Shown piece by piece: positions 1 to 64,000 of a stretch of 64,000 bases of DNA. The stretch covers positions 62,001 through 126,000 of the forward strand of contig NZ_JABFHG010000010.1 of assembly GCF_013112485.1 (NCBI RefSeq), read 5' to 3'. Made by a program: the position numbers and the translations under genes. Numbering within the stretch: the first letter of the stretch is position 1; every line of letters starts with the position of its first letter. Under the pieces are notes generated by a model, which was not told where the DNA came from, did not search any database, and worked only from the letters and a program-made list of their open reading frames with translations. Source of the DNA: Roseicella sp. DB1501. Lineage in GTDB: Bacteria; Pseudomonadota; Alphaproteobacteria; Acetobacterales; Acetobacteraceae.

Positions 1-384
1 ATCGGCATTCGCCGCCACGGCCTCGCCCACCGGCATGTCGCGCAGATGGGTCTCAGCCTCGGACATGATCTGGCGCATGTCGCGGAGGAAGGCGGTGCCC
101 TTCAGCGTCCGCTGCACGATCACGCTGCGGCGGTCCATCGGGTCGACCTTGCGGCGTGCCAGGTCGAGTTCGCCGAGACGGTCGAGCGCCCGGGTGATGG
201 CCGGCTTGGAGACGTTCAGCTCCGCCGCCAGGCCACGCACCGTATGCGGCCCGTCGGTCAGGTAGACCGTCAGGAACACGCCGAGCTGACGCGCCGAGAG
301 ATCGGGTCCGTCCCGCCGCACCAGGGCGACGACCGTGTCCCGGAGGATGCCGACCAGCTGGTCGGGATTGCTCTGTACCGCCAT
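1..384 (-). CDS. MarR-family transcriptional regulator (C-terminus beyond window edge)
   Basis: The frame is open from ATG at 384 to the window edge, giving 128 codons without a stop, so the gene is truncated by the window. The visible part has the MarR winged-helix layout. There is an N-terminal helix, then a recognition region (VRGLAAELNVSKPAITRALD, about residues 68-87), then a wing with the family-typical basic-acidic DPMDRRS stretch. MarR proteins are dimeric repressors or activators that often sense small aromatic or oxidant ligands; the ligand here cannot be read. A consensus -35 TTGACA lies on the minus strand at 466-461, but no good -10 is seen at 17 bp, so the promoter is only suggestive. 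The nearest gene is an aminopeptidase upstream on the same strand. Confidence 0.85.
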   Translation of the reverse strand, partial: MAVQSNPDQLVGILRDTVVALVRRDGPDLSARQLGVFLTVYLTDGPHTVRGLAAELNVSKPAITRALDRLGELDLARRKVDPMDRRSVIVQRTLKGTAFLRDMRQIMSEAETHLRDMPVGEAVAANAD

Positions 385-545
385 AGCTCTAATCCCCTCG
401 CCCGCAATGGGCTCTTGTGCTGACCGGACCGGAACGCCCGTGTCCCGCCGGTACAATGAGTGTCAAAGGCACTACAGACGGGTAACGCATCCTGGCGTGT
501 TGAGAGCCGTCTGCCCCGAAAAGTTTCCACCCCATCTCGGTCTCG

Positions 546-1952
546 TTACCGGCCCGGCCCCGGTATGCCACCGAACAGAGTTTCCAGGGCGCCCAGAAGC
601 GTCCGCAGTGCCTGTGCCTCACCCCCCTCCGGCCTTCCCGGCCTGTTGTTGTCGTTCCAGGCATAAACGTCGAAATGCGCCCAGCGCAGGCCGGCCGGGA
701 CGAATCGACGCAAGAATAACCCGCCGATGATGGCGCCCGCCATGGGGCGTCCTGACATGTTGTTCATATCAGCAACGGTGCTGTCGAGCCAGGAATCGTA
801 ATCGGCGTGCAAAGGCAGCCGCCAGACCGGGTCGCCGGCCGCCTCGCCGGCCTCCTGCAGCAGGGCCGCCAGCGTGTCATCGGGCGTGAAAAGCGCCGGC
901 AGGTCGGGGCCGAGCGCCGTCCGCGCCGCCCCGGTCAGGGTCGCGCAGTCGAGCAGCAGGTCCGGCGCGCGCTCCGCGGCGCAGGCCAGCAGATCGGCCA
1001 GGACCAGCCGCCCCTCGGCATCGGTGTTGCCGATCTCGACCGTCAGCCCGGCCCGCGTCCGCAGCACGTCGAGCGGCCGGAAGGCATTGCCCGCGACGGC
1101 ATTCTCCACCGCCCCGACCAGCAGCAGCAGCCGGACCGGCAGGCGCAGCCGCATGACCAGCTCGGCCAGGCCGAGCAGGATCGCGGCGCCGCCCATGTCC
1201 TTCTTCATGCGCAGCATGGAGGAGGCCGGCTTGAGGTCGAGCCCGCCGGTGTCGAAGCACACGCCCTTGCCGCAGAGCGCGACCAGCGGCACCCCGTCCG
1301 GCGCCTCCGGCGCCGTCCATTCCAGCACCGCCACCCGCGGCGCCCGCGGGCTGGCCCGCCCGACCGCCGCCAGGGCGGGGAAGCCGTCCTGCAGCCGCTG
1401 TCCCTCGATGATCTCGCAACGCGCGCCATGCGCCGCCGCCAGCGCCGCGACCGCCTCCGCCAGCTCGGCCGGGCCGAGCAGGTTGGGCGGGGCGTTGATC
1501 AGGTCCCGCACCCGCCAGGTGACCTCGGCGACATGCCGCGACCGCTCCGTGCCCTCCGGCGCGACCAGCCGCGCCGGGGCCTGCGGGGCGGGCTTGAACC
1601 GGGTGTAGCGATAGGCCCCCAGCCCCCAGCCGAGCACCGCCTCCGCGGCATGCCCGGGCGCGGCCAGGCGCCAGGTGCTGCCCGCGGGCAGGCCGGTCGG
1701 CAGCCCGCCGAAGGACCAGGGGGTGACCGCCCCGGCGCCGAGCCCGAGCACGGCGCCGGCGAGTCCCTCGCCACCCGGCAGCAGGCGAATCTGCTGCGCG
1801 GCGGCGGTGAAGCCGGAGGCATCGAGGAAGGCCGCGACCGAGGGCGCCAATCCCGCACGCCATGCCTCGAGCCCGGCCGGCGCGACGCAATGCAGCGGCA
1901 GGGCCGCCGCATCCGGCGAAGCGAGGCAATCGAGCAGCGCGCCCAGGGTCAT
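546..1952 (-). CDS. M17 leucyl aminopeptidase family protein
   Basis: About 468 residues, the usual length for the family. The C-terminal catalytic domain contains the M17 metal-binding blocks in order: GKGVCFDTGGLDLKP, MKKDMGGAA and the signature NTDAEGRLVLADLL. These supply the Lys, Asp and Glu ligands of the two-metal site and the catalytic Arg. It should cleave N-terminal residues from peptides in the cytoplasm as a hexamer. I chose ATG 1952 because GGGAG lies 5 nt upstream of it. A nearby upstream ATG (1964) and longer in-frame starts encode only low-complexity sequence. It is co-directional with the rgpF-like gene behind it, but a gap of about 180 bp argues against tight coupling. Substrate preference cannot be inferred. 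Confidence 0.93.
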   Translation of the reverse strand: MTLGALLDCLASPDAAALPLHCVAPAGLEAWRAGLAPSVAAFLDASGFTAAAQQIRLLPGGEGLAGAVLGLGAGAVTPWSFGGLPTGLPAGSTWRLAAPGHAAEAVLGWGLGAYRYTRFKPAPQAPARLVAPEGTERSRHVAEVTWRVRDLINAPPNLLGPAELAEAVAALAAAHGARCEIIEGQRLQDGFPALAAVGRASPRAPRVAVLEWTAPEAPDGVPLVALCGKGVCFDTGGLDLKPASSMLRMKKDMGGAAILLGLAELVMRLRLPVRLLLLVGAVENAVAGNAFRPLDVLRTRAGLTVEIGNTDAEGRLVLADLLACAAERAPDLLLDCATLTGAARTALGPDLPALFTPDDTLAALLQEAGEAAGDPVWRLPLHADYDSWLDSTVADMNNMSGRPMAGAIIGGLFLRRFVPAGLRWAHFDVYAWNDNNRPGRPEGGEAQALRTLLGALETLFGGIPGPGR

Positions 1953-2135
1953 GCGGTCTCCCATACCGGCAAGTCGCCCCGCGACCGCGGCCACGACGCT
2001 CCCCGTTTCATTGGGCCCGCGAGGAACCTTCAAGGGCATTCCACCGGCAACGGCGGCACCCTCCCGGCGCAAGCGGGCCTGCCCCTCGGCCTTGCCTGGC
2101 GGCAATGCCCCGGAGCCGAAATACTTCCGGGGAAT

Positions 2136-3338
2136 TCATGCGGTGTTACGTGATTCCTGTCCAGTGCCTTGCGCTGCGGGATCGTTCGCCGAAGTACCGG
2201 CTGCCGGTGAATCCATGATCCGCAGATGCGCCTCGATCACCGGCACCGGGCAGGGCGCCGCCGCCGGCACCAGGGCCGGCCAGCCCTCCACCCCCGGCAG
2301 CCGCCCGGGATTGCGGCGGATCAGCTCCGTCTTCAGGAAGGGGAAGCCGAGCCGCCGCACCAGGGCGAGCCAGAAATGATGCGTCGGGTTCAGCGGCTGG
2401 GTGGCGAAGAGCGCGTCGCGCTCGGCCACCGGCATGCGCTCGAGCGCGCGCAGCAGCGGGTGGGAGGCGGCGAGCTGCGCCCGCTCCGCCGGATCGGCCA
2501 GCGTCGCCTCGATCAGCCGGCGATAGCCGAACAGCGCCGCGACCTGGTGGCCGCGGGCCCGCATCCAGCGCGCGACGCGCAGCTCGCCGCGCTGCACGAC
2601 CAGCCATTTCGAATGGCTCATGCGCATGGCGAGGAGGAAGCGGAACAGGTCGGCGACCGCCGCGCCGCCGCGCGCGAGCAGGAAGTAGCTCTGCAGATGC
2701 GGCCCGCCCTGGATGCTCTCGGTGAGGCCGAACAGCCCCTCCCCGCCGCCGCGCAGCGCCGCCAGCACCGGATCGAGCGGCAGGATGGGGCCGAGCACGC
2801 TGTCATTGGCGAGCAGCAGCTCGGTGGCGCCGGGCCAGCGCCGCCGCGCCTCGGCGGCGAGGTCCTGCCAGGCGCCGAAGTCGCGGGCGAAATTCCGCCG
2901 TTGCGCCACCAGCGCGCAATGCTGCCGCGCCGCCTGCCAGTCGGCCTCCGGCACCGCCTCGGCCATGGTGATGAAGACGATGGCGAAGCCTTGGCCAGCG
3001 AGCATGGCGAGCTGCCGCCGCACCATCTCCGAGACCTGGCCGGAGGCGGCGAAATGCACGTAGAGCGCGACGGACCGCGCCCCGGCCCGCGGATCGGTGC
3101 CCGCCTCCAGCCGCAGCAGCGGCGGGGCGCCGCCGCGCGCCCGCCGCAGCGCATCCTGCGGCAGGGCGCCGGCCACCTCCGCCAGCACCTGCCCGATCCG
3201 CCAGGCCAGCCGGCGCCAGGTGCCGGCGGTGCTGTAGCCATGCACGGCCCGGCGCAGGCCGGGCGGGTCGAGGATCAGCGGCGTCAGCACATAGGGCTCG
3301 GGCGCCGCGGCCGGGAGTGGCCGCGCGGCGGTGGGCAT
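2136..3338 (-). CDS. Rhamnan synthesis F (RgpF)-family protein
   Basis: About 400 residues. It shows features of the RgpF/rhamnan-synthesis family: an early beta-alpha unit (SVALYVHFAASGQVSEMV), an RNFARDFGAW block, a LLANDSVLGPI motif and GLTESIQGGPHLQSYFLLA, which matches the family's conserved NDS / ES..G..H.QSY core. Members sit in O-antigen and rhamnose-polysaccharide clusters and are presumed glycosyltransferase-like cytoplasmic proteins. ATG 3338 is chosen because the upstream in-frame residues are Pro/Ser filler. The gene is divergent from the tandem GT2 gene at 3511 across about 170 bp and stands beside heptose genes, which supports a cell-envelope polysaccharide role. The donor and acceptor sugars are unknown. 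Confidence 0.8.
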   Translation of the reverse strand: MPTAARPLPAAAPEPYVLTPLILDPPGLRRAVHGYSTAGTWRRLAWRIGQVLAEVAGALPQDALRRARGGAPPLLRLEAGTDPRAGARSVALYVHFAASGQVSEMVRRQLAMLAGQGFAIVFITMAEAVPEADWQAARQHCALVAQRRNFARDFGAWQDLAAEARRRWPGATELLLANDSVLGPILPLDPVLAALRGGGEGLFGLTESIQGGPHLQSYFLLARGGAAVADLFRFLLAMRMSHSKWLVVQRGELRVARWMRARGHQVAALFGYRRLIEATLADPAERAQLAASHPLLRALERMPVAERDALFATQPLNPTHHFWLALVRRLGFPFLKTELIRRNPGRLPGVEGWPALVPAAAPCPVPVIEAHLRIMDSPAAGTSANDPAAQGTGQESRNTA

Positions 3339-3510
3339 GGGCGGAACCTTCGGAGAGGGGGATGCGGATGGCGGCGCGAGCCGGCCCCAAGGGGCAGGCT
3401 GCGACGGGCCGGACAATGGTCGCCGCCGGGCGGGCCGTCAAACCCCGCATCAAGCTTTCGTGACCCACCCGCTGTTTCCCCTCCCGGCGGCAGGCATTAC
3501 CCGCCCCCGC

Positions 3511-5583
3511 ATGCCAGCGACGCCCAAGCCAGCCCCCGTCCCGACACCGCCTGTGGCGCCCCCTGTGCCGCCCCTTGGGGGGCAGCCGCCGCCGCGCAGC
3601 CGGATGCAGGGGCCGCGGCAGGTCCTGCACCGGATCTGGCGCGGCGCCTGGGGGATGCTGCCCGACTGGGTGCTGCCGCTGCGCATCCGCCTCGCCGGCC
3701 TGGCGCAGTGGCTGGTCGGCGAGCCGCCCACCGGCCGCTACGAGCCCGAGGACCGGCGCGGCTATGCCCGCTGGATCGCCCGCTTCGACACCTTGCGGGA
3801 GACGGACCGCGCCGCGATCCGCGCGCATATCGCCGCCATGCCGGCGCCGCCGCTGATCTCGGTGGTGATGCCGGCCTATGAGACGCCGGAGCCGCTGCTG
3901 CGCGCCGCCATCGCCTCGGTCCGGGCCCAGCTCTGGCCGCATTGGGAGCTTTGCATCGCCGACGATGCCTCGCCCTCGCCGCATGTGGCGCGGGTGCTGG
4001 CCGAGATCGCCGCCGAGGAGCCGCGGCTGCGCTGGATGCGGCGGGAGCGCAACGGCCATATCTCGGCCGCCAGCAACAGCGCCCTCGCCCTGGCGCGGGG
4101 CGACTACGTGGCGCTGCTCGACCATGACGACCTGCTGGCCGAGACGGCGCTCTACGAGGTGGCGGCGGCGATCGAGGCCGACCCGGAGGCGGCGGTCCTC
4201 TACTCGGACGAGGACAAGCTCGACGCCGAGGGGCAGCGCTTCGGCGCCTATTTCAAGCCGGATTTCGACCCCGACCTGCTGCTCGGGCAGAATTTCGTCA
4301 GCCATCTCGGCGTCTACCGGCGCGACCTGCTGGAGCGGCTGGGCGGGCTGCGCGAGGGGCTGGAGGGCAGCCAGGACCACGACCTCGCCCTGCGCGCCGC
4401 GGCGGCGGTCGGCCCGGCGCGGGTGCGGCACATCCCGGCCATCCTCTATCACTGGCGGCAGACCGGCCAGGCGGACAGCTTCTCCCAGGCGCAGCTCGAG
4501 CGCTGCACGGCGGCGAGCCGGCGGGCGGTCGCCGACCTGCTGGCGGCGCAGGGCGTCGCGGCGCGGCTGGAGCCCTCCCCCCTCGCCCCCTCCCACACAA
4601 GGGTGGTCTGGCCGCTGCCGGAGCCGGCGCCGCTGGTCTCCGTCATCGTCCCGACGCGCGACCGCGCCGCGCTGCTCGCCGCCTGCGCCGAGGGCGTGCT
4701 GCACAAGACCGACTATCCGGCGATCGAGCTCCTCATCCTCGACAACGGCAGCGAGGAGGCGGAGACGCTGGCGCTGTTCGAGCGGCTGCGCGCCGATCCG
4801 CGGGTGCGCATCCTGGCCTCGCCCGGCCCCTTCAATTACGCGGCGCTGAACAACGAGGCCGCCGCCGCGGCGCGGGGCGAGGTGCTGCTGCTGCTGAACA
4901 ACGACATCGAGGTGATCGAGCCGGGCTGGCTGCGCGAGCTGGTCGGCCAGGCGATGCGGCCTGAGGTCGGCGCGGTCGGCGCCAAGCTGCTCTATGCCGA
5001 TGGCAGGCTGCAGCATGGCGGCGTGGTCATCGGCATCGGCGGCGTCGCCGACCACTACCTGCTGCGCAGCCCGCCGGGGGATTCCGGCTATTTCGGCTCC
5101 CTCGCCTTGGTGCGGGAGGTCGCGGCGGTGACCGGCGCCTGCCTCGCCCTGCGCCGCTCGGTCTATGAGGCGGTGGGCGGGCTGGATGCCGAGAACCTCG
5201 CCGTCGCCTTCAACGACATCGATCTCTGCCTGCGCATCCGCGAGGCGGGCTGGCGCATTCTCTGGACGCCCTTCGCACAGCTCTACCACCTGGAATCCGC
5301 CTCGCGCGGGAAGGACCATGCGCCGGAGAAGGCGCGCCGCTTCGCCCGCGAGATCGCCTATATGAAGCGCCGCTGGGGCGAGACGCTGCTGCGCGATCCC
5401 TTCTACAGCCGCTGGATGAGCCTGGACGGCGCGCATTGCGCCCTGGCGCGGGAGCCGCGGCGGGAGAGGCCGTGGGCGCCCTGGCTCACGGCGCGGGTGC
5501 CTCCGGCACGGCCAGCCACGCCGCCGCCGCCCGCACCGAGGGCAGCACCAGCGTCGCCGGCGGCGCCGCGGGATGGTCGCTGA
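3511..5583 (+). CDS. Tandem two-domain GT2 glycosyltransferase
   Basis: About 690 residues with two GT-A domains. The first begins near residue 113 (LISVVMPAYETPEPLL) and has a LLDHDDLL DxD-type motif and an SDEDK motif. The second begins near residue 375 (LVSVIVPTRDRAALL) and has LLNNDIEV and an acceptor-side FNDIDLCLRIREAGW block. Such two-domain GT2 proteins build O-antigen or other envelope glycans from nucleotide sugars on the cytoplasmic membrane face. A short N-terminal Pro-rich segment precedes the first domain. The start is uncertain: ATG 3511 or ATG 3604, and neither has a strong Shine-Dalgarno. The last roughly 30 codons encode a Pro/Ala-rich tail overlapping the 3' end of convergent gmhB by 98 bp. 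Confidence 0.88.
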   Translation: MPATPKPAPVPTPPVAPPVPPLGGQPPPRSRMQGPRQVLHRIWRGAWGMLPDWVLPLRIRLAGLAQWLVGEPPTGRYEPEDRRGYARWIARFDTLRETDRAAIRAHIAAMPAPPLISVVMPAYETPEPLLRAAIASVRAQLWPHWELCIADDASPSPHVARVLAEIAAEEPRLRWMRRERNGHISAASNSALALARGDYVALLDHDDLLAETALYEVAAAIEADPEAAVLYSDEDKLDAEGQRFGAYFKPDFDPDLLLGQNFVSHLGVYRRDLLERLGGLREGLEGSQDHDLALRAAAAVGPARVRHIPAILYHWRQTGQADSFSQAQLERCTAASRRAVADLLAAQGVAARLEPSPLAPSHTRVVWPLPEPAPLVSVIVPTRDRAALLAACAEGVLHKTDYPAIELLILDNGSEEAETLALFERLRADPRVRILASPGPFNYAALNNEAAAAARGEVLLLLNNDIEVIEPGWLRELVGQAMRPEVGAVGAKLLYADGRLQHGGVVIGIGGVADHYLLRSPPGDSGYFGSLALVREVAAVTGACLALRRSVYEAVGGLDAENLAVAFNDIDLCLRIREAGWRILWTPFAQLYHLESASRGKDHAPEKARRFAREIAYMKRRWGETLLRDPFYSRWMSLDGAHCALAREPRRERPWAPWLTARVPPARPATPPPPAPRAAPASPAAPRDGR

Positions 5584-6019
5584 CCAGCAGCCGGGTCCGC
5601 AGCCCGGCCCGCCGCCCGGCCTCCATGTCGCTGATCTGGTCGCCGATGATGATCGAGCCGGGCAGGTCGAGGCCGAGCGCGGCGGCGGCGTCCCGCAGCA
5701 TGCCGGGACCGGGCTTGCGGCGCTCCGTGGCCCGGTCGGGATGGTCCGGGCAATGCTCGATGCGGGCGAGCGGCGTGCCGTGGGCGGCGAAGACGCCGGC
5801 GACCCAGCGCATCAGCGCCTGGAACTCCGCCTCGGTATAAAGGCCCCGGCCGATACCGGATTGGTTGGTGACGACGACGAGGGCGAGGTCCCGGCGCGCC
5901 GCCGCCGCGGCGAGGTCGAAGATGCCCTCGACGAAGACGAAATCCTCGCGCCGGTGCACATAGCCGTGGTCGATGTTGATGATGCCGTCGCGGTCGAGGA
6001 AGAGGGCGCGGCGCGGCAT
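5486..6019 (-). CDS. gmhB: D-glycero-manno-heptose 1,7-bisphosphate 7-phosphatase (GmhB-type HAD)
   Basis: A 177-residue HAD phosphatase. The nucleophile motif LDRDGIIN is at the N-terminus, followed by VVVTNQSGIGRG (motif II), the RRKPGPGM loop and the acidic IIGDQISDMEAG motif. It removes the 7-phosphate of heptose-1,7-bisphosphate in ADP-heptose synthesis for LPS core. Only 8 bp separate it from gmhA upstream, so the two form an operon. Unlike classical GmhB, the zinc site is incomplete: C90 and H93 are present (HCPDHP), but the second Cys-x-Cys pair is replaced by a shortened ATERRKP loop. Zinc-less HisB-N/GmhB relatives exist, so activity is still likely. The gene end overlaps the GT2 gene on the opposite strand. 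Confidence 0.88.
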   Translation of the reverse strand: MPRRALFLDRDGIINIDHGYVHRREDFVFVEGIFDLAAAAARRDLALVVVTNQSGIGRGLYTEAEFQALMRWVAGVFAAHGTPLARIEHCPDHPDRATERRKPGPGMLRDAAAALGLDLPGSIIIGDQISDMEAGRRAGLRTRLLVSDHPAAPPATLVLPSVRAAAAWLAVPEAPAP

Positions 6020-6027
6020 GGGGCGGC

Positions 6028-6612
6028 TCAGCCGGCCTGCGGGAAGAGCCGCCGCTCGATCAGCTCGCAGATCAGGTGGCCGGCGACCTCATGCGCCTCC
6101 TGGATGCGGGGCGTGGCCTCGGCCGGGACGCGCAGGCAAAGGTCGCAAAGCTCGGGCATGGCGCCGCCCCCGGCGCCGGTGAAGCCGATCGTCCCCATCC
6201 CCCGCTCCCGCGCCGCCCGCAGCGCCGCCAGGATGCCGGGGGAACGGCCGGAGGTGGAGAGGGCGTAGAGCAGGTCGCCGGGCTGGCCCAGCGCCTCCAC
6301 CTGCCGGGCGAAGACGCGATCATAGCCATAATCGTTGCCGATGGCGGTCAGGATGGAGCTGTCGGTGGTGAGCGCGATCGCCGGCAGGCCGGGCCGGTCG
6401 TAATGGAAGCGCCCGACCAGCTCCGCCGCCCAGTGCTGCGCATCGGCGGCGCTGCCGCCATTGCCGCAGAGCAGGATCCTGCGCCCGGCGGCGAGGGCGG
6501 CGACGGAGCGTTCGGCGATGGCCTCGATGGTCTCGACCGCTGCCGCATCCCCGGCCAGGCGGCGCAGGCTCTCGGCGGCGGCCAGGATGGCGTCACGGAT
6601 CTCGGCGGGCAT
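6028..6612 (-). CDS. gmhA: Sedoheptulose-7-phosphate isomerase
   Basis: A 194-residue SIS-domain protein, the normal GmhA length. The phosphosugar-binding motifs CGNGGSAADAQHWAAELVGR and YALSTSGRSPGILAALRAA are both present, with the heptose-isomerase LTTDSSILTAIGNDYGY block between them. The C-terminal helix QEAHEVAGHLICELIE carries the catalytic His region. It converts sedoheptulose-7-phosphate to D-glycero-manno-heptose-7-phosphate, the first step of ADP-heptose synthesis. It is co-transcribed with gmhB (8 bp spacing). The kinase/adenylyltransferase HldE is not in the window. Confidence 0.95.
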   Translation of the reverse strand: MPAEIRDAILAAAESLRRLAGDAAAVETIEAIAERSVAALAAGRRILLCGNGGSAADAQHWAAELVGRFHYDRPGLPAIALTTDSSILTAIGNDYGYDRVFARQVEALGQPGDLLYALSTSGRSPGILAALRAARERGMGTIGFTGAGGGAMPELCDLCLRVPAEATPRIQEAHEVAGHLICELIERRLFPQAG

Positions 6613-6766
6613 CGGATCCCCGTCTGTGGCTGGGCCGATGCTCTAGCGCGAATCGCGTCGCCTGTCGCTTCCCGCTGCCCCGCCGCGACAGGCTGTGACG
6701 GATGCCGGCCCAGGAGGGACTCACCGGGGCCCCTGCTGCGCCGGGCAGCGGCGCCGTGGGGACGTC

Positions 6767-8194
6767 CTAGGCCTGCCCGGCGAAGACGTTCTTCTTGATG
6801 ATGGCGTGCACGCCCCAATTGCCGTCCACCACCTGGGTGATGCCGAAATCGACGGCGACCGACATCAGCGAGATCGCCTCGTCCTCCGTCAGCCCCTTCG
6901 CATGCATCAGGAAGCCGCGCATCTTGCGGAAGGCGTCGCGCATGGCGAGGTCGATGGAGGATTTGGCGAAGATCGCGTTCTGCGCGTCCGGCCCCAGCTC
7001 GGCCAGGTAGTTCGGGTAGCTGAAGCCGGACATCACCCAATCCTCGGCCGTCTCGATCATCGGGAAGTCGAGCGCCTCGAGCGGCGTGCCGCCGAGATCC
7101 GCCTTCTTGTGCAGGATGACCTGGAAGGTGCCGGTGAGCGAGCATTCGATGGCGGTGCCGCAGAGCTCGGAATCGCCCTGGCTGGCATGCGGGTCGCCGA
7201 CCGAGAGCAGCGCGCCCGGCACCGCGACCGGATAGTACATGGTCGCGCCCTTGCCGATGCGCCAATTGTCGATGTTGCCGCCGGTGTAGCTGGGCGGGAT
7301 GGAATTGACGACATCCGCCTCCTTCGGCGCCAGGCCCATGGTGCCGAAATGCGGCCGGATGGGCACGCGGATGTTCTTCAGCACGCCGAAGCGCCGCTCG
7401 GTGCGGCCGTGATCGACCGGCAGGCCGGGATAGTCGATAGTCGGGTGCAGCTTGCCGGTGGGATCGGTGACCGGGACCCATTTGAAGTTGTAGACCGCGC
7501 TCGCCTAGTTGCGGCTGCCGGTGGCGTCCAGCTCGTAGATCGTCACCACCTCGCGCGGCTTCTCACCGGTCAGCAGGTCCTTGTAGTGGAAGCCCCAATT
7601 GGCCGCGGCGTTGCTGCCGAAGGCGAGGCCCCTGAAGGCGGGATTGGCCGAGGGGCGCGGCGCGACATCGAGGATGCGCACCTCCAGCACGTCGCCCGGC
7701 TCGGCGCCGCGCACGGCGACCGGCCCGGTGCAGATATGCACGCCGAGGCCGCCGCCATCGCCCGGCCCGGCGCCGCGGCGCATGACGCCCTTCTTGTCCT
7801 TGGTCCAGAGGAAGACGCTCTCGGCCCCGGGATCGCCCTGGACCATGCGCTCGGCATCGTCATTGGCGTGATGCGTCAGCGTCTCGATGGTGACGTAATC
7901 GCCCGAGCTGACCTCGAGGCGCGGCGCCAGGCTCTTGCTGAAATAGCCCCAATGCACCGTCTCGGCATTCGCCGGCAGGCTGTGCAGCCGCGGCCCCGCC
8001 CCGCCGCGCGCGGCCGAGGCCTGGGCCAGGGCGGGCGGCACGAGGGAGATGCCGGCCGTGGCGAGCGCCGCCGCGCCGCCCGAGGCGGCGAAGCCGGATT
8101 TCAGGAAGGACCGGCGCTCCTTGGCGAGGCCGGTGCGGAAATCGAGGCGATGCTTCTCGAAATCGCGGCAATTCGGATCGTCACCCTGGCACAT
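6767..8194 (-). pseudogene. Tat-exported acetamidase/formamidase-family protein, interrupted by in-frame TAG
   Basis: Read from ATG 8194 (preceded by GGGGAGAGGGCGG), the frame encodes a twin-arginine signal (KERRSFLKSGFAASGG), then the N-terminal half of an FmdA/AmdA acetamidase. It stops at TAG 7505-7507 after DATGSRN. The same frame continues without a shift (ASAVYNFKWVPVTDP) through the C-terminal half, with NSIPPSYTGGNIDNW and GDPHASQGDSELCGTAIECS, to TAG at 6767. The 476-codon total fits the family plus a signal peptide. One substitution, for example TGG to TAG, accounts for the break. It could be a true nonsense mutation, a sequencing error or, less likely, readthrough. The intact family hydrolyses formamide or short-chain amides to ammonia. 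It lies 3' of the FNR-type regulator. Confidence 0.85.
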
Positions 8195-8296
8195 CCGCCC
8201 TCTCCCCTCGCTCTGGGTCGCCGGGGATGGTGCAAGGGCGGTGCCAGGGGAAGGTGCCAAAGGGAAGGACGGATGCGCGGGGCGGAAAGGCCCGGC

Positions 8297-9025
8297 TCAG
8301 AGGCCCTCAGCCAGGGCCGAGATCGCCTCGGGATCGAGCAGCTCGACCCGGTGGTGCATCGGCTCGCGGATCCAGCCGCGCTTGCGGAAGGCGGTCAGGC
8401 TGCGGCTCACCGTCTCGAGCGTCAGGCCCAGGAAATCGGCGATGTCCGCCCGGGTCATCGGCATCTCCAGCACCTGCGGCACCGCGCCGCGGCGGCGGCC
8501 GGCCTCGACGAGGGAGAGCAGGAAGGCGGCGACCCGCGCCTCGGCGGAGCGGCGGCCAACGGTAACGAGCTGCTCCTGCGTCGCGGTGAGCTCCTGCACG
8601 CAGAGGTCGAGCATGCGCCGCTCGAGCTTCGGGTAGCGCTGCAGCAAGGCATCGAGCTGCCGCCGCTCGAGCCGGCAGATCCGCGCCTCGGTCAGCAACT
8701 CGGCATCGAAGGGATAGGCGGCGAGGGTGGTGTAGCCGATGACGTCGCCGGCGAAGCGGAAGCCGACCACCTGCTGCTTGCCATCCGGCAGCAGGCGGGA
8801 GAGCTTGGCGAAGCCCTCGATCAGGGTGAAGACCTTGCCGGCCGCATCGCCCTCGCGGAAGATGGTGCTGTGCGCGGGCATGACGACCTGCTGCGATTCC
8901 GCCGAGATCTCGTCCAGCGCCGCGGCGTCGAGCGGCTGGCACAGGCCGGCGATGCGGCTGCCGCAACGATCGCAGATCTGGACCCGGCTCTCCGGGGCAT
9001 GCTGCGCGGCGTCAAACGGGTTCAA
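8297..9025 (-). CDS. Crp/Fnr-family oxygen-responsive regulator (FnrN/FixK group)
   Basis: A 242-residue protein. Residues about 30-150 form a cyclic-nucleotide-binding-like beta-roll (IFREGDAAGKVFTLIEGFAKL, FRFAGDVIGY). The C-terminus has a winged helix whose recognition helix reads DIADFLGLTLETVSRSL, containing the E..SR reading head of FNR/FixK proteins that bind TTGAT-type half-sites. Cys18, Cys21 and Cys29 (C-x2-C-x7-C) plus Cys117 match the four ligands of an oxygen-labile 4Fe-4S cluster, so it is probably a direct oxygen sensor rather than a cluster-less FixK. A matching box lies before hemN at 35122. The regulator stands alone, 100 bp 5' of the broken amidase. Confidence 0.9.
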   Translation of the reverse strand: MNPFDAAQHAPESRVQICDRCGSRIAGLCQPLDAAALDEISAESQQVVMPAHSTIFREGDAAGKVFTLIEGFAKLSRLLPDGKQQVVGFRFAGDVIGYTTLAAYPFDAELLTEARICRLERRQLDALLQRYPKLERRMLDLCVQELTATQEQLVTVGRRSAEARVAAFLLSLVEAGRRRGAVPQVLEMPMTRADIADFLGLTLETVSRSLTAFRKRGWIREPMHHRVELLDPEAISALAEGL

Positions 9026-9172
9026 GGCGGTCTCCGAGGCTCAGCCGCAAGGTAGCTGAGCGCCATCCTCGGATACAAGTCGCAGCCCATGCGGACCGAT
9101 CCGGTCAGGCATGTTCGCGCCCCGCCGGAGGCGGCGCCTGGCGGCACGGCTGGGGCCGTGCCGCCCGCCGCC

Positions 9173-9547
9173 TCAGCTCGCGCCCAGTACCAGCGAGGCG
9201 GCGTTCAGCGTCACGCTGCCCGGCCCGGTGACCGCGGCCGGCTGCGACAGCGCCGACCAGGTGAGCGCATTGCCGCCGCTCGCCGCATCGAAGAGCCCGA
9301 CATGGGTCATCGTGCCGGCGGCGGCGGTGAAGGTGAAGCGGATGGCGTCCGTGTTCTGCTGCGCGCCGGTGCCGGTGAAGGTCACCCGCTGCCGGGCATA
9401 GCCGTTGCCGGCAGGCTCGCCGGTCAGGCCGGTGGCGTCGCTGCCGCCGTTGCCGAGGCCGAGATAGACCTGGCTCGGCAGGGCGGGCGCGCGGGCGCAG
9501 AGGGCGCGGCCGAGGAGGTTCTTCGCGTAATCGGTGAGATCGGGCAT
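9173..9547 (-). CDS. Phage tail-associated small structural protein
   Basis: About 124 residues from ATG 9547, which has GGAG 7 nt upstream. The pattern VYLGLGNGGSDATGL..EPAGNGYARQ followed by FTFTAAAGTMTHVGLFDAASGG and a final beta-rich segment is typical of small phage proteins encoded next to tail fibres (gp80-like family). In phages these are thought to sit at the tail tip or act as fibre accessory proteins. It is the last gene of a four-gene minus-strand tail module, separated from the preceding gene by a dispersed repeat (9573-9715). I assign it as phage-derived from the pattern and neighbours; the exact family is uncertain. Confidence 0.6.
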   Translation of the reverse strand: MPDLTDYAKNLLGRALCARAPALPSQVYLGLGNGGSDATGLTGEPAGNGYARQRVTFTGTGAQQNTDAIRFTFTAAAGTMTHVGLFDAASGGNALTWSALSQPAAVTGPGSVTLNAASLVLGAS

Positions 9548-9572
9548 GCTCACTCTCCTATGGTGCGGAAAT

Positions 9573-9715
9573 GCATCGATGGTGCCCCATCGATGCCCTC
9601 GGTCGCCGGCGCTGCCTGCTGCAGCCTGGCTACGCGACACAGGTCGCGGCCCCATTCGGGCGCTCAGCCGGCTGCGCCGGCCGTAGGTCAGGCTTCGTGC
9701 AAGCCTGCGTGACGG
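9573..9715 (-). repeat. Dispersed intergenic repeat family A, copy 1
   Basis: The reverse complement of this segment aligns over about 130 bp with 21085-21221. It shares an uninterrupted 27-nt core that starts GCCGGCGCAGCCGGCTGAGC, and a 13-nt block GAGGGCATCGATG. On the plus strand it contains a perfect 10-bp hairpin, GCATCGATGG / CCATCGATGC (9573-9582 with 9587-9596) around TGCC. It lies 3' of the 10058-9756 gene and before the 9547 start, so it splits the tail operon. Confidence 0.75.
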
Positions 9716-9755
9716 CCAGGCCTCCGGGATGGCAGGCGGCGGGAGGCGCGTGGCC

Positions 9756-10058
9756 TCAGCCCTCCTCGGCATCGGCGAACCAGACCACGCCGTCGCACGC
9801 CGGCTGGCTGCGCGCGGCGGCGTAGAGCGCCGTGCTGGTCACCGCATGCAGGTCCGGCAGGCCGAGCGTCCCGGCCTCGACCCGGAAGGCGATGGCCGGC
9901 AGCGGCGCCTTGCCGGCGAGGCGCGCCTCGCGGGTCGGGTAGCCGTGCAGCCGAAATTCGGCGATGCCGGCGGCGTGGTCGATCTGGCAGTGCGTCAACC
10001 GCCAATAGGTGGCGACGAGGCCGGTGTTGCGGATCTCGATCGGCTTGATCAGGGCCAT
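9756..10058 (-). CDS. Small phage-module protein of unknown function
   Basis: About 100 residues from ATG 10058, with GGAG 8 nt upstream. The protein (IEIRNTGLVATYWRLTHC, GYPTREARLAGKAPLPAIAF, ALYAAARSQPACDGVVWFADAEEG) has no motif I can name with confidence. Small proteins with a YWRL..... I.Y.. pattern occur between tail-fibre and lysis genes in prophages, which fits its place 26 bp after the tail-spike-like gene. It is treated as part of the tail module. It is probably cytoplasmic or virion-associated, since there is no signal peptide and no membrane segment. Confidence 0.6.
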   Translation of the reverse strand: MALIKPIEIRNTGLVATYWRLTHCQIDHAAGIAEFRLHGYPTREARLAGKAPLPAIAFRVEAGTLGLPDLHAVTSTALYAAARSQPACDGVVWFADAEEG

Positions 10059-10083
10059 GGGAGGGGCTCCACGGTTGGGGGGG

Positions 10084-12681
10084 TCAGCCGACGACCTCGA
10101 CCGAGAGGATGCGGGCGACCCAGTTGATGGTCTTGTTCGTCTCGCCCTGGACGGTGACGACGAGGGCACCGTTCGTGGTGTCGGCGCCGACGCCCATCTT
10201 CCAGGCGCTGTTCGCCGCCGAATCGCCGCCGGCGGTCGGGGCGACGAGGGTGGAGGTGCCGGGGACCAGCACGGTGGTCGCGGCGGCGCTGGCGCCGCGC
10301 TTGACCAGGACGTCGCGGATCCAGCAGCCGCAATCGCCCGCCGTGCCGGCGCTGCCGCCGATCTGCCGCGCCACCACCATCAGCCTTGCGGCGTAGACGG
10401 CGTTGTTCGGCAGCGTCGCCAGGTTGCCCGCGCCGGGCGCCTGGCCATCCGTGGTCAGCACGGTCTGCGCGTTGTCCGTGGTTTGCCGGCGCAGCAGGAA
10501 CTCGCCGGCCTGGGCGTCGCCGGCGGTGCTGAAGGCGCCGCTCGACCAGGCGCCGCGGCCATAGGTGCCGCGGATATCCGCCTGGGCCCCGCCCGGCACC
10601 CAGCCATAGGCACCACCCACGACGTTGCCGCTGCCGCCGGCGACCACCGCCCCGGTGCCCGAGGCGGTGTTCCCGGCGCCGCCGCCGATCGCCGCCAGCG
10701 CGCCGCTCGCCACCTGCGTCGCCTGGTCCCGGCTGCCCTGCCAGTCCGTGGCGTTGCTGCCGCGGGCATTGCCGCCGCTCGCCGAGGCATCGGCCGGCTG
10801 CCGCTGCGCCGGGCGCGACCAGACGAAGGCCGTGGTGGCGAGCGCCGCGCTGCTGTTGGTCGCGGCCGGGGTGGGGGCGGTCGGCGTCCCGGTCAGCGCC
10901 GGCGAGGCGAGCGGCGCGGCGCCGGCGACATCCGCGACCGCGAGGGTGACGGCGCCGGTCCGGCCCGCGACGCTCGAGACCGCGCCGGTGCCGCCGCCCG
11001 TCGAATAGCCCTGCGCCCGCACCCAGGCGGTGGTGGCGACGGCGGTGGAGGCATCGGCGGTCGGCGGCGTCGCGGTGCGCAGCAGCCCGCTGCCCTTGCC
11101 GGCGAGGCTGAGATCGATGTTGGCATCGATCCCCTGCGCCTGCAGCGCGACCTGGCTGCCCGTCGCGCCGCCGCTGACCGTCAGGTGGTTGGCGCCCGAG
11201 ACCGGGGTCGCCACCTCCAGCGCATGCGCGCCCGGCGCATCGCCGAGCGTGACCGTGCCGGCGCTGGTGGCGCGCAGCACCTCCGCCCCGCCCGCCGCCA
11301 GAGCGAGGCTGCCGGTGCCGGGCTGGAAGAGGCCGGTATCGGCGCTGCCCAGCGCCAAGCCGGGCCGGGCCACGCGCCCGGCCGGCGCGCCGGCGGCGCA
11401 GAGCGCATTGGTGCCGGCATTGACCAGCGCCCCGCCATTGCCGCGCTCGAGCAGCGGCGGCGCGCCAAGATAGAGCTGGTTCGCCGTGCCGCTGCCGCTA
11501 TCGGCGAGGTAGATCGCCGTCGCGCCGTTGTTGCGGTAGTTGTAGCGCGCGCAGCGCAGCGAGAAGATGTCGAGCCGGTTGCCCGTGCCGTTCACCCGGA
11601 CGGCATTGTCCTCCACCGCGTCGACGCGCAGGTTGCCGACATGCAGCCGCGTGTTGGAGGCGTTGACGTAGAGCCCGATGCCGCCGGCCAGCGGCGGGCC
11701 GCCGGCGTTGAAGATCTCGCCCTGATGGGTGAGGCTGGCGATCTGCCCATCCGTGCCGCCGCCCTCGATCCAGACGCCGTACTGGCAGAAATCCACATAG
11801 GCCTGGCCGATGTAGAATTTCGTCGTCACGCCCGCGGTCGAGGAGGCGAAGCGGAACATGCTCCGGTAGCCGAGCACGAAGGCCTGGTCGATGAAGACGC
11901 CGTCGCAGCGGCGGAAGACCATGGCGTCGCCATTGGCCTGCTGCCAGCGGACCACGTCGTCGTCGCTGGTCCAGAAGGTCCAGAAATGCAGGTTATGGAT
12001 GCGCGGGATGTCATAGCACTGGTCGATCTCGACGCCGGTGGTGAAGACCTGCCCGCGCAGCCGGCGGATATCGACCCGGCCGGAATTCCGCGCATAGATC
12101 CCGCGATTGACGGCGCAGAGGAAGACGTTGTCGAAATCGACGCCGCCGTAGCAATCCTCCACCCGGAAGACATAGTCGTAGCCGGTCGGCGCCCAGCCCG
12201 CATCCTGCGCGGCGTTGTGCTGCTGCACCACGGCGAGGTCGCGCACCGCCGAGCCGCGGGCCATGTCGCCGGTGAAGGTGAAGGGCGTGAAGCCCGTGCT
12301 GTCGATCCGCAGCCAGGTGCCCTGGCCGGGGCCCGGCCCCTCGGTGAAGCCCGCACCCTGCAGCCGGATGGTCGCGCCGTAGATGCTGATCGCCGAGGCG
12401 ATGCGGTAGACATGCGGGCCGAAGCTGAGCGTGCCGCCGCCCTTGCCCTTCAGGTCGTTGATCGCGGCCTGGATGGCGGGCGCGTCGTCGGTGACGCCGT
12501 CGCCGACGGCGCCGTAGTCGCGCACATGCGCGCCGCGATCGGCGAGCACGGCGCCGCGGAGCTGGGCGAGGGTGGCGCGGCGCGTCTCGGAGAAGCCGCC
12601 GCTGGACTGCACCAACGGCGCGAAATCCGTGTCGGCGGGGGCGTTGGCGGCGGGAAGCTCGCTGATCCTGACGTCGGGCAT
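10084..12681 (-). CDS. Phage tail fibre/tail-spike protein with pectate-lyase-like domain
   Basis: 865 residues. Residues 1-50 (MPDVRISELPAA...FSETRRATLAQL) resemble the short adaptor at the start of many prophage tail spikes. From about residue 53, VRDYGAVGDGVTDDAPAIQAAI marks a right-handed beta-helix of the pectate-lyase_3 type, as in glycan-degrading spikes. The middle has fibre-type repeats, including SPALTGTPTAPTPAATNSSA and ATTAFV. The region near 690-740 (AIGGGAGNTASGTGAVVAGG) resembles YadA-like beta-rolls. The beta-helix probably recognises or cleaves a surface polysaccharide. There is no C-terminal chaperone peptidase motif. No capsid, terminase or integrase genes occur nearby, so this is an isolated or domesticated tail module. 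Confidence 0.85.
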   Translation of the reverse strand: MPDVRISELPAANAPADTDFAPLVQSSGGFSETRRATLAQLRGAVLADRGAHVRDYGAVGDGVTDDAPAIQAAINDLKGKGGGTLSFGPHVYRIASAISIYGATIRLQGAGFTEGPGPGQGTWLRIDSTGFTPFTFTGDMARGSAVRDLAVVQQHNAAQDAGWAPTGYDYVFRVEDCYGGVDFDNVFLCAVNRGIYARNSGRVDIRRLRGQVFTTGVEIDQCYDIPRIHNLHFWTFWTSDDDVVRWQQANGDAMVFRRCDGVFIDQAFVLGYRSMFRFASSTAGVTTKFYIGQAYVDFCQYGVWIEGGGTDGQIASLTHQGEIFNAGGPPLAGGIGLYVNASNTRLHVGNLRVDAVEDNAVRVNGTGNRLDIFSLRCARYNYRNNGATAIYLADSGSGTANQLYLGAPPLLERGNGGALVNAGTNALCAAGAPAGRVARPGLALGSADTGLFQPGTGSLALAAGGAEVLRATSAGTVTLGDAPGAHALEVATPVSGANHLTVSGGATGSQVALQAQGIDANIDLSLAGKGSGLLRTATPPTADASTAVATTAWVRAQGYSTGGGTGAVSSVAGRTGAVTLAVADVAGAAPLASPALTGTPTAPTPAATNSSAALATTAFVWSRPAQRQPADASASGGNARGSNATDWQGSRDQATQVASGALAAIGGGAGNTASGTGAVVAGGSGNVVGGAYGWVPGGAQADIRGTYGRGAWSSGAFSTAGDAQAGEFLLRRQTTDNAQTVLTTDGQAPGAGNLATLPNNAVYAARLMVVARQIGGSAGTAGDCGCWIRDVLVKRGASAAATTVLVPGTSTLVAPTAGGDSAANSAWKMGVGADTTNGALVVTVQGETNKTINWVARILSVEVVG

Positions 12682-12814
12682 CGGTCTCCGGTCCGGATGG
12701 GCGCGCGCGGCGGGCCGGAGGACCGGCGCGGCGCGGGCGGGAATGGGGCCGGCGCGCCGCCCGGGAGGCGGGGCGGCGAAGCGGCGGGACGGGTGGGGGC
12801 GAAAGGCGTCGCGG

Positions 12815-13468
12815 TCAGCGCCGCAGGCGGTTGCCGGATTCGGTCAGCAGCACATCCGCGACCTCGTCGAGCAGCAGCCCGGTTTCCGGCGCGACGCTGA
12901 AGCTGCCGGAGAGCGCCGCGATGGCGGGGTCGGCGGCATCCTCGACGCGGATCCGGTAGCCGCTGCCGGAGGGCGGCGCGGCGAGGCTCGCCACCGCCTG
13001 GCCGCCCTGCACCGTCACCACCTTGGCCGGCGGCACCAGCGTGCCGTCGGCCTGTCGGAGGCTGAAGACCACCTGGCTGATCGGGCCGGCGACCCTCGCC
13101 GAGACGGGGATGCTGCCGCCGACCAGGATGCCGGCCGCGATCGGCGCGAGCAGGATGGTCCGCACCACCGCCGAGGCGGCCTGGCCGAAGCGGAAGCCCT
13201 GGGCGGAGGCGCGCAGCAGGCTGACCGGGCCGACCGTACCGTCCAGCGTGACGCCGGGGCCGAGCGTGTCGTTGCTGCGCAGCGGCACGATCGCCATGGC
13301 ATCGACGGTCTGCAGCACCATCAGGTCGCCCGGCTGCAGGCTCGCGGCGACCGGGGCGAAATAGCCGTCGGCGCTGACCATCGCGCGGGTGTCCGCGGTG
13401 CGGTAGTGCCAGAGGTTGAAGGCGCTGGTCTGGATCAACGCGTTGAAGCTGGCCGGGCTGAAGGGCAC
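12815..13468 (-). CDS. Phage-tail-module protein upstream of the tail spike
   Basis: About 217 residues from GTG 13468, which has GGAGAG 7 nt upstream; longer in-frame starts give only Arg/Pro-rich filler. The N-terminal half (NALIQTSAFNLWHYRTADTRAMVSADGYF, then LQPGDLMVLQTVDAMAIVPL) is a pattern I associate with prophage virion proteins next to tail fibres. The second half is a predicted beta-sandwich (SVPVSARVAG..., AVASLAAPPSGSGYRIRVED), Ig-like in flavour. It is first in the four-gene module; a candidate promoter lies at 13608-13635. The function is unknown, perhaps a head-fibre or tail decoration protein. Confidence 0.6.
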   Translation of the reverse strand: MPFSPASFNALIQTSAFNLWHYRTADTRAMVSADGYFAPVAASLQPGDLMVLQTVDAMAIVPLRSNDTLGPGVTLDGTVGPVSLLRASAQGFRFGQAASAVVRTILLAPIAAGILVGGSIPVSARVAGPISQVVFSLRQADGTLVPPAKVVTVQGGQAVASLAAPPSGSGYRIRVEDAADPAIAALSGSFSVAPETGLLLDEVADVLLTESGNRLRR

Positions 13469-13607
13469 GGGGTTCTCTCCGTCTCGGCAGCACCCGGTCG
13501 CGACGACACCCCGCGGGGCGCGAATGCGCTCCTCGGGGATGCCGCCGGCGGCGGGCGTGGATGGTGCGGGGGAGCTTCGGGCGCGGTTCGGCCGTCGGCT
13601 TGCCTGT

Positions 13608-13635
13608 GTTATTCGGAAACGATCCCCAGCGTCAA
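13608..13635 (-). promoter_or_regulatory. Candidate sigma-70-type promoter for the tail module
   Basis: On the minus strand TTGACG (13635-13630) is followed after 16 bp by AATAAC (13613-13608). This lies in a locally AT-richer stretch of an otherwise very GC-rich intergenic region, about 140 bp upstream of the GTG at 13468. The match is fair, not perfect. Confidence 0.3.
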
Positions 13636-13742
13636 GGAAAAAGCTCCTAACAACCGGCCGGCATGGCCGCCGATTGCCGGTCGGAAGCATGCGTGATCCG
13701 CGCTAGCCTCGCCTTCTCCCTCCGATCCGAACGGGATGGCTG

Positions 13743-14843
13743 ATGCACCGTTTCGTCCTGCTCGCCTGCCTGCTGCTGCCCGCCTTGCTCCTCCCCCGCG
13801 CCGCCGCGGCGGAGACGGTGCTGAACGTCTACAATTGGAGCGACTATATCGACCCGGCGGTGATCGCCCGCTTCGAGGCGCAGACCGGCATCCGCATCCG
13901 CTACGACGTCTATGACAGCCTGGAGACGCTGGAGGGGAAGCTCTCGGCCGGCCGCTCCGGCTACGACATCGTCGTCCCGACCAGCGAGCCGACCTTCGCC
14001 CGGCTGGTGCGCGCCGGCGCCCTGCAGCCGCTCGACCGCGCCCGCATCCCGAACTGGCGGAACCTCGATCCGGCGTTGATGCAGCGCGTCGCCGCCACCG
14101 ATCCGGGCAACCGCTTCGGCGCCATCTATCTCTGGGGCACGGTCGGGCTCGGGGTGCGGCTGGACCGGGTACGGGCGCTCTGGCCGGAGGCACCGCTGAC
14201 CGGCGGGCTCGACCTGCTGCTGAAGCCGGAGAATGCCGCCCGCCTTGCCTCCTGCGGCCTCGCGGTGATCGACAGCGCGACGGATGTGCTGCCCTCGGTC
14301 CTCGCCTGGCTGGGCAAGGACCCGAACTCGGCCGATCCCGCCGACCTCCGCGCCGCCGAGCAGGCGCTGCTCGCCATCCGGCCGCATCTGCGCGCCATCC
14401 CCGGCTCCGGCGCGATGCTCGACATGCTGGCGAGCGGCGAGATCTGCGCCGCCCTGACCTATAGCGGCGACGTCATCCAGGCCGCCGCCCGGGCGCGGGA
14501 GGCCGGCAAGGGCGTGGAGCTGCGCTACCTGGTGCCGCCGGGCGGCGCGCATCTCTGGTTCGACATGCTCGCCGTGCCGGCGGATGCGCCGAACCCCGCG
14601 GCCGCCTTCGCCTTCATCGACTTCCTGCTGCAGCCCGAGATCATGGCCGCCATCACCAGCAAGGTGCGCTACCCGAACGCCGTCCCCGCCAGCCGCCCGC
14701 TGGTGGCCGAGGCGGTGCGCGAGGATCCGAACGTCTATCCGCCCGAGGCCGCCCTCGCCCATGCCTTCGTCCCCGGCACGCCGGCCCAGGGCGCGGAGCG
14801 GTTGCGCAGCCGGCTCTGGAACCGCTTCCGGACGGGCCGCTGA
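13743..14843 (+). CDS. ABC transporter periplasmic binding protein, spermidine/putrescine type (PotD/PotF)
   Basis: 366 residues with a clear Sec signal peptide (MHRFVLLACLLLPALLLPRAAAA, cleavage near AAA-ET). The mature N-terminus LNVYNWSDYIDPAVIARFEAQTGI is the hallmark of PotD/PotF polyamine-binding proteins, and GYDIVVPTSE and YLWGTVGLG follow in family order. It binds polyamines or a related cation in the periplasm and delivers them to the membrane complex encoded by the next three genes (ATPase and two permeases), which follow with 4-bp gaps or overlaps. The N-terminal YNWSDY motif contacts ligand in characterised homologues. The exact ligand is not predictable. Confidence 0.92.
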   Translation: MHRFVLLACLLLPALLLPRAAAAETVLNVYNWSDYIDPAVIARFEAQTGIRIRYDVYDSLETLEGKLSAGRSGYDIVVPTSEPTFARLVRAGALQPLDRARIPNWRNLDPALMQRVAATDPGNRFGAIYLWGTVGLGVRLDRVRALWPEAPLTGGLDLLLKPENAARLASCGLAVIDSATDVLPSVLAWLGKDPNSADPADLRAAEQALLAIRPHLRAIPGSGAMLDMLASGEICAALTYSGDVIQAAARAREAGKGVELRYLVPPGGAHLWFDMLAVPADAPNPAAAFAFIDFLLQPEIMAAITSKVRYPNAVPASRPLVAEAVREDPNVYPPEAALAHAFVPGTPAQGAERLRSRLWNRFRTGR

Positions 14844-14847
14844 CGCC

Positions 14848-15918
14848 TTGGCCGAGCCGCTGCTGCGCCTCGAAGGCGTCACCCGGCGCTTCGGCGCGAC
14901 GCTCGCCCTCGATGGGCTGAGCCTCGATGTCATGCCGGGGGAGTTCCTCGCCCTGCTCGGCGGCAGCGGCTCGGGCAAGTCCACCCTGCTGCGGATCGTC
15001 GCCGGCTTCGAGCCGGCCGATGCCGGGCGGGTGCTGCTGCAGGGGCGCGACATCACTGGTCTGCCGCCGCATGCGCGGCCGGTGAGCCTGGTCTTCCAGA
15101 GCTATGCGCTGTTCCCGCATCTCTCGGTCTTCGACAACGTCGCCTACGGGTTGCGGCGCGAGGGGGTGGCGAGGGGCGAGATCGCCCGCCGCGTCGCCGA
15201 GGCCCTGGCGCTGGTCGGGCTGACGGGGCTCGAGCGCCGCCGCCCGGCGCAGCTCTCGGGCGGGCAGCGGCAGCGCGTCGCCCTGGTCCGCAGCCTGGTG
15301 AAGCGCCCGCCCCTGCTGCTGCTGGACGAGCCGCTGGCGGCGCTCGATGCCGGTCTGCGCGAGCGCACGGGGCTGGAGCTGCGCGCCCTGCAGCGGGCGA
15401 CCGGCGCCGGCTTCGTCATGGTGACGCATGACCAGGGCGAGGCGCTGGCCCTGGCCGACCGGGTGGCGGTGATGGAGGGCGGCCGGCTGGCGCAGCTCGG
15501 TTCGCCGCAGGCGCTCTACGAACGGCCGGCGACGCGCCATGTCGCCACCTTCCTCGGCGCGGCGAACATCCTGGAGGGGCGTCTGGAGGCGGATGGCGCG
15601 GTGACCTGCGCGAGCGGCTGCCGGCTCCGCCCCGCCCCGCCGGCGCTGGCCATCCTGGGGCCGCCCGGCGCGGCGGCGGCCTTCGCCCTGCGGCCGGAGC
15701 GCATCCGCCTCCTCGCCGGCGCGCCGCCGGCGGAGAACGGCATCGCCGCCCGGGTGAAGGATCTCGCCTATCGCGGGGATGGCTGGATGCTGGTGGTGGC
15801 GCTGCCGGGGGGCGGCGAATGGCGCGTCGCCCTGCCCGCCGGGGCCTCGCCGCCCGCGCCCGGCGCCACGGTCAGCCTGGCCTGGGCGGCCGAGAGCCTG
15901 GTGCCGCTCGCCGCATGA
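14848..15918 (+). CDS. ABC transporter ATP-binding protein, polyamine type (PotA/PotG)
   Basis: About 356 residues. Walker A GGSGSGKST, Q-loop VFQSYALFPHLSVFDN, signature LSGGQRQRVAL, Walker B LLLLDEPLAALD and H-loop VMVTHDQ are all present. A C-terminal TOBE-like domain (FALRPERIRLL...) follows, as in PotA/MalK-type importers. The only plausible initiator is TTG at 14848, four bases after the binding-protein stop; translation is probably coupled. The next ATG in frame lies inside the nucleotide-binding fold. The stop overlaps the first permease start (ATGA at 15915). It energises import from the cytoplasmic side. Confidence 0.92.
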   Translation: MAEPLLRLEGVTRRFGATLALDGLSLDVMPGEFLALLGGSGSGKSTLLRIVAGFEPADAGRVLLQGRDITGLPPHARPVSLVFQSYALFPHLSVFDNVAYGLRREGVARGEIARRVAEALALVGLTGLERRRPAQLSGGQRQRVALVRSLVKRPPLLLLDEPLAALDAGLRERTGLELRALQRATGAGFVMVTHDQGEALALADRVAVMEGGRLAQLGSPQALYERPATRHVATFLGAANILEGRLEADGAVTCASGCRLRPAPPALAILGPPGAAAAFALRPERIRLLAGAPPAENGIAARVKDLAYRGDGWMLVVALPGGGEWRVALPAGASPPAPGATVSLAWAAESLVPLAA

Positions 15919-16775
15919 TGCGCCGCGCCCTCCTGCTGCTGCCGCCCCTGCTCTGGCTGCTGCTGCTGGTCGCGGCGCCGGTCGCGATCCTGGCCGGCAT
16001 CGCACTCTCCGAGAGCGCGGCCGGCGTGCCGCCCTTCCGCCCGCCCTTCACCTTCGATGCCGGCTGGCAGGGCACGCTCGAGCCGCTGCGGAGCCTCGTC
16101 GCGGACCAGTACTACCTGGATGCCTTCCTCCGCTCGCTCCTGGTCGCCTTCGCCACCGCGGCCTGCTGCCTGGCGCTGGCCTATCCGATGGCGCTCGGCA
16201 TCGCCGCCAGCCCGGCGCGCTGGCAGATGCCGCTCGCTTCCCTCGTGCTGCTGCCCTTCTGGACCGGCTTCCTGCCGCGGCTCGGCGCCTGGATCGGGCT
16301 GCTGCGCGACGGCGGCTGGGTGAACCGCCTGCTGCAGGCGGCGGGCCTGACCTCGGGGCCGCTGCCGCTGCTCTATACCGAGGGGGCGATGCTGCTCGGC
16401 ATGGTGCATGCCTATCTGCCCTTCGCCGTGCTGCCGCTGGCCGCGACGCTGCTGCGGCGCGACCGCACGGTGGAGGAGGCGGCAGCCGATCTCGGCGCCC
16501 GGCCCTGGCGGGTCTTCTGCACCGTGACGCTGCCGCTCTCCCTGCCCGGCGCGCTGGCCGCCTTCCTGCTGGTATTCATCCCGGCGGCCGGGGAATTCGT
16601 GATCCCCGAGTTGCTCGGCCCGCCGGAGGCGATGCTGGTCGGCCGGGCGCTCTGGGTGGAGTTCTTCCAGAACCGCGACTGGCCGCTGGCCGCGGCGCTG
16701 GCCCTCGCCCTGCTGGCGCTGCTGGTCCTGCCGATCAGCCTGTTCCAGCGCCTCTCCGGGCGGCGGGCGCCATGA
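15915..16775 (+). CDS. ABC transporter permease, PotB/PotH type
   Basis: About 286 residues with six hydrophobic segments, starting with LLLLPPLLWLLLLVAAPVAIL. The binding-protein-dependent transport signature EEAAADLGARPWRVFCTVTLPL (EAA loop) contacts the ATPase. The start ATG 15915 overlaps the ATPase stop, with a second ATG directly after it. The large periplasmic loop between segments 1 and 2 (PPFRPPFTFDAGWQGTLEPL) fits the PotB/PotH subfamily. It forms the inner-membrane channel with the next gene. Confidence 0.92.
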   Translation: MMRRALLLLPPLLWLLLLVAAPVAILAGIALSESAAGVPPFRPPFTFDAGWQGTLEPLRSLVADQYYLDAFLRSLLVAFATAACCLALAYPMALGIAASPARWQMPLASLVLLPFWTGFLPRLGAWIGLLRDGGWVNRLLQAAGLTSGPLPLLYTEGAMLLGMVHAYLPFAVLPLAATLLRRDRTVEEAAADLGARPWRVFCTVTLPLSLPGALAAFLLVFIPAAGEFVIPELLGPPEAMLVGRALWVEFFQNRDWPLAAALALALLALLVLPISLFQRLSGRRAP

Positions 16776-17605
16776 GGTGGTTCCCAGGTGGCATGGGCAG
16801 TCGCATCGGCCTCGTCCTCGGCCTCGGCTTCCTCTGGCTGCCGATCCTGCTGCTGGTCGGCTACGCCTTCAGCGCCGACCGCATCCCCTTCCAATGGGGC
16901 GGGCTTTCGCTGCGCTGGTTCCGCGCCCTGGCGGCGAACGACCGGATGCTGGAGGCCGCCTGGCTCTCGCTGCGGATCGCCGCCGGCGCCGCGACGCTGG
17001 CCGTGCTGCTCGGCGGCCTGACGGGCTGGGCGCTGGCCCGCTTCGGCCGGTTCCGCGGCCGCGCGCTGTTCGGCCTGCTGGCCGGCGCGCCGCTGGTGCT
17101 GCCGGAGGTGGTGACCGGCCTCTCGCTGCTGCTGCTCTTCGTGGTGCTGCAGGGCGCCGCCGAGGCCGCCTTCGGCTGGGCGCCCGGACGTGGGGCGGGG
17201 ACGGTGCTGCTGGCGCATGCGACGCTCGGCCTCGCCTATGTGGCGGTGGTGGTGCAGGCGCGGCTCGCCGGGCTGGACCCGGCGTTGGAGGAGGCAGCGG
17301 CCGATCTCGGCGCTGGGCCCTTCGCCGTCTTCCGCACCGTCACCCTGCCGCTGATCGCCCCGGCGCTCGCCGCGGGCTGGCTGCTCGCCTTCACCCTGTC
17401 GCTGGACGACGTGGTGGTGGCGAGCTTCGTCTCCGGCCCGGCGGGGACGACCTTGCCGATGCTGGTCTTCTCCCAGCTCCGCATGGGGCTGACGCCGGAG
17501 ATCAACGCGCTGGCCGCGATGGTGCTCGGCCTCGCCGCGCTGCTGGCCGGCGCGGCGGCACTCATTCTCGGGCGGAATGGCCGGGTCGGCGACAGCGCGG
17601 GTTGA
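16772..17605 (+). CDS. ABC transporter permease, PotC/PotI type
   Basis: About 277 residues. The ATG at 16772 overlaps the preceding stop in an ATGA arrangement. Six predicted membrane segments are present, with an EAA loop EEAAADLGAGPFAVFRTVTLPLI and the PotC/PotI-typical FTLSLDDVVVASFVSGPAGTTLPM segment. It is the second permease of the heterodimeric importer. The four genes from 13743 to 17605 are one operon; a gap of about 55 bp and a change of theme separate it from the aminotransferases. Confidence 0.92.
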   Translation: MRWFPGGMGSRIGLVLGLGFLWLPILLLVGYAFSADRIPFQWGGLSLRWFRALAANDRMLEAAWLSLRIAAGAATLAVLLGGLTGWALARFGRFRGRALFGLLAGAPLVLPEVVTGLSLLLLFVVLQGAAEAAFGWAPGRGAGTVLLAHATLGLAYVAVVVQARLAGLDPALEEAAADLGAGPFAVFRTVTLPLIAPALAAGWLLAFTLSLDDVVVASFVSGPAGTTLPMLVFSQLRMGLTPEINALAAMVLGLAALLAGAAALILGRNGRVGDSAG

Positions 17606-17627
17606 AGCATCGGGGGGGCGCAGCTAG

Positions 17628-18863
<1,236 letters not shown>

Positions 18864-18867
18864 GCCG

Positions 18868-20070
18868 ATGCCCGAGCTCGCCCAGCGCCTCGCCAACGTC
18901 CAGGTCTCGCCCTCCGCCGCCATGACGGCGAAGGCGCGGGAGATGCGGGCACGGGGCATCCCCGTCATCAGCCTCGCCAATGGCGAGCCGGATTTCGCCA
19001 CCCCCCGGCACGCCATCGAGGCCGCCTACCAGGCCGCCCTCTCGGGCGACACCAAGTACCCGCCGCAGGGCGGCACGCCGGCGCTGAAGGCGGCGATCGC
19101 GCGCAAGTTCAAGCGCGACAACAAGCTCGACTACGGGCCGGGCGAGATCCTCGTCGGCAATGGCGGCAAGCAGGTCATCTTCAACGCCTTCATGGCGACG
19201 CTCGACCCGGGCGACGAGGTGGTGATCCCCTCGCCCTTCTGGGTGTCCTACGCCGACATGGCGAAGGTGCCGGGCGGCGTGCCGGTCACCGTCTCCTGCC
19301 CGCAGAACAACCGCTTCCTGCCGCGGCCGGAGGATATCGCGGCGGCGATCACCCCGCGCACCAAATGGGTGATGCTGAACTTCCCCGGCAACCCGACCGG
19401 CGCCGTGCCCTCGCGCGCGCTGCTCGCCGAGATCGGCGAGGTGCTGCTGCGGCATCCGCAGCTCTGGGTGCTGTCGGACGACATGTACGAGCACCTGCTC
19501 TATGACGGGCACCGCTTCTCGACCATCGCCGAGGTCACGCCGGGGCTGAAGGACCGCACCCTCACCGTCAACGGTTGCTCCAAGACCTATGCCATGACCG
19601 GCTGGCGGATCGGCTTCGGCGGCGGGCCGGCCAAGCTGATCAAGGGCATGTTCAACATGCAGGGCCAGGCGACGGCGGGCGTCTCCACCGTCGGCCAGGC
19701 GGCGGCCGCGGCGGCGCTGGACGGGCCGCAGGAGCTGGTCGAGGAGCATCGCCGCATCTACGAGCAGCGGCGCGACCTCGCGGTCGAGATGCTGAACGCC
19801 GCGCCCGGCGTCACCTGCCACAAGCCCGAGGGCGCCTTCTATGTCTTCCCGAACATCGCCGGCTGCCTCGGCCGGAGGACCAAGGGCGGACGGCAGATCG
19901 AGACGGATACCGATTTCGTCGCAGCGCTGCTCGAGGAGAAGCATGTGGCGGCGGTGCAGGGCGCGGCCTACGGCATGTCGCCGCATATGCGCATCTCCTA
20001 CGCCACCGATACGGCGAGCCTGACCGAGGCCTGCGGCCGCATTCAGGAATTCTGCCGCGAGCTGTCCTGA
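18868..20070 (+). CDS. PLP-dependent class I aminotransferase, tandem copy 2
   Basis: 400 residues, collinear with the preceding gene and with the PLP lysine at the same residue (K239 in [16 protein letters not shown]). LANGEPDFATPRHAIEAA, GGKQVIFNAF and NFPGNPTGAVPS match the same family blocks. Differences cluster in substrate-facing loops: NPS versus FPG before NPTG, a QGAAYGMSPHMRISY C-terminus versus [15 protein letters not shown], and CPQNNRF in place of GDENMGF. This suggests that the two copies have diverged in amino-acid preference. It starts 4 bp after copy 1 and is almost certainly co-transcribed with it. Confidence 0.92.
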   Translation: MPELAQRLANVQVSPSAAMTAKAREMRARGIPVISLANGEPDFATPRHAIEAAYQAALSGDTKYPPQGGTPALKAAIARKFKRDNKLDYGPGEILVGNGGKQVIFNAFMATLDPGDEVVIPSPFWVSYADMAKVPGGVPVTVSCPQNNRFLPRPEDIAAAITPRTKWVMLNFPGNPTGAVPSRALLAEIGEVLLRHPQLWVLSDDMYEHLLYDGHRFSTIAEVTPGLKDRTLTVNGCSKTYAMTGWRIGFGGGPAKLIKGMFNMQGQATAGVSTVGQAAAAAALDGPQELVEEHRRIYEQRRDLAVEMLNAAPGVTCHKPEGAFYVFPNIAGCLGRRTKGGRQIETDTDFVAALLEEKHVAAVQGAAYGMSPHMRISYATDTASLTEACGRIQEFCRELS

Positions 20071-20074
20071 ACCA

Positions 20075-21079
20075 GTGGGCCGCCCGATGCTGCGACCAGG
20101 CCGCGATGACGACGCCGCGGGCTTCGTCGCCCTGATCGGCGCCTGCTGGGCCGAGTATCCGGGCTGCGTCCTCGATGTCGATGGCGAGCTGCCGGAGCTG
20201 CGGGCCCTGGCCAGCCACTACGCGGCGGCGGGCGGCGCGCTCTGGGCCGCCGAGCGGGACGGCCGCGTGGTCGGCATGATCGCCGCCCGGCCGGGCCCTG
20301 AACCGGGCGCGTGGGAGATCGGCCGCCTCTATGTCGAGGCCGGGGCGCGCGGCAGCGGCCTCGCCGCGGCCCTGCTCGCCGCCGCCGAGGCGCGGGCCCG
20401 GGCCGGCGGCGCCGAGCGCCTCCTCCTCTTCTCCGATACGCGCTTCGACCGGGCGCATGCCTTCTACGAGAAGCACTCCTTCCTCCGGCAGGGCCCGGTC
20501 CGGGTGCTGGACGACCTCTCGCATTCCATCGAGTTCCGCTACGCCAAGCCGCTCCGCGGCGTCGCGGTGGAGGTGCTGGACGCGGCCGGCGCCGCCAGCG
20601 CCGAGCGGCGCCTGGCGGAGATCCTGGCGGGTTGCGTCGAGGCCGGCGCCAGCGTCTCCTTCCTGCCGCCGCTGGCGCCGGCGCGCGCCCGCGCCTTCTG
20701 GCACCGGGTCGCGGCCGATGTCGCGGGCGGGCGCAAGCTGCTGCTCGCCGCCTGGCAGGAGGGTGCGCTGGTCGGCACGGCGCAGCTCATCCTCGACATG
20801 CCGGAGAACCAGCCGCACCGCGCGGATGTGGCCAAGGTGCTGGTGGACCCCGCCGCCCGCCGCGGCGGGATCGGCCGGGCGCTGATGCGGCGGATCGAGG
20901 CCGAGGCGCTGCGGCTCGGCCGGCGACTGCTGGTGCTCGACACGCTGGCGGGCAGCGAGGGCGAGGCGCTCTACCGCGCCATGGGCTGGCAGGAGGTGGG
21001 TATCATCCCCGGCTTCGCCCTGGATGCCGCCGGCGCCGAGCACGCCACCATGATCTTCTGGAAGCGGCTCGATCCCTGA
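20075..21079 (+). CDS. Two-domain GNAT-family N-acetyltransferase
   Basis: 334 residues with two GNAT folds. In the first, acetyl-CoA-binding motif A reads GRLYVEAGARGSGLAAALL, followed by RFDRAHAFYEKHSF. In the second, VAKVLVDPAARRGGIGRALM is followed by LLVLDTLAGSEGEALYRAMGW. Each has the R-x-x-G-x-G/A pyrophosphate loop, so both could be active. The substrate is unknown. The start is taken as GTG 20075, five bases after the aminotransferase stop; ATG 20087 is an equally possible start. The position behind two aminotransferases may indicate acetylation of an amino-acid or amine product. Confidence 0.85.
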   Translation: MGRPMLRPGRDDDAAGFVALIGACWAEYPGCVLDVDGELPELRALASHYAAAGGALWAAERDGRVVGMIAARPGPEPGAWEIGRLYVEAGARGSGLAAALLAAAEARARAGGAERLLLFSDTRFDRAHAFYEKHSFLRQGPVRVLDDLSHSIEFRYAKPLRGVAVEVLDAAGAASAERRLAEILAGCVEAGASVSFLPPLAPARARAFWHRVAADVAGGRKLLLAAWQEGALVGTAQLILDMPENQPHRADVAKVLVDPAARRGGIGRALMRRIEAEALRLGRRLLVLDTLAGSEGEALYRAMGWQEVGIIPGFALDAAGAEHATMIFWKRLDP

Positions 21080-21084
21080 CGGCG

Positions 21085-21221
21085 ACGGGCTTGCTTCAAT
21101 CCTGGCGTGCAGCCGGCGCAGCCGGCTGAGCGCCCGAACGGGCGCCGCCGCCAGTGTGGCGCAGCCAAGCCACCGGAGGTGGCGCCGGCGAGTGAGGGCA
21201 TCGATGTGGCAACATCAATGC
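21085..21221 (+). repeat. Dispersed intergenic repeat family A, copy 2
   Basis: This aligns with the reverse complement of 9573-9715 and shares the 27-nt core beginning at 21110. Its 3' end forms a hairpin, GCATCGATGT / ACATCAATGC (21198-21207 with 21212-21221) around GGCA. Compared with copy 1, the loop-closing G:C pair has become T:A, so pairing is kept. It fills the convergent gap between the GNAT gene and the dehalogenase and may act as a terminator for both. Confidence 0.75.
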
Positions 21222-21230
21222 ACGCCGGTA

Positions 21231-22109
21231 TCAGAGGAAACGGTCGAGCCGCGCCAGCACTTCCTCCGGCGCCTCCTCGGCGAGGTAGTGCCCGCTGTTG
21301 ACCGCCCCGCCCTCCACCGGCCCGGCGGCGTAGTCGCGCCAGATGGCCAGCGCATCGTACCAGCGCGGGATCGCGCCCTTGGCGCCCCAGAGGGCGAGCA
21401 GCGGGCAGCGCAGCTTCTCCCCGGCGGCGCGGCTGGCGCGGTCGTGCTCGAGGTCGATCGCCGTCGCGGCGCGGTAATCCTCGCAGATGGCGGCGACGGT
21501 GCCGGGCTCGCGCAGCGCCGCCAGGTAGTCCGCCCGCGCCTCGGGGTGGAAGAAGCCCTTGTCCTTCGGCTCGCGCGCCGTGTGCAGGTCGAACCAGTCC
21601 TCCGTGTCGCGCAGGATCATGCGCTCGGGCCGGTCATGCGGCTGGGCGAGGAAGAACCAGTGATAGTAGCCGAGCGCGAATTCCATCGTCGTGCGCTCGA
21701 AATGCGCCAGGGTCGGGATGATGTCCATGGTGCAGAGCGTCTCGACCGCCTCCGGATGGTCGAGCACCAGCCGGTGCGCGACGCGGGCGCCGCGGTCATG
21801 CGCGACCAGGCGGAAGCGCGGATGGCCGAGGTCGCGCATCAGCGCCACCACGTCCTTCGCCATTTCCCGCTTGGCGTAGTGGCGGCTGTCCGGCGTGACC
21901 GGCGGCTTGCCGCTGAAGCCGTAGCCACGGATATCGGGCGCGATGACGGTGAAGCGCCTGGCGAGCGCCGGCGCCACCCGATGCCACATGGCATGGGTCT
22001 GCGGGTTGCCGTGCAGCAGCAGCAGCGGCGGTCCCTCCCCGCCCCGGCGCAGGCGGATGCGCTGGCCGTTCGCCTCGCGCGTTTCCAGCGTGAACCCCTC
22101 GAAGAACAT
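21231..22109 (-). CDS. Alpha/beta-hydrolase, haloacetate (fluoroacetate-type) dehalogenase candidate
   Basis: 292 residues from ATG 22109, preceded by GGAGGAGG. It is an alpha/beta-hydrolase with the nucleophile elbow VAHDRGARV. Residues line up with the published fluoroacetate dehalogenase RPA1163 at an offset of about five: Asp105 (nucleophile), Asp129 and His274 (triad), Arg106 and Arg109 (carboxylate clamp), and His150, Trp151 and Tyr212 (fluoride pocket; YYHWFF and EDYRAAT). Family knowledge predicts hydrolytic removal of halide from fluoro- or chloroacetate to give glycolate. Epoxide hydrolases share the fold but lack this set. The next gene upstream is a metallophosphoesterase on the same strand, with a gap of about 50 bp. 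Confidence 0.85.
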   Translation of the reverse strand: MFFEGFTLETREANGQRIRLRRGGEGPPLLLLHGNPQTHAMWHRVAPALARRFTVIAPDIRGYGFSGKPPVTPDSRHYAKREMAKDVVALMRDLGHPRFRLVAHDRGARVAHRLVLDHPEAVETLCTMDIIPTLAHFERTTMEFALGYYHWFFLAQPHDRPERMILRDTEDWFDLHTAREPKDKGFFHPEARADYLAALREPGTVAAICEDYRAATAIDLEHDRASRAAGEKLRCPLLALWGAKGAIPRWYDALAIWRDYAAGPVEGGAVNSGHYLAEEAPEEVLARLDRFL

Positions 22110-22161
22110 CGGCGCCTCCTCCGGCGGCATCCTGCAACGCGCCGGACCACCCGGCCAGCGG

Positions 22162-23019
22162 TCAAGGGGCCGGCACCACCGCGACGGAGGGCGCCGCGTC
22201 CGTCGCCTGCGGCGCCACCGCTGCCCAGCCCTCTCCGTCCCAGGCGCGGGCGAAGACCTCGACGCCGCCATCCCGGGCGATGCGGATCTCGTTGAAGGCA
22301 TTCGGCTCGCCGCGCAGCCGGCGGGAAGTGGTGGTGGCCGAGAGCACCACCGTCAGCGGCCCTTCCGCGCGGGTGCTGGCGGCGGCGGTGCCATGCGCCC
22401 GCACGCCGGCCTCGCGGGCCGGCTGCGCGATGTCGGCGACGTGCAGATGCCCGGACAGCACCAGCCGCACCCCCTCCCGCGCGAAGGCGGCCAGCGCCCG
22501 GGCGGCGCCGCCGACGGCCCGCGCCATCGGGTCGGCCTGCGGCGGCAGGAAGGGATGGTGCGCGACGACGATCCGCACCAGGCCCGGCGGCAGCGCCGCC
22601 AGCCGGGCCTCGCAGCGGGCCAGGCGCTCGCGGCTCACCCGGCCGCGCGACCAGTCGAGGTAGAGGCCGGCGCGCCGCGCCGTGTTCAGCCCGACGACGC
22701 CGACGCGGCCATCCCGGAAGACCGGCTCGACCTCCGGCGCGACGTAGCGGCGCCAGCGGGCATAGGGATGCAGGTAGCGCTGCGGCCGCCAGTAATTGAC
22801 GAGGTCGTGGTTGCCAGGGACGGCGAGGACGGGCGAGCGCAAGCCGTCGAGAAAGCGGCGGGCGGCGAGGAACTCCTCATGCCGGGCGCGCATGGTGAGG
22901 TCGCCGCTGATGGCGACGAGGTCCGGCGGGGCGCGCCGCAGCTCCGCCACCAGGGCGGCGACCACCTCGGGGCGCTCGGCGCCGAAATGCAGGTCCGAGA
23001 GATGCGCGATGCGGTACAT
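22162..23019 (-). CDS. Calcineurin-like metallophosphoesterase
   Basis: 285 residues. All five metallophosphoesterase blocks are present: AHLSDLHFG, AISGDLTMRA, VPGNHDL, VVAHHPF and LSGHLHVAD. These ligate the two-metal centre. Relatives include cyclic nucleotide phosphodiesterases (CpdA/Icc) and phospholipid or nucleotide phosphatases; this length and the SDLHFG start are closest to the CpdA-like group. There is no signal peptide, so it acts in the cytoplasm. It lies 52 bp upstream of the dehalogenase on the same strand. The substrate cannot be assigned. Confidence 0.88.
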   Translation of the reverse strand: MYRIAHLSDLHFGAERPEVVAALVAELRRAPPDLVAISGDLTMRARHEEFLAARRFLDGLRSPVLAVPGNHDLVNYWRPQRYLHPYARWRRYVAPEVEPVFRDGRVGVVGLNTARRAGLYLDWSRGRVSRERLARCEARLAALPPGLVRIVVAHHPFLPPQADPMARAVGGAARALAAFAREGVRLVLSGHLHVADIAQPAREAGVRAHGTAAASTRAEGPLTVVLSATTTSRRLRGEPNAFNEIRIARDGGVEVFARAWDGEGWAAVAPQATDAAPSVAVVPAP

Positions 23020-23226
23020 CGCTCAGCCCGGGAGGCCGCGGCTGCGACGCCAGGCGGTATGGTTCGGCGGCATGGCCCTGCCTCGCATGGTTCCGCCTCA
23101 ACAGGCGGGCACCGCCCGGGTTCGCCATCGCTGATGGGGTGGCCGGGCATGGTTGGTTGGCCGGGGCCGGTTGACCGCCGCCGCCGCCCGCGCGAGCCTT
23201 CCGGCCCCGATGCCAGGAGGAATGCC

Positions 23227-23625
23227 ATGTCCGAGGATAGCGCCCTGTTCGACAAGGGCCTGCCCATCCGTCGCGAAGTGCTGGGACCGGACTATGTCGA
23301 CAGCTCGATGGCCAAGGCCGACGAGTTCATGATGTCCTTCCAGCGCGCCACCACCGCCTGGGCCTGGGGCTGGGCCTGGGGCGACCCGACGCTGGACCGC
23401 AAGACCCGCTCCATGCTGAACCTCGCCATGCTGACCGCGCTCGGCAAGACGCCCGAGATCAAGCTGCATGTGAAGGGCGCGCTGAACAACGGCCTGACGG
23501 TCGAGCAGATCAAGGCGGTGCTGCTGCACGCGACGGCCTATTGCGGCATTCCCGCCGGCCTCGACGCCTTCAAGGCGGCGCATGAGGTGCTGGTCGCCGA
23601 GGGTGCCCTGCCGGGCAAGAAGTGA
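23227..23625 (+). CDS. Carboxymuconolactone decarboxylase-family protein (PcaC-like)
   Basis: 132 residues from ATG 23227, with AGGAGG seven bases upstream. The single CMD domain contains TLDRKTRSMLNLAMLTALGK, ELK-type helix LHVKGALNNGLTVEQIKAVLLHATAYCGIPAGLDAF and the conserved Cys/His region. True PcaC decarboxylates 4-carboxymuconolactone in protocatechuate degradation; many relatives have unknown or AhpD-like roles. A single Cys (YCG) instead of CxxC argues against AhpD peroxidase activity. The stop overlaps the next gene's start (TGATG), so it is coupled to a beta-hydroxyacid dehydrogenase rather than to other protocatechuate genes. Confidence 0.88.
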   Translation: MSEDSALFDKGLPIRREVLGPDYVDSSMAKADEFMMSFQRATTAWAWGWAWGDPTLDRKTRSMLNLAMLTALGKTPEIKLHVKGALNNGLTVEQIKAVLLHATAYCGIPAGLDAFKAAHEVLVAEGALPGKK

Positions 23626-24527
23626 TGCCCTCCCCCATCAGGCGCATCGGCTTCGTCGGCATTGGCAACATGGGCTGGCCGATGGCGGCCAACCTGGTGA
23701 AGGCGGGCTTCGAACTCGTGGTCTGCGACGCGGTGCCCGGCCGCGGCGCGCAATTCGCCGGCGAGGTGGGCGGCACGGCGGTGGCCGACCCGGCCGCGGC
23801 GGCGAAGGGGGTGGATGCCCTCGTCACCATCCTGCCCACCAGCAAGCAGGTGGCGGAGGTCGCGGCGCAGGTCATGCCGGCGCTGGCCGAGGGGACCCTG
23901 GTCATCGACATGACCAGCGGCCAGCCGGCCCGCACGCGCGAGATCGCGGCGCGGCTGGCCGAGCGGGGCATCCCGATGATCGATGCACCGGTCTCGGGCG
24001 GCGTGCCGCGGGCGAAGTCCGGCGACCTCGCCATCATGCTGGGCGGCGAGGCGGCGGCGCTCGACCGCGCCGAGCCGGTGCTGAAGGCGATGGGCAGCAG
24101 CCTCTACCGCTGCGGCGGCGTCGGCGCCGGCCAGGCGATGAAGGCGCTGAACAACCTCTCCTCGGCCGGCACCTTCCTCATGGGGATCGAGGTGCTGCTG
24201 ATCGGCCAGCGCTTCGGGCTCGACCCCGCCACCATGGTGGACGTGCTCAACGCCTCCTCGGGCATGAGCAACAGCAGCCAGCGCAAGTTCAAGCAATACG
24301 TGCTGAACCGCCGCTTCGACGACGGCTTCGCGCTGGAGCTGATGGTGAAGGATCTCGGCATCGCGCTCGAGGTGGGGCGGGAGACGGAGACGCCGGTCCC
24401 CTTCTCGGCGCTCTGCCGGGAGATGTGGGCCGCGGCGCTGGCCTCGCTCGGCCCGGGGCACAACCACACCGCCCTTGCCCAGCTCTCGGAGAAGCTCGCG
24501 GGCGAGATCCTCGGCGGCAACAAGTGA
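23625..24527 (+). CDS. NAD(P)-dependent beta-hydroxyacid dehydrogenase (3-hydroxyisobutyrate dehydrogenase family)
   Basis: About 300 residues from ATG 23625, which overlaps the upstream stop by one base. The N-terminal Rossmann motif is IGFVGIGNMGWPMAANL. The family substrate motif IDAPVSGGVPRAKSGDLAIMLGG and the catalytic-lysine block GAGQAMKALNNL follow. The all-alpha C-terminus ends with FALELMVKDLGIALEVG. Members oxidise 3-hydroxyisobutyrate, tartronate semialdehyde, 6-phosphogluconate-like or other beta-hydroxyacids. The substrate is not determinable; coupling to a CMD-family protein suggests an aromatic or branched-acid catabolic step. Confidence 0.9.
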   Translation: MPSPIRRIGFVGIGNMGWPMAANLVKAGFELVVCDAVPGRGAQFAGEVGGTAVADPAAAAKGVDALVTILPTSKQVAEVAAQVMPALAEGTLVIDMTSGQPARTREIAARLAERGIPMIDAPVSGGVPRAKSGDLAIMLGGEAAALDRAEPVLKAMGSSLYRCGGVGAGQAMKALNNLSSAGTFLMGIEVLLIGQRFGLDPATMVDVLNASSGMSNSSQRKFKQYVLNRRFDDGFALELMVKDLGIALEVGRETETPVPFSALCREMWAAALASLGPGHNHTALAQLSEKLAGEILGGNK

Positions 24528-24591
24528 TACCGGCCCGGCGCCCGCGCGCCGGGCCCCATGCAGCAACGATACCGGGAGGAAGGGACCGCCG

Positions 24592-25398
24592 ATGACGACA
24601 GCGCCCCAATGGGACATCTACGCCATCCGCTACGGCCGCCACGAGCGCGAGGCGCAGAGCAATTTCCTGCTGCCGGTCGCCGACCCGCACGACGCCATGC
24701 CGCTCGACTACTATGTCTGGCTGGTGCGCAACGCCGAGGGGCATGAGATCGTCGTCGATACCGGCTTCGACGCCGCCTGCGCCGCCAGGCGCGGCCGCAA
24801 GCTGAACCGCAGCGTCGCCGACAGCCTGCGCGCCATGGAGTGCGACCCGGCCCGGGTGCGCGACGTGGTCGTGACGCATCTGCACTACGACCATGCCGGC
24901 AGCATCGACATCTTCACCGGCGCGCGCATCCACATTCAGGACCGCGAGATGGCCTTCGCCACGGGGCGGCACATGTGCACCGCCTGCATCCGCCTGCCCT
25001 TCGAGGCGGACCATGTGGTCGCCATGGTGCGCGCCCTCTTCGCCGACAAGGTGCAGTTCCACGACGGCGAGGGCCAAGTGGCGCCGGGCGTCACCGTGCA
25101 CCGCGTCGGCGGGCATTCGGACGGGCTGCAGGTGGTGCGGGTGGAGACGGCGCGCGGGCCGGTGGTGCTGGCCTCGGACGCCATGCATTTCTACGCCAAC
25201 AACGCCACCGGCAACCCCTTCCCGATCATCTTCGACCTCGGCGCCATGACCCAGGGCTGGCGCATCGCGAAGCGCCTCGCCGGCGGCGACGAGACGCGGG
25301 TGATCCCGGGCCACGACCCGGCGGTGCGCGCGCGCTTCCCGGCGGTGCCGGGCCAGGATGGCGAGATCGTCGCCCTGCACCTGCCGCCGGTTGGCTGA
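24592..25398 (+). CDS. Metallo-beta-lactamase-fold hydrolase, N-acyl-homoserine-lactonase-like
   Basis: 268 residues. The start ATG 24592 follows GGGAGGAAGGG. The MBL metal motif is VVTHLHYDHAGS (HxHxDH), with further ligands at RVGGHSDG, VLASDAMHFY and the C-terminal PGHDP. The opening WLVRNAEGHEIVVDTGFD and long insert ATGRHMCTACIRLPFEADHV place it in the AttM/AiiA-type lactonase clade, whose members open AHL or gamma-butyrolactone rings. Quorum quenching is possible but many clade members have other substrates. It follows the dehydrogenase after 64 bp in the same direction. Confidence 0.82.
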   Translation: MTTAPQWDIYAIRYGRHEREAQSNFLLPVADPHDAMPLDYYVWLVRNAEGHEIVVDTGFDAACAARRGRKLNRSVADSLRAMECDPARVRDVVVTHLHYDHAGSIDIFTGARIHIQDREMAFATGRHMCTACIRLPFEADHVVAMVRALFADKVQFHDGEGQVAPGVTVHRVGGHSDGLQVVRVETARGPVVLASDAMHFYANNATGNPFPIIFDLGAMTQGWRIAKRLAGGDETRVIPGHDPAVRARFPAVPGQDGEIVALHLPPVG

Positions 25399-25419
25399 GG
25401 CGGCGCCGGCTCGCCTCGC

Positions 25420-25749
25420 TCAGATCCGGTTCAGCACCACCGTGACGAGGAAGAAGCCGAGCAGCGCCAGCCCCATGGAGAGGCCCGGCCAGTAGGGCCG
25501 GGCCCCGCCCCGCACCAGCAGGGCATTGGCGCCGAGCGAGAGGATCAGCCCGGCCACCGGCTGCGACCAGGGCAGCTTCCAGAACCCCCAGCCGAGCAGG
25601 AACAGCCAGAAGCCGAAGGCGGCGCGGCCCATGAAGTGGAAGACGCGGTCGGCGACCGCCGCCGATGGCCGCAGCCCGGGTGTCGAGCAGCGCGCCTCGA
25701 TGACGCCGGCGAGGGAGAGAAGGATCAGCGCCGCGATATAGACCTGCAT
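25420..25749 (-). CDS. Small multi-pass membrane protein of unknown function
   Basis: 109 residues with about four hydrophobic segments: VYIAALILLSLAGVIEA, AFGFWLFLLGWGFWKL, VAGLILSLGANALLV and GLSMGLALLGFFLVTVVL. A single Cys and an RPSAAVADRVFHFMGRAA loop lie between the first two. No family is recognised. Its start is only about 10 bp from the edge of a dispersed repeat (25759-25864), so any promoter or ribosome-binding site would lie in repeat DNA. It is convergent with the lactonase-like gene. Coding potential is supported by the clean membrane topology, not by homology I can name. Confidence 0.6.
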   Translation of the reverse strand: MQVYIAALILLSLAGVIEARCSTPGLRPSAAVADRVFHFMGRAAFGFWLFLLGWGFWKLPWSQPVAGLILSLGANALLVRGGARPYWPGLSMGLALLGFFLVTVVLNRI

Positions 25750-25758
25750 CCCGAGGGT

Positions 25759-25864
25759 CTAGAGCGTGATCGCCCGCGGTGGAAACATCGAAGGCGTGAA
25801 TCACGCGACACAACAACAAGCTAGACCATGGTCCGCGAACCCGGGTGAACGGATCATGGTCTAG
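25759..25864. repeat. Dispersed hairpin repeat family B (CTAGAGC type), copy 1
   Basis: It matches 46275-46381 in layout: CTAGAGC at the left end, TGGAAACA near the middle, AACAACA then CTAGA at the junction, and GGTGAACGG before the right end. The left half can pair GCGTGAT with ATCACGC (25764-25770 with 25800-25806). The right half is a hairpin with a perfect 10-bp base, CTAGACCATG / CATGGTCTAG (25821-25830 with 25855-25864), plus an inner TCCG/CGGA. It is not coding. Confidence 0.8.
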
Positions 25865-25886
25865 CCGCTTGGCCGCCGCAGACCAA

Positions 25887-25945
25887 CGGACCGGTCGCTC
25901 GACCGGTCCGGGGCCCCGAACGGGCCCGCATGCGATCACGCAGTC
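25887..25945 (-). repeat. Dispersed repeat family C, copy 1
   Basis: This is the reverse complement of the family core GTTCGGGGCC-CGGACCGGTC-loop-GACCGGTCCG. It contains a perfect 10-bp hairpin (25887-25896 with 25901-25910) around GCTC. It abuts family-B copy 1, so the whole 25750-25974 gap is repeat DNA. Relative to the Bug-type gene ending at 25975 it lies immediately 3', in the gene's orientation, as expected for a terminator. Confidence 0.7.
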
Positions 25946-25974
25946 GGGCCATCGGCATGCCGCGAAGCCGGCGC

Positions 25975-26973
25975 CTATTCGATGCGGATATGCGCCGCCT
26001 GGATCACCTCGCGCCAGCGCGCCGCCTCGCCGCGGATGGTGGCCGCGGTCTCCTTGGGCCGGCCGCCGATCGGCTCGAGCCCGAGCTCGGCCAGGCGGCG
26101 GCGGAAGCCCGGCTCGGCCAGGATGCGGTTGGTCTCGGCATTGAGCCGCGCGACCACCGGCGCCGGCAGCCCGGCCGGCCCGGCGAGGTAATTGAAGGCC
26201 GCGGAATCGAAGCCCGGCAGGGTTTCCGCGATGGTCGGCAGGTCGGGCATCAGCGTCGAGGGATGCGCGCTCGCCACCGCGACGGCCCGCACCGCGCCGC
26301 TCGCCCGGTGCTCGACGAAGAGCAGCAGGGTGTCGATGAGGAAGGAAATGCGGCCGGCGATCAGCTCCTGGATCGCCGGGCCGCTGCCGCGGAAGGGCAC
26401 ATGCGTGACCTCGATCCCGGCGCGCAGCTTCAGCATCTCGCCGGCGAGGTGGGAGGAGGCGCCGATGCCCGAGCTGCCGAAGGTCAGCTCGCCCGGCCGC
26501 GCCTTCGCCAGCGCGATCAGCTCCGGCACGCTCCGCACCAGCAGGGCCGGGTTCACCACCAGCAGGTTCGGCGCGCTGACCAGGCTGACGACGGGGGTGA
26601 AGTCGCGCTCCGGATCATAGGGCAGGCTGGGCATCAGGCTCGGATTGACGATCTGCGGGCCCGGCGTGCCGTAGAGCAAGGTGGTGCCGTCCGGCTTCGC
26701 CTTGGCCACGGCATCCGCGCCGATGGTCGCGCCGGCGCCGGGCCGGTTCTCCACCACCACCGGCTGCCCGAGCGCCGGCCCCAGCCGCTCCGCCAGCAGC
26801 CGCGCCAGCAGGTCGGAGGCGCCGCCCGGGGCAAAGGGCACGACGAGCCGCAGCGGCCGCGTCGGCCAGTCCTCCGCCGCTGCCCTTGCCCCTGCCCTTC
26901 CCCCTGGCCCTGGCCCGGTCGCGGCCAGCAGCCCCGCCAGGACGCCCGCCGCGCCTCGCCGTCCGATCCGCAT
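25975..26973 (-). CDS. Bug/TctC-family tripartite tricarboxylate transporter binding protein
   Basis: 332 residues. The Ala/Gly-rich N-terminus is preceded by Arg residues and resembles a signal peptide ending near RAAAEDWP. The mature start PLRLVVPFAPGGASDLLARLL, VVVENRPGAGATIGADAVAKAKPDG, SYPYD-like LPYDPERDFTPV and the late LPTIAETLPGFDSAAF are the standard Bug-family blocks. These periplasmic proteins bind carboxylates or other small molecules. Many occur alone, without TctA/TctB membrane subunits, as here, where no partner is in the window. It is divergent from the molybdenum hydroxylase gene at 27119, which might supply a shared context. Confidence 0.9.
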   Translation of the reverse strand: MRIGRRGAAGVLAGLLAATGPGPGGRAGARAAAEDWPTRPLRLVVPFAPGGASDLLARLLAERLGPALGQPVVVENRPGAGATIGADAVAKAKPDGTTLLYGTPGPQIVNPSLMPSLPYDPERDFTPVVSLVSAPNLLVVNPALLVRSVPELIALAKARPGELTFGSSGIGASSHLAGEMLKLRAGIEVTHVPFRGSGPAIQELIAGRISFLIDTLLLFVEHRASGAVRAVAVASAHPSTLMPDLPTIAETLPGFDSAAFNYLAGPAGLPAPVVARLNAETNRILAEPGFRRRLAELGLEPIGGRPKETAATIRGEAARWREVIQAAHIRIE

Positions 26974-27118
26974 GGCCGTTCCATCCCATCCTCGTGCCGG
27001 GCAGGCTCCGGGAGAGGCGATGGGGTGTCAATGCGGCGGGGCTGTGGGGTCGCGTCCGACGCGAAGCTGGCCTAGGCTTGGCGGCGACCCCACCCATTCC
27101 AGCAGCCGAGAGCGACGA

Positions 27119-29494
27119 ATGCCCGACAGCACCATGCCGGATGCCACGCGCCTGAAATTCGGCGTCGGCCAGGCCGTGCCGCGCAACGAGGACCCGGTCC
27201 TGCTGCAGGGCCGCGGCCGCTACACCGACGATATCAGCCTCCCCGGCCAGCTCTACGCCGTGATGGTCCGCAGCCCCTATGCCCATGGCGTCATCCGCGG
27301 GATCGATACGGCGGCGGCGAAGGAGGTGCCGGGCGTGGTCGGCGTCTACACCGCCGCCGACCTCGAGGGCCATGGCTACGGCACCATGCGCTGCGTGCTG
27401 CCGCTGAAGAATGCCGACGGCTCGCCGCTCCGCAACATCGAGCGCGCCTCGCTGGCCGCCGACAAGGTCCGCTTCGTCGGCGATCCGGTCGCCTTCGTCG
27501 TGGCCGAGAGCCGGGCGGCGGCGAAGGACGGGGCGGAGGCGGTCTTCGTCGATATCGACGTGCTGCCCGCGGTCACCGACGCCGCCGCCGCCGCGGCGCC
27601 GGACGCGCCGCTTCTCTACGACCACATCCCCGGCAATTGCGTGCTCGACTTCCATTACGGCGATGCCGGCAAGGTGGCCGAGGCCTTCGCCGCGGCCGCG
27701 CATGTGACGAAGCTCTCCATCCGCAACAACCGCATCGTGGTCTGCGCCATGGAGCCGCGCAGCGCGATCGGCGAGTACGATGCCGGAACCGGCCGCTACA
27801 CGCTGCATGTCGGCAGCCAGGGCGTCTTCGGCCTGAAGAACCAGATGGCGAACGACGTGCTGAAGGTGCCGCCGGAGAAGGTGCGGATCCTGACCGGCAA
27901 TGTCGGCGGCAGCTTCGGCATGAAGGCCAGCGCCTATCCGGAATATCTCTGCCTGCTGCATGCGGCGAAGCTGCTCGGCAAGCCGGTGAAGTGGACCGAC
28001 GAGCGCACCGGCTCCTTCCTCTCCGACAGCCATGGCCGCGACCACGAGGTGGATGCCGAGCTCGCCCTCGATGCCGAGGGGCGGGCGCTCGCGGTGCGGC
28101 TGACCGCCTATGCCAATATGGGCGGCTACCTCTCCACCGTGGCGCCGCTGATGGGCACCGGCAATTTCGTCAAGAACATCCAGTCGAATTACGCGACGCC
28201 GCTGATCGAGGTGACGACGAAATGCCTCGTCACCAACACCACGCCCGTCTCGGCCTATCGCGGCGCCGGCCGGCCCGAGGGGAACTACTTCTTCGAGCGG
28301 CTGCTGGAGCAGGCAGCGCGGGAGACCGGCCGGGACGCCATCGCGCTGCGCCGGATCAACCACATCAAGCCGGACGCCTTCCCCTTCAGCGCGCCCTCGG
28401 GCTCGGTCTATGACAGCGGCGACTTCACCGCGGTGCTGGAGCAGGCGCTGCAGGCCGCGGACTGGGAGGGTTTCCCGGCCCGCAAGGCGGAGAGCCAGGC
28501 CCGCGGCAGGCTGCGCGGCCGGGGGATCGGCAATTTCCTCGAATGCACCGCCCCGCCGATGAAGGAACAGGGCGAGATCCGCTTCGAGGCGGATGGGACG
28601 GTGACCATCATCACCGGTACGCTGGATTACGGCCAGGGCCACTGGACGCCCTTCGCCCAGGTGCTGCACCAAGCCCTCGGCGTGCCCTTCGAGAGCATCC
28701 GCCTGGTCCAGGGCGATTCCGACCTGCTGATCGCCGGCGGCGGCACCGGCGGCTCCAAGTCGCTGATGGCCTCGGGAGCGGCGATCGTCGAGGCGGCGCA
28801 GCTCGTCATCGAGAAGGGCCGGACGGCGGCGGCGCATATGCTCGAGGCCTCGGTCGAGGATATCGAGTTCGACCGGGACCCGCAGGGGCTCGGCCGCTTC
28901 ACCATCGCCGGCACCGATCGCAGCATCGGAATCATGGAGCTCGCCGAGCGCATCCGCACCGCCAACAACCCGCCGCCCGACATGCCGGAGAGCCTGAACG
29001 TGCGGCATGTCTTCGGCGAGGCGCCGATGGCCTATCCGAACGGCTGCCACATCTGCGAGGTCGAGGTCGAGCCGGAGACCGGCCATGTCGAGGTGGTGCG
29101 CTACACCTCGGTCAACGACTTCGGCGTCATCGTCAATCCGCTCATGGTGGCGGGGCAGGCGCATGGCGGCATCGCCCAGGGCATCGGCCAGGCGCTGATG
29201 GAGAAGGTCGCCTATTCCGAGGAAGGGCAGCTTCTCTCCGGCAGCTACCAGGATTACTGCCTGCCGCGCGCCGGCGACCTGCCGGATTTCGGCTTCCTCA
29301 GCCATCCGACGCCCTGCCGCACCAATCCGCTCGGCGCCAAGGGCTGCGGCGAGGCCGGCTGCGCCGGCTCGCTGCCCGCGGTGATGAATGCCGTGGTCGA
29401 TGCGCTCGCGGAATTCGGCGTCACCCATATCGACATGCCGGCGACGCCCGAGCGGGTCTGGCGCGCCATCGCCGATGCGAAGGCCGCGGCGTGA
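27119..29494 (+). CDS. Xanthine dehydrogenase/CO-dehydrogenase-family molybdopterin-binding large subunit (CoxL form II type)
   Basis: About 791 residues. The order is the standard XDH large-subunit fold: RYTDDISLPGQLYAVMVRSPYAHG, PVAFVVAESR, VGGSFGMK, the active-site loop VSAYRGAGRPEG, TGTLDYGQGHWTPFAQV and the catalytic-Glu segment GAKGCGEAGCAGS. The AYRGAGR loop is the form II signature. True aerobic CO dehydrogenase (form I) has AYxCSFR with a Cu-binding Cys, so this is more likely a carbon hydroxylase of unknown substrate. The FAD (CoxM) and 2Fe-2S (CoxS) partners are not adjacent, so the subunits must be encoded elsewhere or absent. The mature protein is cytoplasmic, with no signal peptide. 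Confidence 0.9.
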   Translation: MPDSTMPDATRLKFGVGQAVPRNEDPVLLQGRGRYTDDISLPGQLYAVMVRSPYAHGVIRGIDTAAAKEVPGVVGVYTAADLEGHGYGTMRCVLPLKNADGSPLRNIERASLAADKVRFVGDPVAFVVAESRAAAKDGAEAVFVDIDVLPAVTDAAAAAAPDAPLLYDHIPGNCVLDFHYGDAGKVAEAFAAAAHVTKLSIRNNRIVVCAMEPRSAIGEYDAGTGRYTLHVGSQGVFGLKNQMANDVLKVPPEKVRILTGNVGGSFGMKASAYPEYLCLLHAAKLLGKPVKWTDERTGSFLSDSHGRDHEVDAELALDAEGRALAVRLTAYANMGGYLSTVAPLMGTGNFVKNIQSNYATPLIEVTTKCLVTNTTPVSAYRGAGRPEGNYFFERLLEQAARETGRDAIALRRINHIKPDAFPFSAPSGSVYDSGDFTAVLEQALQAADWEGFPARKAESQARGRLRGRGIGNFLECTAPPMKEQGEIRFEADGTVTIITGTLDYGQGHWTPFAQVLHQALGVPFESIRLVQGDSDLLIAGGGTGGSKSLMASGAAIVEAAQLVIEKGRTAAAHMLEASVEDIEFDRDPQGLGRFTIAGTDRSIGIMELAERIRTANNPPPDMPESLNVRHVFGEAPMAYPNGCHICEVEVEPETGHVEVVRYTSVNDFGVIVNPLMVAGQAHGGIAQGIGQALMEKVAYSEEGQLLSGSYQDYCLPRAGDLPDFGFLSHPTPCRTNPLGAKGCGEAGCAGSLPAVMNAVVDALAEFGVTHIDMPATPERVWRAIADAKAAA

Positions 29495-29527
29495 GGCCTG
29501 GAGGACATAGCCATTTGCGTGTGTAAC

Positions 29528-29550
29528 CCATTCCATGCACCATGGAATGG
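29528..29550. promoter_or_regulatory. Perfect 10-bp hairpin downstream of the molybdenum hydroxylase gene
   Basis: CCATTCCATG and CATGGAATGG flank a CAC loop, 33 bp after the hydroxylase stop and about 135 bp before the response-regulator start, in a locally AT-rich patch. There is no T-tract, so it could be a factor-assisted terminator, an RNA-stability hairpin or a dyad operator. The sequence does not distinguish these. Confidence 0.45.
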
Positions 29551-29686
29551 TTGCAAAATCATCGAATAGGGGCGCGCGACGGCCATCGCGGCACCGGCCT
29601 GGGAACCAAGGCCCCCGGCCATGTGCTGTCGCGTTGCGCGCCGGATCGGGTTCGTCGAATCCGGTGGCCGAGGAGGGAGTGCAGGC

Positions 29687-30046
29687 ATGACAAGGCTCAC
29701 GGGACGCCGGGTGCTCGTCGTCGAGGACGAGGCTCTGGTCGCGATGCTGGTCGAGGATGCCCTTCTCGATGCCGGCGCGGCCGTGGTCGGTCCCGCCGCG
29801 ACGGTGTCCGAGGCCCTGTCGCTGCTGAGCAAGGAGAATCCGGACGTCGCGGTGCTGGATCTCAACCTTGCCGGCGAAACCTCGACTCCGGTCGCCGATG
29901 TCCTGGCGCAGCGGGGCGTGCCCTTCGTGGTTGCGACGGGCTATGGCGCCGAGGGCCTGCCGCCGAGCCACGCGCATGTGCCGGTGCTCGCCAAGCCCTA
30001 TGACCCCGACGACCTGACCGCCGCTCTCGGCCGGCTCTGCGGGTAA
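29687..30046 (+). CDS. Stand-alone receiver-domain response regulator
   Basis: 119 residues from ATG 29687, with AGGAGG 10 bases upstream. It consists only of a CheY-like receiver: acidic pair VVEDE (residues 12-14 region), phospho-acceptor Asp58 in VAVLDLNL, Thr in VATGYG and Lys in VLAKPYDP. Having no output domain, it probably acts by protein-protein contact or as a phosphate sink. This subgroup (LVAMLVEDALLDAG) is common in alphaproteobacteria next to PAS histidine kinases. The large PAS kinase at 33602-30216 is convergent with it, 169 bp away, and is the obvious candidate partner; that pairing is inference. Confidence 0.9.
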   Translation: MTRLTGRRVLVVEDEALVAMLVEDALLDAGAAVVGPAATVSEALSLLSKENPDVAVLDLNLAGETSTPVADVLAQRGVPFVVATGYGAEGLPPSHAHVPVLAKPYDPDDLTAALGRLCG

Positions 30047-30100
30047 TATCGACGCCCCTCGGGCGCCGGGCGCAAACCTCCGGTTCGCTTGGCTTCGCAG

Positions 30101-30152
30101 CATAAGCCGCAGGCCCTGTTCGGGGCCTCGGACCGGTCAAGGGACCGGACCG
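30101..30152 (+). repeat. Dispersed repeat family C, copy 2
   Basis: The core GTTCGGGGCCTCGGACCGGT begins at 30119. The hairpin CGGACCGGTC (30129-30138) pairs with GACCGGACCG (30143-30152) with one mismatch. It lies in the convergent gap between the response regulator and the PAS kinase. Confidence 0.7.
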
Positions 30153-30215
30153 CTGGTATGAGGCGGCGCTTCGGCATCGCCCGCGCCGATCAGGGGGCCA
30201 TGCGGACCGGCGGCC

Positions 30216-33200
30216 TCAGGTCGCCGCCGCGGCGAGGCCCTGGGCAGGCACGCGCTCGGGCAGCCAGAGCGAGACCACCGTCCCCTCCCCCGGCACGCTC
30301 TCGATCTGCAGCGCGCCGCCCGACTGCACCGCGAAGCCATGCGCCATGGCGAGGCCGAGGCCGCTGCCCTGGCCCGTCTCCTTGGTGGTGAAGAAGGGCT
30401 CGGTGGCCCGGGCGCGGGTCGCCGCATCCATGCCATGGCCGGAATCCGCGACGCGGATCCGCACATAGGCGCCGGGCGCCAAGCCCTGCGGATTGCCCGT
30501 GCCCAGCCGCTCGGCGGCGGCCTCCAGCCGGATCCGGCCACCCTGCTCGATGGCGTCGCGCGCATTCAGGGCGAGGTTGAACAGCACCAGTTCCAGTTGC
30601 GAGCGGTCGGCCTGCACCGCGGGCAGGCCGGGCGGGGCCACGATCTCCAGCCGGATGGCGGAGCCGAGCGGACCATGCAGCAGCGTCGCCACGCCCTGCA
30701 GCAGCGCGGGCAGCGTCACCGGCTCGGCCGCCAGCCGGTCCCGCCGGGCGAAGGCGAGCATCCGCCGCGTCAGCACCGCCCCGCGCTCCGCCGCCTGCAG
30801 CGCCACCCCCGCATAGCGCCGCACGCGGTCCGGCCGCTCGGCATTGTCCGCCAGCAATTGCAGCGCCCCGTCCAGCACCTGCAGCAGGTTATTGAAGTCG
30901 TGCGCGACGCCGCCGGCGATGCGGCCGAGCGCCTCCAGCTTCTGCGCCTCGCGCAGCCGCGCCTCCGACCGGTTGCGCTCGGTCATGTCGAAGAGGACGG
31001 AGTAGCTGAGGCGGAAGCGGCCCTCCGCGTCATGGTCGGCGCGGGCCCGCAGCAGCACCTCGACCACCTGCCCGTCGGCGCGGCGCATGCGGTACTCCAC
31101 CTCCCGCACCTCGTCGCCGGTCTCCTTCAGCCGGGCGAGTGCCGCCTCCCAGCGCGTCGCGCTCTCGGGCAGCATGAACTCCCCGGTACGCCGGCCCAGC
31201 ACCTCCTCCCGCCGGTAGCCGAGGAAGGCGAGCCATTCCTCGCTCACCCGCAGCAGCCGGCCCTCGGCATCGACCGAGTGGAAGGGCGCCGGCGTGCGGT
31301 CGTAGATGCGGCGCAGCTCGCCCTCGCGCGCCGCCAGCTCCGCCGTGCGGGCGGCGACGGCCTGCTCCAGCGCCGCCTTATCGGCGAGGAGCGCCGCCTC
31401 CGCCCGCTTCCGGTCGGTCAGGTCGAGGATGAAGGCGATGGTCTCCTCGCGCGCCTCGCCGATGAGGGTGAAACCGATCAGCACCGGCACGAGCGTGCCG
31501 TCCGGCCGCCGGTACTCCTTCTCATAGGGTTGGGAGATGCCGCTCTCGCGCGCCTCGGCGATCTTCGCCGCGTCGACCGGCAGCCATTCCGGCGGGGTCA
31601 GCGCATCCCAGCGCAGCGCGCCGGCCGCGAGCGCCGCCCGGTCATGGCCGAGCAGCCGCAGCGCCGCGTCGTTCGCATCCAGGATCCGGCCATGGATGTC
31701 GCCGCGCAGGACGCCGATCGGGTTGGCCTCCAGCATGGCGCGCAGCTCGGCCTCGTGGAGACGCGCCTCGGTGATGTCGCGGCTCACCCCCAGCATGCGG
31801 ACCGGCTGGCCGGCGGCGTCGCGCAGCAGCCGTCCGGTGGCCGCGAGCCAGCGCTCGGACCCGTCGGAGGCGCGGTGGATCCGGAATTCGGCCGAGAGGC
31901 TCCGTTCCTCCCCCGCCAGCACCGCGTCGCGCGCCGCGAGCAGCGCCGCCCGGTCCGCCGGGTGCAGCCGGGCGGCCACCGCGGCGATGTCGGGCGGCGG
32001 CAACGCCGGGTCGAGGCCGAAGAGCGCGTATTGCCGCTCCGACCAGACCTGCCGGCCGCTGGCGAGGTCGAGGTCCCAGATGCCGATCCCGCCCGCCTCC
32101 TGCGCCAGGCGCAGCCGCGTCTCGCTCTCGCGCAGCGCGTCTTCGGCCGCGCGCCGCGCGGTGACGTCGCGCACCGCCCCGAGGGCGCGCGCCGGCCGGC
32201 CGGCCGCGTCGGCGAGGATCTCGCCGCGGTCGTGCAACCAGCGCACCCGGCCATCCGGCAGCAGGATGCGGTATTCCAGCGCGAAGGGGCCGGGCTGCTC
32301 GAGGATGCGGCGGAGGCGCTGGCGCAGCAGCGGCCGGTCCTCGGGATGCAGCCGCGCCAGCCAATGCGCGTAATGGCCCGGCCAGGTCTGGTCGCCCTCG
32401 GGCAGGATCTCGCCGTGCAGCGCGGCATATTCGCGCGTGGCCTTGCCGGTATCGGCCAGGATGTCCCATTCATAGGCGCCGATCTGTCCGGCCCGCTGCG
32501 CCAGGCGCAGCCGCTGCTCGCTCTCGGCCAGCGCCGCCTCGGAGCGGCGGCAATCGCCGAGCAGGCCGTCGAAGGCGCGTGCCAGCATCACCGCCTCGGC
32601 GAAGCCGCTGCCGGGCGGCAGCGGGTCGCGGCTGCCATCGGCCTGCTGCCGCACCGCGGCCTCGGCCTGCCGGCACAGCGGCCCGGCGAGCCAAGCGGCG
32701 GCGGCCCAGCCGAACAGGGCGGTCACCAGGCTGGCCCCGAGGCCGACCACGAGGATGTTGCGCTCCAGCGCCCGGGCCGGCGCGAGGGCCGTGCGGGTCG
32801 GCCGGCGGGCGACGATCTGCCAGCCCGGCCCGGGATCGCTGCCATCGGCCGGCATCGCCCGGCTGGCGGCGAGGAAGCCGGCGCCATCGGGAAAGGCCGT
32901 GGCGCCCTGCGCCGGCGCCAGCTCGGGCAGGGCGCGGCCGAGCAGCGGCGCGGGGCCGAGCAGCACGTCCCGGTTGCGCGCCAGGATCAGCATCTCCGGC
33001 TCCCCTGGCCGCTTCTGGCCGACCAGCGCGGCGATCCAGCGCCAATCAAGCTGCGCGACGACGATGCCGGTCACCTGGCCCGCCGCGTCGCGGACCGGCG
33101 CCGCGAGGTCGAGCAGCTGCCGCGGCCGCGCCTCCTTCGGCGGCTCGGCCAGCAGCCCGGCCTCGTGCACGTCCTCGACCACAGGGCCGAGCATCGCGGC

Positions 33201-33602
33201 CTGCAGGAAGGCCCGGTTCGCGAGGTCGCGTCCCTCGATCGCCTCGCGGCTGTCGAGGATCACACGGCCATCCGGAGCGACCAGGGCGAGCAGGCCGTAA
33301 TCGGGGAAGCTGTCGTGCAATTGCCGCAGGATGGAGCGGCGCAGCGCCGGCGAGGCCGCCGTGTCCTGTATCAGGGGCAGGCCGGCGACGATCCGCAGGT
33401 CGCGCCAGCGCGCCGACAGGGCCTGGTCGAGCCGCTCGGCGAGACGCGATGCGGCGGCGTCGAGCGCCTCGTGCTGGCTCGCCTCGATGCGGCGCGCCGC
33501 CTCGTGCCCGGCGAGCACGCTGGTGCCCAGCGCGGCCAGCAAGGCGATGCCGCCGAATCCGACGGCAAGGATGACGCGGAGGGGGGGATGCGACAGCGCC
33601 AT
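30216..33602 (-). CDS. Membrane PAS-domain sensor histidine kinase
   Basis: 1128 residues. One membrane segment (VILAVGFGGIALLAALGTSVLA) is followed by a periplasmic dCache-like sensor to about residue 270, then a second membrane segment (ILVVGLGASLVTALFGWAAAAWL). Four PAS/PAC modules follow (about residues 365-885), each ending in a V.DIT/LD.T signature. HisKA (GRIAGGVAHDFNNLL, phospho-acceptor His901) and HATPase_c (N-box NLALNARDAI, G1 VADSGHGMD, G2 GQGSGLGLAMAHG) complete it. There is no receiver domain, so it needs a separate partner, probably the convergent single-domain regulator. TTGACA at 33666-33661 upstream is a possible -35. The ligand is unknown. Confidence 0.93.
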   Translation of the reverse strand: MALSHPPLRVILAVGFGGIALLAALGTSVLAGHEAARRIEASQHEALDAAASRLAERLDQALSARWRDLRIVAGLPLIQDTAASPALRRSILRQLHDSFPDYGLLALVAPDGRVILDSREAIEGRDLANRAFLQAAMLGPVVEDVHEAGLLAEPPKEARPRQLLDLAAPVRDAAGQVTGIVVAQLDWRWIAALVGQKRPGEPEMLILARNRDVLLGPAPLLGRALPELAPAQGATAFPDGAGFLAASRAMPADGSDPGPGWQIVARRPTRTALAPARALERNILVVGLGASLVTALFGWAAAAWLAGPLCRQAEAAVRQQADGSRDPLPPGSGFAEAVMLARAFDGLLGDCRRSEAALAESEQRLRLAQRAGQIGAYEWDILADTGKATREYAALHGEILPEGDQTWPGHYAHWLARLHPEDRPLLRQRLRRILEQPGPFALEYRILLPDGRVRWLHDRGEILADAAGRPARALGAVRDVTARRAAEDALRESETRLRLAQEAGGIGIWDLDLASGRQVWSERQYALFGLDPALPPPDIAAVAARLHPADRAALLAARDAVLAGEERSLSAEFRIHRASDGSERWLAATGRLLRDAAGQPVRMLGVSRDITEARLHEAELRAMLEANPIGVLRGDIHGRILDANDAALRLLGHDRAALAAGALRWDALTPPEWLPVDAAKIAEARESGISQPYEKEYRRPDGTLVPVLIGFTLIGEAREETIAFILDLTDRKRAEAALLADKAALEQAVAARTAELAAREGELRRIYDRTPAPFHSVDAEGRLLRVSEEWLAFLGYRREEVLGRRTGEFMLPESATRWEAALARLKETGDEVREVEYRMRRADGQVVEVLLRARADHDAEGRFRLSYSVLFDMTERNRSEARLREAQKLEALGRIAGGVAHDFNNLLQVLDGALQLLADNAERPDRVRRYAGVALQAAERGAVLTRRMLAFARRDRLAAEPVTLPALLQGVATLLHGPLGSAIRLEIVAPPGLPAVQADRSQLELVLFNLALNARDAIEQGGRIRLEAAAERLGTGNPQGLAPGAYVRIRVADSGHGMDAATRARATEPFFTTKETGQGSGLGLAMAHGFAVQSGGALQIESVPGEGTVVSLWLPERVPAQGLAAAAT

Positions 33603-33677
33603 GGGCCGAAGAAGAACTCCCGCACGGCTCCCGTGGCGCCATGCTGCGCAATCACTTGGATGTCAAACCCGAGCGCT

Positions 33678-33700
33678 GCGGTCCGGTTCCCGGTCCGGCC
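33678..33700 (-). repeat. Degenerate family C repeat (candidate copy 4)
   Basis: The minus strand reads GGCCGGACCGGGAACCGGAC continuing CGC. This resembles the family C hairpin arms (CGGACCGG...ACCGGACCGC in copy 2) but lacks the GTTCGGGGCC lead. It lies 3' of hemN in the gene's orientation. The assignment is weak. Confidence 0.35.
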
Positions 33701-33752
33701 TCAAAGACCGCGTGACGTAATGATCCTTCCTTTCTCTCGACGTCGCCCGGGA

Positions 33753-35087
33753 TCAGACCGCCACGCTGTGCCGCCCGGCGCCCGTGCCGAGATAGGCGTC
33801 GAAGCAGGCGGCGACGTGCCGGACATGGCGCCGCCCGGCGGCGGTGACGCGCAGCAGCTCGGCGGTCAGTTCGATCACCCCATCGCTGGCGAGCGGCGCG
33901 AGGGCAGGCCGCACCGCCGCCAGCAGCCCGCCCGGCAGGCCGGTGAGGTCGAGGGCGAAGTCGCACATCACCCGCTCGATGCAGTGCCGCCGCAGCCGGT
34001 CCTCCGCCGTCACCGCCAGGCCGCGGCGCACCGGCAGCGTGCCGGCCTCCACCGCCGCCACCCAGCGGCGCTCGTTCGGCTCGTTCTGGGCATAGCCCGC
34101 CTCGGCGATGCTGCCGATGGCCGAGGCGCCGAGGCCGAGCAGCACCGGCGCGGCATCCGTGGTGTAGCCCTGGAAGTTGCGGTGCAGCCGGCCCTCGCGC
34201 GCGGCGGCCGCCATCGGGTCGCCGGGCCGGGCGAAATGGTCGAGGCCGATCGCCTGGTAGCCGGCCGCCACCAGCGCCTGCTCGGCCGCCTCGGCCTGCA
34301 GCAGCCGCTCCAGCGCGCCCGGCAGGGCATCGGCGTGGATGGCGTTCTGGTGCGGCTTCATCCAGGGGACATGCGCATAGCCGAAGACCGCGACCCGATC
34401 GGCCCCGAGCCCGGCGGCGAAGCGCGCCGTGGCGGCGACCTGCGCCGCGCCCTGCCCCGGCAGGCCGTACATCAGGTCGAGGTTGACGCCGCGGATGCCG
34501 GCCGCCCGCAGCCAGGCGACGCTGCGCTCGACCACCGCCGCGGGCTGCGGGCGGCCGATCCGGCGCTGCACCGCCGGGTCGATGTCCTGCACGCCGAGGG
34601 AGGCCCGCGTGATGCCGCCCTCGGCGAGCGCCGCGACGATCGCCTCGTCCAGCACCCGCGGGTCGAGCTCGATGGCGAGCTCGGCATCGGGCCGGAGCGG
34701 GAAGCGGCGGCGCAGCTCGGCGAGCAGGGCGCGCAGGCCGGCCGCGCCGAGGATGCTCGGCGTGCCGCCGCCGAGATGCAGGGCGGCGAGGCCGGCATGG
34801 GCGGGCAGCGCGGCGGCGAGCAGCCCGGCTTCCCGTTGCAGGGCGGCACCATAGCGCTCGATGCGGGCCGGATTGCGGGTGACGGCGGTGTGGCAGCCGC
34901 AATACCAGCAGAGCGCCCGGCAGAAGGGGACGTGCAGGTAGAGGCTGAGCGTGTCCTGCGGCCGGATGCCCGCCAGCCAGCCGCGGTACTCCGCCTCGTC
35001 CAGAGGTCCGAAGTGCGGCGCCGTGGGATAGGAAGTGTAGCGCGGGAGTCTCGCCAGCGCATAGCCGACGGGGATGGGCCTGCTCAT
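33753..35087 (-). CDS. hemN: Oxygen-independent coproporphyrinogen III dehydrogenase
   Basis: About 444 residues, normal for HemN. The N-terminus RYTSYPTAPHF is the family hallmark. The radical-SAM cluster motif is C56-x3-C60-x2-C63-x-C65 (FCRALCWYCGC), followed by LHLGGGTPS, MYGLPGQ and the HemN C-terminal region. It oxidatively decarboxylates coproporphyrinogen III to protoporphyrinogen IX without oxygen, allowing haem synthesis under low oxygen. ATG 35087 has GAGG 8 bases upstream; the longer in-frame start at 35135 would run through a putative FNR/FixK box. Regulation by the FNR-type protein at 8297-9025 is therefore likely. Confidence 0.95.
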   Translation of the reverse strand: MSRPIPVGYALARLPRYTSYPTAPHFGPLDEAEYRGWLAGIRPQDTLSLYLHVPFCRALCWYCGCHTAVTRNPARIERYGAALQREAGLLAAALPAHAGLAALHLGGGTPSILGAAGLRALLAELRRRFPLRPDAELAIELDPRVLDEAIVAALAEGGITRASLGVQDIDPAVQRRIGRPQPAAVVERSVAWLRAAGIRGVNLDLMYGLPGQGAAQVAATARFAAGLGADRVAVFGYAHVPWMKPHQNAIHADALPGALERLLQAEAAEQALVAAGYQAIGLDHFARPGDPMAAAAREGRLHRNFQGYTTDAAPVLLGLGASAIGSIAEAGYAQNEPNERRWVAAVEAGTLPVRRGLAVTAEDRLRRHCIERVMCDFALDLTGLPGGLLAAVRPALAPLASDGVIELTAELLRVTAAGRRHVRHVAACFDAYLGTGAGRHSVAV

Positions 35088-35121
35088 GCCGCCATCCTCG
35101 GCCAGCGGCGGGGTGCGCGCC

Positions 35122-35135
35122 TTGCGGCGGATCAA
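35122..35135 (-). promoter_or_regulatory. FNR/FixK-type binding site upstream of hemN
   Basis: The minus strand reads TTGATCCGCCGCAA, which fits the FixK-type consensus TTG(A/C)-N6-(T/G)CAA exactly and FNR TTGAT-N4-ATCAA at 8 of 10 positions. It starts 35 bp upstream of the hemN ATG, in the short gap after the cupin gene. Such sites normally lie about 41 bp before the transcription start. Confidence 0.55.
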
Positions 35136-35145
35136 AGGGCGGCCG

Positions 35146-35484
35146 TCATCGCGACGGCAGATGCACCGCCAGCCAGAGCGTCTCCCGCGCCGGATCGGTC
35201 CAGGCGACGCGGTGCCGGCAGTGGGCGGGGATCACCGCCCAGTCGCCGGGCGCCAGCGCCCGCTCGCTGCCATCGGCGAAGCCGAGCCGTGCCGCGCCGG
35301 CCAGCAGCAGCACGAACTCGTCCCCCGCCTGGTCGTACCACTGGCCGGGCGGGCCGGCCTGGGCGAGGGAGGCGATGCGCTCCACCCGCGCGCCGCCGCT
35401 GGCGAGCAGCTCGGTGAAGGTCTCGCCGCCGGTCGCCGGGGCGGCTGGCCCCTCGCCAATCCGGCCGAAGCGGGGCTGGGTCAG
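35146..35484 (-). CDS. Cupin-domain protein with probable CTG start
   Basis: 112 residues if started at CTG 35484. The body is a small one-domain cupin: GARVERIASLAQAGPPGQWY, DQAGDEFVLLLAGAARLGF, PGDWAVIPAHCRHRVAWTDP and ETLWLAVHL. The conserved family region begins well before GTG 35385, the first conventional start, at TFTELLASGGARVERI. So a start near 35484 is needed for a whole domain. CTG 35484 has GGAGGGGG at the right distance and overlaps the atzE stop in a CTGA arrangement like ATGA. Metal ligands are partial (E, H, H). Function is unknown; it is co-transcribed with atzG-atzE. Confidence 0.75.
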   Translation of the reverse strand: MTQPRFGRIGEGPAAPATGGETFTELLASGGARVERIASLAQAGPPGQWYDQAGDEFVLLLAGAARLGFADGSERALAPGDWAVIPAHCRHRVAWTDPARETLWLAVHLPSR

Positions 35485-36920
35485 AACGCCCCCTCCGCGA
35501 AGGCGGGCGCCACAGGCGCGGCGCAGAGCCCGGAGGCTTCCAGCACCGCCGCGGCGCGAAACAGCAGCGCCTCCTCGAAGGGCCGGCCGATGAGCTGCAC
35601 GCCGATCGGCAGCGCGCCCTCGGCCCGCGGCACCGGGGCGGCGATCACCGGCAGGCCGATGCCGCTGACCGGCTGGGTGAAGAGGCCCATCGAGGGCCGC
35701 AGCGGCAGGGTCGCGCCGTCCAGTTCCAGCACCTCCTGGCCGATCGGCGTGGCGGCCACCGGCGTCGCCGGGGCGAGCAGGATGTCCCAGTCCCGCTGCA
35801 GGGCCCGCATCGAGTCGCGCGCCAGCGCCCGCACCCGCTGCGCCTGGCCGATCCAGGCCGCCGGCAGCAGCGCGCCGGCCAGCAGCCGGTCCTGGATCAG
35901 CGGCTCATATTCCTCGAGCCGGGTGCGGAGCGTCGGCAGGTGCAGCGCGCCGCCCTCGGCCGAGGTGATGAGGAAGGCGGCGGCGCGCGAGGCTTCCGCC
36001 ATCGTCCACTCCACCGTCGCCGTCGCGCCGAGCGCCCGCGCCACCGTGGCGACGGCGTCGCGCGCCGCCACCGATTGCTGCCGCGCGAACCAGCCGCCGA
36101 GCACGGCGATGCGCAGGCCCCCGATGCCGGCGCCGAGGCCGGGCAGCACCGGGGCCGGCGGCTCGGCCGCCTGCGCCGGGTCCTCGGGATCGAGGCCCTG
36201 CAGCGCGTCGTAGCCGGTGGCGAGGTCGGCGACGCTGCGGGCGAAGGGCCCGACATGGTCAAGGGAATGGACGAAGGGGAAGGCGCCCTGCCGGGAGAGC
36301 CGGCCATAGCTCGGCTTCACCCCCCAGATGCCGTTCAGGGAGGCGGGGACGCGGATCGAGCCATTGGTGTCGGTGCCGAGGCTGAGCGGCACCAGCCCGG
36401 CGGCGACGGCCGCCCCCGAGCCGCCGGAGGAGCCGCCGGCGATGCGGCCCAGCGGGTGGTCCATGTCGTGCGGGTTCCGCACCGGCCCGTCATGGCTGTT
36501 CTCGGTGGTGAAGCCATAGGCGAACTCGTCCATGTTCAGCGCGCCGAGGCAGATCGCCCCGGCCGCCTCCCATCGCCGGACCAGGAAGGCATCGCGCGCC
36601 GCGGGCGGCGCCGTCCGCCGGATGCGGCTGCCGGCGAGCGCCGGGAGGCCGGCGAGGTCGAACAGGTTCTTCGCGGCGAAGGGCACCCCGGACAGAGGGC
36701 CGACCGTCTCGCCCGCGGCGATGCGTCGATCGAGGGCAGCGGCGGCGGCCATTGCCCGGTCGGCGAGCAGGGCGGTGAAGGCGTTCACCGAAGGGCCGCG
36801 GGCCTCGATTCGGGCGAGCGCCGCCTCCGTCACCGCCCGCGCCGTGGTCTCGCCGCTGCGGATGCGGACGGCGAGGGCGAGGGCTGGACCAGTGGAGGGG
36901 CCGATGGGGGGGTTGCTCAC
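35481..36920 (-). CDS. atzE: AtzE-type amidase (1-carboxybiuret hydrolase family)
   Basis: About 479 residues, amidase-signature family. The Lys-cisSer-Ser triad can be read as Lys84 (VPFAAKNLFD), Ser164 (IAGGSSGGSGAAVAAG) and Ser188 (DTNGSIR). The start is GTG 36920, overlapping the stop of the small upstream gene as GTGA. That upstream product is an AtzG-like partner, and the obligate AtzG-AtzE pair is characterised in cyanuric-acid catabolism, where it deaminates 1-carboxybiuret. Related amidases in many bacteria are annotated the same way without known substrate. No atzD, atzH or atzF is in the window, so a role in s-triazine breakdown is not shown. Confidence 0.85.
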   Translation of the reverse strand: MSNPPIGPSTGPALALAVRIRSGETTARAVTEAALARIEARGPSVNAFTALLADRAMAAAAALDRRIAAGETVGPLSGVPFAAKNLFDLAGLPALAGSRIRRTAPPAARDAFLVRRWEAAGAICLGALNMDEFAYGFTTENSHDGPVRNPHDMDHPLGRIAGGSSGGSGAAVAAGLVPLSLGTDTNGSIRVPASLNGIWGVKPSYGRLSRQGAFPFVHSLDHVGPFARSVADLATGYDALQGLDPEDPAQAAEPPAPVLPGLGAGIGGLRIAVLGGWFARQQSVAARDAVATVARALGATATVEWTMAEASRAAAFLITSAEGGALHLPTLRTRLEEYEPLIQDRLLAGALLPAAWIGQAQRVRALARDSMRALQRDWDILLAPATPVAATPIGQEVLELDGATLPLRPSMGLFTQPVSGIGLPVIAAPVPRAEGALPIGVQLIGRPFEEALLFRAAAVLEASGLCAAPVAPAFAEGAF

Positions 36921-37108
36921 GGCCGGTAGACCGGCGCCGGTTCGGCGGTCTCGTCGAGCGGGAGCGTGAGGGCTGGGGCGCCGATCCGCGCCACCAGCGC
37001 CAGCGCCGCCGCCACCCGCGCCTGGCGCTCGGCGTCGAGCCGCAACCCTACCGCGGGGGTGACCGCGGCGACATGCGCGGCCGGGTCGAAGCGATCGGGA
37101 TCCAGCAT
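36917..37108 (-). CDS. atzG: AtzG-like small subunit (DUF4089 family)
   Basis: 63 residues from ATG 37108, with GGAGG five bases upstream inside a slightly longer in-frame alternative (ATG 37120). The sequence [40 protein letters not shown] and [15 protein letters not shown] matches the DUF4089/AtzG layout: helical, with a C-terminal tail ending in a conserved EPAPV-R/Y-P. In the known complex AtzG wraps onto AtzE as an evolved GatC-like subunit and is needed for its stability. The GTGA overlap with atzE suggests coupled translation and stoichiometric production. Confidence 0.8.
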
Positions 37109-37253
37109 GCAGGCCTCCATCGATGTCCCGGCAAAGCCATGCCGGTTTCATGCCGGCCCCCTCTGGCGCACATCTCGCGCATCCGTGAATCTCCGTGATG
37201 GCGCCGATCGGGTGTCGGGGCGTTTCGCGCCGGACATGGCTACGGGGGACACT

Positions 37254-40200
37254 ATGGCAGCACGACGCGGCAGCAAGCCGAAAGCAGCGGCGCCTGCGGC
37301 GACATCCGTGACGGCGCCCGCGCCGTCACCTGCGGCAGCGCCCATGACGGCACCCGCGGCGACAGCCGAGGCGGTGCCCGCGCCGAAACCCGCCGCGACG
37401 CCCACGCCGGCGCCTGCCGCGGCGCCTGCGTCATCTCCTGCCGCGGCGCCTGCGTCATCTCCTGCCGCGGCGCCTGCGCCGACGCCCGTGGCCGGGCCGC
37501 CCGCGCCCCGCATCTATCTGCTGCATCCCCTCCTGGTGGGCGCACTGCCCAGGTGGGATGGGGCCTTCGCGCGCGCGGCGGAGCTCGGCTTCGATACGGC
37601 GCTGATCGCCCCGCCCTTCGCCGCCGGCCCCACCGGGAACATCTTCCACCTGGCCGATCCGGGCGCGCCGCATCCCATCCTCGAGGCCAGCGGCGACGCG
37701 ACCGCGACCCTCGCCGAGCTTGCCGCCAAGGCGAAGGCCGCCGGCCTGGCCCTCTATCTCGACATCGTGCTCGACCGCGTCGCCGCCGAGGGCGCCATGC
37801 GCGCCGAGCACCGCGCCTGGTTCGAGGGAGATGGCCCGTCCGGCCTGCCCGACCCGCGGCATGCCCCGCCCGAGCAGGGCACCGTGCGCCCGCGCTGGGA
37901 GGATCCGGCCGTCGCCGAGGCGCTCGGCGGCTGGTGGGAGGAGCGGCTTCGCGGCTTCGCCGAGGCCGGCATCGTCGGCTTTCGCTGCAACGCCCCGCAC
38001 CAGGTCCCCGTCGCGCTGTGGCGGCGGCTGACGGCCGCCCTGCCGCAATGCCGCTTCCTCGCCTGGACGGCCGGCGTGCCGGCCGGCGCGCTGGCGCCGC
38101 TCGCCGAGGCCGGCTTCGCCGCCGTCTTCGACAGCCTGGGCTGGTGGGACCTGAAGGGCGGCTGGCTGACCGAGGAGGCCGCGCGCCTCGCCGCCATCGC
38201 GCCGGTGATCGCCACGGTGGAGCCCCCCTTCGGCCCGCGCCTCGCCGCCCGCAACGCGGATAGCTGGAGCGCCGAGCGGGAGGCGCAGCGCCAGCTTCGC
38301 CTCGCCTGCGGCATCGGCAGCGGCATCCTGGTGCCGATGGGCTTCGAATACGGCGCCCGCCGGCCGCTCGACCCGGCGCGCGACCGGCCCGGGGACTGGG
38401 ACTGGCTGCGCGACCATGCCGGCTTCGACCTCTCGGCCGAGCTGCGCGCGGCGAATGCCATGCTGTCCGACCGCGTGATGACGCAGGCGGAGCTGCGGCC
38501 CCTCGCCGGCCCCGGCGGCCCGGTCGTGGCGCTGTTGCGCGCGGCCACGCCGGATGTGCGCGAGGCCCAGGCGGCGACGCTGGTCCTGGCCAATCCGGAT
38601 TTGCACAACGGCGCCAGCGTCGCGCTCACCACGCTGCTGCCCGGCGCCGGCGCCGCCTTCGCCCGCTTCCGCCCGGTCTCGCCGGCGACGGCCGGGCTGC
38701 TGGCGCCCGGCGCGACGGTGCAGCTCGGCGCCGGCGAGGTGCGGCTCTATGCCGCGGAGCCGCCGCGGCCGATCCTCACCGCCGCCGCGGCCACGCCGGC
38801 GCCGGATGTCGCGGCCGCCGCGGCGGCGCCGCGCATCGGCATCGAGGCGGTGACGCCGGCGGTCGATGGCGGGCGCTTCCCGGTCAAGCGCACGGTCGGC
38901 GAGGTGGTCGAGGTCACCTGCGACCTGATCTGCGACGGCCATGACAAGCTCGGCGCCGTCCTGCTCTGGCGCGCCGTCGACGAGACGGCCTGGTCCGAGA
39001 CCCGCATGGTGCCGCTCGGCAACGACCGCTGGATGGCGCGCTTCCCGCTGGAGCGGATGGGGCGCTACCTCTTCGCCGTCGAGACCTGGCGCGACGCCTT
39101 CGCCACCTTCCGCGACGAGCTCGAGAAGAAGCACGCGGCCAATGTGCCGATCGGCCTCGAGCTGGAGGAAGGCCGCATCCTGGTGACCAAGGCCGGCAAG
39201 CGGGCCGGCGGCGCGCTGACCGGCCTCGCCGAGCGCCTCCAGGGCGCGCCGGACCAGGAGCGGCTGACGCTGCTGATGGCGCCCGAGACGGCGCGCCTCA
39301 TGGCCGAGGCCGACGACCGCCCCTTCCGCGCCCGCAGCCCCGAGATGCCGCTCGATGCCGAGCGCACCGGCGCGGGCTTCGCCAGCTGGTACGAACTCTT
39401 CCCCCGCAGCCAGAGCGGCGAGGCGACGCGGCACGGCACCTTCGACGACGTCATCCGCCGCCTGCCGCATATCCGGGCAATGGGCTTCGACGTGCTGTAC
39501 TTCCCGCCCATCCACCCGATCGGCCGGGCTTTCCGCAAGGGGCGCAACAACACGCTGACGCCGGGGCCGGACGACCCCGGCAGCCCCTATGCCATCGGCT
39601 CGGAGGAGGGCGGGCACGACGCCATCCATCCGCAGCTCGGCACGCTGGAGGATTTCCGCCGCCTGGTCGCGGCGGCGAAGGAGCACGGGCTCGAGCTGGC
39701 GCTCGACTTCGCCATCCAGTGCAGCCCGGACCATCCCTGGCTGCAGCAGCACCGCGAGTGGTTCGACTGGCGGCCGGACGGCTCGCTCCGCTACGCCGAG
39801 AATCCGCCGAAGAAGTACCAGGACATCGTCAACGTCGATTTCTACAACGAGGGTTCCGTTCCCTCGCTCTGGACGGCGCTGCGCGACGTGGTGCGCTTCT
39901 GGGTGGATCAGGGCGTGCGGCTGTTCCGCGTGGACAACCCGCACACCAAGCCCTTCCCCTTCTGGGAATGGCTGATCGCCGATATCCGCGCGCAATGCCC
40001 GGATGCGGTGTTCCTGGCCGAGGCCTTCACCCGGCCGAAGGTGATGAACCGGCTGGCCAAGGTCGGCTTCAGCCAGTCCTACACCTACTTCACCTGGCGC
40101 AACACCAAGCCGGAGATCCAGGAATACCTGACCGAGTTGACGACGACGGCGCAGCGCGACTTCTTCCGCCCGCATTTCTTCGTCAACACGCCCGACATCA

Positions 40201-40754
40201 ACCCGCCCTTCCTGCAGACCGGCGGCCGCGGCGGCCATCTCATCCGCGCCTTCCTGGCGACCACCCTCTCCGGTCTCTGGGGCATGTATCAGGGCTTCGA
40301 GCTCTGCGAGGCGACGCCGTTGCCGGGGCGGGAGGAGTACCTGGATTCGGAGAAGTACGAGATCCGCGTCTGGCCGGACCGGCGGCCTGGCGACATCGTG
40401 GACGAGATCACCCGCCTGAACATGATCCGCCGCGCCAACCCCGCGTTGCAGACCCATCTGGGCATCGCCTTCCACAACGCCTTCAATGAACAGGTCCTGT
40501 GGTACCGGAAGGCCACCGCGGACCGGAGCAACGTGGTGCTGTGCGCCGTCAGCCTCGACCCGCACAACGTCCAGGAGGCGGCGGTCGAGCTGCCGCTCTG
40601 GGAATGGGGGCTGCCGGATCATGCGGCGCTGGAGGCGGAGGATTTGATGACGGGTTGGCAGTTCACCTGGCACGGCAAAGTGCAGCGGCTTCGGCTCGAT
40701 CCCGGCGGCCTGCCCTTCGGGATCTGGCGGGTGCGACCGGCGGGGGGCCTGTGA
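37254..40754 (+). CDS. glgE: GlgE: alpha-1,4-glucan:maltose-1-phosphate maltosyltransferase with extra N-terminal pseudo-catalytic domain
   Basis: About 1166 residues, against roughly 660-700 for actinobacterial GlgE. Order: an Ala/Pro linker (residues 8-83, with a tandem 8-residue repeat); a GH13-like barrel (about 85-520); then the GlgE N-domain ([21 protein letters not shown]) and catalytic barrel. Catalytic residues are Asp894 ([11 protein letters not shown]), Glu923 (FLAEAFTRP) and Asp981 (NTPDINPP). In the first barrel the equivalent blocks read [11 protein letters not shown] (Asn246) and FLAWTAGVP (Trp271), so it cannot be a normal retaining hydrolase. The enzyme adds maltosyl units from maltose-1-phosphate to alpha-glucan. 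ATG 37254 follows GGGGGA. Its stop overlaps treS (TGATG). Confidence 0.93.
37413..37478 (+). repeat. 24-bp tandem repeat in the glgE linker
   Basis: About 2.75 copies of a 24-bp unit (37413-37436, 37437-37460, then 18 bp of a third). They encode PAAAPASS repeats in the Ala/Pro linker before the first barrel. In-frame slippage here would change linker length only. Confidence 0.85.
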
Positions 40755-43700
40755 TGTCCCGTCGCAGCGATGACGGGCGGGATCTCAGCCCCTCCATGTC
40801 CGAACTGCGCGCGGCCGCCCAGCCGGCCGCCGCGCCGCCGCGCCGCGGGCCGGGCTCGGCGTCGCGGGCCACGACGCATCCGCGCGACCCGCTCTGGTAC
40901 CGCGACGCGGTCATCTACCAGCTGCACGTGAAGAGCTTCTTCGACGCCAACGACGACGGCGTCGGCGATTTCGCCGGCCTGCTGCAGAAGCTCGACTACA
41001 TCGCCGAGCTCGGCGTCGACACGCTCTGGCTGCTGCCCTTCTATCCGAGCCCGCTGCGCGACGACGGCTACGACATCGCCGACTATCGCGGGGTGAACCC
41101 GAGCTACGGCACGCTGCAGGATGCCCGCCGCTTCGTGCGGGAGGCGCATGCCCGCGGCCTCAAGGTCATCACCGAGCTGGTCATCAACCACACCAGCGAC
41201 CAGCATCCCTGGTTCCAGCGCGCCCGCAACGCGCCGCCCGGCTCCCTGCACCGCAACTACTACGTCTGGTCGGACACGGACCAGAAATACGACGGCACGC
41301 GCATCATCTTCCTCGACACCGAGAAGTCCAACTGGACCTTCGATTCGGTGGCCGGGCAGTATTTCTGGCACCGCTTCTACAGCCACCAGCCGGACCTGAA
41401 TTTCGAGAATCCGCGCGTCCTGTCGGAAGTGCTGAACGTGATGCGCTTCTGGCTCGATATCGGCATCGACGGGCTGCGGCTCGACGCCGTGCCCTATCTG
41501 CGCGAGCGCGAGGGCACGAACAACGAGAACCTGCCGGAGACGCATGAGGTGCTGCGGCTGATCCGCAGCAAGCTCGACCAGGGCTTCCAGGGCCGCATGC
41601 TGCTCGCCGAGGCCAACCAGTGGCCGGAGGACACGCAGCAATATTTCGGCAACGGCGACGAATGCCAGATGGCCTTCCACTTCCCGCTGATGCCCCGGAT
41701 GTACATGGGCATCGCGCAGGAGGATCGCTTCCCGATCACCGACATCCTGCGGCAGACCCCCGACATCCCGGATGGCTGCCAGTGGGCGATCTTCCTGCGC
41801 AACCATGACGAGCTGACGCTCGAGATGGTCACCGACCGGGAGCGGGACTATCTTTGGAACACCTATGCCGCCGACAAGCGGGCGCGCATCAATCTCGGCA
41901 TCCGCCGCCGGCTCGCGCCGCTGCTCGAGCGCGACCGCCGCCGCATCGAGCTGATGAACGGCCTGCTGCTCTCCATGCCCGGCACGCCGGTGATCTATTA
42001 CGGCGACGAGATCGGCATGGGCGACAACATCTTCCTGCGCGACCGTGACGGCGTGCGCACGCCGATGCAGTGGTCGCCCGACCGCAATGGCGGCTTCTCG
42101 AAGGCCGATCCGGCGGCGCTGGTCCTGCCGGTGCTGCAGGACCCGCTCTACGGCTACCAGGCGGTGAATGTCGAGACGCAGTCGCGCGACCCGCACAGCC
42201 TGCTGAACTGGATGCGCCGCATGCTGGCGGTGCGCAAGCGCAGCCGCGCCTTCGGCCGCGGCAGCATGCGGCTGCTCTATCCGGCGAACCGCAAGGTGCT
42301 GGCCTATCTGCGGGAATACGACGGCGACACCATCCTCTGCGTCTTCAACCTCTCCCGCTCGGCGCAGGCGGTAGAGCTCGACCTCTCCGCCTGCAGCGGG
42401 CAGGTGCCGGTGGAGATGCTGGGTGGCACGAGCTTCCCGCCGATCGGCCAGCTTCCTTACCTGCTGACCCTGCAGCCCTATGGCTTCTACTGGTTCGTCC
42501 TTGCCACCGAGAAGGCGCTGCCGCCCTGGCACGCCCCCTCGCCCGAGCCGTTGCCTGACCTCCGAACCCTTGTCCTGAAGGCCGACGTGAAGGAACTCCT
42601 TGGCGACGCCGTTCGCGGCGAGATCGAGCGGGACATCCTGCCCGCCTACCTCCCGAAGCGGCGCTGGTTCGCCGCCAAGGGCGAGACGCTGGAAGGCGTC
42701 CGCCTGACCGCCATCGCCGCCCTGCCCGAGGCGAAGGGCGCGGTGGTCATGGCCGAGGTCGAGGCCAGGCTGCCGGGCCGGGTCGAGCGCTACGCGCTGC
42801 CGCTCGGCGGCGTCGAGGACACCGACGGCATCGGACCGCTGCCGGCGCAGCTCGCCCTCACGCGGCTGCGGCAGGGTCGGCGGGTCGGCTTCCTGACCGA
42901 CGCCTTCGCCGACAACCGGCTCCCGCCCTCCATCCTGCAGGCGCTGCGCGATGGCCCGGTGCTGAAGACCGATGACGGCGAGATCCACTTCCGGTCCACC
43001 TCGCGCCTCGCCGAGCTGACCCTGCCGGAAGCGCCGGAGATCCGCCGGCTCTCGGCCGAGCAGTCCAACTCCTCGCTCATCTACGGCGAGCAGGTGGTGC
43101 TGAAGATCATCCGGCGCATCAATCCGGGCATCCATCCGGAAGCCGAGATGACGCGCTACCTGACCGAGGCAGGCTTCGCCAATACGGCGCCGCTGCTCGG
43201 CGAGGTGGTTCGCATCGCGCCGGATGGCACGCCGAACACGCTGATGCTGGCCCAGGGCTTCGTCCGCAACCAGGGCGATGGCTGGGCCTGGACGCTCGAC
43301 TGGCTTGGCCGGGCCGTGGATGAGGCGGCGCTGACCGAAACGCCGCCGGAGGATCCCTTCGCCGGCTATCTGGCCTTCGCCGGCGCGCTCGGCCGCCGGC
43401 TGGGCGAGCTGCACGCGGCCCTGGCGCAGCCGACCGACCAGCCGGCCTTCGCACCGGAGACGGCGACGGAGCAGGACCGCGAGGGTTGGGCGAAGGGGGC
43501 GCTGGAACAGCTTGATCCGGCGCTCGAGCTGCTGCGCTCGCGCGAGCTGCCGGAGGATATCGCCCCGCTCGCCGAGCGGCTGCTGGCGCGGGCCGATGCG
43601 CTGCGCGCGGCGACGCACCGGCTGGCGCAATCGGCGGCGGGCGCGCTGAAGACGCGTGTGCATGGCGACTTCCACCTGGGCCAGGTGCTGGTGGCGCAGG

Positions 43701-44119
43701 GCGATGCCGTCATCGTCGACTTCGAGGGCGAGCCGGCGCGGCCGCTCTCCGAGCGACGCGCCAAGGGCAGCCCGCTGCGCGACGTCGCCGGCCTGCTGCG
43801 CAGCTTCGACTACGTGGCGCATGTGGCGAACTCGACGGAGGGCTCGGGCGCCTCGGCCGCCGCGCCCACCGAGCGGCGCACGGCGCTGATCGCCCGCTGG
43901 CAGCAGCAATCCGAGCACGCCTTCCTCGAGGCCTATCACGCGGCGGAGGCCGCCGCGCCCAATCCCTGGGTGCCAGCGGACGCCGAGGCTGCCCTGCTCG
44001 ATCTCTTCCTGATCGAGAAGGCGGCGTACGAAATCCGCTACGAGGCGGCGAACCGTCCGGCCTGGATCGGTGTGCCGCTGCGTGGCCTTGCCTCCCTGGC
44101 GGAGCGGATCACTGCATGA
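40754..44119 (+). CDS. treS: Trehalose synthase-maltokinase fusion (TreS-Mak)
   Basis: About 1121 residues. After a low-complexity N-terminus, residues about 45-600 form a GH13 Tre[20 protein letters not shown], nucleophile Asp244 ([11 protein letters not shown]), Glu286 (LLAEANQ) and Asp352 (RNHDE). It isomerises trehalose and maltose. Residues about 605-1110 are a Pep2/maltokinase with its typical opening [19 protein letters not shown], and catalytic HGDFHLGQV (970-978) followed by VDFEGEP. It uses ATP to make maltose-1-phosphate, the GlgE substrate. Fusion channels trehalose to GlgE and is known in several phyla. It overlaps both neighbours (TGATG and ATGA), so glgE-treS-glgB is one coupled unit. 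Confidence 0.95.
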
Positions 44120-46278
44120 ATCAGTCCTATGACGCGCTGGCCGCGGGTCGCCACGGCGACCCGTTCTCCCTCCTCGGTCCGCATGATGGCGAGGTGCGCA
44201 GCTTCCAGCCCGGGGCGCGCAGCGTCGTGGTGCTGGCGCGCGACGGCGGCGAGGAGATCGGCCGGCTCGAGAAGGTGCATCCGGCCGGCCTCTTCTCCGG
44301 CCGGGTGTCGCGCCAGGTGCCCTATCGCTTGCGGATCGAGTGGCCGGGGCTGACGCAGGAGACCGAGGACCCCTATGCCTTCGGCCTGCTCCTCGGGGCG
44401 CTCGACCTGCATCTCTTCGGCGAGGGCCGGCATTTCGAACTGGCCAAGGTGTTCGGCGCACAGGCGATGGAGGTGGAGGGGGTGCCCGGCGTGCGCTTCG
44501 CGCTCTGGGCGCCGAATGCGCGCCGCGTCTCGGTCGTCGGCGACTTCAACGGCTGGGACGGGCGGCGCCACCCGATGCGGCTGCGGCCGGAAGCGGGCGT
44601 GTGGGAGCTGTTCATCCCGCGCCTGCAGCCCGGGGCCGTCTACAAGTACGAGCTGGTCGGGCCGGACGGGGCGCTGCTGCCGCTGAAGGCCGACCCGATC
44701 GCCCAGGCAACGGAATTGCCGCCCGCCACCGCCTCCCGCGTCCTCGATCCAGCGCCTTTCGCCTGGACGGACGAGGCCTGGATGGCGCGGCGTGGCGCGG
44801 CGCAGGCGCCGGGCGCGCCGATCTCGATCTACGAGGTGCATGCCGGCTCCTGGTGGCGCGACGCGGATGGCGAATCGCTCGACTGGGACCGGCTGGCCGA
44901 CCGGTTGCTGCCCTATGTGCAGGGCATGGGCTTCACCCATCTCGAATTCCTGCCCATCATGGAGCACCCCTTCGGCGGCTCCTGGGGCTACCAGCCGCTC
45001 TCCATGTTCGCGCCCAGCGCCCGGTTCGGCCCGCCCACAGGCTTCGCCCGGTTCGTCGACCGCGCCCATGCCGCCGGCATCGGCGTCATCCTCGACTGGG
45101 TGCCGGCGCATTTCCCGACCGATGCGCATGGCCTCTACCGCTTCGACGGCACCGCGCTCTACGAGCATGCCGACCCGCGCGAGGGCTTCCACCGCGACTG
45201 GAACACGGCGATCTACAATTTCGGCCGCAACGAGGTGCGCGGCTTCCTGCTCGCCAGCGCGATGCATTGGCTGGAGCACTACCATGTGGACGGGCTGCGC
45301 GTGGATGCCGTGGCCTCCATGCTCTACCGCGACTACTCCCGCCCGGCTGGCGAGTGGATCCCGAACCGCTTTGGCGGGCGGGAGAATCTCGAGGCCGTCG
45401 CCTTCCTGCAGGAGATGAACGCCGTCGTCGCGGAACGCTGCCCTGGCGCCGTCACCATCGCCGAGGAGAGCACCGCCTGGCCCGGCGTGACCCGGCCGAC
45501 CGGCGAAGGTGGCCTCGGCTTCGACTACAAATGGAACATGGGCTGGATGCACGATTCGCTCCACTACATCGAGCAGGATCCCGTGCACCGGCAGTACCAC
45601 CACGACAGCATGACCTTCGGCCTGGTCTATGCCTGGAGCGAGAAGTTCATCCTGCCCCTCAGCCATGACGAGGTGGTCTACGGGAAGGGCTCGCTCTTCG
45701 GGAAGATGCCGGGCGACACCTGGCAGAAGCTCGCCAATCTCCGCGCCTATCTGAGCTTCATGTGGACGCATCCCGGCAAGAAGCTGCTCTTCATGGGCGG
45801 CGAGATCGCCCAGCCGGCCGAGTGGAACCACGATGCCAGCATCGCCTGGCCGCTGCTCGATGATGCCGGGCATCGCGGCATCCAGCGCCTGGTGAGCGAC
45901 CTCAACGCCGCCTATCGCGCGATGCCGGCGCTGCACCGCCTGGATGCCTCGCCGGAGGGCTTCCGCTGGGTGGTCGGCGACGACCGGGCGCAGAGCGTCT
46001 TCGCCTATCTGCGCTTCGGCGGCGCGGATGATCCGCCGGCCCTCGTCGTCTGCAACATGACACCGTTGCCGCGCCACGACTACCGGATCGGCGTTCCCCG
46101 CGGCGGCGCCTGGCACGAGATGTTGAACTCTGACGGTGCCGCCTATGGCGGGACCAACAGCGGCAACGGTGGTTGGATCACGGCCGAGGCGATCCCGGCG
46201 CACGGCTACGGCGAAAGCCTCAACCTGTTCCTGCCGCCGCTCGCCGTTCTTGTCCTCGTGCCGCAGGGCGGCAGCTAG
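44116..46278 (+). CDS. glgB: 1,4-alpha-glucan branching enzyme
   Basis: 720 residues, standard length with two N-terminal CBM48-like modules ([37 protein letters not shown]). Catalytic residues Asp397 ([11 protein letters not shown]), Glu450 (IAEES) and Asp518 ([12 protein letters not shown]) sit close to the E. coli positions. It makes alpha-1,6 branches on chains extended by GlgE. It starts within the treS stop (ATGA). Its own stop codon TAG is provided by the first bases of a dispersed repeat (family B, 46275-46381), so the repeat arrived at, or defines, the exact 3' end. Confidence 0.96.
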
Positions 46279-46381
46279 AGCAGATCCCGTTCGAATGGAA
46301 ACACTCGAACAGGTGAAGATGCTCTGAAAACAACAGGCTAGAGCATTTGCCGTGAACGCAGGTGAACGGAAAATGCTCTAG
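46275..46381. repeat. Dispersed hairpin repeat family B (CTAGAGC type), copy 2
   Basis: The left half holds GTTCGA / TCGAAC arms around ATGGAAACAC and outer AGAGCA / TGCTCT arms. The right half is a hairpin with a perfect 11-bp base, CTAGAGCATTT / AAATGCTCTAG (46338-46348 with 46371-46381). It shares CTAGAGC, TGGAAACA, AACAACA and GGTGAACGG with copy 1 at 25759. It overlaps the glgB stop and separates the glgE-treS-glgB unit from glgX. Confidence 0.85.
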
Positions 46382-46463
46382 CGCCTGACCTTGCCCTTCC
46401 GGGCCGCAGGCCTGGGACGGCAGGGCGGGTCGGGGCATGGAACGTCCAGCCCGAAGGGATAGT

Positions 46464-48569
46464 ATGCCGCCCATTCCGAACAGCTTGCATCCCGGCCGGC
46501 CCGACCCGCTGGGGGCGAACTGGGACGGGCTCGGGGTCAATTTCGCCGTCTTCTCGGCGAATGCCGAGCGGATCGATCTCTGCCTCTTCGATCCCTCCGG
46601 GCGGCGGGAAATTGCCCGCCTGCCCTTGCCGGAATGCACCGATGAGGTCTGGCACGGCTACCTGCCCGAGGCGCGGCCCGGGCAGATCTACGGCTACCGC
46701 GCCTATGGTCCCTACGAGCCGCGCCGGGGCCACCGTTTCAACCCGCACAAGCTGCTGCTCGACCCCTATGCGAAGCAGCTGCATGGCGATTTGCGCTGGT
46801 CGGACGTGCTACTCGGCTACCGGCCAGGCGGCGGCCGCACCGACCTGTCCTTCGACCGGCGCGACAGCGCCCCGGCCATGCCGAAATGCGTGGTGGTCGA
46901 TGACAGCTTCGCCTGGGGCGACGACCGCAATCCCTGCGTGCCCTGGGACCGCACCGTCATCTACGAGGCGCATGTCCGCGGCCTGACCATGCGGCGGGAG
47001 GATATCGCGCCGCGCGAGCGCGGCACCTTCCGGGCGCTGGCCGATCCGCGGGTGATCGAGCACCTGCAGCGGCTCGGCATCACCAGCATCGAGCTGCTGC
47101 CGATCCAAGCCTTCCTGCAGGACCGTTTCCTCGTCGCCAAGGGCCTGCGGAATTACTGGGGCTACTCGACCCTCGCCTTCTTCGCGCCGGAGCCGCGCTA
47201 CCTGATCGAATCCTGGATGCGCAACGAGTTGAAGGTGGCCGTGCGCCGCCTGCACGGCGCCGGGATCGAGGTCATCATGGACGTGGTCTACAACCACACC
47301 TGCGAGGGCAGCGAGCTCGGCCCCACGCTGTGCTGGCGCGGCCTCGACAACGCCTCCTACTACCGGCTGATGCCGGGCGACGAGCGGCACTGCATCAACG
47401 ACACCGGCACCGGCAACACCGTCAACCTCAGCCATCCGCGCGTGCTGCAGATGGTCATGGACAGCCTGCGCTACTGGGTGACGGAGTACCGCATCGACGG
47501 TTTTCGATTCGATCTCGGAACGATTTTGGGCCGCGAGGGCACCGGCTTCGATCCCGGCAGCGGCTTCTTCGACGCGGTGCGTCAGGACCCCGTCCTTTCC
47601 CGCGTCAAGCTGATCTCCGAGCCCTGGGATATCGGCCCGGGCGGCTATCAGCTCGGCAACCACCCGCCCGGCTTCGCCGAATGGAACGACCGCTTCCGCG
47701 ACGGCATCCGCCGCTTCTGGCGCGGCGACCGCGGCATGCGGGCCGAGCTGGCGGCGCGGCTGACCGGCTCGGCCGAGCTCTTCGACCATCGCCGGCGCCG
47801 GCCCTGGGCGAGCGTCAACTACGCCGCCTCGCATGACGGCTACACGCTGCTCGACGTCGTCTCCTACGAGCAGAAGCACAACGAGGCGAATGGCGAGGAC
47901 AACCGGGACGGCCACGGCGAGAACTGCAGCCGCAACTGGGGTGTCGAGGGCGAGACGAAGGACCCGGAGATCCTCGCCGTCCGGCATGCGGTGCTGCGGG
48001 CGATGCTGCTGACCGTCTTCGCCTCCGCCGGCACGCCGATGCTCCTCGCCGGCGACGAGATGCTGCGGACCCAAAAGGGCAACAACAACGCCTACAACCA
48101 GGACAACGAGACGAATTGGGTGGACTGGGAACGGGCGGCGACGCCGGAGGCGCTGGCGCTGCAGCGCTTTGCCACCCGCCTGATCGGCCTGCGGCGGCGC
48201 CTCGCCCCGCTGCGGCCGCCGATCTTCCTGCACGGCGTCACGGAACTCCGGCCCGGCCTGAACGACATTGCATGGTTCGATCAGCACGGAAGAGCCATGA
48301 CGCCCGAGGCCTGGAACGATCCCGAGGGGCGCACCCTCGCGCTGCGCCGCGCCGCTGCTGCCGAGGATGGCAGCGTCGAGGTGACGCTGCTGCTGCTGAA
48401 TGCCAACAGCGCCGGGCATGCCTTTGCCCTGCCGGCGCCGCGGCTCGATTGGACCCTGGTGCTGGACAGCGGCCATCCGGAAGCGGAGGAGCGGCCGGTG
48501 CTGGATGAGGCCGTCCCTGTCGCGCCGCACGGCGCCGTTCTGCTCGCGGCGCGGCTGCCCGCGGCATGA
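46464..48569 (+). CDS. glgX: Glycogen debranching enzyme GlgX
   Basis: About 701 residues. The N-terminal CBM48 (PLGANWDGLGVNFAVFSANAE) is followed by the GH13 barrel with Asp350 (IDGFRFDLGTILGRE), Glu386 (LISEPWD) and Asp458 (ASHDGYTLLD). GNNNAYNQDNETNWVDW and the earlier YWGYSTLAFFAPEPRY are GlgX/isoamylase-specific. It cleaves alpha-1,6 branches to give linear malto-oligosaccharides, the feed for TreY. ATG 46464 is chosen for its AGGGAT Shine-Dalgarno. The stop overlaps treZ (ATGA). A gap of about 185 bp containing the family B repeat precedes it, so it may have its own promoter or depend on readthrough. Confidence 0.95.
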   Translation: MPPIPNSLHPGRPDPLGANWDGLGVNFAVFSANAERIDLCLFDPSGRREIARLPLPECTDEVWHGYLPEARPGQIYGYRAYGPYEPRRGHRFNPHKLLLDPYAKQLHGDLRWSDVLLGYRPGGGRTDLSFDRRDSAPAMPKCVVVDDSFAWGDDRNPCVPWDRTVIYEAHVRGLTMRREDIAPRERGTFRALADPRVIEHLQRLGITSIELLPIQAFLQDRFLVAKGLRNYWGYSTLAFFAPEPRYLIESWMRNELKVAVRRLHGAGIEVIMDVVYNHTCEGSELGPTLCWRGLDNASYYRLMPGDERHCINDTGTGNTVNLSHPRVLQMVMDSLRYWVTEYRIDGFRFDLGTILGREGTGFDPGSGFFDAVRQDPVLSRVKLISEPWDIGPGGYQLGNHPPGFAEWNDRFRDGIRRFWRGDRGMRAELAARLTGSAELFDHRRRRPWASVNYAASHDGYTLLDVVSYEQKHNEANGEDNRDGHGENCSRNWGVEGETKDPEILAVRHAVLRAMLLTVFASAGTPMLLAGDEMLRTQKGNNNAYNQDNETNWVDWERAATPEALALQRFATRLIGLRRRLAPLRPPIFLHGVTELRPGLNDIAWFDQHGRAMTPEAWNDPEGRTLALRRAAAAEDGSVEVTLLLLNANSAGHAFALPAPRLDWTLVLDSGHPEAEERPVLDEAVPVAPHGAVLLAARLPAA

Positions 48570-50362
48570 GCGGCTTCGCGCAGGAAACCGCCTGGGGCGC
48601 GACGCTGCTCGCGGATGGCCGGACGCGCTTCCGCCTCTGGGCGCCGGATGCGCCCGAGGTGGCGCTCGAGGTCGAAGGGCAAGCGCCGCAGCCGATGACG
48701 GCGCAGGAGGAGGGCTGGCACGAGGCGGTCGCAGCCGTCGGCGCCGGCGCCCGCTACCGCTTCCGGGTCTCGCCCGACCTCGCCGTGCCCGACCCGGCCT
48801 CGCGGCTGCAGGCGGGCGACGTGCACGACCCCTCGGTGGTCCTCGACCCCCGCGCCTATGCCTGGCGGCAGCCAGGCTGGACGGGCCGGCCCTGGCACGA
48901 GACGGTGCTCTACGAGCTGCATGCCGGCACCATGGGCGGCTTCGCCGGCGTCGAGGCGGCGCTGCCGCGGCTCGCCGAACTCGGCGTCACCGCCATCGAG
49001 CTGATGCCGATCAACGCTTTCCCGGGCCAACGGAACTGGGGCTATGACGGCGTGCTGCCCTATGCGCCGGATGCCACGCTTGGCACGCCCGAGGCGCTGA
49101 AGTCCCTGATCGACGCCGCGCACGGCCTCGGCCTGATGGTCTTCCTCGACGTCGTCTACAACCATTTCGGCCCGGACGGCGCCTATCTGCACGCCTATGC
49201 GAAGACCTTCTTCGACGAGGGCATCCACACTCCCTGGGGCGCCGCGATCGACTTCAAGAAGCCGGCGGTGCGCAGCTTCTTCGAGGACAACGCCCTCTAC
49301 TGGCTGAACGAGTACCGCTTCGACGGGCTGCGCTTCGACGCGGTGCACGCCATCGCCGAGGAGTCCTGGCTCGACGCGCTCGCCGCCCGCATCCGGCGCG
49401 AGATCCCCGACCGGCATGTGCATCTGGTGCTGGAGAACGAGCGCAACGGCGCGCATCACCTGCGCCCCGCCGGCGAATTCGATGCCCAGTGGAACGATGA
49501 TGGCCACAACATCCTGCACCCGCTGCTGACCGGCGAGCGCGAAGGCTATTACGAGGATTTCGCCGAGGACGGCGCAACCAAGCTGGCCAAGGTGCTGGCC
49601 GAGGGCTTCTTCTTCCAAGGGCAGGTGAGCGCCCATCTCGGCGAGAAGCGCGGCGAGCCCTCGGCGCATCTGCCGCCGACCGCCTTCGTGCTCTTCCTGC
49701 AGAACCACGACCAGGTGGGGAACCGCGCCTTCGGCGAGCGGCTCACGGCCCTCGCCGAGCCACAGGCGCTGGCGGCGGCGACGGCGCTGCTGCTGCTCTC
49801 GCCGCAGATCCCGATGCTATTCATGGGCGAGGAATGGGGCGCCAGCGCGCCCTTCCTCTTCTTCACCGACCACAATGCCGAGCTCGCGCCGCTGGTCACC
49901 GCCGGGCGGCGCAAGGAATTCGCCAAGTTTGCCGCCTTCCAGGATCCGGCGCGGCGCGAGCGCATCCCGGACCCCAATGCCGAGCAGACCTTCCGCGACT
50001 CCATCCCCGACCCGGGGGAGGCGAGCCGGCCGCCGCATGATGCGGTGCTGGCGCTGCACCGGCGGCTGCTCGCGCTGCGGCGCGAGCGGATCGTCCCGCA
50101 TTTGCCGGGCGCGCGCGCCCTCGGCGCACAGGCGGTGGGGGAGAAGGCGGTGCTGGCCCGCTGGCGCCTCGGCGATGGCAGCATCCTGACCCTCGCCGTC
50201 AATCTCGGCGAGGCGCCGGCTCCCTGCACCTTGCCTGACGGCGCGGGCGGCGAGACGCTGTTCGAGGGTCTTTCCGGGGCCGCCGGCAGGCTTGCCACCG
50301 GAACGCTGCTGCCGCGTTGCACGATCGCCCTGCTGTCGCCGCCACCGGCGGCGGGCGGATGA
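48566..50362 (+). CDS. treZ: Malto-oligosyltrehalose trehalohydrolase
   Basis: 598 residues. N-terminal carbohydrate-binding module (RFRLWAPDAPEVALEVEG), then a GH13 barrel with Asp258 (FDGLRFDAVHAI), Glu290 (LVLENER) and Asp382 (LQNHDQVGNRAFGERL). FMGEEWGASAPFLFFTDH is characteristic of TreZ. It releases free trehalose from the maltooligosyl-trehalose made by TreY. TreY is encoded two genes downstream, with malQ between them. It starts in an ATGA overlap with glgX and ends 13 bp before malQ. Confidence 0.95.
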   Translation: MSGFAQETAWGATLLADGRTRFRLWAPDAPEVALEVEGQAPQPMTAQEEGWHEAVAAVGAGARYRFRVSPDLAVPDPASRLQAGDVHDPSVVLDPRAYAWRQPGWTGRPWHETVLYELHAGTMGGFAGVEAALPRLAELGVTAIELMPINAFPGQRNWGYDGVLPYAPDATLGTPEALKSLIDAAHGLGLMVFLDVVYNHFGPDGAYLHAYAKTFFDEGIHTPWGAAIDFKKPAVRSFFEDNALYWLNEYRFDGLRFDAVHAIAEESWLDALAARIRREIPDRHVHLVLENERNGAHHLRPAGEFDAQWNDDGHNILHPLLTGEREGYYEDFAEDGATKLAKVLAEGFFFQGQVSAHLGEKRGEPSAHLPPTAFVLFLQNHDQVGNRAFGERLTALAEPQALAAATALLLLSPQIPMLFMGEEWGASAPFLFFTDHNAELAPLVTAGRRKEFAKFAAFQDPARRERIPDPNAEQTFRDSIPDPGEASRPPHDAVLALHRRLLALRRERIVPHLPGARALGAQAVGEKAVLARWRLGDGSILTLAVNLGEAPAPCTLPDGAGGETLFEGLSGAAGRLATGTLLPRCTIALLSPPPAAGG

Positions 50363-50375
50363 CGAAGGGACTGGC

Positions 50376-52412
50376 ATGACCACGGACCAGGAGCTGCGCG
50401 ACATGGCCGAGGCGGTGGGCATCGCCACCGCCTGGCGTGACGTGCGCGGCGAGGAGAAGCACGTCGCGCCCGAGACTCTGCGCGCCGTGCTCGCCTCCAT
50501 CGGCGTGCCGCTCGATGCCGGCGAGGCGCAGGCGACGCTCAAGGCGCTGGCCGAGCGCCTGCCGCCGCTGATCACCATGACCATCGGCCCGGACGGCGTG
50601 CACATCCCCGGCGCCGCGGTCGGCCAGCGTTTCCGGCTGGAGATCGAGGGCGGTGACCGGGTGGAGGGGCATCTCGAACGCGGCTGGGGCGGCGAGCCGC
50701 GCCTGCCCGGCATCTCCACGCCGGGCTACCACCGGCTGCATCTCGACGATGCGCATTGCATCGTCGCCGCGGCGCCGCCGCGTTGCCTGACCCTGGCCGA
50801 TCTCGGCGCCGCCACGCATGGCGGCAGCCTGCCCTGGGCGTTGGCGGCGCAGATCTATTCCCTGCGCTCGCCGCGCGACATGGGCATCGGCGATTTCGGC
50901 GGCGTCGCGGCACTGGCGCATGCCGCCGGGCGCCGCGGCTGCGCCGCCATCGCGGTCAGCCCGGCGCATGCGCTTTTCGCCGCCGATCCGGGGAAATACG
51001 GCCCCTACTCCCCCTCCTCGCGCATCTATCTCAACACGCTTTATGCCGATCCGGCGGCGGTCCTCGGCGCCCAGCCGGATGAGTCAGGGCCGAAGGATGC
51101 GCTGATCGACTGGCCTGCCGCGGCGCGGCGCAAGCTGGCCCGGCTGCGGCGGCTCTTCGCCGAGGCCAGCGACCATCCGGATTTCGTCGCCTATCGCAGC
51201 GAGGCCGGCGCGACGCTCGAGGCGCATGCCCGTTTCGAGGCCTTGCATGCGCATCTGCTGGCGCGGGATCCCGGCCTCTGGCACTGGCGCGACTGGCCGG
51301 CCGAATTCGCGGCGCCGGACAGTCCCGGCGTGGTGCGCTTCGCCCGTGACCATGCCGCCGAGATCGCCTTCCACGCCTTCTGCCAGTGGCTGGCAGACGC
51401 CTCGCGCGGCGCCGCGCAGCAGGCGGCGCGCGAGGCCGGCATGCCGATCGGCCTCATCGCCGATCTCGCCGTCGGCACGGATGGCGGCGGCAGCCATGCC
51501 TGGTCGCGTCAGCGCGCCATCCTGCCGGACGTGACCGTCGGGGCGCCCCCTGACATCTTCTCGCCGCTCGGCCAGGATTGGGGGCTGACCGCCTTCTCGC
51601 CGCTCGAGATGACGGCGGGTGGCTTCGGTGCCTATCTCGAGCTGCTCCGCTCCGCCTTCCGCCATGCCGGCGGCGTGCGGGTGGACCATGCCATGGGGCT
51701 GCAACGGCTCTGGGTGGTGCCGCGCGGCGCCGGTCCGGCCGAGGGCGCCTATCTGCGCTATCCGATCGACGACCTGCTGCGGCTGCTCGCCCTTGAATCG
51801 CATCGCCACCGGGCGATCGTCATCGGCGAGGATCTCGGCACGCTGCCGGAGGGCTTCTACGACCGCATGGAGCAGGCGGGCATCCTCGGGATGCGGGTGC
51901 TGTGGTTCGAGCAGGAGACGGATGGCCGTTTCCGGCCGCCGCAGGACTGGTCGCGCAACGCCGCGGCGATGACGACGACGCATGACCTGCCGACCGTGGT
52001 CGGCTGGTGGCAGGGCCGCGACATCGGCTGGCGCGCCCGTCTCGGCCTCTTCCCCGATGCCGAGACGGTGGCGGGCGAGGAGCGGCGGCGGGAGGAGGAT
52101 CGCGCCGCGCTCTGGACCGCCTTCCTCGAGAGCGGCGCGGCGAGCGGCGACCAGCCGGCGGAAGCGGCGGCCACGACGGTGGTCGATGCCGCGCTCGCCC
52201 ATGTCGGCAGCGCCGCCTGCGCGCTCGCCATCCTGCCGCTCGAGGACGCGCTGGCCCTGCCCGAGCAGCCGAACCTGCCCGGCACGGTGGAGCAGCATCC
52301 GAATTGGCGCCGCCGCCTCGCCGGCGATGCCGGCAAGCTGCTCGATGACCCGGCAGTGGCGCAGCGGCTCGACCGCTTCGCGCGCGCCCGCCCGCACGTC
52401 CCGCCGCACTGA
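50376..52412 (+). CDS. malQ: 4-alpha-glucanotransferase
   Basis: About 678 residues, GH77. A non-catalytic N-terminal region (about 1-150) precedes the barrel, which begins ALAAQIYSLRSPRDMGIGDF. Catalytic residues are Asp437 (GGVRVDHAMGL), Glu485 (IGEDLGTLP) and Asp537 (TTHDLPT). It disproportionates malto-oligosaccharides, recycling the short chains left by TreY/TreZ and debranching. ATG 50376 follows AAGGGA after a 13-bp gap. The MalQ-TreY gap (117 bp) holds an imperfect 11-bp direct repeat (52431-52441 and 52446-52456) but no clear promoter. Confidence 0.94.
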   Translation: MTTDQELRDMAEAVGIATAWRDVRGEEKHVAPETLRAVLASIGVPLDAGEAQATLKALAERLPPLITMTIGPDGVHIPGAAVGQRFRLEIEGGDRVEGHLERGWGGEPRLPGISTPGYHRLHLDDAHCIVAAAPPRCLTLADLGAATHGGSLPWALAAQIYSLRSPRDMGIGDFGGVAALAHAAGRRGCAAIAVSPAHALFAADPGKYGPYSPSSRIYLNTLYADPAAVLGAQPDESGPKDALIDWPAAARRKLARLRRLFAEASDHPDFVAYRSEAGATLEAHARFEALHAHLLARDPGLWHWRDWPAEFAAPDSPGVVRFARDHAAEIAFHAFCQWLADASRGAAQQAAREAGMPIGLIADLAVGTDGGGSHAWSRQRAILPDVTVGAPPDIFSPLGQDWGLTAFSPLEMTAGGFGAYLELLRSAFRHAGGVRVDHAMGLQRLWVVPRGAGPAEGAYLRYPIDDLLRLLALESHRHRAIVIGEDLGTLPEGFYDRMEQAGILGMRVLWFEQETDGRFRPPQDWSRNAAAMTTTHDLPTVVGWWQGRDIGWRARLGLFPDAETVAGEERRREEDRAALWTAFLESGAASGDQPAEAAATTVVDAALAHVGSAACALAILPLEDALALPEQPNLPGTVEQHPNWRRRLAGDAGKLLDDPAVAQRLDRFARARPHVPPH

Positions 52413-52529
52413 GCGCGCTGGCGCTTCCACGCGACCTTGTGCCGCGCGACTTTGTGAGGGAGCCGTGACCGCCGCATCGGTGCTTCTCCCTGGCCCCGAT
52501 CTGATCCTGAATTGACGGAGACCCAAGCG

Positions 52530-55331
52530 ATGGCGAACACGGCGCGCGACACCGGGCCGGCAGGCCCGCGCGCTACCGCACGCCTGCAATTCCACGCCGG
52601 CTTCACCCTGGATGACGCCGTGCCGCTGGTACCCTATCTCGCGCAACTCGGCATCAGCCATCTCTACGCCTCGCCGATCCTGAAGGCGCGGCCCGGCTCG
52701 ACGCATGGCTACGACATCGTCGACCACAACCAGATCAATCCCGAGCTCGGCGGCGAGCCGGCCTTCCGACGCCTCTCGGCGGCGCTGAAGGCGCATGGCC
52801 TCGGCCTCGTCATCGACATCGTGCCGAACCATATGGGCGTCGGCGGCTCGGACAATGCCTGGTGGCTCGACGTGCTCGAATGGGGCCGCCAGAGCCCCTA
52901 TGCCAGCTTCTTCGACATCGACTGGGACCCGCCGGACCGCTCGCTCTCCGGCCGCATGCTCGCGCCCTTCCTCGGCGCCCCCTATGGCGAGGTGCTGGCC
53001 TCGGGCGACCTGACCCTGCAATTCGACCGCGCCGACGGGCGCTTTCACGCGCAGTATTTCGAGCACCGCTTCCCGATCGCGCCGCAGCACTACCACCACA
53101 TCCTGCAGGCGGCGGGCGATCCGCAGCTCGCCGACTTTGCCCTGGAATTCGGCCGGGTCGGGCTGCACCAGCGCGAGCGCGCCCAGGCGCGGGAACAGGC
53201 GGCGGCGCTGCGCGGCGCCCTCTCGGCGCGGGCCGAAACCGAGGCGGGCGCGGCGGGCATCGCCACCGCCCTCGCCGCCTTCGACCCGAAGACGGACTCA
53301 GGCCGGCAGGCCCTGCACCGGCTGCTGGAGCGGCAGCACTACCGCCTCGCCTGGTGGCGCGCCGCGGCGGACGAGATCAACTGGCGCCGCTTCTTCGACA
53401 TCACCTCCCTCGCCGGCATGCGGGTGGAACTGCCGGAGGTCTTCGACGCGACGCATGAGCTGATCCTGAAGCTTTATGCCGAGGGGTCGGTGGACGGGCT
53501 GCGCATCGACCATGTCGACGGCCTGGCCGATCCGCGCGGCTATTGCCGCAAGCTGCACCGCCGGATGCAGGCGGTGCGGCCGGGCCATCCGCCGCTGATC
53601 TGGGTCGAGAAGATCCTCGCCCCCTTCGAGGCGCTGCGCACCGACTGGATGGTGGACGGCACCACCGGCTACGACTTCATGGACGAGGCCTCCGGCGTGC
53701 TGCACGACCCGGAGGGCGAGGCGCCGCTCACCGCGCTCTGGACCGAGAGCACCGGCCGGCCCGCCGCCTTCGACGAGGAGGCCCGGCTCGCCAAGCGGCA
53801 GATCCTGCGCGACAACCTCGCCTCGGAGTTGAACGGCACCGCCGCCGCGCTGAAGCGGGTGGCGATGCGCGACCTCACCACGCGCGACTTCACCCTGACG
53901 GGCCTGCGCCGGACGCTCACCGAGGTGCTGGTGCATTTCCCGGTCTACCGGCTCTACATCACCCAGGGCGGCCGCAGCGCCGAGGACAAGCGCATCCTCG
54001 ACTGGGCGCTGGCCGGGGCGCGGCGGACGGTGCGGGCGACGGACCGGCCGCTGCTCGAGCTGCTCGATGCCTGGCTCGGCGGCGAGCCGCCGCGCAGCCT
54101 GCCGCCGGTGCAGCGGCGCGAGCGCCTCTCGGCGGCGGTGCGGGTGCAGCAGCTCTCCGCCCCGGTCACGGCGAAGAGCATCGAGGACACCGCCTTCTAC
54201 CGCTACGGCCGGCTGATCTCGCGCAACGAGGTCGGCTCCGATCCGGGCCGCTTCGCGGTGACGCCGGCCGGCTTCCACGCCAGCTCCCGGGCCCGGGCCC
54301 GGCACTTCCCCCGCGCCATGCTGGCGACCGCCACGCATGACCACAAGCGCGGCGAGGACGTCCGGGCGCGGCTCGCCGTGCTCTCCGAGCTGCACGAGGA
54401 ATGGGGCGCCGCGGTGCGCCGCTGGTCGCGGCTGAACGCCTCCCTGCGCAAGGAGCTGCCCGACGGCGCCGCACCGGGGATGAGCGCCCAGCTCATGCTC
54501 TACCAGACCCTGGTAGGGGCCTGGCCGCTGGGCCTCGCGCCCGGGGACGAGGCCGGGGTCGGCGCCTTCCTCGAACGGGTCGCCGCCTGGCAGGAGAAGG
54601 CGCTGCGCGAGGCCAAGCGCCGCACCGAATGGGCGGTGCCGAATGCCGAGTACGAGGCCGCCTGCCAGGAGTTCATCACCGCCATCATGGCGCCCGAGCG
54701 CGCCAGCCACATGCGCGAGGAGATCGCCGGCTTCGCCGCACGCATCGCCCCGGCCGGCGCGATCAACGGCCTCGCTCAGGCCCTGCTCCGCTGCACCGCG
54801 CCGGGCGTGCCGGATCTCTATCAGGGCACCGAGTTCTGGGACCTCTCCCTGGTCGACCCCGACAACCGCCGGCCGGTCGACTGGGAGGCCCGGCGCGCCG
54901 CGCTGCGGGATGCCGCGGCGCCGGACGCCCTGCTGGAGCACTGGCAGGACGGGCGGGTGAAGCAGGCGGTGATCGCCCGGGCCCTGGCGCTGCGGGCCAG
55001 CCGCGCCGCGCTCTTCGCCACCGGCGACTACCAGCCGATCGCCGTCGAGGGCCCCATGGCGCAGCACGTCCTCGCCTTCCTCCGTGGCGCGCGGGACCAG
55101 GCGGCGCTCACGGTCGTGATGCGGCTGCCGGCCCGGCCGCTCGGGGATTCGGCGTTGCCGCTGCTGCCGGCGGCGGAATGGCGCGGAACCGATCTGCTTC
55201 TGCCGCCTTCATGGCATGCACGGCACTGGCGGGACGCGCTGACCGGGGAGGGACAGCACGCTCGAGGTGACCGCCTGCCCGTCGGGCAGGTGCTCGCCCG
55301 CCTCCCAGTGGCGCTGCTGGAGGTGGGATGA
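52530..55331 (+). CDS. treY: Malto-oligosyltrehalose synthase
   Basis: About 933 residues. The opening ARLQFHAGFTLDDAVPLVPYLAQLGISHLYASPIL and STHGYDIVDHNQINPELGG are TreY-specific. Catalytic residues are Asp327 (GLRIDHVDGL), Glu360 (IWVEKIL) and Asp604 (TATHDHKRGEDVRARL). The large insertion typical of TreY lies between the second and third catalytic residues. It converts the reducing end of a malto-oligosaccharide to an alpha,alpha-1,1 linkage, making the TreZ substrate. ATG 52530 has GGAG 9 bases upstream; a TTG at 52512 is possible but lacks one. The stop overlaps otsA (ATGA). Confidence 0.95.
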   Translation: MANTARDTGPAGPRATARLQFHAGFTLDDAVPLVPYLAQLGISHLYASPILKARPGSTHGYDIVDHNQINPELGGEPAFRRLSAALKAHGLGLVIDIVPNHMGVGGSDNAWWLDVLEWGRQSPYASFFDIDWDPPDRSLSGRMLAPFLGAPYGEVLASGDLTLQFDRADGRFHAQYFEHRFPIAPQHYHHILQAAGDPQLADFALEFGRVGLHQRERAQAREQAAALRGALSARAETEAGAAGIATALAAFDPKTDSGRQALHRLLERQHYRLAWWRAAADEINWRRFFDITSLAGMRVELPEVFDATHELILKLYAEGSVDGLRIDHVDGLADPRGYCRKLHRRMQAVRPGHPPLIWVEKILAPFEALRTDWMVDGTTGYDFMDEASGVLHDPEGEAPLTALWTESTGRPAAFDEEARLAKRQILRDNLASELNGTAAALKRVAMRDLTTRDFTLTGLRRTLTEVLVHFPVYRLYITQGGRSAEDKRILDWALAGARRTVRATDRPLLELLDAWLGGEPPRSLPPVQRRERLSAAVRVQQLSAPVTAKSIEDTAFYRYGRLISRNEVGSDPGRFAVTPAGFHASSRARARHFPRAMLATATHDHKRGEDVRARLAVLSELHEEWGAAVRRWSRLNASLRKELPDGAAPGMSAQLMLYQTLVGAWPLGLAPGDEAGVGAFLERVAAWQEKALREAKRRTEWAVPNAEYEAACQEFITAIMAPERASHMREEIAGFAARIAPAGAINGLAQALLRCTAPGVPDLYQGTEFWDLSLVDPDNRRPVDWEARRAALRDAAAPDALLEHWQDGRVKQAVIARALALRASRAALFATGDYQPIAVEGPMAQHVLAFLRGARDQAALTVVMRLPARPLGDSALPLLPAAEWRGTDLLLPPSWHARHWRDALTGEGQHARGDRLPVGQVLARLPVALLEVG

Positions 55332-56722
55332 GCCGAATCGTCGTCGTCTCCAACCGCGTACCGGTCCCTCAGGGCAATGCCGGGCAGGCAGGTGGGCTGG
55401 CGGTTGCGCTCCTCGGGCTGATGCAGCGCCGGGGCGGGCTTTGGTTCGGGTGGAGCGGCGCGGTCACCGACGCCAACGCCCCGCCGGGCCTCACACAGCG
55501 GGGTGGCGTCGGCTACGCCACCATCGACCTGACGGAAGCGGAGCATCGCGGCTACTATACGGGTTACAGCAACGGCGTGCTCTGGCCGATGCTGCACGGG
55601 CTGCCGCATCTGATGAGCTTCCGCCGGCAGGACCTCGACATCTACCGCAAGGTCAACCGGCGCTTCGCTGACAACCTCGTCCCGCTGCTGCGGCGGGACG
55701 ACCGCATCTGGGTGCACGACTACCACCTCCTGGCTCTGCCCGGCGCGTTGCGGCAGCGCGGCGTGCTGGGCGCCACCGGCTTCTTCCTGCACGTGCCCTT
55801 CCCGGCCCCGGATGCCGCGGCCGTCGCGCCCGGCATCCGCGGCCTGGTGCAGGATGTGCTGCAATCCGACCTGCTCGGCTTCCAGACCGCCGCCGACCGC
55901 GACAATTTCGCCGCGACGGCGGTGGGCTTCGCCGGCGCGGCGCGGCTGTCCGAGGATGTGCTCGAGCTCGGCGGGCGGCCGGTGCGGCTCGGGATCTTCC
56001 CGGCCGAGATCGCGGCCCCGGAATTCGCCGCCACCGCCGCGGCGCAGGCCGCGTCCGAGCCCTATCAGCTCCTCGCCCGCTCGCTGCGCGGCCAGGCGCT
56101 GTTGCTCGGCGTCGACCGGCTCGACCCGACGAAGGGCCTGCCGGAGCGTCTGGAGGCCTTCCGCCGCGTCGTCGCCCGCCGCGCGCCGCGCAGCCTCGCC
56201 ATGCTGCAGATCGCCGCCCCCTCGCGCGAGGAGGTCATGGCCTATCGCCGCCTGCGGCAGGAGCTCGACAGCGCCGCCGGCGCCATCAACAGCGAGTTCG
56301 GCGAGCCGGACTGGGTGCCGCTGCGCCTCCTGGCGCGGCCGCAGACGCGCGATACCGTCGCCGGCTTCATGCGCCAGGCGCGTGTCGGCGTGGTGACGCC
56401 GATCCGCGACGGCATGAACCTGGTGGCGAAGGAATACGTCGCCGCGCAGGACCCGGCCGATCCGGGCGTGCTGGTCCTCTCGCGCTTCGCCGGCGCCGCG
56501 GCCCAGCTCTCCTCCGCCCTGCTGGTCAACCCGCATGATGCCGAGGGCATGGCGGAGACGATCTGCGCCGCGCTCGACATGCCGCTCGACGAGCGCCGGG
56601 CGCGCTGGCGGGAGTGCTGGGAGGCGATCGCCGACGCCTCGCCCGAGGGCTGGGGCGAGGCGTTCCTGCGCGCCCTCTCGCCCGAGGACCTCGCCCGGCT
56701 GCCGGTCGCCGGCACGGCCTGA
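55328..56722 (+). CDS. otsA: Trehalose-6-phosphate synthase
   Basis: 464 residues, GT20. The start SRIVVVSNRVP and GGLAVAL correspond to the glucose-6-phosphate site, with WVHDYHLLALP, LFFLH-type FFLHVPFPAP, GVDRLDPTKGLPERLEAF and the nucleotide-sugar site RDGMNLVAKEYVA. It makes trehalose-6-phosphate from UDP-glucose and glucose-6-phosphate. No otsB phosphatase follows and no OtsB-like C-terminal domain is fused, so the phosphatase must be encoded elsewhere. It overlaps treY by 4 bp and ends the cluster at a palindrome (56724-56739). Confidence 0.95.
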   Translation: MSRIVVVSNRVPVPQGNAGQAGGLAVALLGLMQRRGGLWFGWSGAVTDANAPPGLTQRGGVGYATIDLTEAEHRGYYTGYSNGVLWPMLHGLPHLMSFRRQDLDIYRKVNRRFADNLVPLLRRDDRIWVHDYHLLALPGALRQRGVLGATGFFLHVPFPAPDAAAVAPGIRGLVQDVLQSDLLGFQTAADRDNFAATAVGFAGAARLSEDVLELGGRPVRLGIFPAEIAAPEFAATAAAQAASEPYQLLARSLRGQALLLGVDRLDPTKGLPERLEAFRRVVARRAPRSLAMLQIAAPSREEVMAYRRLRQELDSAAGAINSEFGEPDWVPLRLLARPQTRDTVAGFMRQARVGVVTPIRDGMNLVAKEYVAAQDPADPGVLVLSRFAGAAAQLSSALLVNPHDAEGMAETICAALDMPLDERRARWRECWEAIADASPEGWGEAFLRALSPEDLARLPVAGTA

Positions 56723-56723
56723 C

Positions 56724-56739
56724 GCGGGGCCGGCCCCGC
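56724..56739. terminator. 16-bp perfect palindrome between convergent otsA and hpnI
   Basis: GCGGGGCCGGCCCCGC occupies nearly the entire 18-bp gap between two convergent stop codons. As RNA it would form a GC stem on either strand. There is no U-tract, so any termination would be factor-assisted or bidirectional by collision. Confidence 0.5.
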
Positions 56740-56740
56740 C

Positions 56741-57925
56741 TTACCCGGCAAGGCGAGTCATCCCCATGACCTGCCCCGCTCGGTCCAGCCGGTAGCGCCG
56801 CCCGGCCCAGGCGATCTCGCGGCCGAAGGCGCTGCCGAGCCAGGCGGCTGCGGCGAGCAGGGCCGGCGCCGGTTGCAGCCAGGCACCCTGGGCGAGCGCC
56901 CGCCGCGCCGCCGTCGCGGCCTCGGGCGGCAGGACCGCCGCTGCGACGGCGCCGCGCAGCCGCAGCCGCAGCCCGCCGAGCAGCATCGCCATGCCCAGGG
57001 CGGCGAGACCGGAGGGAACCCCGCGCAGGGCCGCGGCAAGGGCCGTCAGCCCGCCCAGCACCGGCAGCAGCGCCGCCACGCCGGCCAGCAGCCAGGCGCG
57101 CGGCAGGTGCAGCCGCAGCAACCGGTACTGCCGGCGGCCGAATTCCAGCACGCCCCGCATCCCGAGCGCGACCGGCGCCGGCGGCCGCACGGTGAGCGGG
57201 GCGTAGATCAGCAGGCCCCGCTCCTGCGCCGCCCGGGTCAGCACCAGGTCGTCCGACATCGCCCGGTCCCAGAGGCGCGGCAGGTCGAGCGCCTCGAGCG
57301 CCGCGCGGCTGATCGCGGTCGCGCCGCCCCAGCAGATATTTGCCGCCGCCAGCCGCGGCAGGGTGGCGATCCCCGCCTCGGTGAGGCAGAGCGCCCGGCT
57401 GGCCCAGCCGGCGCCGGCGGCCGGCAGGCTCCAGCGATAGCCGCTGGCGATTGGCGCCTGCCCGGTCAGCACCGGCCGCAGCAGCGCGCGCAGCAGGTCG
57501 GGCGGCGGCAGGATGTCGGCATCGAGCGTCACCACCGCCGCATCGGCCGGCCGCAGCGCGCGGAGGGCGGCCAGCAGGTTCTGCACCTTCTGCCCGCGCC
57601 CCCGCGCCGGGCCGGCGATGACGAGGCTGGCGCGGCCGGGATGCGCGGCGACGAAGCGCGCCAGGACGGGATGCGCCGGGTCCATCCCGGCCTCCACCGC
57701 GAAGGCGACGCGCCAGTCCGGCCAGTCCTGCGCCGCCAGGCCGGCGAGGAAGCCGGGCAGCAGCGGCCCGGCGCCGCGGACCGGCACTAGCACCAGCACA
57801 GGGGGCGTCGCCTCGGGCCAGGGCTGCGGCCGGCGCAGCAGGCGCAGGGTCAGCGCGCTCGCCAGGGTCGCCGCCAGCGCCAGCACCAGCCAGGCCGCGA
57901 CCAGCCCTGCCTCCACCATCCCCAT
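56741..57925 (-). CDS. hpnI: Hopanoid-associated glycosyltransferase HpnI
   Basis: About 394 residues from ATG 57925, with GGGGAAGAG upstream. An N-terminal membrane anchor (GLVAAWLVLALAATLASALTL) precedes a ceramide-glucosyltransferase-like GT21 domain: VLVLVPVRGAGPLLPGFL, DAAVVTLDADILPP (DxD), MSDDLVLTRAA and the acceptor motif GRRQYRLLRL in place of Q-x-x-R-W. C-terminal hydrophobic segments (AWLLAGVAALLPVLGGL) follow. HpnI adds N-acetylglucosamine to bacteriohopanetetrol in bacteriohopanetetrol cyclitol-ether synthesis. The rest of the hpn cluster is not in the window. A ceramide-type glucosyltransferase is the alternative. Confidence 0.78.
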   Translation of the reverse strand: MGMVEAGLVAAWLVLALAATLASALTLRLLRRPQPWPEATPPVLVLVPVRGAGPLLPGFLAGLAAQDWPDWRVAFAVEAGMDPAHPVLARFVAAHPGRASLVIAGPARGRGQKVQNLLAALRALRPADAAVVTLDADILPPPDLLRALLRPVLTGQAPIASGYRWSLPAAGAGWASRALCLTEAGIATLPRLAAANICWGGATAISRAALEALDLPRLWDRAMSDDLVLTRAAQERGLLIYAPLTVRPPAPVALGMRGVLEFGRRQYRLLRLHLPRAWLLAGVAALLPVLGGLTALAAALRGVPSGLAALGMAMLLGGLRLRLRGAVAAAVLPPEAATAARRALAQGAWLQPAPALLAAAAWLGSAFGREIAWAGRRYRLDRAGQVMGMTRLAG

Positions 57926-58060
57926 TCGACTCTTCCCCACGGCCCTGCCGCAGCCTGCCCTCCGCCGCCGAGGCTGACGAGGGCCAGGCCGGTTTGCGCC
58001 GCAGCAGGGCCGGCGGCATCCTCCCGAGCGTGACCTGCGCGAGGGCGAGGGGGACGGGGA

Positions 58061-59563
58061 ATGGCGGAATACGACCTGGTGGTGCGCGGCGGCGAGGTGG
58101 CGACGGGCTTCGGCACGGCGCGCTGCGACATCGGCATCCGCGACGGCCGCATCGTGGCGCTGGCCGAGCGCATCGCGGATGGCGCGGCGACGCTCGATGC
58201 CGGCGGGCTGCTGGTCCTGCCCGGCGGCATCGACAGCCACTGCCATATCGAGGAGCCGGCCCGCGGCGGCTATGTCGGCACCGGCGGCGACGCCCCGCCG
58301 CCGGTGACGGTCAGCGAGGAAAGCTTCGTCACCGCCAGCGCCTCGGCCTTCGCCGGGGGGACGACCAGCGTCGTGTGCTTCGTGCCGCAATGGAAGGGCG
58401 AGGGCATCCTGCCGCGGCTGGCGGATTACGAGCAGCGCGCCGCCCGGGGCATGCTGGACTACAGCTTCCACCAGATCATCACCGACCCGACCGATGCCGT
58501 GCTGGAGCGGGAGGTGCCGCAGATCGTGGCGCGCGGCATCCGCAGCCTGAAGGTCTTCCTCACCTACGAGCCGCTGCATCTCAGCGACGAGGACTACATC
58601 CGGGTGCTGGCCACGGCGCGGCGGAACGGCTGCCTGGTGACCGTCCATTGCGAGAATTACGCGGCCATCAAATGGCGCACCGCGGCGCTGCTGCAGGCCG
58701 GGCTGACCGGCCCGAAATACCATGCCTGGTCCCGCCCGACCGTGGTCGAGCGGGAGGCGACGCACCGCGCCATCGCGCTGGCCGAGCTGGTGGACCAGCC
58801 GATCCAAATCTTCCATGTGAGCTGCGCCGAGGCGGCGGAGGAGATCGCCCGGGCGCAGCATCGCGGCCTCAAGGTCTGGGGCGAGACCTGCCCGCAATAC
58901 CTGATGCTGACCGGCGCCGACATGGACCGCAGCAGCCCGGAGCAGGGTGCCTTCGCCGGCGCCGCCTTCATGTGCAGCCCCTCCCCCCGCACGCCGGAGG
59001 AGCAGGCGCGGGTCTGGGAGATGATCCGCCGCGGCACGCTCGACATCGTCTCCTCCGATCATTGCGGCTTCTCGATGGGCGGCGACCAGGGCAAGGCGAT
59101 CAGCGGCCGCGATGCCAGCTTCGACGCCATCCCGAACGGCATTCCCGGCCTCGCCGCGCGGCTGCCGATCCTGTTCAGCGAGGGCGTCTCGAAGGGCCGC
59201 CTCTCGCTCGACGACTTCGTGCGGCTGACCGCGACCAACCCGGCGCGGCTGATGGGCCTGGCGCCGCGCAAGGGCATGATCGCCATCGGCGCCGATGCCG
59301 ACCTGGCGCTGTGGGACCCGGCGAAGCGGGTGAGGCTGACCAACGCGCTGATGCAGCACGCCATCGACTACACCCCCTATGAGGGGCTGGAGGTGACCGG
59401 CTGGCCGGTGGCGACGCTCCGCCGCGGCGCGGTGGTGATGCGGGACGGGGTGGTGCAGGCCGAGCCCGGCACCGGCCGATTCCTGCCGCGCGGCCCCTAC
59501 CCGATGATCCGGCCGCGCGGCGTGCTGGCGGACGGTTTCGACGCGGCGCCGCCCCCGGCGTGA
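58061..59563 (+). CDS. Dihydropyrimidinase/D-hydantoinase-family amidohydrolase
   Basis: 500 residues. Metal ligands: His60 and His62 in IDSHCHIEE, carboxylated Lys164 in RSLKVFLTYE, His in VTVHCENY, His in IFHVSCAEAA and Asp in IVSSDHCGFS. N- and C-terminal beta strands complete the composite amidohydrolase fold. It hydrolyses a cyclic ureide: dihydropyrimidines, hydantoins or related imides. The stereochemistry-gate loops differ enough that the substrate is open. No beta-ureidopropionase or dihydropyrimidine dehydrogenase is adjacent. It starts 135 bp from divergent hpnI. Confidence 0.9.
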   Translation: MAEYDLVVRGGEVATGFGTARCDIGIRDGRIVALAERIADGAATLDAGGLLVLPGGIDSHCHIEEPARGGYVGTGGDAPPPVTVSEESFVTASASAFAGGTTSVVCFVPQWKGEGILPRLADYEQRAARGMLDYSFHQIITDPTDAVLEREVPQIVARGIRSLKVFLTYEPLHLSDEDYIRVLATARRNGCLVTVHCENYAAIKWRTAALLQAGLTGPKYHAWSRPTVVEREATHRAIALAELVDQPIQIFHVSCAEAAEEIARAQHRGLKVWGETCPQYLMLTGADMDRSSPEQGAFAGAAFMCSPSPRTPEEQARVWEMIRRGTLDIVSSDHCGFSMGGDQGKAISGRDASFDAIPNGIPGLAARLPILFSEGVSKGRLSLDDFVRLTATNPARLMGLAPRKGMIAIGADADLALWDPAKRVRLTNALMQHAIDYTPYEGLEVTGWPVATLRRGAVVMRDGVVQAEPGTGRFLPRGPYPMIRPRGVLADGFDAAPPPA

Positions 59564-59647
59564 GGCCCGACGCGCCGGGCCGGTGGACGGCCCCGGAACC
59601 ATCGACCCGGTGCCGCATTGATGTGCATCATGCTGCGCATCCGATCC

Positions 59648-60034
59648 ATGTCCCGACTCGCGGCGCTGGCGCTGCTCGGCGCCTGCGCATCCCGCACGCC
59701 GGAAGCCTTCGACCAACGCATGACCACCTTCGTCGGCCGGCCAGAGACGGAGCTGGTCGCCGGGCTCGGGGTGCCGAGCCGGACCTATGAGGCGGATGGC
59801 CGCCGGTTGCTGCAATGGGACTTCCTGCAGCAGAATCCCGGACCGGCGATCTATCCCAGCATCGGGCTCGGCTTCGGCAGCTTCGGCTGGGGGGGCAGCG
59901 GCGTCGGGGTGGGCACCGGGCTCGGGGTGGGCTTGGGCGGCGCCTCGCCGCCGCGCGGCTGCTCGGTCGTCTTCGAGGTCCGGGAGGGCCTGGTGCAGGG
60001 CTTCAACCGCAACGGCCCCGGCTGCGTCGCCTGA
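59648..60034 (+). CDS. Predicted lipoprotein with Gly-rich C-terminal region
   Basis: About 128 residues from ATG 59648. A short signal peptide ends in a lipobox LLGAC (Cys about 14), so the mature protein is probably lipid-anchored. The soluble part, MTTFVGRPETELVAGLGVPSRTYEADGRRLLQWDF, resembles the SmpA/OmlA-like fold of small outer-membrane lipoproteins that begin with a hydrophilic first helix. A Gly-rich stretch GFGSFGWGGSGVGVGTGLGV follows, then a final pair of Cys (RGCSVVF, GPGCVA). No specific function is recognised. Upstream ATGs at 59618, 59621 and 59630 would lengthen the signal region. Confidence 0.7.
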   Translation: MSRLAALALLGACASRTPEAFDQRMTTFVGRPETELVAGLGVPSRTYEADGRRLLQWDFLQQNPGPAIYPSIGLGFGSFGWGGSGVGVGTGLGVGLGGASPPRGCSVVFEVREGLVQGFNRNGPGCVA

Positions 60035-60049
60035 CCCCCGGCCGGGGTC
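60033..60049. terminator. Short GC hairpin between convergent genes
   Basis: GACCCC and GGGGTC flank a five-base CGGCC loop, beginning at the lipoprotein stop and 25 bp before the 3' end of the AlkA-like gene on the other strand. It could serve both transcripts. Confidence 0.4.
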
Positions 60050-60073
60050 GCCGCGCGGCACCCTGAGGATGGA

Positions 60074-60796
60074 TCAGCCGTCCTCCACCACCGCCCGCCC
60101 CGTCACGAAGCGCCAGTGATGCCAGAGCAGCCGCGCCGCCAGAGAGCGCCAGGGCGCCCAGCCCTCGGCGATCGCCGCCAGCGCCTTAGGCCCCGGCCGC
60201 GCCGGCAGGCCCAGCAGATCCGCCGCGCTCGCCGCTAGCGCCAGGTCGCCGCTCGGGAAGATGTCGGGCCTCGCCTCGGCGAAGAGCAGGTGGATCGCCG
60301 CCGTCCAGGGGCCGAGGCCGCGAATGGCGGCGATATGCGCGATGGCCGCCGCATCCGGCATCCCGGCCAGACCGGCGAGATCGAGCCGCCCGTCCAGGCA
60401 GGCCGTGGCCAGGGACCGGGCATGCGCCGCCTTCGGCCGCGAGAGGCCGGCCACGCCGCAGAGCGTCGCGTCGTCGAGGGCGAGCAGCCCCGTCGGCTCC
60501 AGCGCGCCGGGCAGCGTCGCCAGCCGCTTCCAGATCGCCGAGGCCGCCTGGTTGCTGATCTGCTGGCCGCAGATGGCGCGCAGCAGCCCAGGGAAGCCGG
60601 GCTGCCGGACGCGCCAAGCGAGCGGCCCCGCCGCCGGCTCGATCACGGCGAGGCGCGGATCGGCCGCGACCAGCGCGGCGATGCCCGCCCGGGCCCAGCC
60701 GGGTGCATGCGGGAAGGCGGCATCCGTCGGGGGCGGCTGGGGAGAGGGGCACGGCGGCGGGGTGGCTGAGAAGGGGGGGACCATCCCCGCCGCCAT
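60074..60796 (-). CDS. DNA-3-methyladenine glycosylase II-like (AlkA family)
   Basis: 240 residues. An HhH-GPD DNA glycosylase: LLRAICGQQISNQAASAIWKRL is the family helix. The hairpin-helix-hairpin IRGLGPWTAAIHLLFA is followed by the catalytic Asp in DIFPSGDLALAAS. It excises alkylated bases. It lacks the Cys cluster of EndoIII/MutY and the N-terminal AlkA domain is short, so it is of the compact type. Upstream Met residues in a Pro-rich N-terminus leave the start uncertain. It is convergent with the lipoprotein gene. Confidence 0.85.
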   Translation of the reverse strand: MAAGMVPPFSATPPPCPSPQPPPTDAAFPHAPGWARAGIAALVAADPRLAVIEPAAGPLAWRVRQPGFPGLLRAICGQQISNQAASAIWKRLATLPGALEPTGLLALDDATLCGVAGLSRPKAAHARSLATACLDGRLDLAGLAGMPDAAAIAHIAAIRGLGPWTAAIHLLFAEARPDIFPSGDLALAASAADLLGLPARPGPKALAAIAEGWAPWRSLAARLLWHHWRFVTGRAVVEDG

Positions 60797-61101
60797 AGAG
60801 CGATCGGCATCGCGCGGCCATGGCTGCGGTCCAGGCTGCGCACCGACTGCCCCTCACGACCACCGTTGGGACGCCCGCTCAGGGGGAAGCGACTCGGCGT
60901 CTCGGTGATCGTGCTCTTCGGGCCGGCCCCGAGAGGGGAAGTGGGCGGTGCCGGCCACTCCCCGAAGCTGCGCCCCGGATGTTGCTGCACGAAGCCCCGG
61001 GACATGCCGAATTGCAACGCCCTGCAACAGGGGTCGATTCCGTAACATGCCGCAACAGCCGCCCGCCCAAGACTGCAACGGCACGCTATGCTGGCCGGGC
61101 C
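60797..61101. promoter_or_regulatory. 305-bp intergenic region with 10-bp-spaced direct repeats before the OmpR-type regulator
   Basis: The region separates the divergent AlkA-like gene and the two-component pair. Near the regulator, TGCAAC occurs at 61013-61018 and 61023-61028, exactly 10 bp apart, again at 61074-61079, with CGCAAC at 61051-61056. Direct repeats at helical spacing are typical of OmpR-family sites, so autoregulation is possible. No open reading frame or good sigma-70 pair is evident. Confidence 0.35.
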
Positions 61102-61821
61102 ATGGAGCCGCAACCCCATATCCTGGTCGTCGATGACGACCGCGAGATCCGCGACCTTCTGTCGAAATTCCTCGAACGCCAGGGGATGCGAGTCTCCGCC
61201 GCGCGCGATGCGAAGGAGGCCCGCAAGCTCTGGCCGCTCGGCCGCTACCACCTGGTGGTGCTCGACCTCATGCTGCCGGGCGAGAGCGGGCTCGACTTCG
61301 CCAAATGGCTGCGCAGCCAGGGCGAGGTGCCGATCGTCATGCTGACGGCGATGAGCGAGGAGACCGACCGCATCGTCGGGCTCGAGCTCGGGGCCGACGA
61401 CTATCTCGGCAAGCCCTTCAACCCGCGCGAGCTGCTCGCCCGCATCCGCGCCGTGCTGCGCCGGGCGAGCGGCGAGCCGGGGGCGGCGAAGGAGCCGCCG
61501 GCCAAGGCGATCCGCTTCGCCGGCTGGACCCTGGAGCCGACGCGGCGCCGACTGCTGAACCCGGACGGCGCCGAGGTGCCGCTGACCGGCGGGGAGTACG
61601 AGCTGCTGCAGGTGCTGGTGGAGCGGCCCAACCGGGTGCTGACCCGCGACATGCTGATGGACCTGCTGCGCGGCCGGCAGGCCGGCCCCTTCGACCGGGC
61701 GATCGACGTCGCGGTCTCGCGCCTCCGCCGCAAGCTCGAGGATGACGGGCGCAACCCGAGCCTCATCAAGACCGTGCGCGGCGGCGGCTACGTGCTGGCG
61801 GCAACGGTGGAAAAGGGGTGA
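61102..61821 (+). CDS. OmpR/PhoB-family response regulator
   Basis: 239 residues. Receiver: DDD at 11-13, phospho-acceptor Asp55 (VVLDLMLPG), Thr in VMLTAM and Lys in YLGKPFNP. The C-terminal winged helix has the transactivation loop and recognition helix region LLRGRQAGPFDRAIDVAVSRLRRKLE, then GGGYVL. It is a DNA-binding regulator, phosphorylated by the histidine kinase whose GTG start overlaps its stop (GTGA at 61818). Candidate autoregulatory repeats lie in the 305-bp upstream region. Target genes are unknown. Confidence 0.94.
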   Translation: MEPQPHILVVDDDREIRDLLSKFLERQGMRVSAARDAKEARKLWPLGRYHLVVLDLMLPGESGLDFAKWLRSQGEVPIVMLTAMSEETDRIVGLELGADDYLGKPFNPRELLARIRAVLRRASGEPGAAKEPPAKAIRFAGWTLEPTRRRLLNPDGAEVPLTGGEYELLQVLVERPNRVLTRDMLMDLLRGRQAGPFDRAIDVAVSRLRRKLEDDGRNPSLIKTVRGGGYVLAATVEKG

Positions 61822-63209
61822 GCCAGGCCTCCGCCGCCCCGGCCCCTGGCAGGGCGGCGCCCCCCGCCGCCTGGCGCTTCTGGCCGCGCAGCCTCGCCGG
61901 CCGCACCGCCCTCGTCCTGCTGCTGGCGCTCGCGGTGGTGCAGGCGGCCGGGCTGACCATCCATGCGCTGGACCGCGTCGACCTGCAGCGCTTCGCCCAA
62001 GCGCGCGAGATCTCGCAGCGCTCCATCAGCGCCTGGCGCACCGTGGTGCTCGCCCCGCCCGACCGGCGGGCGCAGATGCTGGCGGAGATGGAGCTGCCGA
62101 GCAGCCTTTCGGCCACCCTCGACGACCGGCCCCTGGCGCGGCCGGACCAGCCGCCGATGCCGCTGCCGGTGCTGCGACTCCTGCGGCTCGACCTTTTCGC
62201 CAACAGCCCGCCGCGCTACCGGCCGCGCGCGATCATCACCGCCTGGGAGCCAGCCGGCCCGAGCTTCATCGCCAGCCTGCGGTTGCCGAGCGGCGAGTGG
62301 CTCAACCTGCATATCAGCCTGCCGCCGCCGCGGCCCTGGCATTCCGAGACCTTCCTCATCGCTTTCGTCGCGATGACGCTGGCGGCCGGGCTGCTCATCC
62401 TCTGGGCGGTGCGGCGGCTGACCTTCCCGGTGCGGGCCCTCGCCGAGGCCGCCGACCGGCTGGGCCGCGACGTGAACGCCCCGCCGATGCCCGAGCAGGG
62501 GCCGGCCGAGGTGGCGCGCGCCGCGCATGCCTTCAACACCATGGCCGAGCGCATCCGCCGCTTCGTCGGCGACCGCACCCAGATGCTCGCCGCCATCGGC
62601 CACGACCTGCGCACCCCGATCACCCGGCTGCGGCTGCGCGCCGAGTTCATGGACGATGACGAGCAGCGCCGGAAGATGCTCGCCGATCTCGACGAGATGG
62701 AGGCGATGGTGGCGGCGACGCTGGCCTTCGCCCGCGACGACGCCGCCGCCGAGCCGACGGTCGCGGTGGACATCGCCGCGCTCTGCCGCACCGTGCTGGA
62801 CGAGGCGGCGGATGCGCGTCCCGACCTCGCCGAGGACATCGCCTATCGCGGGCCGGAGCGGCTGACGGCGCCGGCCCGGCCGGTGGCGCTGAAGCGGGCC
62901 ATCGCCAACCTGGTCGGCAACGCGCTCGCCTATGGCGGGGCGGCGCGGCTCGGCCTCTCGCCGCCCGAGGGGCCCGGCCGGCCGATCCGCCTCGCGGTCG
63001 AGGATGACGGGCCGGGCATCCCGCCGGAGGAGCTGGAGACGGTGTTCCAGCCCTTCCGCCGGCTCGAGACCAGCCGCAACCGGGAAACCGGCGGCACCGG
63101 GCTCGGCCTGCCCATCGCCCGCAACATCTTCCGCGCCCATGGCGGCGACGTGGTGCTGCGCAACCGCCCCGAGGGCGGGCTGGCGGCGCTGGCGACACTG
63201 CCGGCATGA
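61818..63209 (+). CDS. EnvZ-type sensor histidine kinase
   Basis: 463 residues. The first membrane segment is TALVLLLALAVVQAAGLTIHAL. A periplasmic domain of about 120-140 residues and a second membrane segment (FLIAFVAMTLAAGLLILWAV) are followed by HAMP, HisKA with His262 (AAIGHDLRTPITRLRLRAEF), and HATPase_c with N-box ANLVGNALAYGGA, EDDGPGIP and GTGLGLPIA. The domain order is that of EnvZ/RstB. It starts at GTG 61818 within the regulator stop, giving coupled expression. The signal is unknown; nothing in the periplasmic part is diagnostic. Confidence 0.93.
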   Translation: MSQASAAPAPGRAAPPAAWRFWPRSLAGRTALVLLLALAVVQAAGLTIHALDRVDLQRFAQAREISQRSISAWRTVVLAPPDRRAQMLAEMELPSSLSATLDDRPLARPDQPPMPLPVLRLLRLDLFANSPPRYRPRAIITAWEPAGPSFIASLRLPSGEWLNLHISLPPPRPWHSETFLIAFVAMTLAAGLLILWAVRRLTFPVRALAEAADRLGRDVNAPPMPEQGPAEVARAAHAFNTMAERIRRFVGDRTQMLAAIGHDLRTPITRLRLRAEFMDDDEQRRKMLADLDEMEAMVAATLAFARDDAAAEPTVAVDIAALCRTVLDEAADARPDLAEDIAYRGPERLTAPARPVALKRAIANLVGNALAYGGAARLGLSPPEGPGRPIRLAVEDDGPGIPPEELETVFQPFRRLETSRNRETGGTGLGLPIARNIFRAHGGDVVLRNRPEGGLAALATLPA

Positions 63210-63223
63210 TCTCAACGGGCCTC

Positions 63224-63304
63224 CTGCGTGACCGCATGAGGCGCGCCAAAGGGCGCGACCGGCGGGTCCCGTTCGGGGCCTCGGAGCGGTCGGCGACCGG
63301 TCCG
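63224..63304 (+). repeat. Dispersed repeat family C, copy 3
   Basis: CTGCGTGA-CGCATG, then CCGTTCGGGGCC, then a hairpin CGGAGCGGTC / GACCGGTCCG (63282-63291 with 63295-63304, one mismatch). It sits in the convergent gap after the sensor kinase. It has an insert of about 27 bp relative to copy 1 between CGCATG and GTTCGGGG. Confidence 0.7.
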
Positions 63305-63333
63305 CTTCTATTGGGACCAGTGACCCCTTCGGC

Positions 63334-64000
63334 TCAGGCGGCGGGCTGCAGGGCGCGGAAGCGGGGCATGACCTCCTCGGCGAACAGGCGGATGGTCTGG
63401 TGCCGCACCGCCCGCGGCACGCCATAGGTCGCGTTGCTGACGACGAGGTAGTCGAAGCCGAGATCGGCGATCTCCTGCACGCGCCGCGCCACCGTCTCGG
63501 GCGAGCCGACCAGGTTCTGCACGATGTAGCCCTCGAGATTGGCCGGATCGGAGAGCTGCCGCAGGTTGCCGAACATGCGGTTGAACTGCTCGTAGCCCGG
63601 GATGCTGCCCCAGGGCGCGTGGTCGGACTGGTAGTGCTCGACCTGCAGGGCGAAGAAGCGCGGCAGGTGCTCCAGGGCCTGGGCGCGGGCCTCCTCGTCG
63701 GTGCGGGCGACGAAGCACTTCACCGAGATCGGCCTGGTCACGGCGGTGCTGCCGCCGGCCGCCTCGGTCCGGGCCGTCCAGGTCTCCAGGATGCGGCGCA
63801 GCAGCTTGTCGGGGAAGGAGGAGAGGCAGAGCGGCGGCAGGCCGAGCTCGGCCATGATGGCGGCGCTCTCCGGGCTGCCGATGGCGCCGTAGAAGCTTGG
63901 CCGCGCGCCCTCGGGCGCCGGCCGCAGCCGGGTCGGCCGCGGCCAGTTCACATGCTGCCCGGCGAAGGTGACCGGCCCGCCGGCGAGCGCCGCCCGGGTG
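63334..64000 (-). CDS. LLM-class (luciferase-like) flavin-dependent oxidoreductase, N-terminus beyond window edge
   Basis: The frame is open past 64000, so only the C-terminal 220 or so residues are present. GGPVTFAGQHVNWPRPTRLR, then PSFYGAIGSPESAAIMAELG, SIPGYEQFNRMFGNLR, a late IVQNLVGSPETVARRVQEI and FDYLVVSNATYGVP are the usual blocks of the bacterial-luciferase TIM barrel. These enzymes use FMNH2 or F420 to oxygenate varied substrates. The missing N-terminus would carry further cofactor contacts. A family C repeat lies just 3' of it and of the sensor kinase on the other strand. Confidence 0.85.
   Translation of the reverse strand, partial: TRAALAGGPVTFAGQHVNWPRPTRLRPAPEGARPSFYGAIGSPESAAIMAELGLPPLCLSSFPDKLLRRILETWTARTEAAGGSTAVTRPISVKCFVARTDEEARAQALEHLPRFFALQVEHYQSDHAPWGSIPGYEQFNRMFGNLRQLSDPANLEGYIVQNLVGSPETVARRVQEIADLGFDYLVVSNATYGVPRAVRHQTIRLFAEEVMPRFRALQPAA

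Follow-up and report, generated by a model that had tools for sequence, protein, structure and literature searches.

The GlgE encoded in the 64,000-nucleotide stretch of Roseicella sp. DB1501 DNA analysed here (the window) carries, in front of an intact-looking GlgE core, a GH13-type domain that lacks the catalytic triad of active GH13 enzymes. We consider it moderately probable, from sequence comparison, that this domain descends from a GH13 enzyme of separate ancestry which was fused to GlgE and then became a non-catalytic domain maintained under selection, with a glucan-holding or regulatory role. The gene and its parts are as follows.

37254..40754, + strand: two-domain GlgE gene, ATG at 37254, 1,166 amino acids and stop
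37254..37508, + strand: residues 1-85, Ala/Pro-rich low-complexity N-terminal segment (from sequence)
37509..38834, + strand: residues 86-527, N-terminal GH13-type domain without catalytic triad (from sequence alignments and profiles)
37989..37991, + strand: codon AAC of Asn246, nucleophile position (by alignment)
38064..38066, + strand: codon TGG of Trp271 (FLAWTAGVP), acid/base position (by alignment)
38208..38249, + strand: region IV segment [14 protein letters not shown], where PF replaces HD of the canonical FPE[SN]HD
38835..40751, + strand: residues 528-1166, GlgE core with Asp894 and Glu923, comprising N/S domain, catalytic barrel and C domain

Residues 86-527, called the N-domain below, take in a C-terminal beta region and a linker besides the GH13-type part. 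Numbered from the ATG at 37254, Asn246 sits in the N-domain segment [11 protein letters not shown]. The residue numbering of the first-pass annotation is exact with this start: Asn246, Trp271, Asp894 and Glu923, as well as the motifs MGFEYG, GDWDWL and MYQGFE, lie where it had placed them.

The second half of the protein looks like an ordinary GlgE, predicted to transfer maltosyl units from maltose 1-phosphate. Pfam recognizes the GlgE N/S domain (GlgE_dom_N_S, 526-704), Alpha-amylase (718-894) and GLGE_C (1073-1157), so that the N/S domain, catalytic barrel and C-terminal domain that identify GlgE (GH13_3) are all found in one chain. Residues 528-1166 align almost over their full length with Streptomyces coelicolor GlgE (4u2y), at 592 bits. 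Counted by hand on this alignment, Asp894 and Glu923 correspond to residues 394 and 423, those changed in the listed structure entries of the D394A and E423A mutants; since they match Asp394 and Glu423, the core looks intact. The eight solved GlgE (GH13_3) sequences listed differ from the window protein in their length, with chains of 663-723 amino acids that are too short for an extra N-terminal GH13 domain.

Neither Pfam, its Alpha-amylase family included, nor NCBIfam gave a match to the N-domain of the window alone. A phmmer search with the N-domain alone matched the alpha-amylase 3dhu (E 0.00098), placing GFRCN of the window on GYRCD and FLAWTAG on WLAESAG, with Asn246 under Asp and Trp271 under Glu; we take this Asp and Glu to be the nucleophile and the acid/base of 3dhu. 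Against solved structures, a 14-row family profile scored best with the alpha-amylases 3dhu (88 bits) and 4gkl (81 bits), with GlgE a close third at 79 bits. The alignment of the family profile to GlgE spans positions 11-388, and the first family profile that we built also scores about 21-50 bits against the second barrel of these proteins. By these profile and sequence comparisons the GH13-likeness of the first domain is beyond chance, and its earlier description as GH13-like, with Asn246 and Trp271 at the nucleophile and acid/base positions, agrees with them. The parallel drawn there between the MGFEYG and MYQGFE segments is plausible, given the extent of the profile alignment to GlgE; it is rather a general GH13 feature than a mark of duplication.

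The triad of active GH13 enzymes is replaced throughout in the window N-domain, by Asn246 for the nucleophile, Trp271 for the acid/base and Phe326 for the stabilizer. The domain thus lacks the residues for ordinary GH13 catalysis, from which we infer that activity was lost. Structure prediction with a six-row alignment gave an AlphaFold model of the N-domain with a pLDDT of 60.6; its confident part is mainly the first half of the barrel, and long stretches of the second half are below 50. In Foldseek the ten best matches of this weak model are all GlgE, the best with an E-value of 2.9e-15 but a TM-score of 0.39 and an rmsd of 18.8, and because of these last two values it is the sequence, rather than the model, on which we base the barrel assignment. 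Both this model and the full-length one (pLDDT 47, six-row alignment) are too poor for a superposition of the two barrels.

To place these substitutions we used 93 aligned N-domains, including that of the window; the set is a draw from our searches and no census. Homologues are designated by L numbers. Three repeat records (L104, L108 and L109, of L002, L006 and L005, respectively) were dropped, and L157-L159 are left out of all residue counts that compare canonical with non-canonical domains. Fifty-four rows, among them the window, L002-L006 and L075, come from the family of the window, whose named members are Roseomonadaceae in NCBI; for the 65 matching genomes of that family, 50 stretches were retrieved.

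A complete Asp-Glu-Asp triad occurs in 14 of the 93 domains (L061-L066, L085-L089 and L154-L156), together with motifs of the type DLV[IV]NH, GFRCDAAY, AETLG and FPE[SN]HD. Eleven of these canonical domains are fused to GlgE, two are separate genes beside treZ-treY (L061, L062), and the last, L089, has a late-starting, broken-up GlgE frame after it in the contig. None of the 54 rows from the window's family has the complete triad: Trp occupies the acid/base site in 48 of them, and the nucleophile Asp is kept in 14. As our earlier conservation set had been selected on Trp, and was therefore circular for Trp271, we recounted this position without such selection. Trp is present in 62 of the 74 non-canonical domains that have a residue there, the remaining 12 having Asp (5), Glu (3), Gly (2), Ala (1) or Ser (1). 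Single proteins illustrate the range: WP_109333952.1 of Azospirillum thermophilum has complete catalytic motifs, QJS31154.1 of Rhizobium leguminosarum TA1 has Leu at the nucleophile and Trp at the acid/base position, and WP_045592850.1 of Burkholderia multivorans has Asp at the nucleophile position but Gly at the acid/base. L072 took a different route, with Asn at the nucleophile and both Glu and HD retained. Some residue calls in the most degenerate domains, such as L073-L077, are unsure because these are hard to align.

Asn246 itself we reject as a conserved pseudo-catalytic mark. The five homologues of our first search (L002-L006, from Roseicella, Paracraurococcus, Dankookia, Belnapia and Crenalkalicoccus) read GFRCD where the window has GFRCN, and L105, from the same genus as the window, also has Asp; among these seven sequences Asn is found only in the window. 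Trp is retained at the acid/base position in all of L002-L006, and it is this residue that is the common trait. According to the first-pass annotation, its pseudo-catalytic reading would fail if homologues had Asp/Glu at the aligned sites. The Asp half of that reading fails among the close relatives, and both residues persist in the 14 canonical domains. Overall the first interpretation is borne out in part, and the glucan-binding or allosteric role suggested with it may apply.

Two-domain GlgEs had been said to be annotated in alphaproteobacteria, and the searches bear this out: the N-domain is present in many of them. A first profile (E 1e-5) matched in 24 of 289 genomes of the class and 39 of 299 of the phylum, plain GlgE barrels and other amylases included; a second, at 1e-15, matched in 41 of the 385 genomes searched in the class and, within the window's family, in 65 of 150, GlgE barrels again included. 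By hand count, the match lies within an open frame of at least 900 codons in 61 of these 65 genomes, and 60 show a further match outside the GlgE barrel; none of the match rows in the table of the 65 contains an internal stop. Fusions of the GH13 domain to GlgE occur in many alphaproteobacteria and in some other Pseudomonadota; the domain is complete in part of them and degenerate in the rest.

Phylogenetic trees separate the two barrels of the protein. A 59-row tree resolves the N-domains (100/97) and the GlgE barrels (100/100) as two distinct clades; the stand-alone GH13 genes L157 and L158 are sister to the N-domains, and all of these join beside GlgE (99/97). A second tree, to which two Streptomyces GlgEs were added and from which GlgX, GlgB and TreZ of the window were removed for their long branches, as were the GlgE rows L050, L053 and L056, gave 99/98 for the N-domains and 100/100 for the GlgE barrels; L159 was left out of both. 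Making the N-domains arise within proteobacterial GlgE costs 59.5 log units even in the best such tree (p-AU 8e-5). The N-domain is therefore, under the tree model, of separate ancestry from the proteobacterial GlgE barrels. Its sister relation to GlgE is uncertain, because long branches meet in both trees and are flagged by the program as possibly false joins, several N-domain rows are of unusual composition, and region IV of GlgE is out of register with that of the N-domains in the alignment of the second tree.

These results bear directly on the origin first proposed for the domain, an internal tandem duplication of the GlgE barrel of which one copy turned pseudoenzyme. Both barrels are GH13, the N-domain clade with L157 and L158 groups with GlgE and not with the other GH13 groups sampled, and the ten best Foldseek matches are GlgE, as a duplication would lead one to expect. 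It is nonetheless very improbable: a duplication within proteobacterial GlgE is rejected by the tree test, long branches and the region IV register fault being kept in mind; the canonical N-domains carry ordinary amylase motifs (DLVINHT, PESHD), not GlgE's own (DFAIQC, NTPD); and the solved relatives closest by profile are the two amylases, if narrowly so. A common ancestor of N-domain and GlgE older than all sampled GlgE is possible.

The order of the losses was examined on a 92-row tree, made by a quick method with SH-aLRT support only and with the two catalytic columns removed. One branch (SH-aLRT 99) has 74 of the 76 non-canonical domains on one side; the exceptions are L076, which joins the non-canonical group at 88, and L072, which groups with the canonical L066. 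On this tree the nucleophile (Asp or not) requires at least 14 changes and the acid/base (Glu, Trp or other) at least 8. The simplest reading would be that Glu changed to Trp once, early on, and that Trp was later lost in some lineages and Asp in many, Asn246 being a recent case; taken by itself, however, the Trp label has to be gained or lost at least 7 times on the tree.

Codon comparisons (Nei-Gojobori, 21 pairs of 7 sequences; GC-rich, with rough dS) gave dN/dS of 0.26-0.58 for the N-domain against 0.13-0.33 for the core. On these sequences the N-domain is still under purifying selection. Several residues are nearly invariant in the non-canonical domains: W298 (73/74), W304 (73/75), D170 (71/75), R244 (70/76) and E308 (69/76). 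The first four are present in the canonical domains too and may be structural. Position 308 is Gln in all 14 canonical domains and Glu in the non-canonical majority just given; other states new to the non-canonical domains are Asp174 (55/73), Pro325 (56/76) and Phe326 (45/63).

In the window the GlgE gene is followed by seven genes of alpha-glucan and trehalose metabolism.

40748..44119, + strand: TreS-maltokinase type fusion, presumably so from its domain combination (Pfam Alpha-amylase, Malt_amylase_C, APH)
44116..46278, + strand: GlgB branching enzyme (Pfam GlgB_N, CBM_48, Alpha-amylase)
46437..48569, + strand: GlgX-type debranching enzyme, which we take to be such from its sequence type (Pfam CBM_48 and Alpha-amylase)
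48566..50362, + strand: TreZ-type trehalohydrolase, presumably (Pfam Alpha-amylase and DUF3459)
50376..52409, + strand: MalQ, GH77 4-alpha-glucanotransferase (Pfam Glyco_hydro_77)
52530..55328, + strand: TreY-type maltooligosyltrehalose synthase, presumably (Pfam Alpha-amylase)
55328..56719, + strand: OtsA-type trehalose-6-phosphate synthase, presumably (Pfam Glyco_transf_20)

The order is thus GlgE, TreS-kinase, GlgB, GlgX, TreZ, MalQ, TreY and OtsA types. The separate N-type gene of L061 appears to overlap treZ by 4 bases, with treY next, and that of L062 also adjoins treZ and treY; the best Pfam match of both genes is hDGE_amylase, over the first 80-100 residues. As these separate genes adjoin treZ-treY, the ancestral N-domain may have been an alpha-glucan-active GH13 enzyme working with the TreY-TreZ branch. 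L065 and L085-L088 have the arrangement MalQ, TreY, N-domain GlgE, TreS. The TreY-TreZ link is not general, as the canonical fusions L064, L066, L155 and L156 adjoin TreS alone, and in L154 and L164 none of the seven genes searched for adjoin the fusion in the stretch examined; L063 ends at a contig edge.

Both genomes with separate N-type genes have a single-domain GlgE on another contig, and in the tree these GlgEs (L162, L163) fall among fused as well as single-domain ones. Because L061 and L062 are nested among fused N-domains and their GlgEs lie in mixed groups, a fission of the N-domain from GlgE is, on these trees, as possible as a fusion, and we do not take it as proven that the domain stood alone at first. 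The closest outgroup, L157 and L158, being stand-alone GH13 genes on long branches, leans towards fusion.

We now propose the following history for the protein. A GH13-type domain of separate ancestry would have been joined in front of GlgE; triad-complete relatives of it persist, next to treZ-treY as a gene of their own and, in other alphaproteobacteria, as part of a GlgE fusion. On the way to the family of the window and to relatives like those in Rhizobium, the acid/base Glu would have become Trp and the HD of region IV PF; the nucleophile Asp, then dispensable, would have been lost many times and replaced by Asn in the window. Since selection maintains the present N-domain together with a group of pocket residues, it most likely acts non-catalytically; it would hold an alpha-glucan chain near GlgE, or tune GlgE. 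We favour a glucan-binding or regulatory module, as purifying selection persists, and rank this role first among the non-catalytic ones, with a scaffold next; for the glucan-holding or regulatory role as such we see roughly an even chance.

A purely structural or oligomer-forming domain, its fold serving as a scaffold with no ligand, would fit the best conserved residues, which are mostly Gly, Trp, Pro, Ser and Asp common to the canonical domains, as in a fold core, and the low rank of the nucleophile position in conservation (207 of 349). We find this unlikely in view of the conserved new states at or near the putative pocket, namely Trp271, Asp174, Pro325 and a Glu308 in place of an invariant Gln. 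Less likely again is a decaying relic under relaxed selection and without present function: a dN/dS well below 1, the separate N-domain match retained in 60 of the 65 family genomes and the matches free of stops speak against it, whereas the repeated loss of the nucleophile is what decay would produce, as is the fact that the domain has become much shorter in some lineages (L077 has 308 aligned residues, the window 442). The N-domain also evolves faster than the core in 21 of 21 pairs, as relaxed constraint would give; this, and the 12 of 74 non-canonical domains without Trp, count against the history proposed above as well. Finally, the Gln308-to-Glu change and the conserved Asp170 could suggest an enzyme re-tooled for catalysis by different acidic residues, e.g. 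Asp170 with Glu308 or Glu323. Such an enzyme seems highly improbable: Glu323 and Asp170 occur in canonical domains too, and the structure models are too weak to place Glu308 in the pocket. We know of no GH13 catalysis with residues at the positions of Asp170, Glu308 or Glu323.

Among known enzymes, the best solved relatives of the N-domain profile are the maltogenic alpha-amylases of the Thermotoga neapolitana and Lactobacillus plantarum type (4gkl, 3dhu). Motifs of the GFRCD, AE and HD types are common to amylases of this kind and the canonical N-domains; in the trees the N-domains form a clade apart from such sequences, and the window domain has no triad. In the accessible part of its source, the T. 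neapolitana maltogenic amylase is the type of GH13_48 (PMC11239784). The Pfam family hDGE_amylase, the glucanotransferase domain of glycogen debranching enzyme, also covers the N-domain of L154 and L088; in relatives the match is only partial, and the window's N-domain has none.

Inactive GH13 domains retained in a fusion or complex have been described elsewhere, as far as the accessible parts of the two sources go: the GH13 domain of rBAT/4F2hc is reported inactive (PMC8537225), and a GlgA-GlgB fusion with an inactive branching domain occurs in Criblamydiaceae and Waddliaceae (PMC11046441). The window protein would be like them in this respect, the partners being different. The latter paper, in the same accessible part, describes regulation of the GlgE pathway as very sparsely studied; the word 'pseudoenzyme' was not found there, and the fusions it names are TreS-kinase and GlgA-GlgB, not a fusion of this N-domain with GlgE. 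Among the matches listed for literature on GlgE fusions, two-domain GlgEs or additional domains, titles and abstract openings contained no description of the N-domain. Public records name such proteins 'maltotransferase domain-containing protein' or GlgE, and the N-domain has no name in them.

A GH13 domain fused to GlgE is an obvious candidate for a regulator or a partner activity of the GlgE pathway. Proteins annotated as 'maltotransferase domain-containing', such as that of Azospirillum thermophilum, may be bifunctional, and the N-domains, ranging from complete to degenerate, form a graded natural series for the change from enzyme to pseudoenzyme within one family. More tentatively, and with a good deal of doubt, we suggest that the two-domain GlgE began as a bifunctional protein, combining a complete GH13 site, from a gene of the TreZ-TreY branch that leads from glycogen to trehalose, with maltosyl transfer, and that the Glu-to-Trp change made of this site a conserved pocket for sensing or anchoring glucan, by which GlgE activity would be set in the family of the window, Rhizobium and related lineages. 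If this is true, a single protein family would record a natural passage from enzyme to pseudoenzyme.

The closest outgroup to the N-terminal GH13-type domains of GlgE consists of two genes, L157 and L158, carried by two small alphaproteobacterial genomes (1.4 Mb). Another divergent gene, L159, matches the profile of this domain with 117 bits and was left out of the trees; a second GH13 gene lies near it.

L157, 5004-6734, (-) strand: stand-alone GH13 gene, full catalytic motifs
L158, 1574-3058, (-) strand: stand-alone GH13 gene, full catalytic motifs
L159, 4510-5844, (-) strand: divergent stand-alone GH13 gene, N-domain profile match

Seven glycogen and trehalose genes were sought around L157 and L158, and none was found within the stretches fetched.

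Over the window's own glgE runs a long antisense frame, and the genes neighbouring it are overlain by comparable ones; such frames seem to result from the high GC content.

Window, 37455-40673, (-) strand: open frame of 1,072 codons, antisense to glgE

Among the two-domain enzymes, the copy at L164 is located on an Azospirillum plasmid. The 13 kb shown around it lack treS and glgB; a PPK2 polyphosphate kinase is encoded nearby.

L164, 5983-9306: two-domain GlgE, complete N-domain motifs
L072 (genome G012), 3748-4893, (-) strand: N-domain with Asn at the nucleophile, Glu and HD motif kept

The motifs of L066, a relative of L072, are complete. The route to loss in L072 differs from that of the domains bearing Trp in place of the acid/base Glu.
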